Virus record (IMG/VR): IMGVR_UViG_3300009526_000051
Coordinates: 1 to 26,590 of that record
Reading direction: 5' to 3' (one strand)
Length of the DNA: 26,590 nt
Source of the DNA: a virus
Positions 1 through 26,590 of this stretch are shown in pieces. A program made the position numbers and the translations under genes. Position 1 is the stretch's first letter; each line of letters starts with the position of its first letter. The notes below the pieces were generated by a model. The model searched no databases, was not told the DNA's origin, and saw only the letters and a list, made by a program, of their open reading frames with translations.

Positions 1-372
1 CACATATCCTTCAACGCCAAACAGATCAAATCCCACAATATGAATATGATCTGTAACAGTATACTGTAGAGCAACCAACAGAGCATACTGACCCGTTCCC
101 CAATGCCAAGGATCATCTTGTCTCAGTTCACCATGATAAGGTAAATCAGGCACAGGCATCACGTCAAAATCTTCATACCAATCCTGTCTGGTGTACACAC
201 AACTCTGTTGAGTGTTTACATGAGTGATGGCTTCACGAACCATACGTCTGTCACAGCACACTAAATGATCTACTTTTACATCTCTAAATATTGCGTTGCA
301 ACCAACTGTGGGCAAGTTGAATGATTCTACATCAAGTTCTGCTCGACTCTCGCCATTTCCTATTACTAACAT
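1..372 (-). CDS. MptE/DUF115-like protein, partial (3' end outside window)
   Basis: The minus-strand frame is open from ATG at 372 to the left edge, giving 124 codons with no stop. The N-terminus reads MLVIGNGESR, followed by TVGCNAIFRD, DHLVCCDRRM and, near the edge, HIHIVGFDLFG. A glycine-rich VIGNG start, a 'GCNAIFRDVKVDHLVCCD' segment and a late 'IVGFDLFG' are typical of the DUF115/6-hydroxymethylpterin pyrophosphokinase MptE-like Rossmann proteins that marine phages often carry. The substrate cannot be inferred. It diverges from the gene at 389, with only 16 bases between the two start codons. The family call is by motif resemblance only. Confidence 0.6.
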   Translation of the reverse strand, partial: MLVIGNGESRAELDVESFNLPTVGCNAIFRDVKVDHLVCCDRRMVREAITHVNTQQSCVYTRQDWYEDFDVMPVPDLPYHGELRQDDPWHWGTGQYALLVALQYTVTDHIHIVGFDLFGVEGYV

Positions 373-388
373 ATTAAATACCTTTATA

Positions 389-826
389 ATGAACAGTTCT
401 ATTTACACAGATGTGGTCGAATGGATGGCTAAAATTGTAAAACCACAAAAAGGTTTCAATGGAGTTGCAATCTGTCCTTATGCCAAAAATGCATCATGGT
501 CCATTGTTGAGTGTGAAGGAATGAACATTGATGTTGACCAATGTCAACAAGAAGTCACTATATTTGTGCTTCCAAAAAAAATTAGTAAGTCAAGATTAGA
601 AACTTATGCATCAAAGTTGAAAAAACAATATCCTGAATTTGTGTTTTTGCCGGATCATAGACAAGCCAAAACTAAAATGAAAAACATAACAACAAGTAAT
701 GGCAAGCACAATTTATTACTAGTGCAACAAAGAAAAAAATTAAATGATGCTAGGAAAAATCTTGACAAAGGCAGTTACTACAACAACATGACTGTGGAAT
801 ACAAAAATAAATTGTTTGATTATTAA
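389..826 (+). CDS. conserved hypothetical protein, weakly DUF1415-like (145 aa)
   Basis: One of only two plus-strand genes in the window. The frame is open from 296, but that upstream part overlaps the divergent gene and reads as low-complexity antisense, so I start at ATG 389 (MNSSIYTDVVEWMAKIV). An EWMAKIV helix followed by GVAICPYAK recalls DUF1415 (helix, then a 'LNLCPFAK' motif), but the rest is lysine-rich and I cannot confirm the family. No Shine-Dalgarno sequence is visible. TTAAATA at 374-380 sits 8 bases before the ATG, a spacing like that of the late-type promoters elsewhere in the window. The stop overlaps the stop of the convergent gene at 823 by 4 bases. Confidence 0.65.
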   Translation: MNSSIYTDVVEWMAKIVKPQKGFNGVAICPYAKNASWSIVECEGMNIDVDQCQQEVTIFVLPKKISKSRLETYASKLKKQYPEFVFLPDHRQAKTKMKNITTSNGKHNLLLVQQRKKLNDARKNLDKGSYYNNMTVEYKNKLFDY

Positions 827-1146
827 CGGTTTTTTCTTTTTTTAATTTTGATTGTTTCTTTTTTGATATTTTTAAGTTCTGTCAACACTTCAGCAAATCT
901 TTTGTTTGCACTGTTTAACAATTTGAATATGTCTTTGACTGCATAAATTACCCACCACCACCATGTGATCGCTGTAATGGCAAATAACAATGATATTGCA
1001 GATACAAGATAATCGATCCAAGATGTAAAATCAAATGCCAGTACGATACAGAGAATCATCAAGGCAGTCAATGGTGCAACTCTAGCGAGCCATTCCCATA
1101 TGCCTACTGATTTTTTTATTGAGAAATATTTCCGAAAGATTTCCAT
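823..1146 (-). CDS. small membrane protein (107 aa)
   Basis: Two hydrophobic segments (about residues 22-42 and 46-68, the second containing TAITWWWWVIYAV) are followed by a strongly basic, helical C-terminus rich in KK/KR. This predicts a two-pass inner-membrane protein with a cytoplasmic basic tail. The start overlaps the end of the upstream tail-fibre-like gene by 31 bases on the same strand, which suggests co-transcription with it. Small two-pass proteins next to tail genes can be holins or assembly factors, but nothing in the sequence decides this. No family recognised. Confidence 0.6.
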   Translation of the reverse strand: MEIFRKYFSIKKSVGIWEWLARVAPLTALMILCIVLAFDFTSWIDYLVSAISLLFAITAITWWWWVIYAVKDIFKLLNSANKRFAEVLTELKNIKKETIKIKKRKNR

Positions 1147-1997
1147 TCGCCTGGTGTGCCTGTGTTAACACATATCCAGCCAACTACACTACCTGGTACA
1201 GGATTAGAATTCCAAACAATATCACCTTTAGCATGGACACCAACTGTTGGTATGTCATCTGCAACACTGAAACGTTTTCCTTCCAATCTTACTGGACCGG
1301 CTACTTCAAAGTCTGCATCGTCTCTTATGTTGTTGATGCCTACTGCAAGTTTTCCGTGTATCTTGACTTTCTTATCTGTTCCACCTTGTGTTCCGATAGT
1401 AACGTCACCGTTTGCTTTTACAAGTATTCTGTCTGTACTATCTGTTTGAATTCTTAAATCGTGTGTTGTGTATGTCCCAACTTCTGCATCTACATCATTG
1501 GGTTGAACTCTAAATTCAACATAGTTAGAAGCCACAGACAATTGTCCATTACCTGCTTCAATACCAACACCCAATCTATTCATTCCTGAATTCCAGAAGA
1601 CAAACTGATCAATGTTCATATCACCATTTACTGCTAATCCGTTCAACACACCAACTGATCTTAAATTTGATTTTCTAACTGTTGGACCTAATTCTTCTGC
1701 TGAAAGAACAAGTGTGTTATCGATTGAGTAATGTGCGTCTCTGTGTAAATCTAAAGTGTTCGAACTCCACAATCTATCTGGATTTGATTGGAAGTTTAGC
1801 ATCTTTGTGTTGCCAAATCCACTCCACTGCAAACCTTTGCCGTAGATTGGTGTTGTCTCTGAACCAGCAAAATTAACTGATTTAGTAGAATTTACAACTG
1901 AATCGTCAGCAGATGCGTGTACACTAAGGCTTTCTATTGCATCGCCCAGTGTTACTAATCCATTTTTAATTGAAATTATGTCGTCTCTAATGCTCAT
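1116..1997 (-). CDS. tail-fibre-like virion structural protein (293 aa)
   Basis: A short helical N-terminus (residues 1-28) is followed by about 260 residues of beta-rich, Gly/Asn/Asp/Val-rich sequence with recurring 'LAVNGDMNI', 'ILVKANGDVTIGT' and 'KIHGKLAVGI' units. It ends in GVHAKGDIVWNSNPVPGS, then GWICVNTGTPGEWKSFG. That ending is a common C-terminal module in marine phage fibre and adhesin proteins, where it is thought to lie at the fibre tip. The repeated units resemble the triple-stranded beta folds of fibre shafts. A late-type promoter lies just before the start, as expected for a virion gene. It is short for a whole fibre and may be a distal subunit. Confidence 0.7.
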   Translation of the reverse strand: MSIRDDIISIKNGLVTLGDAIESLSVHASADDSVVNSTKSVNFAGSETTPIYGKGLQWSGFGNTKMLNFQSNPDRLWSSNTLDLHRDAHYSIDNTLVLSAEELGPTVRKSNLRSVGVLNGLAVNGDMNIDQFVFWNSGMNRLGVGIEAGNGQLSVASNYVEFRVQPNDVDAEVGTYTTHDLRIQTDSTDRILVKANGDVTIGTQGGTDKKVKIHGKLAVGINNIRDDADFEVAGPVRLEGKRFSVADDIPTVGVHAKGDIVWNSNPVPGSVVGWICVNTGTPGEWKSFGNISQ

Positions 1998-2004
1998 ATA
2001 CAGT

Positions 2005-2011
2005 TATTTAT
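2005..2011 (-). promoter_or_regulatory. late-type promoter (ATAAATA) for the tail-fibre-like gene
   Basis: Read on the minus strand the site is AGATAAATAACTG, 7 bases before ATG 1997, and it overlaps the stop codon of the upstream gene. It matches the NATAAATA core of T4-like late promoters. A very short 5' leader is implied. Confidence 0.5.
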
Positions 2012-2853
2012 CTAACTGCTCTTAACAAAATGACTTCAGAATTGACACGTCCATTCAGTTTAATGCCCATTGTTTTAACAGCATCAAACAGCTCTATTAC
2101 CTTCTTAGGTCCTGAATTAGCAAACTCTTTCAATTGCTGTTCAGGGTGTCTGAGTGTTTTTTGAACACTGTTTTCTTCATCAAATCCTTTTATGGATGTT
2201 CCTTTTACTGTTAACCCTGTGCCTGGTCTGCTCAACCCTCGTGGATCTAAGACCTTTGCTTTGTAGTGTCCTAGTTTCCTAGTCTTGGTGTTGTACACCC
2301 ACAGTTGTTCAGCATATATAATTTCTGTTGCATCGATTGATTTGAGTAACAATTTTTCATCTTCCAATCTGAATTGCATTTTAGATACTAATTTCTCAGG
2401 TGACTTCTCTTTTTTCTTTCGTGGCTTACGATTAGCATTGGCAATTGATATCATTCTGTCGCAGGCTTCAAAAATATTATCGTATGCTTTGATTCCTTTT
2501 TGAATCACATCATTGTCAATATCTTCATAAGACTCTAACAGTTGTCTCTCTTCTGAATCATTGTCTTCGTCCTCTGTAATTTCTTTAAATGTAAGATTTT
2601 TTTCTCTTAAACTCAATAGATCCTTATATTCTTGATATTGAGGCTCGTACATCTCCATGATCTTTCTTGCATGTACACCGCCTACTTGTTCTTTCTTGAA
2701 CACGTCCACCAATTTAAATTTATCAGGATCAAATTTATCAGGTTGAATCACATATCTATCCAACCAAACTTCGATTGGTTCCAGTATTTCATGAACTCTT
2801 TTTTGAATCCGTTCCTGAATTGTAGGTTTTTTTATTTCTTGAATCTCGCTCAT
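2008..2853 (-). CDS. hydrophilic conserved phage protein (281 aa)
   Basis: A charged, mostly helical protein. Residues 1-140 are rich in Glu/Lys/Asp with predicted coiled-coil segments. RKPRKKKEKSPEK (about residues 142-154) is a basic linker, and the C-terminal part contains FRLEDEKLLLKSIDATEIIYAEQLWVYN-type strands and a 'LDPRGLSRPGTGLTVKGTSI' segment (about residues 203-222). It has no signal peptide and no membrane segment. It lies immediately upstream of the tail-fibre-like gene. I do not recognise the family. A structural or assembly role is possible from position only. A weak promoter-like TTGATT-N17-TATAAG ends 8 bases before the ATG. Confidence 0.65.
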   Translation of the reverse strand: MSEIQEIKKPTIQERIQKRVHEILEPIEVWLDRYVIQPDKFDPDKFKLVDVFKKEQVGGVHARKIMEMYEPQYQEYKDLLSLREKNLTFKEITEDEDNDSEERQLLESYEDIDNDVIQKGIKAYDNIFEACDRMISIANANRKPRKKKEKSPEKLVSKMQFRLEDEKLLLKSIDATEIIYAEQLWVYNTKTRKLGHYKAKVLDPRGLSRPGTGLTVKGTSIKGFDEENSVQKTLRHPEQQLKEFANSGPKKVIELFDAVKTMGIKLNGRVNSEVILLRAVR

Positions 2854-2886
2854 ACTATGTTCTTATATAGTCTCTTCAGAGAAAAA

Positions 2887-3117
2887 TCAAGTTTTTTTCT
2901 TTCTTTTGCTTTCTAAAAGTATTTGTTTTGGTGTCTTTGCACTTGGCGAAAGTTTTGTAAATCTACAAGTAAACAACTTCTTTTTGCCTTTAGAAGTAAC
3001 AATCACAGGCTGTCCATGCTCATCAGTTTCAATTGATTGCACCGTGGCTTGAACATTTCTAAATCTTCCAACTTCTATTTTATCGCCTCTTTTGATGTCT
3101 ACAGTAAATGATTTCAT
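2887..3117 (-). CDS. small basic beta-barrel-like protein (76 aa)
   Basis: The first 55 residues alternate short strands (VDIKRGDKIEVGRFRNVQA, VQSIETDEHGQPVIVTSKG) in a way that suggests an SH3- or KOW-like barrel. The C-terminus is a lysine-rich tail ending KRKKKT, consistent with nucleic-acid or ribosome contact. The start ATG overlaps the stop of the 24-codon gene at 3114 (ATGA), so the two are translationally coupled. No specific family recognised. Confidence 0.6.
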   Translation of the reverse strand: MKSFTVDIKRGDKIEVGRFRNVQATVQSIETDEHGQPVIVTSKGKKKLFTCRFTKLSPSAKTPKQILLESKRKKKT

Positions 3118-3188
3118 TTTTTTGGACCTATGTATCCTGTTAACAAAATTATCAATGTGAATATTGTAGCAAACACAATTAGTTCCAT
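3114..3188 (-). CDS. 24-residue single-pass membrane peptide
   Basis: A complete small frame begins with MELIVFATIFTLIILLTGYI and ends GPKK, giving one hydrophobic helix with a lysine C-terminus. Its ATG overlaps the stop of the 2OG oxygenase gene (TAATG), and its TGA overlaps the start of the next gene (ATGA), so it fills exactly the space between two genes. That arrangement recurs throughout this genome for real genes and is the main reason to call it. No homologue is known to me. Confidence 0.55.
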   Translation of the reverse strand: MELIVFATIFTLIILLTGYIGPKK

Positions 3189-3775
3189 TAATTCACAAAA
3201 GCATTAAAACTAATGCTGATCCTTTCATTGTCGGTCAACTGCTGTTCAACACTATGTTCAATGTAACTTGGAAAAAGCAACAGTCTACCAGTTTTAGGTG
3301 TGAAACTGTGTGTTCTTCTTGTCATGTCATTGATCACTGAGGGTGCTTTCCAGGGCCAATTGCTAATTTTATTCTGATCGTGGAAACTAATTCTTGCATC
3401 ATTCTTTTCTGCTTGTACATAATAAATTCCGCTTATAGTGTCTGGAACATGATTGTGAGGTCCGTGACTGCTATATTTTCTATTGTTATTAAACCAACTG
3501 CCTGTGAGATTACAATAACCTTCAAGACCTAACTCCTTCACTGCTTCAACAACATTGCCCATAACAAAATTTTTTATATCTTTGCATTCATCATAATCTA
3601 ATATATTAGTGATTGGACCATAACTGGTATAACCTTCTTTTGTATATGACATTTTTTCATTGGGATTGTTCTTTTCAATTTCTTTGAATAACGGGACAAT
3701 TTTTTCTCTAAATATTTCTGCTTCACTGTATGTGAATTCCCATATTGGCACAGGAAATATTTCGTGTCTTTTCAT
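3188..3775 (-). CDS. 2OG-Fe(II) oxygenase, TIGR02466-like, copy 1 (195 aa)
   Basis: Predicted Fe(II)/2-oxoglutarate dioxygenase. N-terminal 'FPVPIWEF' is typical of phage TIGR02466 proteins. The core shows W94-F-N, then HGPHNHVPD (residues 104-112) with SGIYYV, then LLLFPSYIEHSV with H174, and RISISFN with R185. This gives the expected HxD...H metal site (His107 or His109 with Asp112, and His174) plus the Arg that binds the 2OG carboxylate. The substrate is unknown; relatives hydroxylate proteins, nucleic acids or small molecules. It overlaps by one base the upstream gene (3775-4485), whose paralogue lies beside the second oxygenase (16519-17163). Confidence 0.82.
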   Translation of the reverse strand: MKRHEIFPVPIWEFTYSEAEIFREKIVPLFKEIEKNNPNEKMSYTKEGYTSYGPITNILDYDECKDIKNFVMGNVVEAVKELGLEGYCNLTGSWFNNNRKYSSHGPHNHVPDTISGIYYVQAEKNDARISFHDQNKISNWPWKAPSVINDMTRRTHSFTPKTGRLLLFPSYIEHSVEQQLTDNERISISFNAFVN

Positions 3776-4485
3776 TAGACGTCGTCACCTTCCATCACAT
3801 AGAAACTTGAACCTTTGCCTGAGCTGTCTTCTTGCAGGTAGTAGTCCACACCATCTATCGTCACTTGACTGAACACTTTGAATCCGTCTGCATCTTCGTA
3901 ATCAATATTCATTTTCTTAAAGTTGATGCCGTCTGGTCCTGTTTTAATTAAATCTTCTGTGTACCAACCTCCCTTGTTGAAGTATTGCCCAAACACATAA
4001 TGTTTATCCTTACAGCTCTTTGAGCCTGAGTTATGCTCGGCTACACATTTGATTTTGACTCCCAACTTTTTAAAGTCAGCGAAATCTATCTTTTGATCTT
4101 CTAGGAAGCCTCCATCCTCAGCCATTAAGGTGTCACCATCTTTGTCCATTTCCGTTATGGTCATGGTCTGTCCGTCCGCTAGCTCTGGTCCAGATATATG
4201 ACAGATATCATCCTGTTCGTGAAATGGTCTGTCGAACTGTGCATCTTTAGGTACATCCTTGTTGGCTTCTTTGGCATCGAAATCTATGTCTACCATGTAC
4301 TGTTCGAACTTGTCGTTGTTGTACCAATATTCAAATTGTGCCGATGTTATGGTTCCCATACACACCTCACCTCCGTACCTTGCCAAGTCTAATTTGAAAT
4401 ACCTATTTGGATTTTTAATTGCTCTTACCAATGCTTTTTTCTTTTTACTGCTAACTTTTTTTATTATGTCTACTTTGTTAGTCAT
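3775..4485 (-). CDS. oxygenase-associated protein of unknown function, copy 1 (236 aa)
   Basis: No known family recognised. It is clearly paralogous to the product of 15782-16495. Both share an E-x-x-MG-x-[IV]T segment near residue 40, then a YW motif, then V-P-x-D-A-Q-x-x-R followed by DDI-x-H-[IV]SG (about residues 77-99), and later a DKHY-x-[FY]G followed by G-x-WYTE (about residues 160-176) and a C-terminal DG-[VL]-DY. The protein is acidic and soluble, with no signal peptide. Each copy is adjacent to a 2OG-Fe(II) oxygenase, which suggests the two work together, for example as substrate, regulator or partner subunit; that is inference. Its start overlaps the stop of the 54-aa gene upstream. 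Confidence 0.75.
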   Translation of the reverse strand: MTNKVDIIKKVSSKKKKALVRAIKNPNRYFKLDLARYGGEVCMGTITSAQFEYWYNNDKFEQYMVDIDFDAKEANKDVPKDAQFDRPFHEQDDICHISGPELADGQTMTITEMDKDGDTLMAEDGGFLEDQKIDFADFKKLGVKIKCVAEHNSGSKSCKDKHYVFGQYFNKGGWYTEDLIKTGPDGINFKKMNIDYEDADGFKVFSQVTIDGVDYYLQEDSSGKGSSFYVMEGDDV

Positions 4486-4642
4486 TTTTAATATTCTTCA
4501 CTAATTTTAATTGTTCTAATAATTTTAATTTTTTTTGTTCTTTAATCAATTGGTTTTGAATTTTAGTCTGTGCTTCTAGTAAGCCAGACACCTTACCTAA
4601 TTGAGCCATATGATCGTATGCATTGTATTTCTTCATAGTCAT
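4478..4642 (-). CDS. small coiled-coil protein (54 aa)
   Basis: Starts MTMKKYNAYDHMAQLGKV and continues as an uninterrupted amphipathic helix rich in Leu, Lys and Gln (LLEAQTKIQNQLIKEQ), ending KNIKND. Its stop overlaps the next start by 8 bases, and its ATG lies 5 bases after the stop of the SET-domain gene. A second in-frame ATG at 4636 is an alternative start. Coding status rests on fit between neighbours. No function assigned. Confidence 0.55.
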   Translation of the reverse strand: MTMKKYNAYDHMAQLGKVSGLLEAQTKIQNQLIKEQKKLKLLEQLKLVKNIKND

Positions 4643-4647
4643 CTATA

Positions 4648-4965
4648 TTACCACTGGTCTTTAAAATCATTATACAACGAATATTTTGCAGTTAGTTCGT
4701 CACCTGCTTTAATGGGCTTTGTTGTCACTAGATATTTTACTGGCAGTTGATGCCAAAAGCCTGCAAGATTCTTACAGTTAGGATCTTGTGAATGATTGTA
4801 AAATGCACCTAAGGCAGTTCTAATTGCTCCATGCGAAAAATTTTTATTCATGATATGCACAATACCAAGTACCACATCTTGATCAAAATCTTTTGTAGCA
4901 AACAAACCCAAGCCTTGCACACTTGACTCTTTAATTGTTATACCGTCTGGTAATGGTTTATACAT
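4648..4965 (-). CDS. SET-domain protein, putative lysine methyltransferase (105 aa)
   Basis: SET-domain hallmarks in order: 'SVQGLGLFATKDF' (about residues 15-27, the N-terminal SET strand), 'ALGAFYNHSQDPNC' (about 51-64, corresponding to the NHS/NC S-adenosylmethionine-binding motif) and 'KAGDELTAKYS' (about 86-96, the GEEL-x-x-DY motif with its catalytic Tyr). The family transfers methyl groups from SAM to protein lysines. At about 105 aa it is a minimal SET domain with no pre- or post-SET region. It sits between DNA ligase and oxygenase genes in the same operon. Targets could be phage or host proteins; the sequence does not say. Confidence 0.75.
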   Translation of the reverse strand: MYKPLPDGITIKESSVQGLGLFATKDFDQDVVLGIVHIMNKNFSHGAIRTALGAFYNHSQDPNCKNLAGFWHQLPVKYLVTTKPIKAGDELTAKYSLYNDFKDQW

Positions 4966-5158
4966 CTTTAATCTTTCTAATCATTGTGGCTGTTTTAGGA
5001 TACAGTTGATTCTTTATGTGTTCTTCATCAAACCCACTCATCTGTTTTAATTTTCCATTCACTTTTACGGAATAACTGTATGGCGGACCAGTCCAAGAAT
5101 CCAGTTTTATATGTTCGTATCCTACTGCTATCATTTTAGATTTTTTCGCCAATTTCAA
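4958..5158 (-). CDS. hypothetical protein (66 aa)
   Basis: A small basic protein with a central aromatic stretch, WTGPPYSYSVKVNGK (about residues 22-36), and a lysine-rich end. It overlaps the end of the ligase gene by 23 bases and the start of the SET-domain gene by 8 bases, which fits a real gene in this tightly packed operon. No domain or signal recognised. Confidence 0.5.
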   Translation of the reverse strand: MKLAKKSKMIAVGYEHIKLDSWTGPPYSYSVKVNGKLKQMSGFDEEHIKNQLYPKTATMIRKIKDV

Positions 5159-6497
5159 ATCCTCTAAATCTCATAAATCTTGGAAATCTCAATGAGTATT
5201 CTTGTTCACTGTCTTGATTTTTTGTGACAGCATCTGCTCTCACTTCCACAATTTGACCAATCAATTGATCCTTGTGTTTCCAAAACTGATCTCTATTATC
5301 ATCAGTCAATCCAGAACCTACATTTGTTTTAATTGTTTTACCATCATCTAACCCTTCACAAATCAATGCACCCAGTTTGCCTACATTTCTGCCTGTGCCT
5401 TCTTCTGTGGCTTTGATTTCTAAACTTACTTCTATAAATGGTTTCAGTTTTAACCAAGCATGACTTCTTTTGCATTCGTACGAAGCATCAATATCTTTAA
5501 TCATGATCCCTTCATAACCACCCTCTACTGCCCTCTTATTCACCTCTGTATAAGTCGTTTGACCTTCAGGTGTGCCTAAGTCTACAATTTCATGGTCCAG
5601 TACTGTAACGGCGTTTAAATTGGTTTTGTGTTGTTCGTACCATGCTTTTAACATTTGAGTTCTCAATGTCTGAGTTTTGTCCCATGTACCTTTTTTAAAA
5701 TCTTCCAACGGTAAAAAATCAAATAAATGAAGCACAGCATCTTTGGCTGTACCACCACTCTTTCTGTGTACCTGTTTCATTAAGTCTTGAAAGTTTTCAC
5801 TCATCACTTCACCATCCAACACAACTGGATATGGTGGAGGACTCTGTTTAACTACTGATGAAATTTCTTCTTGTATATGTCCAAAGTTGGTAAACTCTTT
5901 ACCATTACGACTGAACATATCCACTTTGCCGTCTGGATACACAATAGTAACCACTCTGACACCGTCCAGTTTTACTTCCAACATCTTCTTGCCCACCAAC
6001 TTCTTTTCATGATTGGTTGAATCGTGAGCAAGTTGGCAAGTAAACACGGGCACCATGTACTTGCCAAACTTGTTCTTTTTAGCCACAGAGTTCACAGTTT
6101 TTTCTGAAACTCCACATCTTAAATCTTTAATTAATATTCTTCTGTAAAAACCATTCCACTGTTCGGCAGTTGCTGAACTCATTACTAGCTCAATGGCATC
6201 TCTTGCCGCATGACCTGTAAGTTCTCTGGCGTGTAGTTTTTCTGCCAGCTCTTTAAACACTTCCCATTTACATCCTTGTGCAGATATCACATCATCTTTT
6301 GTGGGCACTTGCTTAACACCAAAAGTGTACAACTTATCCAAACACATTTTTAAGCCTTCAAAAAATTCATCCACACCTTCGTTCATAGCATCCAGCAGGA
6401 TCTTCTCTTTAGCCAGTCTACTGTTGTCTGCTTCTAGTTTGGCAATAATTTCTTGCGGTTGTGTTCTCATTGTACTAATTTTATTATCTTTCGTCAT
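5136..6497 (-). CDS. ATP-dependent DNA ligase, T4 gp30 type (453 aa)
   Basis: Seals DNA nicks using ATP in phage replication and repair. The adenylation motif I is KLDG in MLEVKLDGVRVV (catalytic Lys near residue 176). Motif III-like 'VLDGEVMSENF', motif IV 'GYEGIMIKD' and motif V 'WLKLKP' follow in order. A C-terminal OB-fold ends with RFPRFMRFR. The length is close to that of T4 ligase (487 aa). A TTG start exists at 6506, but ATG 6497 has AGGAG nine bases upstream and is preferred. It lies directly after the AAA+ ATPase gene in one operon. Confidence 0.92.
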   Translation of the reverse strand: MTKDNKISTMRTQPQEIIAKLEADNSRLAKEKILLDAMNEGVDEFFEGLKMCLDKLYTFGVKQVPTKDDVISAQGCKWEVFKELAEKLHARELTGHAARDAIELVMSSATAEQWNGFYRRILIKDLRCGVSEKTVNSVAKKNKFGKYMVPVFTCQLAHDSTNHEKKLVGKKMLEVKLDGVRVVTIVYPDGKVDMFSRNGKEFTNFGHIQEEISSVVKQSPPPYPVVLDGEVMSENFQDLMKQVHRKSGGTAKDAVLHLFDFLPLEDFKKGTWDKTQTLRTQMLKAWYEQHKTNLNAVTVLDHEIVDLGTPEGQTTYTEVNKRAVEGGYEGIMIKDIDASYECKRSHAWLKLKPFIEVSLEIKATEEGTGRNVGKLGALICEGLDDGKTIKTNVGSGLTDDNRDQFWKHKDQLIGQIVEVRADAVTKNQDSEQEYSLRFPRFMRFRGFEIGEKI

Positions 6498-6509
6498 AAA
6501 TGTCAACTC

Positions 6510-7514
6510 CTATACTGGTTTTAATACTGTTTGTTTTGCTACATCTTTCCAATTTTCTGGAAAGGCTTTTGCCAAATCAGCAATTTTAAGCACAGTTCTC
6601 AAACTGATTTCTCTCAATTGTCTTTTATAATCATCAATAAAATCCACAATTGATTGTTCAGTTTCGCTTGGCAATGCATATGATTTTAACATACCATCTG
6701 TTACAATCTGTTTAATTCTTAAAATCTTTTCTCTAATAGTGTCAATTGTTAGATCAATATAATGACATCTTGATTCCAATGCTTCTAAATGATCTCTTAA
6801 TTTTTTACTTTTAACATTATCAAATTTAATGTTTGTAATAAAAATCACAGAACCAGCAAAGTTAAATGTATCTGGCACACCTTCTCTTCTCAATGTATGT
6901 GAGTCAGTATTCCAACATATCTTTCTAGTCTTCTTAGAATCCAACGCCGCTTTCAATATGTTCAAACTTAAATCGTCTAGTAATATTGAATCACAATCAT
7001 CAAACACTAACACATTGTCAGGATCAGAAAAGTTGTACAATTTACAATACAAACCTATTGAGCTCATTGCACCTTTAACAACTTCGTATTTGGGTCTTGT
7101 GTTACCCAATGTGGATACAACACCATATCTGTCAAGCACCTGCTCAACTCCGAATGATTTACCAACACCTGGAGGTCCTGACACAATCATTGCTCTCACA
7201 TCACCTCGCTTGGTGGCTTTGGTCATGTCTGTTAAAATGTTGAATCTCTGTCTCATTCTTTCAACAGTTTCTGCATCTGATTCTTCTTTGGGTTGTTCTG
7301 GAGCAGAGTCTCTCAATTGATTCTCATTCTCCACATTAATTCTGATTTGTTTTTTTGTAGCACCTGGATACTTTGCCAAGTCCTCTATTTTAACTGTAAT
7401 AAATCCACCTTCTTTATGAGGGTGTGGTTGATAACCTTTTACAAGTTGGAAAGTTTGATTCTCTACTGAAGTTTTTCTGTAAGAACCTTCTAGTACGTAT
7501 ATTGTGTTTTTCAT
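6510..7514 (-). CDS. AAA+ ATPase (334 aa)
   Basis: P-loop ATPase with Walker A GPPGVGKS (residues 113-120), Walker B NVLVFDDCD (about 167-175), a sensor-1 Asn in SVIFITN (about 222-228) and an ESRCHYIDL segment (about 247-255) that could provide the arginine finger. A helical lid follows. The N-terminal 100 residues are a separate domain with no clear match. Such single-AAA proteins are common in marine T4-like phages, but their role is not established; remodelling of protein or DNA complexes is likely. It is the first gene after a perfect-hexamer sigma70 promoter (7559-7587). Confidence 0.85.
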   Translation of the reverse strand: MKNTIYVLEGSYRKTSVENQTFQLVKGYQPHPHKEGGFITVKIEDLAKYPGATKKQIRINVENENQLRDSAPEQPKEESDAETVERMRQRFNILTDMTKATKRGDVRAMIVSGPPGVGKSFGVEQVLDRYGVVSTLGNTRPKYEVVKGAMSSIGLYCKLYNFSDPDNVLVFDDCDSILLDDLSLNILKAALDSKKTRKICWNTDSHTLRREGVPDTFNFAGSVIFITNIKFDNVKSKKLRDHLEALESRCHYIDLTIDTIREKILRIKQIVTDGMLKSYALPSETEQSIVDFIDDYKRQLREISLRTVLKIADLAKAFPENWKDVAKQTVLKPV

Positions 7515-7558
7515 ATGTGCCCTTTTGTTTGCCTTAATTATTTTTGCCTTATAGTATT

Positions 7559-7587
7559 ATTATAGTTTCTGATAACCAAAATGTCAA
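7559..7587 (-). promoter_or_regulatory. sigma70-type early promoter upstream of the AAA+ ATPase
   Basis: Minus strand: TTGACA (7582-7587), 17-base spacer, TATAAT (7559-7564), both hexamers perfect. The -10 is followed by AATACTATAA. The leader ends in AACAAAAGGGCACA just before the ATG. Almost the same -10 block and leader end occur before the gene at 8445. Confidence 0.85.
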
Positions 7588-7591
7588 CCAA

Positions 7592-8050
7592 TTAATCTGC
7601 TCTGCTTTCACTGTAACAAGTTAAACCATACTGGTTTTCTAACACTTTAGCGAAGGCATCACAAGCCACTTCTTTGATATCCATTGACTGAGTGTGTCTA
7701 TACTCGTGATCTTTTGGCATGATATCGTAGTAACTTATTCTGTATCCTCTTGATCCGCCTGATCCAATACCAAACTTCTTAAACCAACTAACCAATTTTC
7801 CTCTGGCTGGGTGTATCGAAACATTAGCGAAACCACAGTACATGGCTTCTTCTTTGTCTTTCATGTAATCGTCAACTGCCTTCACGGCAACTGTTGTGGC
7901 GTTATACCATATCTTGCTGGGTTCTACTTTTGCGTTTACAAATTTTACTACTTGTTTTACATCTTCTGTTATCATTGTGTTTTCCTTTGTTGTTATTTTT
8001 TTAAAGTGGTTGTACATTTTGTCCATTTGTTCTTCCATCAATTTACTCAT
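7592..8050 (-). CDS. conserved hypothetical protein (152 aa)
   Basis: A soluble mixed alpha/beta protein. Its N-terminus MSKLMEEQMDKMYNHFKKI is helical. The middle has a 'VSIHPARGKLVSWFKKFGIG' segment and a glycine-serine turn (GSGGSRGYRISYYD). ATG 8050 overlaps the preceding stop (TAATG), so I prefer it to an in-frame TTG at 8062. It is the second gene of a two-gene unit from the promoter at 8480-8509. No family recognised. Confidence 0.6.
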   Translation of the reverse strand: MSKLMEEQMDKMYNHFKKITTKENTMITEDVKQVVKFVNAKVEPSKIWYNATTVAVKAVDDYMKDKEEAMYCGFANVSIHPARGKLVSWFKKFGIGSGGSRGYRISYYDIMPKDHEYRHTQSMDIKEVACDAFAKVLENQYGLTCYSESRAD

Positions 8051-8445
8051 TACATACTCCAAAAAGTTTCTGAACTTGGTGACATGAAGCCGGGAGTGTT
8101 CACTGATTGTTTGAACTTCTTACCCGTCATCATATTAGAAACTGTTTCTTGTGCTTCTATTGAACTTCTGTAAGTTTCTAAATCAACAATTTTCATTTCA
8201 ACCATTTCACCTGTTAAATTACCGTGATCTCTTGGAAGAGCATTACCTGTGTCTTTCATACCAAGATGCTCAAACTTGAATCTGCTGTAAGGTTCTTGAT
8301 TAGCAAACCCTTGTGCGAATTTCTTTTTAATTCTTGTTAATGAAGCCTTTGCATGACTTTCTGTTTTATGAATTTGTCCACCATAAGAATAGTCTTTTTC
8401 ACTTACTATCTCTGTTGTGTCTGTTCTGTATATTACATGTGTCAT
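8050..8445 (-). CDS. conserved hypothetical protein (131 aa)
   Basis: A soluble, charged protein starting MTHVIYRTDTTEIVSEKD, with a basic middle (ASLTRIKKKFAQGFANQ) and a Ser/Pro-rich end (PGFMSPSSETFWSM). First gene after a strong early promoter, with a leader sharing AACAAAAGGGCACA with the AAA+ ATPase leader. Probably expressed early with the gene at 7592. Function unknown. Confidence 0.6.
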   Translation of the reverse strand: MTHVIYRTDTTEIVSEKDYSYGGQIHKTESHAKASLTRIKKKFAQGFANQEPYSRFKFEHLGMKDTGNALPRDHGNLTGEMVEMKIVDLETYRSSIEAQETVSNMMTGKKFKQSVNTPGFMSPSSETFWSM

Positions 8446-8479
8446 TTGTGCCCTTTTGTTAAGTTGTTGTTATAGTATT

Positions 8480-8509
8480 ATTATACAGTCTGAACTACCA
8501 AAAAGTCAA
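8480..8509 (-). promoter_or_regulatory. sigma70-type early promoter upstream of the 8445 gene
   Basis: Minus strand: TTGACT (8504-8509), 18-base spacer, TATAAT (8480-8485). The 16-base block TATAATAATACTATAA is identical to the one at 7549-7564. Confidence 0.8.
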
Positions 8510-8549
8510 CCAAAAATGTGATTAAAGAATTCCCATTCTATGCGGGTTT

Positions 8550-9008
8550 TCAGTCTGTGGATAACTTTTTTGTGCCCAAATAGTCTTTTTCACCATAGGT
8601 TTTTGCCATATGGCACAGAACACACAGGGTTTGAATGTTGCTTTTGGAGTCATCTCCGCCCCTGCTTTTAAGGTGTATATGGTCACCATGCATTACACCA
8701 CGCATGGCTCTTAACTTATCGTATTCGTCTTCAATGTATCTAAATCTTAATTCGTCTGTTCTAGGATCATATCCGCAATTGGCACAATCCCAACCTCTGT
8801 AGAATGTGTGTGGTCTTTCTGCTTTACCCATACCACCATACTCAACACAATCCAATTGATGTTCTCTACACAATACTTGACTGCCAGGCCCTTCAAACAT
8901 GCTCAACTTGTTGTCACAGTCTTGCAACATACAGGTGTTACCTTTCAGTTGTTGTTCTGTTAATACAGCAGAACTTTTAAACTTGTCTTTGTCTGGATTA
9001 CGAATCAT
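8550..9008 (-). CDS. HNH endonuclease (152 aa)
   Basis: Zinc-containing HNH nuclease. It has an N-terminal Cys/His cluster (CMLQDC, LCREH), a CANC pair (about residues 75-78), then GDHIHLKSRGGDDSKSNIQTL with the catalytic DH (about 109-110) and Asn124, then CVLCH (about 129-133). It may be a homing-type or host-DNA-degrading nuclease. Its ATG overlaps the stop of the ParB-like gene (TAATG), so the two are translationally coupled. An in-frame TTG at 9014 is less likely. The tight coupling argues for joint action with the upstream gene rather than a free-standing homing nuclease. Confidence 0.82.
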   Translation of the reverse strand: MIRNPDKDKFKSSAVLTEQQLKGNTCMLQDCDNKLSMFEGPGSQVLCREHQLDCVEYGGMGKAERPHTFYRGWDCANCGYDPRTDELRFRYIEDEYDKLRAMRGVMHGDHIHLKSRGGDDSKSNIQTLCVLCHMAKTYGEKDYLGTKKLSTD

Positions 9009-10135
9009 TACCAAAGATCCTTTTTGTCAACTGCATACAGATGTTTGTACTTGGGTGTTTTAAGTTTGGTGCTTTTCTTAATTTGTGCAATTAGGAACGG
9101 TACACCAAAACGTGGTTCTGTTGTAAAACCTTTTAAACCATTTTCTTCAAACTCTTCTGGATTTGCTTTCTTGTACCAAGTTTCATATGACAGTTTTGCT
9201 TTGCTCCAGAACGATCCTGTTTCACTCCAATTGGCTTCAAAGTATTCTTTACAAAACAATGCAAAGTCTAGCAGATATTTGTCATCCACTTTGACTCCAT
9301 CTTTGAAACAAGCATCAAAGTATTCATAAAGCATTCTTGCTTCTTTGGCTTGTACTGGACGTTCTTCAGTTATATAAACCCAATACTTGGCAAACATACG
9401 AGTAACGTCAACGTCTTTACGTTTTTCCAACTTCTTGGTCATAATTGTATCTGCTAACAATGTGAATGCACCCGGCTCTCGGTCATCACCAAATTTTTCA
9501 TGTGTGGCAAACAAACCTGCGTCTTTAAGCAAGTCATTAATTTTGGCAGTGTCTTGCCAAATTGGATCATCACTGTTATCAATTATGGCACCGTAAACCA
9601 TTTGACGATATGTATCGATAAAATCTAACTTTTCTTTAGCATCACCGTTTAGTAAAATGAAGTTCCTACGAATTTCTAGTTTTTGTTTAACTGGATAAAT
9701 GTTCACAGGAATCATTGTGTTTGCTTGAAGTTCACCAAATACTTTTGTGAGTATAAGGTACAGTGCAATACTGGTGTGTTGTCCGTCCCAAGCAATATAG
9801 TTTTCGCCTTCTTTGTAAACCTGTATAGGCATTACCATAGTTTGACTGAAATAGTTTAGGATCTTTAACACATGACGCATGTTCACTGGACGTTGCATTG
9901 TAGAGTCAATTAGTATTTTACTAAAATCCACAGGAATTGCCTGTACCAATGCCATTTCACTAAATGATGACCAGGCATCTTTATTACGTCTTTTGAATTC
10001 TTCTACAACTGCTTCGAGTTGTGCTTCAAACTTTGGTGCTAGTTTGAATGCTTCTGTTATACGGGTTTGTAGAGATACGAAATTACTCTCTCTATGATTG
10101 TATTGTTCATTGACAATATCTGCGTGTTTACTCAT
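9008..10135 (-). CDS. ParB/DGQHR-like protein (375 aa)
   Basis: The diagnostic segment is NYIAWDGQHTSIAL (about residues 112-125), preceded by a region of ParB-like strands ('IPVDFSKILIDSTMQRPVN', 'MPIQVYKEG'). This arrangement matches ParB-N/Srx-fold proteins and the DGQHR proteins (DndB-like), which bind nucleotides or DNA. The C-terminal 200 residues are helical and unassigned. It is the first gene after a perfect-hexamer promoter (10207-10234) with a leader of about 65 bases, and is followed by the coupled HNH nuclease. A role in DNA marking, segregation or host genome targeting is possible but not shown. Confidence 0.7.
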   Translation of the reverse strand: MSKHADIVNEQYNHRESNFVSLQTRITEAFKLAPKFEAQLEAVVEEFKRRNKDAWSSFSEMALVQAIPVDFSKILIDSTMQRPVNMRHVLKILNYFSQTMVMPIQVYKEGENYIAWDGQHTSIALYLILTKVFGELQANTMIPVNIYPVKQKLEIRRNFILLNGDAKEKLDFIDTYRQMVYGAIIDNSDDPIWQDTAKINDLLKDAGLFATHEKFGDDREPGAFTLLADTIMTKKLEKRKDVDVTRMFAKYWVYITEERPVQAKEARMLYEYFDACFKDGVKVDDKYLLDFALFCKEYFEANWSETGSFWSKAKLSYETWYKKANPEEFEENGLKGFTTEPRFGVPFLIAQIKKSTKLKTPKYKHLYAVDKKDLW

Positions 10136-10180
10136 TTTATATCCTCTGTTATCGGCATATCCAGCCTAAGGTTAATTTGT

Positions 10181-10198
10181 GCAGTTTTTTAGGACTGC
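10181..10198 (-). other. small hairpin in the ParB-like gene leader
   Basis: GCAGT and ACTGC arms (5 bp) enclose an A-rich loop within the 5' leader, about 45 bases before the start codon. It could be a leader stability or regulatory element. Short stem, so weak evidence. Confidence 0.3.
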
Positions 10199-10206
10199 TA
10201 ATTAAT

Positions 10207-10234
10207 ATTATACTTTCTAATTATAAAATGTCAA
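10207..10234 (-). promoter_or_regulatory. sigma70-type early promoter upstream of the ParB-like gene
   Basis: Minus strand: TTGACA (10229-10234), 16-base spacer, TATAAT (10207-10212). Both hexamers are perfect. Confidence 0.8.
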
Positions 10235-10264
10235 CTGCCAAAAATGTCAGTGATTGCGTAAGTT

Positions 10265-10522
10265 TTATTCGTCGAATGCTGTTGCTTTTGAATTTTTGCT
10301 CAATTTACGCCAAATTTTATGAAGAAAATAAAACCAAACACCATTTATACTAGGTTCGATTAAAGCCACAACACCTGCTTCGAAAAGACTGGCACCTGTC
10401 AGTAGACTGACAACTGTCATTGCAATCACAATATGACCTAAGGTGTAGACGATGGCTAAAGCCAAACTGCTTGTGCCTAATAGGTGTAAAGCATTAAAAA
10501 TTCCTTGTTTAAACTCGCTCAT
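10265..10522 (-). CDS. DUF2061-like small membrane protein (85 aa)
   Basis: Two hydrophobic segments (about residues 12-42 and 46-67), with TGASLFEAGVVALIEPSING and then FYFLHKIWRKL. The pattern 'TGs...Al....e...n...Y..HkiW' is that of DUF2061, a family of short bacterial membrane proteins of unknown function. ATG 10522 lies 5 bases after a -10 hexamer, so the mRNA should be leaderless. The gene sits alone between two promoters, in the interval after the terminator at 10572. Confidence 0.65.
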   Translation of the reverse strand: MSEFKQGIFNALHLLGTSSLALAIVYTLGHIVIAMTVVSLLTGASLFEAGVVALIEPSINGVWFYFLHKIWRKLSKNSKATAFDE

Positions 10523-10527
10523 ACTTT

Positions 10528-10557
10528 ATTATACATTATCTTAATATGATTTGTCAA
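10528..10557 (-). promoter_or_regulatory. sigma70-type promoter giving a leaderless mRNA (10522 gene)
   Basis: Minus strand: TTGACA (10552-10557), 18-base spacer, TATAAT (10528-10533), then only 5 bases to ATG 10522. Normal start-site selection would place +1 at or next to the A of the ATG. Confidence 0.75.
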
Positions 10558-10571
10558 GACAATTTAGTCAT

Positions 10572-10599
10572 AAAAAAAGGCGACCGAAGCCGCCTTTTT
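10572..10599. terminator. strong bidirectional intrinsic terminator
   Basis: A 6-bp GC-rich stem (10579-10594) closes a UUCG loop on the minus strand and has seven A/T pairs on one side and five on the other, so either strand reads stem then U-tract. It ends transcription of the 10622 gene and separates the two gene blocks. Confidence 0.9.
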
Positions 10600-10621
10600 A
10601 ATCTAGTTAAAAACTATACAA

Positions 10622-10885
10622 TTATAATTGTACGCCTTTTGCTAATGCTTTGTAACCTAAGCCTACTACCATTCTAGATGCTTTACCTGTTCTGTATACT
10701 TTAACACCAGTTCTTTTGTTAGTGTTTAAGAACACAGGTAAACCTTTGAATCTTAGTGCTTGAATTACTGCGCCTGGGTTACCAGCACCAAATCTACTTT
10801 TAATAGAATTTGATGTTAATGCTTCACCGTTAAGTAAAGCAGTCTCTACTCTTTTTTGTATAGTCATAGTTTTTTTCTTAGCCAT
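10622..10885 (-). CDS. small winged-helix-like DNA-binding protein (87 aa)
   Basis: Starts MAKKKTMTIQKRVETALLNGE. It continues with LTSNSIKSRFGAGNPGAVIQALR, which reads as a helix-turn-helix pair, then LPVFLNTNKRTGVKVYRTG, which reads as a wing. Very basic. AGGAG lies 9 bases before ATG 10885. An upstream in-frame ATG at 10981 lies inside the -10 element at 10973-10978 and cannot be on the transcript. It has a leader of about 85 bases and is followed by a perfect terminator, so it is a single-gene unit. Probably a phage or host transcription regulator or nucleoid-like protein; function inferred only. Confidence 0.7.
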   Translation of the reverse strand: MAKKKTMTIQKRVETALLNGEALTSNSIKSRFGAGNPGAVIQALRFKGLPVFLNTNKRTGVKVYRTGKASRMVVGLGYKALAKGVQL

Positions 10886-10972
10886 TGAGCTAACTCCTTT
10901 AGTTGTGATCATCTGCTCGTTATTCGATACAGTTGAAAACATTTTTTTTATTGTGTTTAACATATTAATACT

Positions 10973-11001
10973 AATATACATTCTTTTGCTGTAATAGTCA
11001 A
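10973..11001 (-). promoter_or_regulatory. sigma70-type promoter for the 10885 gene
   Basis: Minus strand: TTGACT (10996-11001), 17-base spacer, TATATT (10973-10978). It places the transcript start near 10966. Confidence 0.7.
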
Positions 11002-11026
11002 TAAGGTAGGTTTACCAAATTGTAGA

Positions 11027-11269
11027 CTATCTTCCTGTTTTGCTCACAAACTTCTCAGGACCGGGTGTGACAAATTCCAAACCAACCTGTCTACCGATGT
11101 ATAAGTTTTTGGTTGGAGCCCATTGCATGTTGATTTTGGCAGTTTTCTGTACCACCACAGTTAAGATCTCTTCTTCTCTAAAAGACAGCACAGCCGCCTC
11201 AACTTTTCGTCCGTTCTTCAAACATTCTATTGTTACCTTATCATCAAAATGTGTCGTTTCCATCGTCAT
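11027..11269 (-). CDS. small beta-rich protein, possibly PilZ-like (80 aa)
   Basis: Predicted strands alternate with turns (DKVTIECLKNGRKVEAAVL, EILTVVVQKTAKINMQW, NLYIGRQVGLEFVTPGPE), giving a small barrel that loosely recalls PilZ domains, but the RxxxR and D/NxSxxG ligand-binding motifs are not evident. The start overlaps the previous gene by 26 bases, and it is the third gene of the bS21 transcript. Function unknown. Confidence 0.55.
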   Translation of the reverse strand: MTMETTHFDDKVTIECLKNGRKVEAAVLSFREEEILTVVVQKTAKINMQWAPTKNLYIGRQVGLEFVTPGPEKFVSKTGR

Positions 11270-11471
11270 CCTTGTGTTTGTTTTTTAATTCTTGTGCTCG
11301 TTTGTAACTGATATAATATATAAAATCAAGCCAAACCACATTTAACAAATAGCCTAGTGTGGTCAACTTTAATTCAAAAAGAAGTGGCAATATAAATATT
11401 GCTATCCACATAACAAATAAGTAGTGGCTAACTCTTTCATTCGGAACTGACCAATTCAGCCATCGGACCAT
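11244..11471 (-). CDS. two-pass small membrane protein (75 aa)
   Basis: Two hydrophobic helices (about residues 16-34 and 37-54), with a positively charged, then acidic C-terminus (KNKHKDDDGNDTF). It begins one base after the bS21 stop and so is on the same transcript. No family recognised. Confidence 0.55.
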   Translation of the reverse strand: MVRWLNWSVPNERVSHYLFVMWIAIFILPLLFELKLTTLGYLLNVVWLDFIYYISYKRAQELKNKHKDDDGNDTF

Positions 11472-11472
11472 A

Positions 11473-11670
11473 TTATAAAAAATTTCTTCTTAATTTTTGT
11501 GCTTTTTTTATGTTAACCATTCTTTCTTTTGCTTTTTCTCTTTTAATTTCACTAGGTTTTTTATAGTGTGCTCTGTCTTTCATCTCTTGAAAAACTCCGT
11601 CTAGTTTCATTTTCTTTTTCATTACTCTCAATGCTTTTTCTACATTATTATTTCTAACTTCTATTTTCAA
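11473..11670 (-). CDS. rpsU: ribosomal protein bS21, phage copy (65 aa)
   Basis: A small, highly basic protein. KIEVRNNNVEKALRVMKKK matches the N-terminal strand-helix of bS21, and GVFQEMKDRAHYKKPSE followed by a KAKERMVNIKKAQKLRRN helix matches its middle and C-terminus. Cellular bS21 joins the 30S platform near the anti-Shine-Dalgarno sequence and affects initiation. A phage copy may replace the host protein and bias ribosomes to phage mRNAs; bS21 is one of the few ribosomal proteins known from phages. It starts at TTG (11668-11670), with AGGAG five bases upstream; no suitable ATG exists. It is expressed from its own promoter and followed by two small genes. Confidence 0.88.
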   Translation of the reverse strand: MKIEVRNNNVEKALRVMKKKMKLDGVFQEMKDRAHYKKPSEIKREKAKERMVNIKKAQKLRRNFL

Positions 11671-11719
11671 TTTGTCTCCTATTTCTATTTGTAACTGTTG
11701 GTTATACTAAATTAACTAA

Positions 11720-11748
11720 AATATAGCACTAATTAGCCATAAAGTCAA
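11720..11748 (-). promoter_or_regulatory. sigma70-type promoter for the bS21 operon
   Basis: Minus strand: TTGACT (11743-11748), 17-base spacer, TATATT (11720-11725), about 43 bases of leader before the TTG start. Confidence 0.75.
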
Positions 11749-11779
11749 TAGGTAATTAAATAGTTTTGGAGATGTTAAA

Positions 11780-11962
11780 ATGGTTAAGAAATCTGACAGA
11801 GTTATTCGTAGAGAGCAGAAGAAAGCCAATAAACAGATCAAGAATCAGTCACGACGTAATTCAAAAAGTGTGATTGAAGAACCGGAAAACGGCGCAACAA
11901 CTTTTCCAAAATCCCATATAATCACCCTAGATGATCTGACTAAACCAGATTCAGATAAATAG
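11780..11962 (+). CDS. small basic plus-strand protein (60 aa)
   Basis: Starts MVKKSDRVIRREQKKANKQ and is very rich in Lys/Arg for 30 residues, then acidic at the end (DDLTKPDSDK). GGAG lies 8 bases before the ATG. It is divergent from bS21 and convergent with ClpP. It resembles no family I know. A nucleic-acid-binding peptide is plausible from charge alone. No clear plus-strand promoter was found in the 110 bases before it. Confidence 0.55.
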   Translation: MVKKSDRVIRREQKKANKQIKNQSRRNSKSVIEEPENGATTFPKSHIITLDDLTKPDSDK

Positions 11963-11984
11963 CACTTGTATTTTGATTAGTAAC

Positions 11985-12023
11985 AAATAGACATCTACTA
12001 CAAGATGTGATCTGCTATTTTTA
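11985..12023 (+). terminator. possible terminator after the 11780 gene
   Basis: Nested arms AAATAG/CTATTT and ACATC/GATGT are followed by TTTTT. It overlaps the 3' end of the clpP gene. AU-rich and with a large inner loop, so moderate support only. Confidence 0.35.
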
Positions 12024-12558
12024 AATCAACCAATTGTTTTGCTGTAAAGTATTGATCGGAAGGATTGTTGAATTTTTTACGAACATCGGCTAAACCAAAA
12101 CCTGTTGCATCTCTTAATATCTGCATACATCGTTGTTCACAGTTATTATTTTCTTTCATCTGTGCTTTCATGTCATGCATCTTTGATTCCATAATATCTG
12201 AATGTTGATGATTCATGATACCTGTGTTCTTACCAACATAACGTTCGCCGTGTTTGCCGCTGGCGAATATCAAAAAGCCTGCACTCATCACAGCACCAAT
12301 ACCAATTGTGGAAATATTATGATGACTATTTCTCATAACATCAATCAATGCAAATGCTTCGTACAAGTCTCCTCCAACGGTGTTGATATACAGTGTCAGT
12401 TTGCGTTTAGGTTTTTTAGTGAGGTTGGCAGATAATATCCATTTGACTGCTTTGCTAACATTCTCTTCGGTGATTTCTCCGTTTAGATAATGAACATCGT
12501 TGTCAAACAGTTGTACTTCTGCTCTCTCTTCTGCACTGTAGAATTCGTATTTTTTCAT
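11998..12558 (-). CDS. clpP: ClpP-type serine protease (186 aa)
   Basis: Proteolytic subunit of the Clp chambered protease. Catalytic Ser92 lies in GIGAVMSAGFLIFASG, His117 in IMNHQHS, and Asp168 in NPSDQYFTAKQLVDLKIADHI, the same order and spacing as E. coli ClpP (Ser/His/Asp). The oxyanion-strand segment LYINTVGGDLYEA (about residues 56-68) is present. At 186 aa it is close to mature ClpP length and has no obvious propeptide. It must use a host ClpA or ClpX unfoldase, since none is seen here. A perfect TATAAATA late-type promoter stands before it. ClpS is also phage-encoded 2.3 kb upstream. Confidence 0.92.
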   Translation of the reverse strand: MKKYEFYSAEERAEVQLFDNDVHYLNGEITEENVSKAVKWILSANLTKKPKRKLTLYINTVGGDLYEAFALIDVMRNSHHNISTIGIGAVMSAGFLIFASGKHGERYVGKNTGIMNHQHSDIMESKMHDMKAQMKENNNCEQRCMQILRDATGFGLADVRKKFNNPSDQYFTAKQLVDLKIADHIL

Positions 12559-12568
12559 AATGTACTAG

Positions 12569-12576
12569 TATTTATA
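12569..12576 (-). promoter_or_regulatory. late-type promoter (TATAAATA) for clpP
   Basis: The minus strand has TATAAATACTAGT, an exact T4-like late promoter core, 10 bases before ATG 12558. It predicts clpP expression late in infection. Confidence 0.65.
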
Positions 12577-12616
12577 TTCTAGCACATCAAATGTGTTATA
12601 GTAGTAGTTAATGAAA

Positions 12617-13081
12617 TTATTGTGTTTGAGTCCAAGATTGATGAGATAATTCTGTGTCTTCAGCCCATCTAATAAACAATCCTAATTCTTTTCCGTGAGC
12701 TTCTATTTCCCAAGGCTGATCCCAATAGTTTGTGTCTTTGTTGATGATGTTGTTTTGCCATCTGGTTGAGTTGGATCTAGACAGATCCACTAGTTCTCCT
12801 TTGGAGTACTGTTTCACATGTACCATTTCATGTGCTATGGTCTCCATGATTTTACGTTTGGAACCTGTGCCGTCAACAGTGATTGTGAATTCTTTTGGCT
12901 TGTGATTGGAATCATCAAAATCAACCTCACCTAATAAACCATCTTCCTTATAGAGTGATTTTGAAAACTCAACATCTATCACAACTGAATCTTTGATTTT
13001 TAATTTGTCTGCACAATAATGCACAAGACTTTCTGTTAAATTTGCAATTTTTTTATTAGTACCTGAAACTGTGACAATCAT
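12617..13081 (-). CDS. SprT-like zinc metallopeptidase domain protein (154 aa)
   Basis: The zincin motif HEMVH (His84-Glu85-x-x-His88) lies in a helix starting METIAHEMVHVKQY. A third ligand could come from Glu127 or His129 in WEIEAHGKELG (about residues 124-134). The N-terminal part has strands typical of the SprT/WLM superfamily, whose DNA-linked members cut protein-DNA crosslinks. No signal peptide, so it acts in the cytoplasm. Its ATG overlaps the stop of the 54-aa gene upstream (TAATG). The exact substrate is unknown. Confidence 0.72.
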   Translation of the reverse strand: MIVTVSGTNKKIANLTESLVHYCADKLKIKDSVVIDVEFSKSLYKEDGLLGEVDFDDSNHKPKEFTITVDGTGSKRKIMETIAHEMVHVKQYSKGELVDLSRSNSTRWQNNIINKDTNYWDQPWEIEAHGKELGLFIRWAEDTELSHQSWTQTQ

Positions 13082-13245
13082 TATGAGTTAGCAATTTCCA
13101 TTGCCATCTGTTGTATTTCTTCTACAAGAAAATTAATTTCTTCTTCAGATTTTTTGTCTGCAACTAATTTTTCTACTTCCATGCTTTTCTGTTTCATGGC
13201 AGTCAGTTTCACTTTGATGTCTTGTATGTTATGATATTTCAACAT
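13081..13245 (-). CDS. small helical protein, leaderless (54 aa)
   Basis: Starts MLKYHNIQDIKVKLTAMKQK and forms a single long charged helix (MEVEKLVADKKSEEEINF), probably a coiled coil. The ATG lies 6 bases after a -10 hexamer, so the mRNA would begin at the start codon. Its stop overlaps the metallopeptidase start. The close fit to promoter and neighbour supports a real gene. Function unknown. Confidence 0.6.
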   Translation of the reverse strand: MLKYHNIQDIKVKLTAMKQKSMEVEKLVADKKSEEEINFLVEEIQQMAMEIANS

Positions 13246-13251
13246 AAGTTA

Positions 13252-13280
13252 ATAATAACACAACTAGGTGTCGATGTCAA
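13252..13280 (-). promoter_or_regulatory. sigma70-type promoter giving a leaderless mRNA (13245 gene)
   Basis: Minus strand: TTGACA (13275-13280), 17-base spacer, TATTAT (13252-13257), 6 bases to ATG 13245. Confidence 0.75.
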
Positions 13281-13284
13281 ATAC

Positions 13285-13983
13285 TTATTTTTGAATTTTT
13301 GGAAATAATGCGTCTGTACAGAACACTTCAACATCTTCTTCTTTAAGTCCTAATGACTTCATTACCCTTGGAGTGTGTGGATTTTGTTGTTGATTATGAC
13401 AGTAATAGTTTTGGGCTTCTATTGTGTCTTCATATTTGGCTGTGTTGTTGTATTGATTTATGGAATCAAAATACACTTTTAAATTTTCTAGTGCCATATC
13501 CACAATGGCTTTGGATTCTTCTTCACTGCTTACATTACCTGCGGCAACCATTGATCCGCTGAATATGTTTAATGCCCATTGTGGTAATTCACGTTTTTTA
13601 CTTGGAATAAATTCTTCCACAGCATCTTTAAACCAATCTATTAATGGGTGATCTTCACCACCAGAACTTTTAGAAAAATCATGAAAGGCGCCAGTCATTT
13701 TATTTTTACCTGCAATCACATCAAAACCATATATAGGTCCGTTGTTGTCTAGGTTTGGAAATATACACACGTGCATCATCCATAATCCTTTTGATTCTCT
13801 AGCATCCACAACATCTATATGACAACGTCTACAATCTTCAGTTTTCCACACTCTGTTGATCCAACCATTGTCTGGTTGATTGAATTGTGCCATACCTTCT
13901 TCTTGAATCTCTGTGCCTCTAGCATCGAACTCTTTGATGATTTGCTCTTTACAGTCTATTAATATGTCCCAAATTTTGCTCAT
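13285..13983 (-). CDS. pcyX: ferredoxin-dependent bilin reductase, PcyX-like (232 aa)
   Basis: Ferredoxin-dependent bilin reductase (FDBR) fold: reduces biliverdin IX-alpha with electrons from ferredoxin. Signature blocks are CHIDVVDARESKGLWMMHVC then FPNLDNNGPIYGFDVIAG (residues about 54-92, with His71 and Asp88 at positions expected for the bilin-protonating His/Asp), GAFHDFSKS (about 98-106) and a C-terminal YYCHNQQQNPHTPRV (about 193-207). PcyX is the class described from uncultured marine phages that makes phycoerythrobilin; PebS or PcyA cannot be excluded by eye. Heme oxygenase, which makes biliverdin, lies 180 bases upstream, in the same direction. Typical FDBR length. Confidence 0.85.
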   Translation of the reverse strand: MSKIWDILIDCKEQIIKEFDARGTEIQEEGMAQFNQPDNGWINRVWKTEDCRRCHIDVVDARESKGLWMMHVCIFPNLDNNGPIYGFDVIAGKNKMTGAFHDFSKSSGGEDHPLIDWFKDAVEEFIPSKKRELPQWALNIFSGSMVAAGNVSSEEESKAIVDMALENLKVYFDSINQYNNTAKYEDTIEAQNYYCHNQQQNPHTPRVMKSLGLKEEDVEVFCTDALFPKIQK

Positions 13984-13986
13984 GAT

Positions 13987-14178
13987 TTAATTTATAAATG
14001 GATCGTCTGTTTTTATTCCTTTCAATGCTTTTACTCTAGTTTTTAAACTGTCTATTGTGGTGTAGATGTGTCCAGTATCACTTTCTTGAATTAAACTTTT
14101 GAAATATTTAATTTCGTCTTCTAAAATTTTAACTCTAATTAAATTACCAGGAAAGTCTTTAATTTGTTTTTTGGGCAT
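13987..14178 (-). CDS. small coiled-coil protein between heme oxygenase and bilin reductase (63 aa)
   Basis: Begins MPKKQIKDFPGNLIRVKILE and is mostly helical (DEIKYFKSLIQESD, SLKTRVKALKGIKTDD). The frame is open upstream to 14316, but that part lies inside the heme oxygenase gene, so ATG 14178 is chosen, leaving a 20-base overlap. It ends 3 bases before the bilin reductase start. Its place inside the two-gene bilin pathway hints at a helper role, but nothing in the sequence defines one. Confidence 0.55.
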   Translation of the reverse strand: MPKKQIKDFPGNLIRVKILEDEIKYFKSLIQESDTGHIYTTIDSLKTRVKALKGIKTDDPFIN

Positions 14179-14707
14179 TATGTAAATCTTTGAATAATTC
14201 TGTAGCAAATTCAAAACACAGTCTAGCCTCATCTGCCATACTGTCGTCTGTTTTGTTTCTGATTCTTTCTTTAATTTCTTTAACGTCTGCTCTTCCAAAC
14301 TCATACATTGTGCCACTGCCGGGTGCTTTTTTCTTAATCATTTGTCCACCACTTAAATCTCCCATGTGTCTCACATAGATGTGTGCCATTAATTTTTTAG
14401 GATCTTCTTTGATTGTGTGCATGTGTTGGATATATCGTTCTGTGCTTGGTGAAATTTCTGGCATATCTTCTTTCGTCCAAAGTTCTTGAAAGTCAGCCAA
14501 TATGCTTGGGGCTCTACGTATTTGTGGAAAGTCGTTGAGTAGTCCATGTGACATTGCACAGGCTTCTAACAAATTGTATATGGCATGTTGATTAAACAAG
14601 AACTCTGCATATAGTTCTTCGCTCATTTGTCCACTCATTAATACTTTGACAAATCCTTGTCGTTCTGCATCTTGGTGTACTTCTTTTGTTAACTCTTTCA
14701 GTCCCAT
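14159..14707 (-). CDS. ho1: heme oxygenase (182 aa)
   Basis: Opens heme to biliverdin, CO and iron. The proximal His is in LTKEVHQDAER (His11), and the distal-helix signature is HIYVRHMGDLSGGQMIKKK (about residues 108-126, with the GDLSGGQ motif). The length is slightly shorter than cyanobacterial HO1. It sits upstream of the bilin reductase and is translationally coupled to the 47-aa gene before it (TAATG). Together with the reductase it forms a complete heme-to-bilin route. The released iron could also matter in iron-poor ocean water. Confidence 0.92.
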   Translation of the reverse strand: MGLKELTKEVHQDAERQGFVKVLMSGQMSEELYAEFLFNQHAIYNLLEACAMSHGLLNDFPQIRRAPSILADFQELWTKEDMPEISPSTERYIQHMHTIKEDPKKLMAHIYVRHMGDLSGGQMIKKKAPGSGTMYEFGRADVKEIKERIRNKTDDSMADEARLCFEFATELFKDLHNAQKTN

Positions 14708-14850
14708 TAAAATCCTTCCGCAAACATTACTTTGGCATTTGGAAATCTGCTTTCAACAATTGATTTGGCTTCTGATGCTGTTCTGCCTTCTTCTGCTACT
14801 TTCATTGGTGCTTTGCTTTCCAGTGTTACCCAAAAATAATATTTGTTCAT
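14707..14850 (-). CDS. small hypothetical protein (47 aa)
   Basis: Starts MNKYYFWVTLESKAPMKVAE and ends SRFPNAKVMFAEGF. It has a beta-alpha-beta pattern typical of many short phage proteins. The ATG overlaps the clpS stop (ATGA), and its stop overlaps the heme oxygenase start (TAATG), so translation of clpS, this gene and heme oxygenase is probably coupled. No function assigned. Confidence 0.6.
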   Translation of the reverse strand: MNKYYFWVTLESKAPMKVAEEGRTASEAKSIVESRFPNAKVMFAEGF

Positions 14851-15152
14851 TCTTGTTCTATTTTTATTTGCAAAGGAAAACCTCGGTCTCTGCTTATATT
14901 AGTGGCTTCGGTTCCTTTTTGCTCTGCTAATTCATATGTATATAAACCTACTACTGCAGAACCTTCCTTGTGAATCTTGATTGTTATGTCTTTGGCTGTT
15001 TCTGGAGTGTGTTTGAAAACTGTAACCAATAGCTCTATAACAAAATCCATTGGAGTTACTTCATCGTTCAACATGATAACAGTGTAATCTTTTGGTACCT
15101 TTAAAATTTGCTTTATTTTCGAATCTACTTTTACTTCTAAATCAGTTGTCAT
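14847..15152 (-). CDS. clpS: ClpS adaptor (101 aa)
   Basis: Adaptor that delivers N-degron substrates to ClpAP. The core ClpS sequence is visible: YTVIMLNDEVTPMDFVIELL (about residues 23-42; the NDE/TPM motif binds the N-terminal residue), followed by VFKHTPETAKDITIKIHKEG and YTYELAEQKGTEA. Typical length. GAAGGA precedes the ATG. It follows hsp20 after a strong hairpin and precedes heme oxygenase. It may redirect ClpA and the phage ClpP toward chosen host proteins; that is inference. Confidence 0.92.
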   Translation of the reverse strand: MTTDLEVKVDSKIKQILKVPKDYTVIMLNDEVTPMDFVIELLVTVFKHTPETAKDITIKIHKEGSAVVGLYTYELAEQKGTEATNISRDRGFPLQIKIEQE

Positions 15153-15174
15153 ATTTCCTTCTTATTGTTAGTTA

Positions 15175-15196
15175 GGTAGGGTGTTGCCACCCTACC
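15175..15196 (-). other. stable GNRA-loop hairpin between hsp20 and clpS
   Basis: The 9-bp stem GGTAGGGTG/CACCCTACC closes a GCAA loop on the minus strand. No U-tract follows, so it is not a standard terminator. It may shape mRNA decay or partial read-through, giving different levels of Hsp20 and ClpS. Confidence 0.6.
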
Positions 15197-15207
15197 CATA
15201 TTTCAAG

Positions 15208-15651
15208 TTACTTTACTTCGATTGATCTTGCTTTTTTACTTTCTGGAACAATTCTTTCCATAGATATTTTTAGCAAACCATCTTTAAGTTCTGCTCCTTT
15301 TACTTCCACATCGTCAGCAATAGTAAAGGCTTTAGAAAACCATCTCTTACTGATACCTCTGTGAAGCATACCGTCTACGTCTGCATCTTTGGCTTTTTCC
15401 TTAGATTTAACAGTCAACATACTGTCTTGGTAATCTACATCTATGTCGTCTTTTGAAAAACCTGCAAGTGCAAGTTCCACGTCATAAGTGTATTCACCAG
15501 TCTTCACTATGTTGTACGGTGGGAAGTTTGTAGCAGTCATGGTGTTGAAATTGTGATCATCAATCATTCTTTCGAAATGATCGAACACATTGTCAAATCC
15601 TACTGTTACAGGTCTTAATTGATTGAATATAGATAGTGTTTTGTTTGTCAT
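15208..15651 (-). CDS. hsp20: small heat-shock protein Hsp20/IbpA type (147 aa)
   Basis: ATP-independent holdase. The alpha-crystallin domain spans about residues 45-140: YNIVKTGEYTYDVELALAGF at its start, LTVKSKEK, then a C-terminal GAELKDGLLKISMERIVPES strand region and a short RSIEVK tail, which keeps an IxV anchor (I-E-V). Hsp20 is a near-core gene of marine T4-like phages. AAGGAGG precedes the ATG. It has a long leader with a hairpin and both a late-type and a sigma70-type promoter, suggesting expression over much of the cycle. Confidence 0.93.
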   Translation of the reverse strand: MTNKTLSIFNQLRPVTVGFDNVFDHFERMIDDHNFNTMTATNFPPYNIVKTGEYTYDVELALAGFSKDDIDVDYQDSMLTVKSKEKAKDADVDGMLHRGISKRWFSKAFTIADDVEVKGAELKDGLLKISMERIVPESKKARSIEVK

Positions 15652-15684
15652 CGCTTTTCCTCCTTGTTAAGCAAGTTTATATAA

Positions 15685-15709
15685 TGTAAGACCTATCAAG
15701 CATCTTACA
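15685..15709 (-). promoter_or_regulatory. hairpin in the hsp20 leader
   Basis: The 7-bp arms TGTAAGA/TCTTACA with an 11-base loop lie about 35 bases before the hsp20 start. They do not cover the AAGGAGG, so a classic RNA thermometer is not supported, but the hairpin may stabilise the 5' end. Confidence 0.4.
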
Positions 15710-15713
15710 CTAC

Positions 15714-15720
15714 TATTTAT
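15714..15720 (-). promoter_or_regulatory. late-type promoter (GATAAATA) for hsp20
   Basis: The minus strand has GATAAATAG, the T4-like late core, 62 bases before the hsp20 start and just before the leader hairpin. Confidence 0.5.
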
Positions 15721-15755
15721 CACTTTATTTTTCATTTTTATTTTTGTGATACTGT

Positions 15756-15785
15756 ATTATATAACAACTCTATGGAAGAAATCAA
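15756..15785 (-). promoter_or_regulatory. sigma70-type promoter upstream of hsp20
   Basis: Minus strand: TTGATT (15780-15785), 18-base spacer, TATAAT (15756-15761). The -35 lies over the stop of the preceding gene. Confidence 0.6.
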
Positions 15786-16495
15786 GAGTTTATCCATGGA
15801 TTTTTGTTATTAATTTCACCAAAATCTTTCTTGTTGATTCCTTGTTTTACTCCAATCTTAAAATTTAAACCTTTAGTGTCTGCTGTTAAAGAATAATCCA
15901 ACCCATCATATTCTATTTCGTGAACAACATCCACACCGTTAATTGTGCTGTATCTTAACCATAAGTTTGCAAGATCAAAGTTATACAGTTTTGATTGAAT
16001 CTTTTCTTCTGTGTACCAAACACCTCTTTCGTTGCTGTCTCCGTAGAAATAGTGCTTGTCTACTAATTGAGCTGAGTCATAATTATAAGTGCTGGTGCTA
16101 ACTATTCGTACACCTTCTTTTTCTAATTGTTGTTTATCTAAGTCTAATCTTAAAACAGTTTCTTCCAAACGAAATTTTTTATCATATCTATCAATGTACA
16201 GTGTGTTGTTACGGTTTAACACAATACCTGACACATGAGCAATGTCGTCATACTCATACCACTCTCTGTTCAACTGTGCGTCTGCAGGAACTTTTTCTAA
16301 CATGTTGATATCTCGATACTCGGCAACATAACTTCCAAGTTCTGTATCTGTTTTCTTGTTCCAGTATTTGTATAATTGGGGAGTGACGAATCCCATCACA
16401 CTTTCGCAACCAACACCTTCGAGTCTAATTTCGTAATGTTTGGTTTCGTTTTTTATGTGTTCTAAAAAGTTGCGTTTTTCTTGAATTGTTGCCAT
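15782..16495 (-). CDS. oxygenase-associated protein of unknown function, copy 2 (237 aa)
   Basis: Paralogue of the 3775-4485 product. It shares E-S-V-MG-x-VT, a YW motif, V-P-A-D-A-Q-x-x-R followed by DDIAHVSG, DKHYFYG followed by VWYTEE, and a C-terminal DGLDY at matching positions. Soluble, with no signal or membrane segment. ATG 16495 (MATIQEKRNF) is preferred to an in-frame TTG at 16513; a promoter-like TTGACA-N17-TACATT ends 6 bases before the ATG. It lies immediately downstream of the second 2OG oxygenase, whereas copy 1 lies upstream of its oxygenase. Confidence 0.75.
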   Translation of the reverse strand: MATIQEKRNFLEHIKNETKHYEIRLEGVGCESVMGFVTPQLYKYWNKKTDTELGSYVAEYRDINMLEKVPADAQLNREWYEYDDIAHVSGIVLNRNNTLYIDRYDKKFRLEETVLRLDLDKQQLEKEGVRIVSTSTYNYDSAQLVDKHYFYGDSNERGVWYTEEKIQSKLYNFDLANLWLRYSTINGVDVVHEIEYDGLDYSLTADTKGLNFKIGVKQGINKKDFGEINNKNPWINS

Positions 16496-16501
16496 TGTAT
16501 C

Positions 16502-16530
16502 AATGTAACACAAATGTTCTATTCTGTCAA
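16502..16530 (-). promoter_or_regulatory. possible promoter giving a leaderless mRNA (16495 gene)
   Basis: Minus strand: TTGACA (16525-16530, inside the end of the oxygenase gene), 17-base spacer, TACATT (16502-16507), 6 bases to ATG 16495. Same geometry as the promoters at 13252 and 23568. Confidence 0.5.
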
Positions 16531-17163
16531 TGGTGGGTAGCCATTTAACTTTGCCAATTCATCATTGTTTTTGGACATGGCTATTGAAGTATTAAAGCTC
16601 ATTGATATTCTGACACTGTCTGATTGGTTGCCGTCCACAGAATGTTTAACCCAACTTGGAAAAATTAATACACCTCCACTGATTGGTTTGTATGTGGCTC
16701 TCACTGCACTGATGTGATTTCTTTTTGGCATCACTCTTGGTAAGAAAAATTGTGCATTGTCTTCTCTTTCAAAATGTATATTGCCCATGTTTTCCTTTGG
16801 TATATCGATGTAATACACACCACTCAGTATACTATCTCTATGATCGTGTGGATGATTGTAATCACCTTTGCCATTAATGTTCCACCAGTAATCACTTATC
16901 TGTAAATCCATTAGTCCTGCCATCTTGGTACATTCGTTAATAGAGTTTTGAATACTTTGTATAAACCTTTCCACAGTGATTGGTCTCTCATCCAGTATGT
17001 CGAACGATTTACTTTGCCAACCGCCATAGTTAGATGCTACTTTACCTTGCTCATCTTGTGCTTTTAACTTAATTACATATTCTTTTAATTCTGAATTATT
17101 AATCTGTTTTAATTCGTCATTCCATATCACCGTAGGAAACCATAAGTCTGCTTTGACTGTCAT
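16519..17163 (-). CDS. 2OG-Fe(II) oxygenase, TIGR02466-like, copy 2 (214 aa)
   Basis: Same family as the 3188-3775 product. N-terminal 'LWFPTVIW', then ISDYWWNINGKGDYNHPHDHRD (about residues 89-110; His106 or His108 with Asp110), SGVYYID, LIFPSWVKHSVDGN with His174, and RISMSFN with Arg185. The last two positions fall at the same residue numbers as in copy 1. These are the expected metal and 2OG ligands. It is coupled to the gene before it (TAATG) and followed after 23 bases by the copy-2 partner gene. Substrate unknown. Confidence 0.85.
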   Translation of the reverse strand: MTVKADLWFPTVIWNDELKQINNSELKEYVIKLKAQDEQGKVASNYGGWQSKSFDILDERPITVERFIQSIQNSINECTKMAGLMDLQISDYWWNINGKGDYNHPHDHRDSILSGVYYIDIPKENMGNIHFEREDNAQFFLPRVMPKRNHISAVRATYKPISGGVLIFPSWVKHSVDGNQSDSVRISMSFNTSIAMSKNNDELAKLNGYPPLTE

Positions 17164-17561
17164 TATTTTTTCTCCAATTCTTCTATTTTGCTAGGCAAAA
17201 ATTCTAAGTCGTATATTTTGTTGTTGTTGATTAGGTTATAAGCAAACGCATCACTGCCGTCATAAAAATAATAACAGTTTGGTTTGTTTAAAATATATCC
17301 CAATAGCCATCTATCTTTAAAAGTACCATTCACATCTAATATGATAACATTAACAGAATTTATGATATCAATTAACCATTTGATATCTTGTTGTTCATCA
17401 GGATCTTCTACTCCAAACATATACAAATTGATATCGTTCTTAAATTTTAATGCTTTCTGATTAAAGTCTTCTTTGACAACTGTTCTAGGGTTTATCATCA
17501 ACACACTAGTATTACCGTTAAAAAGTTTATCTGGTTCAGTGATTAAGTTTAGTTTTGGCAT
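17163..17561 (-). CDS. hypothetical Rossmann-like protein (132 aa)
   Basis: Starts MPKLNLITEPDKLFNGNTSV. Alternating strands and helices include VLMINPRTV, INLYMFGVEDPDEQQDI, NVIILDVNG and LLGYILNKPNCYYFYDGSDA. The layout is reminiscent of nucleoside 2-deoxyribosyltransferase or similar small Rossmann folds, but I see no decisive catalytic motif. The frame extends upstream to 17651 in low-complexity His/Asn-rich sequence; ATG 17561 is preferred. It overlaps the oxygenase start (TAATG). Confidence 0.55.
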   Translation of the reverse strand: MPKLNLITEPDKLFNGNTSVLMINPRTVVKEDFNQKALKFKNDINLYMFGVEDPDEQQDIKWLIDIINSVNVIILDVNGTFKDRWLLGYILNKPNCYYFYDGSDAFAYNLINNNKIYDLEFLPSKIEELEKK

Positions 17562-17577
17562 ACAAATAATTATGCTG

Positions 17578-17743
17578 TTATTCGTACAGTTTCTTCCAAT
17601 GTGATTGTGGTGATTGTTCTTCGTTTTGGCTGTATGATTTTGGATACACAACCTCAGTTAAGTCTGGTTTTATTCTTCCTGATGTTCTTTTTTGACTTGC
17701 TGGTTCCGTTCTCTCATTATGTACGAAAGACTCTTTTTTTTTT
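17578..17743 (-). other. probable -1-frame C-terminal extension of the 19229 gene
   Basis: If the frame slips by -1 at the ten-A run (minus strand, 17734-17743), translation reads on as ESFVHNERTEPASQKRTSGR and then through KPDLTEVVYPKSYS to a final HWKKLYE, with stop at 17578-17580. This adds about 55 codons of hydrophilic sequence and closes a 108-base gap to 16 bases before the next gene. Either slippage or a homopolymer length error would produce it. Confidence 0.55.
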
Positions 17744-19229
17744 GAAGTGCTTCTGCCTCTGCAAATGTGCCTTTAGTTGGTACAATACCAGTAATTGGTT
17801 TCCCGGTATTATCGTCCATGCCATCATTGTTTTCATCAACTTCTTCTATTGGCTTAGATTCTTGAACATCGTATTTTACTTCGTCTTCGTTGAACCCATC
17901 TACTTCTTTTGATACTTCTTTTTCTGCTTCTTCAATCATTTGATTCCATTGTTCCAATGGCATTGGTGGCTCTACTTCAGCCTTATATGAATATTCTTCT
18001 AATGCTTTTAGTTCTTCTTGTTCACGTTTTTTAAATTCTGCAAGTTTTTCAGCACTAGGAATTGTAGATACTGGTTTCTTTTCAGCAATATCGCTCAATT
18101 TGATTGTGGATACTTTCTTATTGGCTTTTAAAGGATTTGCTATGTGTACTTCTTTTTGTTTTTTCACAATTTTAGTCAAACTCTGTCCGCCTGACGGAGC
18201 CGGTGGAGTTGTGGGTGCTGGTGGAGTTGTGGGTGGCGTTTTAGGTGCTGGTGGTAATTCGCCATGCTTGTCAATGTATCTCCATCTAAATGTGTACTGC
18301 GAAGCAATCAACAATAATACTGCTAATGGATCAAACACAAATATAATTGTAATGATTACCCATCTCACTGCTTCTTCTAATAAATTTCTATCTGCTTCTT
18401 CCCCATACACAAATTCAGCAATATATCTGATAGGTCCTACTTCAGATTCCAGTTTCATTAACTGACTTTTTAATGGTTCTTGCTCTATGATTAACAGTTC
18501 TATTCTGCCTTGTGCATCAAATATATTTTTTTCTGATGTTTGTATGGAAACATCATTTTTATCTAAGGAGTTGTTGATTTGAGCTCTTAACTTGTTGATG
18601 TTTTCTTGAGCATCCGATACTTGTTGATTAATTCTGTCTCTTTCTGTTTGTTGACTTTTACGTACTTCCAGTCCACGTTTGATGTTGTCTCCTTTAAATA
18701 AACCTTTACCTTGATCAGTGTATGCTTTAACATCTGCATCTAATACTTCTAGACGTTTGTAAGCATCATCTATCTTCTTTTGTTCTATTTGTATGTCTTG
18801 ATTAAACCTGTCATTACTGCCCGTGCTTTGCCCTGTTAGACGCTCTAACACGTCCTTTTGACGGTCTATATAACTGTTCTCTGCTCTTACTTTGTTGTCT
18901 ATGATTTCAATTCTTTGTGTGACTGTGTCTGAGGATAAATTTTGGTCCACGTGTGCTTTGGATAAGAATCCAAATATACCCATGGAAGTGATCAGCATTA
19001 AAACTAATACTGCTATTGATAGATAGGTTCGTAACCACCAAGCCGCTTTGCTCCAATACTTATGAAGCCACACAGCCGTTACCAACTTACCTACTTCTAA
19101 GGCAGTACCCATTATAATGATTGGTACAGCCGCCGCGGCAAAAATTGCCACTAGCCCAGCCACTGAGTAATAGATTGCTACACCTGAAATGGTGATTGCT
19201 GTTAGAAATGTGATAAGTCCAAATAACAT
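17670..19229 (-). CDS. large coiled-coil membrane protein with Pro-rich region (519 aa, may be longer)
   Basis: Hydrophobic helices at about residues 4-24, 25-48, 66-92 and 293-313, with a long coiled coil (about 105-275) between the third and fourth. After the last helix comes a Pro/Thr-rich segment with repeated TPPAP units (about 325-350), then a Lys/Glu-rich tail. AAAGGA stands 7 bases before ATG 19229. Similar proteins occur in marine T4-like phages, but their role is not established; envelope remodelling or lysis control is possible. The zero-frame tail ends QQVKKEHQEE after a ten-A run, and the alternative frame extends further (see separate entry). Confidence 0.65.
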   Translation of the reverse strand: MLFGLITFLTAITISGVAIYYSVAGLVAIFAAAAVPIIIMGTALEVGKLVTAVWLHKYWSKAAWWLRTYLSIAVLVLMLITSMGIFGFLSKAHVDQNLSSDTVTQRIEIIDNKVRAENSYIDRQKDVLERLTGQSTGSNDRFNQDIQIEQKKIDDAYKRLEVLDADVKAYTDQGKGLFKGDNIKRGLEVRKSQQTERDRINQQVSDAQENINKLRAQINNSLDKNDVSIQTSEKNIFDAQGRIELLIIEQEPLKSQLMKLESEVGPIRYIAEFVYGEEADRNLLEEAVRWVIITIIFVFDPLAVLLLIASQYTFRWRYIDKHGELPPAPKTPPTTPPAPTTPPAPSGGQSLTKIVKKQKEVHIANPLKANKKVSTIKLSDIAEKKPVSTIPSAEKLAEFKKREQEELKALEEYSYKAEVEPPMPLEQWNQMIEEAEKEVSKEVDGFNEDEVKYDVQESKPIEEVDENNDGMDDNTGKPITGIVPTKGTFAEAEALQKKKSLSYIMRERNQQVKKEHQEE

Positions 19230-19263
19230 ACTGTTTCCTTTTGTATGCTATATTTACCTACTT

Positions 19264-19713
19264 TTACCTAATAAATTGCCAGCCGTGGTATGCAACATCC
19301 TTACAGGCAGTTTCCTTAAAGTCTCTTACTTTGTCTTTCTTTTTAATCTGTGTAAAAATAACCCTGCAATATCCACCACCATGCGGATAACTTGCAACCA
19401 CTTTTACAAAACCATGTGTATCAGCCTTCATAGTATGCCATGCAACCACTTTACCTTCTTCTAGGTTGTCCAAAGCAAAATACACAGCCTGAGCCTGCTT
19501 CTTTTGATCTTGTTTGGATAACTTACCCATATTGTTTCGTATAAAGTTATACCAAATTTCTACACTCGTACCTGCATGAGTATAATTATGACTCACACTA
19601 TTCTGACTGCTTAAACTTTTATTGGTAGTGGCAGTTGTTCCACAGGCAGTTAATAACAAACTACCTAATAGGATTAACCATTTCCCACGAGCCATCAAAC
19701 TTTTGACAAACAT
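19264..19713 (-). CDS. outer-membrane lipoprotein, 17-kDa surface-antigen-like (149 aa)
   Basis: A signal peptide ends in the lipobox LLLTACG (lipidated Cys about residue 24). The mature part has KQDQKKQAQAVYFALDN, then GKVVAWHT, then GGYCRVIFTQIKKKDKV and ETACKDVAYHGWQF. That order (helix, strand with W, YCR-x-x-T, TAC, W near the end) resembles the 17-kDa rickettsial surface-antigen domain common in alphaproteobacteria. An alternative start is ATG 19695. It overlaps the previous gene by 53 bases and is the last of three exported-protein genes from the promoter at 20622. Confidence 0.68.
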   Translation of the reverse strand: MFVKSLMARGKWLILLGSLLLTACGTTATTNKSLSSQNSVSHNYTHAGTSVEIWYNFIRNNMGKLSKQDQKKQAQAVYFALDNLEEGKVVAWHTMKADTHGFVKVVASYPHGGGYCRVIFTQIKKKDKVRDFKETACKDVAYHGWQFIR

Positions 19714-20011
19714 ATCCTTTTTTCCTTATCCATTGTTGATTGACATACATATCGAACCAATACTCTTTGCAATCTTTGGCTATACCTGAGTATGCCAAAA
19801 AGTCTTTTGCTCCATCATCACACACCAAAGTTTCAACTATCTGCTTGTCGATAATCTTTCCTTGTGTGTCTTTTGTGATAACAGTTTCTGTTTTAACATT
19901 GCAGTATTGATCTGACCACGGTCCTCCTGCTTGAGCAGACGAACCAACGACAAACAGTATCAAACCTAGTGCTAACATGATCAGAGCGATTATGTATAAT
20001 ATTGCTTTCAT
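19661..20011 (-). CDS. exported or membrane-anchored protein (116 aa)
   Basis: An N-terminal hydrophobic helix (about residues 4-24, ending SSAQAGG) is a signal peptide or anchor. The rest contains YCNVKTETVITKDTQGK, TLVCDDGAKDF and GYVCQKFDGSWEMVN, with five cysteines that could pair in the periplasm. It resembles the neighbouring 17-kDa-like domain in its 'C...DGSWEMVN' end. It starts one base after the stop of the 20600 gene. Confidence 0.6.
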   Translation of the reverse strand: MKAILYIIALIMLALGLILFVVGSSAQAGGPWSDQYCNVKTETVITKDTQGKIIDKQIVETLVCDDGAKDFLAYSGIAKDCKEYWFDMYVNQQWIRKKGYVCQKFDGSWEMVNPIR

Positions 20012-20012
20012 A

Positions 20013-20600
20013 TTATTTGTCAGATTGCTTTAATACTTTATCCGAGGTGTTGCTGATTTTTAACTTGCTAATTAACTTCTTGTTGTTTTTATCTTCAACA
20101 AGGTTAACTATGTTTTCAACATCTTTCTTGGATATCTTCATTAAAACAAATGATCTGTAATTGCTCTTCTCAGTGTTGTATATTGTTAATTTCTTTTCAA
20201 CAGAATATGTTCTTAACACAGTCTGTTTAATCATATTAACAATCACGTCTTGAGCTTCTACTGTGCCAATCATTGACTCAGAAGCACCTTTTTCAGAATA
20301 GTTGATAGATGTTTTATTGTTCATCTCACCATTTATTCTATCAGTGATCTTCGCTTTTGCTTTAAGAACTGCCTTCTTCTGAGACATTTCCATATCTGGA
20401 GATACTGCTACTGCTACTGCATAATAGAAACCATCTCTAAAGATAAATCCCTCTTTGCCAGTATCTGCGTGGTTAAGATACCAAGCCGGTACCTTCTTTG
20501 CTTTTATGTTTTCTGTTGGTAACTGTACCATTCTACCTGAACAAGCAGTTAGAACAAAACCTAATACAAGTACCATTATTATATTAATGTGCCTTTTCAT
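20013..20600 (-). CDS. LPP20-like lipoprotein (195 aa)
   Basis: ATG 20600 follows a strong AAAGGAGG with a 5-base gap, so it is chosen over an in-frame upstream ATG at 20654. It begins MKRHINIIMVLVLGFVLTAC, with the lipobox VLTACSG placing a lipidated Cys at residue 20. The mature part has VPAWYLNHAD, FYYAVAVAVSPD, and a helix KKAVLKAKAKITDRINGEMN, the pattern of the LPP20 family ('P-x-WY...YAvG.a...A...Ar..la'). Probably periplasmic, anchored in the outer membrane. First of three exported proteins, from its own promoter. Confidence 0.72.
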   Translation of the reverse strand: MKRHINIIMVLVLGFVLTACSGRMVQLPTENIKAKKVPAWYLNHADTGKEGFIFRDGFYYAVAVAVSPDMEMSQKKAVLKAKAKITDRINGEMNNKTSINYSEKGASESMIGTVEAQDVIVNMIKQTVLRTYSVEKKLTIYNTEKSNYRSFVLMKISKKDVENIVNLVEDKNNKKLISKLKISNTSDKVLKQSDK

Positions 20601-20621
20601 AAGCCTCCTTTGTAAGTTTAA

Positions 20622-20650
20622 ATTATATATGAAATTGCCAAAATAGTCAA
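20622..20650 (-). promoter_or_regulatory. sigma70-type promoter for the exported-protein cassette
   Basis: Minus strand: TTGACT (20645-20650), 17-base spacer, TATAAT (20622-20627), leader of about 15 bases containing AAAGGAGG. Confidence 0.8.
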
Positions 20651-20713
20651 GCATTACCTACCAAAAATAAATGGCGTGTTCATTGACTTTTTGCAATTGA
20701 TGTTACCAAAATA

Positions 20714-21235
20714 TTATGTGAGTACCACGTATTCGAAGTTTTGAGTGGTTTCATTCTTCTGAATTAATTTGGCACCGTTTCTTAAATGAAACTTCTCTGC
20801 CATTTCAGTGAGTGGCGATAGTGTCACCAACCTATTCAAATGATTCGAATGTTTAATCATTTTGTAAACTTCCTTCACAATCATTTTACCACCACCTTTT
20901 TTAAGACTCCATACAGTGTAAGCAATAGCAACAGATCCTTGTATTCCTGCTCTGTGTACTGACTGCATGGCGGCGTCTTTGCTTAACACATCCATTTCTT
21001 CAACAGTCTTTGGAACTTGGTTAGTGAATGCGAAACACATCACAGCCATAATATCTTCACCGTGTTTAAGTCCGTAAATTTTTCTACCGTATGAGGTTCT
21101 AAATTTTATATCCAGTTCAGGACGAACAGGATCTTTTGTACAATCTACTTCGTGCAATTCAACCAGCTCAGTTTTTTTAAGCCAATCAAAATCAAACCAT
21201 TTTTTAATCTTCGCTGTTGTGGTCGTCATCGTCAT
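20714..21235 (-). CDS. putative GNAT-like acyltransferase (173 aa)
   Basis: Mixed alpha/beta protein: 'GEDIMAVMCFAFTNQVP' (a central strand), then VAIAYTVWSLKKGGGKMIVK (a strand followed by a Gly-rich turn that may hold the CoA pyrophosphate), then LVTLSPLTEMAEKFHLRNGA and a final YVVLT strand. The order resembles the GNAT fold, though the classic RxxGxG/A motif is only approximated by KKGGGK. Substrate unknown. The start lies 32 bases inside the 39-aa gene upstream. Confidence 0.5.
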   Translation of the reverse strand: MTMTTTTAKIKKWFDFDWLKKTELVELHEVDCTKDPVRPELDIKFRTSYGRKIYGLKHGEDIMAVMCFAFTNQVPKTVEEMDVLSKDAAMQSVHRAGIQGSVAIAYTVWSLKKGGGKMIVKEVYKMIKHSNHLNRLVTLSPLTEMAEKFHLRNGAKLIQKNETTQNFEYVVLT

Positions 21236-21323
21236 ACCCTCTTACTTTAATTAACACAGTTAATACACCCACTGAGACTATCATACCTAAAAAGAACAAA
21301 CCTAATCCTGCTTCAACTTCCAT
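21204..21323 (-). CDS. single-pass small membrane protein (39 aa)
   Basis: MEVEAGLGLFFLGMIVSVGV and LTVLIK form one hydrophobic helix, followed by an acidic tail (YDDDDHNSED). AAAGGAG lies before ATG 21323, which also overlaps the stop of the upstream zinc-ribbon gene (TAATG). These two signals support a real gene. Function unknown. Confidence 0.6.
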   Translation of the reverse strand: MEVEAGLGLFFLGMIVSVGVLTVLIKVRGYDDDDHNSED

Positions 21324-21502
21324 TATGCTCCTTTATACTTTTCATTACCTTGATGCCATCCTATGTCTTCTATTTCTTCACTACAACATGTAGGACAACA
21401 ATAAAATTCTTCTAGTGATTCGTCTTTGTCTAGTTCTTGTGCAACACCTCTCCATTTACAAGTCCAACAAATCCAATTCCATAATTCTTCTTGGTCTGAC
21501 AT
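21323..21502 (-). CDS. small zinc-ribbon-like protein (59 aa)
   Basis: Cys12-x2-Cys15 (CWTC) and Cys36-x2-Cys39 (within YCCPTCC) make a likely zinc ribbon, with an acidic linker between. It starts MSDQEELWNWICWTCKW. Both ends overlap neighbours by TAATG. Such short ribbons may bind nucleic acids or proteins; no specific role can be given. Confidence 0.6.
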   Translation of the reverse strand: MSDQEELWNWICWTCKWRGVAQELDKDESLEEFYCCPTCCSEEIEDIGWHQGNEKYKGA

Positions 21503-21885
21503 TATTTGTTGCCTTTCATTAAGGATATCTCTGTCGCCGCCTTACGTCCTGTTATATCATCGTCATCTGCAAACACTGGCACTTGATTACTCTTGTGCAT
21601 GGTTGCAATACCAATCAATCTACGTTCTCCTGTGTAACGCATTTCTTCTCTTTTACTGCCAGCACCTTTTTCCATCACAGGTACTTTGTCACCACAAGGT
21701 ACTCCTTGTCTGTCTTCTATAGGTTCGATCACCAATGTTTCTGATTTCTTTTTTCTAAACTTAATCTTGTCCAACCCTCTCTCTTTTAACCATTCCTGAT
21801 GTTCCTCACGAGCTTTTCGCAGTGATGCTGTGTCGGGTAATCTGTGGTTGATTTTTTTAGGTTGTTTCAAAATAATAAATCCCAT
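21502..21885 (-). CDS. conserved hypothetical protein, leaderless (127 aa)
   Basis: Starts MGFIILKQPKKINHRLPDTA. A basic helical region (SLRKAREEHQEWLKERG) is followed by VIEPIEDRQGVPCGDKVPVM and a Gly/Arg-rich part. Soluble. ATG 21885 lies 6 bases after a TACAAT hexamer, implying a leaderless mRNA. First gene of a unit that continues through the zinc-ribbon, small membrane and GNAT-like genes. No family recognised. Confidence 0.6.
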   Translation of the reverse strand: MGFIILKQPKKINHRLPDTASLRKAREEHQEWLKERGLDKIKFRKKKSETLVIEPIEDRQGVPCGDKVPVMEKGAGSKREEMRYTGERRLIGIATMHKSNQVPVFADDDDITGRKAATEISLMKGNK

Positions 21886-21891
21886 TCTAAT

Positions 21892-21920
21892 ATTGTATTG
21901 TGTTATTTACTGTTTGTCAA
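21892..21920 (-). promoter_or_regulatory. sigma70-type promoter giving a leaderless mRNA (21885 gene)
   Basis: Minus strand: TTGACA (21915-21920, inside the end of the upstream gene), 17-base spacer, TACAAT (21892-21897), 6 bases to ATG 21885. Confidence 0.7.
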
Positions 21921-22637
21921 GTCTTCAATTTTTTGAAGTATGATCTTAGGATATTCTTCGTTAGTACTCCAAGCACTCAATCCAAACACCATTTTGGTAA
22001 TATTGGGCTCGTATTTGTTTTGATCTCTTTCTGCTCTAAACTCTTTGTAAGCAGGATGTCTGTTTATGATTGCGATTACATCTTTTACACTCTGACATTT
22101 GGTTTCATATTTCTTAACACCAAATTTAGCATTAGGAATAGCCGCAGGTTTCATGTGTGGCACTTTATCTAGACTCCAAGTCCTTACACCAAACATTGCA
22201 TTGCCTTCTGTGGCAAATCTACTTCTACCATAGTCTGATTCTATAATTGCCATTGCCACCAATATGTCTCTGGGTATTCTTTGATCCATTGGTAGTGTCC
22301 AGTTGATGTAGTCTATGCAGGTGTTCATTGCTTTAATATAAGTTTTAGGTCCATCGAATTTAAACTCGGGTTCATGTAGTCCAAAACTCTTTGCCATCTC
22401 TACCATTCTTTTGTCTTCTTGTTTACGAATCTTTTTCTCTACAATGCTGTTTGGATTGAATGTTCCGTAGGTGTATGCTAATAAAAGAACACCAGCCAAT
22501 GCTAATACTTTGTAACAGAACACTTTTACTTTGCGTATAGTTCTGTTAGACGGTGTTAATTGTTTAACAACGTCATTAATAAACAACTTACTATTGTCTT
22601 TTAGTTTAATAAACTTTTTTTTGATCCTAATAAACAT
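21903..22637 (-). CDS. membrane-anchored Bax-like glucosaminidase (244 aa)
   Basis: Predicted peptidoglycan hydrolase. A basic N-terminus and one hydrophobic helix (about residues 43-58) look like a signal anchor. The catalytic domain has LVAMAIIESDYGRSRFATEG (Glu133 as probable acid), AMFGVRTW, an AKFGVKKYETKCQSVKD segment, NRHPAYKEFR and GLSAWSTNEEYPKII, matching the Bax/FlgJ-type glucosaminidase family. It may be an endolysin with a signal-anchor-release domain. An in-frame GTG at 22652 lies at the edge of the promoter, so ATG 22637 is chosen. Confidence 0.78.
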   Translation of the reverse strand: MFIRIKKKFIKLKDNSKLFINDVVKQLTPSNRTIRKVKVFCYKVLALAGVLLLAYTYGTFNPNSIVEKKIRKQEDKRMVEMAKSFGLHEPEFKFDGPKTYIKAMNTCIDYINWTLPMDQRIPRDILVAMAIIESDYGRSRFATEGNAMFGVRTWSLDKVPHMKPAAIPNAKFGVKKYETKCQSVKDVIAIINRHPAYKEFRAERDQNKYEPNITKMVFGLSAWSTNEEYPKIILQKIEDLTNSK

Positions 22638-22643
22638 AACATT

Positions 22644-22671
22644 ATTATACACTATTTAGATTCTAAATCAA
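22644..22671 (-). promoter_or_regulatory. sigma70-type promoter giving a leaderless mRNA (22637 gene)
   Basis: Minus strand: TTGATT (22666-22671), 16-base spacer, TATAAT (22644-22649), 6 bases to ATG 22637. Confidence 0.65.
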
Positions 22672-22685
22672 GAGTTAATAAGTCG

Positions 22686-22952
22686 CTATTTCTTTGAGTT
22701 TTTGAGATGTTGTTTGCAGATTTCGTACCAAAATTGCCCACCTTCTCTCAACAATTCATTGTCAGTACGCAGACGTTCCATTCTCTTGTGCAGTAGGTTC
22801 CATTGATACTTTGAAATTACTGCGTTACGATCTTGGAATTTGTCTATTCGTATGAGTACATCGTCTATGATGGGGCAGGTGATATCAGGCACTTTGGGTG
22901 CTTTCTTTTTCCACTTTTGCCAAGCAGTTGTTTTCTTTTTAAGTGTAGGCAT
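22686..22952 (-). CDS. hypothetical basic protein (88 aa)
   Basis: Starts MPTLKKKTTAWQKWKKKAPK, then a helical segment YQWNLLHKRMERLRTDNELL that may form a coiled coil. No membrane segment. An in-frame TTG at 22976 is less likely than ATG 22952. Upstream, TCTAAATA (22961-22968) resembles a late-type promoter, and a TATAAT lies about 25 bases before the ATG. Follows the tmRNA gene. Confidence 0.5.
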   Translation of the reverse strand: MPTLKKKTTAWQKWKKKAPKVPDITCPIIDDVLIRIDKFQDRNAVISKYQWNLLHKRMERLRTDNELLREGGQFWYEICKQHLKNSKK

Positions 22953-23011
22953 AACAGTAATATTTAGATACTGCAATTATAAACTTAAATGAATACTTAA
23001 TGAAAGTGAAA

Positions 23012-23033
23012 TGTGGGAGCCGAAACTCCCACA
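23012..23033 (-). terminator. hairpin at the 3' end of the tmRNA gene
   Basis: The 8-bp stem TGTGGGAG/CTCCCACA with a six-base loop is followed by TTTCACTTTC on the minus strand. The U-tract is broken, but position just after the tmRNA coding piece fits an end-of-transcript hairpin. Confidence 0.6.
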
Positions 23034-23330
23034 CTTGATCTGTTCTGTTGCCCGGTAGATCTACCGCCAAGTGGCCGGTATTAAGCGGCAACCAATTCCG
23101 CGTCAGCAAATATGCTAACTGGAACTGTCACTTCTGGTTTAAATGCGTTTGCATTTGTACGATCCTTTACAGAGATCAGACTGATAAACTCCATGTGCTT
23201 TTATGCTCCGGTCGAAACCAAGTACACCCCCTCATAATAAACCAGATTATTATAAATGAGTGTTGGTGGAGGTGGAGGGAGTCGAACCCTCGTCCCAAAA
23301 GTGTATTGCACACACTTCAACGTCTACAGT
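23034..23330 (-). ncRNA. ssrA: tmRNA, circularly permuted two-piece form
   Basis: Rescues stalled ribosomes and tags their products for proteolysis. Read on the minus strand, the acceptor piece comes first, ending in T-arm GAGGG-TTCGACT-CCCTC and CACCTCC-A-CCA (3' end at 23264). A 32-base intervening hairpin (23232-23263) follows, then the coding piece starting GGGGGTG at 23231 with the conserved GGTTTCGAC. The acceptor stem pairs GGGGGTG with CACCTCC and has a G-U pair at position 3, the alanine identity element. The tag frame ends SIFADAELVAA with stop at 23081-23083. The AA end suits ClpXP/ClpAP. The outer ends are approximate. Permuted tmRNA is known from alphaproteobacteria and some cyanobacteria. 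Confidence 0.93.
23232..23263 (-). other. intervening segment of the permuted tmRNA precursor
   Basis: An AU-rich segment between the CCA of the acceptor piece and the 5' end of the coding piece, able to fold through CTCAT/ATGAG and ATAATAA/TTATTAT arms. Host processing enzymes would remove it. Confidence 0.8.
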
Positions 23331-23357
23331 GTATTTAAACAGATTATTGGGTAAATG

Positions 23358-23561
23358 TCAAGACTTAATTTTAATTGGAGACCATCTACCATCTTTGCTT
23401 CTTAACTTGTCAGAATGCTTTACTTCTATGGTGAATTTTTTGGAGTTTTTGAATTCCTTGCCATATGCGAAAGTGAACTCATGTCCGTGTTCAGTTGCAG
23501 ACTGCCAATAGTGTTGGAAGTCGTTAATCACAATTTTATTCTTTTGTATTTTAACTGTCAT
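23358..23561 (-). CDS. small hypothetical protein, leaderless (67 aa)
   Basis: Starts MTVKIQKNKIVINDFQHYWQ. Contains HGHEFTFAYGKEFKNSKKFT and ends RWSPIKIKS; mostly predicted strands, basic. ATG 23561 is 6 bases after a TACATT hexamer, so the mRNA should be leaderless. The stop lies about 28 bases before the tmRNA acceptor region on the same strand, so both may share a transcript. No family recognised. Confidence 0.55.
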   Translation of the reverse strand: MTVKIQKNKIVINDFQHYWQSATEHGHEFTFAYGKEFKNSKKFTIEVKHSDKLRSKDGRWSPIKIKS

Positions 23562-23567
23562 ATGCTT

Positions 23568-23596
23568 AATGTAGCATACACACACTAAAATGTCAA
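23568..23596 (-). promoter_or_regulatory. sigma70-type promoter giving a leaderless mRNA (23561 gene)
   Basis: Minus strand: TTGACA (23591-23596), 17-base spacer, TACATT (23568-23573), 6 bases to ATG 23561. It may also drive the tmRNA downstream. Confidence 0.7.
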
Positions 23597-23606
23597 GCAG
23601 TGATTA

Positions 23607-23825
23607 TTATTGATTGAAGTTTTTGATTACTTTGATATCAGTAGCAACTTGTCTATCTCTAAATTCTTGTAATTGGTATTCTACAATATCACCGTCCATA
23701 ACTTCTTTAAGGTTAGCGGCTTTAAGAGCAGAGATATGTAAGAAAACGTCCTTGCCTTCTTCGTCTGGTGTAATGAATCCAAATCCTTTTGCTGAATTGA
23801 ACCACTTTATTTTACCTGTTGCCAT
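23607..23825 (-). CDS. csp: cold-shock protein, CspA family (72 aa)
   Basis: Single-domain RNA chaperone. GKIKWFNSAKGFGFIT contains RNP1 (KGFGFI) and DVFLHISAL contains RNP2 (VFLHIS), followed by the barrel strands GDIVEYQLQE and ATDIKVI. Typical CspA length. It probably melts mRNA structure to help translation. A late-type AATAAATA lies 30 bases before the ATG. No good Shine-Dalgarno sequence is visible in the AT-rich leader. Confidence 0.95.
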   Translation of the reverse strand: MATGKIKWFNSAKGFGFITPDEEGKDVFLHISALKAANLKEVMDGDIVEYQLQEFRDRQVATDIKVIKNFNQ

Positions 23826-23854
23826 ATTATTTTGTTTCTTGTTTTCTTATGTTG

Positions 23855-23861
23855 TATTTAT
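23855..23861 (-). promoter_or_regulatory. late-type promoter (AATAAATA) for the cold-shock gene
   Basis: The minus strand has AATAAATAC, the NATAAATA core, about 30 bases before ATG 23825. Confidence 0.45.
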
Positions 23862-23887
23862 TATTTTTTTGGAAATTTGTGTGTTGC

Positions 23888-23911
23888 GTTGCGGATTTTT
23901 ACACCCGCAAC
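23888..23911 (-). other. hairpin between the 24098 gene and csp
   Basis: The 7-bp GC-rich arms GTTGCGG/CCGCAAC with a ten-base loop, 10 bases after the stop of the upstream gene. No U-tract follows on the minus strand. It may protect the 3' end of the upstream mRNA or act as a weak terminator. Confidence 0.5.
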
Positions 23912-23921
23912 ATCAATAAGA

Positions 23922-24098
23922 TTACAATGAGTTTTTCTTCTCTTGTATTTCTTTTCTTCTTGTCTTAGTCGCTTTACCTAAAGTACCAAGAGCCTTTCTT
24001 GCTCTAGCCGCCGCCGCTTTAACACCCTTTGTTTCGAATGCTTCAGATTCAGCAATGTACGTTTCGTATGCTTCTTTTATTTCTTCATGAGTCGCCAT
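23922..24098 (-). CDS. small Ala/Lys/Arg-rich DNA-binding-like protein (58 aa)
   Basis: Starts MATHEEIKEAYETYIAESEA; then GVKAAAARARKALGTL and ATKTRRKEIQEKK form a basic, alanine-rich helix region resembling histone H1-like or nucleoid peptides. AAAGGAG precedes ATG 24098. It overlaps the end of the nucleotidase gene by 14 bases. Short proteins with this 'KGVKAAAARARKAL' core recur in marine T4-like phages. Probably binds DNA or RNA; unproven. Confidence 0.7.
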   Translation of the reverse strand: MATHEEIKEAYETYIAESEAFETKGVKAAAARARKALGTLGKATKTRRKEIQEKKNSL

Positions 24099-24675
24099 GA
24101 TTTTTCTCCTTTATAACGTTATAAATTTCAGCCCAACTTTTTACTCGTTGAACCGAATCCTTATCCTCATTATACATTGTATTGTGAGGAAGGTCAAGTA
24201 GCAATGCTACCAAACCCATATCATAACCTAACTGTGCATTAGCAGGTTTATCTTCTATCCAAAACGTTCCTTCCGGTATTTTAGATAGAGCTTCGTGTTT
24301 GTCTGCTCCTGTGTCTAAACATTCAATATGTTCGAACACATCACCAAACACTTGCTTAAGATTCTCTTCTCTCAACAGATTGGCTTTCTTATCCAATGTT
24401 TGACTGGTTATCACATAAAACTTATATCCTAGTTCTGCTATTTTTTTAACATTTTCAACAGCACCTTCCATAGGTTTTAATGACTTCATCCATGCACTTT
24501 CATTGAATATCTTTATAAGCACTTCGCATTGACCTTTGTTCATGTGATAGTTCATATTCACTTCATAATGATCATTGGCATGTTTAGGAAAGCCTTGAAA
24601 TTCCATCCATTCGTCGAATGATTGCTCCCAATTGAGTAGCACTCCATCACAATCTATTGCTATAATTTTATTCAT
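24085..24675 (-). CDS. HAD-family 5'(3')-deoxyribonucleotidase-like phosphatase (196 aa)
   Basis: HAD hydrolase. Motif I is DCDGVLLNW (Asp8 nucleophile, Asp10), motif II is YVITSQT (Thr/Ser about residue 90), a Lys follows in the TLDKKANLL helix, and motif IV is FWIEDKPANAQ (about 138-148). The cap is short. This matches the NT5C-like 5'(3')-deoxyribonucleotidases, which dephosphorylate dNMPs, and fits a DNA-precursor cluster with nrdB and glutaredoxin. Its ATG overlaps the stop of the Sm-like gene (TAATG). Confidence 0.78.
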   Translation of the reverse strand: MNKIIAIDCDGVLLNWEQSFDEWMEFQGFPKHANDHYEVNMNYHMNKGQCEVLIKIFNESAWMKSLKPMEGAVENVKKIAELGYKFYVITSQTLDKKANLLREENLKQVFGDVFEHIECLDTGADKHEALSKIPEGTFWIEDKPANAQLGYDMGLVALLLDLPHNTMYNEDKDSVQRVKSWAEIYNVIKEKNHGDS

Positions 24676-24962
24676 TATTTAGGTAACGTCAATCCTGTTG
24701 TACCTTCTCTGTACTGACGTGCCATACCATCTTCTGTTTCTGTGAAACACACAATATTATTTTTGTATATTTCTACATCAGCATTTTGAGGCACAGTGAA
24801 CACAAACGGTCCAAGACCTATTCCTTTGTTAGGAATATTAACCACTGCTCTTGGTTTTGATATTTTAATTGAATCTTGTGTAATCTCAATCAATTTGGCT
24901 AACACTTCCTCGCCACTCATCAGTTTAATTGTGATAATATCTCCTTGTTGTAAACTAGGCAT
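24675..24962 (-). CDS. Sm-like small barrel protein (95 aa)
   Basis: MPSLQQGDIITIKLMSGEEV, then LAKLIEITQDSIKISKPRAV and the end strands NNIVCFTETED suggest an Sm/LSm fold ('G-x-x-V-x-x-x-L-x-[SN]G-x-E' then 'D-S-I'). ATG 24962 follows AAGGAGG with a 5-base gap and is preferred to the in-frame ATG at 24983. If the fold is right, it may bind RNA. Overlaps glutaredoxin by 8 bases. Confidence 0.58.
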   Translation of the reverse strand: MPSLQQGDIITIKLMSGEEVLAKLIEITQDSIKISKPRAVVNIPNKGIGLGPFVFTVPQNADVEIYKNNIVCFTETEDGMARQYREGTTGLTLPK

Positions 24963-25212
24963 CGTCACCTCCTTGTTGATCAATCAGTGTTTTTAATTCT
25001 TGAAATCCACCAACATGTTTTTCATCAACAAATATTTGAGGAACTGTTCTTGCTCCTGGAACTGCTTCTTGTAACTGTTGCACTGTCCACGTTCCGTGTG
25101 CTATGTTTCTTTCCTCAAACTCTATATTTTTTGATTTTAATAGATTTTTTGCTTGTTCACAGTATGAACAACCTACGTTGCTCCATACAATCGCTTTAGT
25201 TATCTTTGACAT
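24955..25212 (-). CDS. grx: glutaredoxin (85 aa)
   Basis: Thiol-disulphide carrier that keeps ribonucleotide reductase reduced. Active site CSYC (residues 15-18) in WSNVGCSYCEQAKNLL, the cis-Pro motif TVPQIFVDE (about 56-64) and GG in VGGFQEL (about 67-73). Length typical of Grx. It lies in the same block as nrdB. It overlaps both neighbours on the same strand. Confidence 0.93.
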   Translation of the reverse strand: MSKITKAIVWSNVGCSYCEQAKNLLKSKNIEFEERNIAHGTWTVQQLQEAVPGARTVPQIFVDEKHVGGFQELKTLIDQQGGDDA

Positions 25213-25609
25213 TTGGTATCCTTATTGCTCCTATACCTTCTTTGTGAAGGTCTGTTATTTCTTTATCCGATGCTGTACCGTATATATGGTCATCACGTTC
25301 TCCTGCCATTGCTTTCCGAGCCTCTTTGGCAAAATCATCTCCAACATCTACACAGTTCTTTTCTACCCATGTCTTAAGATGTTGTAGAGTTGATCGACTG
25401 TTGTAAAATGCTGTGTTACTTTTTTTACTTTTGATCTTTTTTGATTTCAAATTTACATTTGGAGCCATTACTGCTCTTCGTACACCTGTGTTATCACATA
25501 TTGGACAAGCAATCAGTTTTTTAGTTTTTTGATCCAGATACGATTTCTCTGATGCAAACCATCCTTCGAATTTATGATCTCTAGAACAGAGTAAATTATA
25601 TTTGGGCAT
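25196..25609 (-). CDS. DUF1178 family protein (137 aa)
   Basis: Matches DUF1178: N-terminal YNLLCSRDHKFEGWFASEKS, then LIACPIC (zinc-binding-like CxxC, about residues 34-37) and RRAVMAPNV. After a Lys/Ser-rich linker comes VGDDFAKEARKAMAGERDD, IYGTASDKEITDLHKEGI and IRIPNVKDN. The family is common in alphaproteobacteria and has no known activity. Phage copies are unusual in my knowledge. A promoter-like TTGACT-N17-TACACT ends 5 bases before ATG 25609. Confidence 0.85.
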   Translation of the reverse strand: MPKYNLLCSRDHKFEGWFASEKSYLDQKTKKLIACPICDNTGVRRAVMAPNVNLKSKKIKSKKSNTAFYNSRSTLQHLKTWVEKNCVDVGDDFAKEARKAMAGERDDHIYGTASDKEITDLHKEGIGAIRIPNVKDN

Positions 25610-25614
25610 ACCTA

Positions 25615-25643
25615 AGTGTAACTTCTTTTGAGGATAAAGTCAA
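25615..25643 (-). promoter_or_regulatory. possible promoter giving a leaderless mRNA (DUF1178 gene)
   Basis: Minus strand: TTGACT (25638-25643), 17-base spacer, TACACT (25615-25620), 5 bases to ATG 25609. Confidence 0.5.
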
Positions 25644-25646
25644 TGT

Positions 25647-25823
25647 TTATAGATGATGTTCTGGTGGTTTACAGTCGACGGGTTGATTGTCTTTGTCCAT
25701 GTACAAACTCAACAACCAAATTATTACTCCCATACCTATCAACACCCAGATGAATCTTTCTTCTGGAGAAGTTAACAAATATGTCAGAACTTCCATACCA
25801 TTCATTGTGTTGAAGTCTACCAT
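25647..25823 (-). CDS. single-pass small membrane protein (58 aa)
   Basis: Starts MVDFNTMNGMEVLTYLLTSP, with a hydrophobic helix FIWVLIGMGVIIWLLSLYM (about residues 24-42) and a polar end (CKPPEHHL). ATG 25823 overlaps the nrdB stop (TAATG). The frame is open further upstream, but that part is inside nrdB. No family recognised. Confidence 0.6.
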   Translation of the reverse strand: MVDFNTMNGMEVLTYLLTSPEERFIWVLIGMGVIIWLLSLYMDKDNQPVDCKPPEHHL

Positions 25824-26590
25824 TATAATAAAAATTTCTTGAATTGACCTTTTTGTACGTCCTGTTTTATACCACCCACGATATAACTTTCTACTTCCGT
25901 CTCTTGAGGAGCCACCTGCATACCTTTTGAACTTAACCAATGCTGTGTCCAAGGTAGTGGATTTTGAGATGCTGATACATCGTAAATAGCATCGTACCCC
26001 AATGCTCTCAATCTTTTGTTAGCAATCCATTCAACATATTGACCTAGTAATTTTTCATTAAGACCTATAATTGATCCATCTTTGAACAAATGTTTTGCCC
26101 ATGCTTTTTCTTCTTCCACACAGTCTTTGAACATTTGTATCACAGTCTTCTCTGTGCCTTTCATTGCTTTGGTCATTTCAGGATCATCTCCTTTTTGCCA
26201 TGCTTTAATAACATTGGTAGACAAGTTTAAATGTGTTGCTTCGTCTCTAGCAATCAATGAAAGTATCTTTGCTGATCCTTCCATCAGTTTAAGCTCGCCG
26301 AATGCGAATGTACAAGCAAATGATATATAAAATCTTAATCCTTCTAACAAGTTCACAGTGTTCATTGCATAATATAATTGTCGCTTTAAATCAAGTGTGT
26401 CCACTTTTTTGCCCACTTGATAGTCTAATGCCATCTTGCCAAACTTGTCGTACTCTTTTGTTACTGATTCTGCTCTCTTTAATATTTCTTTATCATCCAA
26501 TATGGTGTCAAACACTTCTGCAGGATCTGAATAAATGTTCTTCATAATGTGTGTGTATGATCTTGAGTGTATTGTTTCAAAGAAATCCCA
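25823..26590 (-). CDS. nrdB: class I ribonucleotide reductase small subunit, partial (5' end outside window)
   Basis: Makes the radical for dNTP synthesis. The visible frame starts at the right edge with WDFFETIHSRSYTHI, which holds the iron ligands Glu and His and the radical Tyr of E. coli NrdB Glu115, His118 and Tyr122. Later LLEGLRFYISFACTFAF (Glu204 equivalent) and LIARDEATHLNLS (Glu238, His241 equivalents) complete the metal site. The C-terminus KKFLL-like end follows. So this is a radical-bearing class Ia-type subunit. Phage dNTP supply fits with glutaredoxin and nucleotidase downstream. Confidence 0.95.
   Translation of the reverse strand, partial: WDFFETIHSRSYTHIMKNIYSDPAEVFDTILDDKEILKRAESVTKEYDKFGKMALDYQVGKKVDTLDLKRQLYYAMNTVNLLEGLRFYISFACTFAFGELKLMEGSAKILSLIARDEATHLNLSTNVIKAWQKGDDPEMTKAMKGTEKTVIQMFKDCVEEEKAWAKHLFKDGSIIGLNEKLLGQYVEWIANKRLRALGYDAIYDVSASQNPLPWTQHWLSSKGMQVAPQETEVESYIVGGIKQDVQKGQFKKFLL

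Follow-up and report, generated by a model that had tools for sequence, protein, structure and literature searches.

The window, the whole stretch of DNA analysed here (26,590 bases, an IMG/VR virus record), carries on its minus strand a complete circularly permuted tmRNA gene with CCA, the G3-U70 pair and a helix between the two pieces. The permuted tmRNA is real and probably functional, and comparison of its sequence with those of its relatives makes it likely that this is a working phage-encoded two-piece tmRNA, with an elbow and a tag remodelled by the phage lineage. The kind as such is already published; what deserves further attention is its long hairpin tag and exchanged elbow.

The Rfam model tmRNA_permuted (RF04321) matched 23327-23081 (-) over the full model length with 82.9 bits (cut-off 47, E 9.5e-15), and ARAGORN called a permuted tmRNA at 22990-23359, so that the complete, phage-encoded permuted gene proposed in the initial annotation was borne out. 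The acceptor piece precedes the coding piece, as had been read (CCA at the end of 23327-23264, 5' end of the coding piece at 23231), and the acceptor stem, GGGGGUG/CACCUCC, holds the G3-U70 pair that had been noticed in it, which is also found in 26/26 relatives of the same tag family (family A). Searching with alpha_tmRNA (RF01849), a check that had been proposed at the same time, gave a match at 23365-23033 (-) with 58.8 bits, above the cut-off of 50. It was not the top match in its clan for the window: beta_tmRNA (RF01850; 23375-23007 (-), 70.4 bits, and 67.4 bits in L190) outranked it, though itself below the beta cut-off of 84. Alpha_tmRNA scores were 99.3 and 92 bits in loci with the alpha elbow (G007, G022) and dropped to 70.5 and 58.8 bits with the canonical elbow (G012, the window), beta_tmRNA then being ranked first; hence the window's beta label. 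The permuted form had been taken to indicate an alphaproteobacterial or picocyanobacterial source; the alpha type is upheld by score, but permuted forms also occur in Betaproteobacteria (PMC9004378), and since cyano_tmRNA was not among the Rfam matches listed for the window (three lower-scoring clan matches lay outside these) a picocyanobacterial source is not indicated. A picocyanobacterial origin of the tmRNA was considered and set aside, as no support for it was seen among the same listed matches.

The phage is probably marine, judging from the kin of its ribonucleotide reductase small subunit at the right edge of the window, which shares ~60% identity with its counterparts in T4-like cyanophages and pelagiphage HTVC008M (best 25 of 4486), and SAR11 is a plausible host from the tmRNA type. 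A near-identical isolate phage was not found by megablast of 18000-26590, and all 154 isolate ClpP records were <60% identical to the window protein, the top-ranked at 35.6% (best 40 of 154). A cold-shock protein and a glucosaminidase are encoded in addition to the genes of Table 1. Encoded on the minus strand are a small SET-domain protein (4648-4965, PF00856 1.3e-10), a lysine-methyltransferase-type domain unexpected in a phage, and, at 3188-4485 and 15782-17163, two 2OG-Fe(II) oxygenases (PF13759), each beside one hypothetical protein; the two hypothetical proteins are 29% identical (E 5e-30), and the oxygenase and hypothetical pair looks like a duplicated two-gene unit. A promoter arrangement similar to that upstream of the RNA was found with the same loose pattern of our own in 26/26 family A, 6/6 family D, 7/13 family B and 1/4 family C-type contexts; the site of the window was absent from a stricter scan, which gave 2 sites elsewhere vs 2.5 in shuffles.

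Table 1. Positions of the tmRNA parts and of selected neighbouring genes in the window.
Feature	Position	Strand	Basis or remark
Promoter-like site TTGACA-17-TTAAAT	23333..23361	-	just upstream of the RNA; loose pattern
Acceptor piece: upper helix strand, T-arm, acceptor 3' strand, encoded CCA	23264..23327	-	RF04321 alignment, pair counts
T-arm	stem 23291-23287/23279-23275, loop UUCGACU 23286-23280	-	
32-nt spacer, presumed removed in maturation	23232..23263	-	between CCA and 5' acceptor strand
5' acceptor strand GGGGGUG and D-loop segment UACUUGGUUUCGAC	23211..23231	-	canonical elbow
Coding-piece strand pairing with acceptor piece (CCGGAG, GCACAU, GUUUAU)	23184..23211	-	helices 1-3
Pseudoknot PK1 upstream of resume codon	23161..23183	-	helices 6-7; two pairs changed on both sides
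Tag reading frame ANAFKPEVTVPVSIFADAELVAA and stop	23081..23152	-	frame read; 10 alleles, pN/pS 0.21
Stem-loop within tag frame	23093..23127	-	fold z, helix 8
3' part of coding piece: helix GUUGCC/GGCAAC and pseudoknot GAUCU/AGAUC	23037..23092	-	helices 9-12
Terminator-like hairpin just downstream	23009..23036	-	1 found vs 0.4 expected; fold z -6.08
ClpP homologue, 186 aa	11998..12558	-	PF00574 1.6e-27
Heme oxygenase homologue, adjoining ClpS and Hsp20	14159..14707	-	PF01126 4.5e-26
ClpS homologue	14847..15152	-	PF02617 5.2e-28
Hsp20 small heat-shock protein	15208..15651	-	PF00011 1.1e-17

Structure matches (171) were reduced to 94 distinct sequences, 26 of them in family A, and the 26 distinct sequences were aligned and scored against a named structure of 70 pairs (1820 pair cells); the family A set used for elbow states differs from the aligned set in that L391 (truncated) is only in the former and L356 only in the latter. 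Standard pairs filled 98.2% of the 1820 cells vs 33-42% with the partners slid, a control biased towards the structure, which had been built on the window sequence; more weight lies with the compensatory pairs. Ten pairs were changed on both sides (two in the inter-piece helix, two in the T-stem, two in PK1, one in the tag hairpin and three in the 3' pseudoknot), the covariation score was 0.183 vs 0.108 in shuffles, and neither this score nor the observed value for cells with double changes was reached in any of 500 shuffles. The count of both-side-changed pairs is unexceptional, 97/500 shuffles reaching 10, and further pair types exceeded no shuffle (observed value reached in 500/500). Inter-piece helices 1-3 were paired in 100%, 89.7% and 99.4% of cells, and two pairs of the inter-piece helix were changed on both sides in 9/26 sequences; the pairing between the pieces that the initial annotation had expected is thus present, with compensatory changes. 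Three of the five pairs of the 3' pseudoknot were changed on both sides in 11/26, and the tag hairpin was paired in 96.4% of cells with one pair so changed. Individual pairs were broken in 9/26 and 7/26 sequences in helix 2 and in 6/26 and 7/26 in the tag hairpin. Acceptor stems of family B occur in three compensated versions (GGGGGCG, GGGGUGG, GGGGUAG), with G3-U70 in 14/14 rows of the alignment.

The tag frame is open for 23 codons from GCA 23152-23150 and ends in ELVAA, the length and start that had been estimated before. It had further been suggested that the tag may differ from that of the host, and it does differ from the SAR11 tags seen, which have 9 residues in 30/30 loci and in the ARAGORN-called Pelagibacteraceae-titled loci among L206-L285 (other tags in that called set reach 15 residues), less than half the length of the window tag. 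Tags of 22-29 residues, mostly with a stem-loop inside the frame, are found in several phage lineages. By tag, some of the phage tmRNAs fall into family A (ANAFKPEVTVPVSIFADAELVAA in the window), family B (ANDNALSNVTFVDFSAPVTAVNEDFALAA), family C (ANGNVTFVNFGAKLPTNEEFALAA, one locus) and family D (ANKKALGFADLTVGMSEMRLAA and similar); many other phage tags have 9-15 residues, and further long ones exist (e.g. L009, L032, L059, L089, L096). Two contigs of 332 kb (G120/L022) and 235 kb (G116/L013) from IMG/VR have a permuted tmRNA with the short tag ANSDSFRLVA.

No stop occurs in the 23 codons across the 10 family A alleles. Variable sites fell at third positions in 7/11 (A), 14/28 (B) and 9/16 (D) cases (P 0.039, 0.050 and 0.050 under one third), and pN/pS was 0.21, 0.31 and 0.20, respectively, values that may be biased low because sets A and D were sorted by tag motif and the family B scan presupposed the peptide; the longer family D allele L035 did not enter the pN/pS calculation, and the family B alignment holds 14 of 15 rows, truncated row L429 being left out. 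The minimum free energy of the window tag frame had a z of -2.65 (6/200 shuffles as low), and hairpin z values of -1.86, -2.10 and -1.56 were obtained for L186, L067 and L025; no tag hairpin was predicted in L447 of family D (z 0.30). Two pairs of the family B hairpin were changed on both sides, and in L191 and L411 (2/14 rows) most of its pairs were broken and another hairpin folded instead. From the third-position bias with pN/pS, and from the hairpin fold, the insert seems to be constrained both as peptide and as RNA. In the NVTFV(D/N)F stretch 6/7 third positions vary vs 1/14 others, a comparison picked post hoc and not a test. Such apparent conservation of the insert as peptide and hairpin in families A, B and D would also suit a tag with a role beyond plain degradation, for example slowed resumption or a handle for a phage factor; as the tag ends ELVAA, FALAA and RLAA resemble bacterial ones (AVAA, FALAA, RLAA) and L447 lacks the predicted hairpin, such a role is considered rather unlikely.

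SmpB was detected in none of 50 phage records, the window included and many of them fragmentary, with controls detected in 10/14 genomes, and host SmpB is therefore presumed. ClpS was present in 21 of the same 50 records, including the window and all 13 of the ClpP-selected records covered, a group that has ClpP by construction. Of 45 other tmRNA-bearing phage contigs (>30 kb, hand-picked from tmRNA loci), 20 had a ClpP homologue, at a distance from the tmRNA of 0.5-2.0 kb in G112-114, G118-119, G126, G127, G132 and G133, of 7-9 kb in G115, G117 and G131, and of 16-147 kb in the remainder (some of the contigs are related); the linkage test included far-apart cases such as G120 (147 kb), G140 (65 kb) and G141 (32 kb), and in the window the two genes lie ~10.5 kb apart. 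Under naive uniform placement this closeness had a p of 0.0002 (15 contigs), or 0.02 with contigs judged related collapsed (10), and the association is suggestive only. ClpP matches were weak in G112-114 (E 2e-5 to 7e-5), yet the L003 protein gave PF00574 1.3e-15. The window ClpP aligns with bacterial ClpP structure over residues 17-185; PHROGs match it also to head-maturation proteases, and some phage ClpP matches may, by their PHROG names, be such proteases. In L021 the gene order is tmRNA, GroES-like, ORF, cell-wall hydrolase, ClpP, in L047 it is ClpP, ORF, tmRNA, GroES-like, and in L049 and L092 ClpP lies downstream of the tmRNA after at least two ORFs; in all four the tmRNA is within ~2 kb of ClpP, in L021 and L047 also near the GroES-like gene, possibly a protein quality control neighbourhood. 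ClpS steers ClpAP away from SsrA-tagged substrates and so lends no support to tag proteolysis. The initial annotation had taken the nearby ClpP and ClpS genes to make the tmRNA more than a relic; this argument is not supported, given the contrary role of ClpS and a ClpP linkage of only p 0.02 after collapsing. That the phage runs a remodelled trans-translation of its own, with the tRNA-like cassette swapped to suit host SmpB and a phage-specific, hairpin-encoded tag handled by a protease with phage ClpP, is regarded as unlikely.

The elbow of the window clade is canonical, TTCGACT with GGTTTCGAC, on an alpha-type body; the alphaproteobacterial elbow, GGC(A/G)GTA with GGATCGAC (the SAR11 state), is not present in the window. 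In family A, TTCGACT or TTCAACT with GGTTTCGAC was found in 10 sequences and GGCAGTA with GGTTCGAC in 16, the T-loop and D segment being coupled in 26/26; the D-loop segment reads UACUUGGUUUCGAC in the window vs AUAUAGGUUCGAC in sister phages. L030 and L336 are 98.4% identical, and L189 and L190 98.0%, outside the T-arm, spacer and D segment, vs 50% in the T-arm and D segment for both pairs. Both elbow states thus stand on nearly identical bodies, and the elbow changed as a unit, to judge from these alignments probably more than once; family D also has both states. An exchange through recombination is what we infer, and because T-arm, acceptor and D-loop are contiguous in a permuted gene a single recombination tract could swap the elbow. 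Pelagibacterales loci had GGCGGTA with GGATCGAC in 27/30 (3 not parsed), and bacterial loci selected by GGCAGTA had the D segment GGATCGAC in 68 cases, GGCTCGAC in 7 and GGTTCGAC in 3 (41/119 not parsed). GGCAGTA with GGTTTCGAC was met in 0/78 parsed bacterial loci (119 examined) and in 2/73 parsed phage loci (116 examined), the latter being exceptions to the coupling; L204 combines TTCGACT with GGATCGAT, so the coupling is not general. Two of the pattern scans by which further phage tmRNAs were gathered fixed the T-loop and D parts alike and are uninformative on coupling.

SmpB binds tmRNA at the elbow, and the elbow is what differs between sister phages, as might be expected of a decoy RNA that would tie up and block SmpB or the host's tmRNA pathway. 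Such a role has been proposed for the RNA of mycobacteriophage DS6A, and a DS6A-like molecule consisting of the tRNA domain only strongly inhibits tmRNA (PMC4131195, PMC11915505). A decoy is distinctly unlikely here since, unlike in DS6A, the tag frame, stop codon, PK1 and 3' pseudoknot are conserved and the pN/pS of the tag is about 0.2.

The tag of the working molecule is most likely the 23-residue ANAFKPEVTVPVSIFADAELVAA rather than the 8-residue ADAELVAA that ARAGORN gives for the window and for a number of relatives sharing its frame. The shorter call would leave the upstream 15 codons as a structured spacer, which is very unlikely: in the alignment to the permuted model, its resume site falls on AAAUGCAAAC, the context of the 23-codon start, ARAGORN itself calls a 23-residue tag in L030, L189 and L336, and the 10 alleles have no stop in the 23 codons.

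ClpP relatives were collected from IMG/VR (80 loci kept of 118 found, 50 of the 80 examined), and RF04321 was found in 21/50 of the examined contigs, which may be fragments, comprising 18/22 with ClpP at least 81% identical and 3/28 of the rest. The gene may be dispensable, and fragments could explain some of the 4/22 absences. Such absences where ClpP is closest, in contigs that include short fragments, would fit a host gene passively picked up, or a relic, with no function for the phage. This is highly improbable, since the RNA is intact and shows compensatory changes across the 26 distinct family A sequences, and families B and D also have it, with constrained tags. The tmRNA of the window thus does not look like a relic on sequence grounds; the earlier statement that it is more than one holds through compensatory change and tag-frame conservation across relatives, and is not supported in its ClpP/ClpS argument.

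A two-piece tmRNA was described in Methylophilales phage Melnitz, where the authors placed it with Alphaproteobacteria and behind an early promoter; the same study found permuted tmRNA in 17/47 related contigs and classed 53/133 distinct phage tmRNAs as two-piece, 50 of the 53 being marine or aquatic, and it suggested that they maintain hijacked machinery or selectively tag proteins of the host (PMC9004378). The initial annotation had called phage tmRNAs rare; 402/18,146 phage genomes carry one, and marine-phage examples of the two-piece form were already published in 2022 (PMC9004378). In the text of that paper the terms Clp, ClpP and T-loop do not occur and the passages on tags are general. 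The glutamine riboswitch reported in it for Melnitz and Mosig has no counterpart in the window, where Rfam gave no riboswitch family at E up to 0.1; Melnitz was compared by its publication alone. Pelagibacter phage Mosig EXVC030M (MT647606.1), a marine myophage, has a tmRNA annotated as SsrA that is permuted by ARAGORN like that of the window, with the 9-residue tag GEDNFALAA and T-loop TGCAACT, whereas the window has 23 residues and TTCGACT. The SAR11 two-piece tmRNA (RF01849) shares with the window the permuted order, an AAATGC-type resume context and the 3' GGCAACAGAA segment, and differs in having GGCGGTA with GGATCGAC and a 9-residue tag, vs TTCGACT with GGTTTCGAC and a 23-residue tag with hairpin. 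Phage contigs L003-L024 have the canonical elbow and permuted order of the window but different tags (ANDAFYGEDRLAA and similar). Elbow exchange, hairpin tags and a ClpP link for phage tmRNA were not found in the literature covered (titles and abstract openings, with incomplete coverage). The phage ssrA of mycobacteriophages (Bxz1, Wildcat) and Bacillus phage G is one-piece. It is phage-borne like that of the window, in different phages, which were compared by description. An earlier list of phage ssrA genes comprises mycobacteriophages (Bxz1, Wildcat, others), Bacillus phage G and a DS6A fragment, which is little more than a tRNA-like domain (PMC4131195), and the tmRNA database holds 79 phage sequences, with 10 as the commonest tag length (PMC11915505).

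From the gene anatomy, the conserved structure and the apparent tag-frame constraint, which are observed, we infer steps from transcription to proteolysis that would run as follows. Host RNA polymerase would transcribe the tmRNA from the sigma-70-like promoter, and tRNA-processing enzymes would excise the spacer and leave the two pieces paired. Host AlaRS would then charge the molecule, and host SmpB and EF-Tu would deliver it to ribosomes stalled on truncated mRNAs in infection, where translation would resume at GCA 23152 and append ANAFKPEVTVPVSIFADAELVAA, the ELVAA end marking the tagged protein for ClpXP-type proteolysis. In this working tmRNA the phage lineage would have remodelled two modules of an alphaproteobacterial-type molecule, the elbow (T-loop and D-loop together) and the tag, the latter being lengthened by roughly a dozen residues or more through a stem-loop inserted within it, while resume context and C-terminal degron are kept.

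The two-piece phage tmRNA, a known oddity, becomes open to a testable comparison through phage sequences that are almost the same except, for the most part, in the elbow; the part played by the elbow in SmpB use could be learnt from such natural pairs. The tags, set apart from those of SAR11 by a conserved insert, could show if phages steer protein decay in infection.
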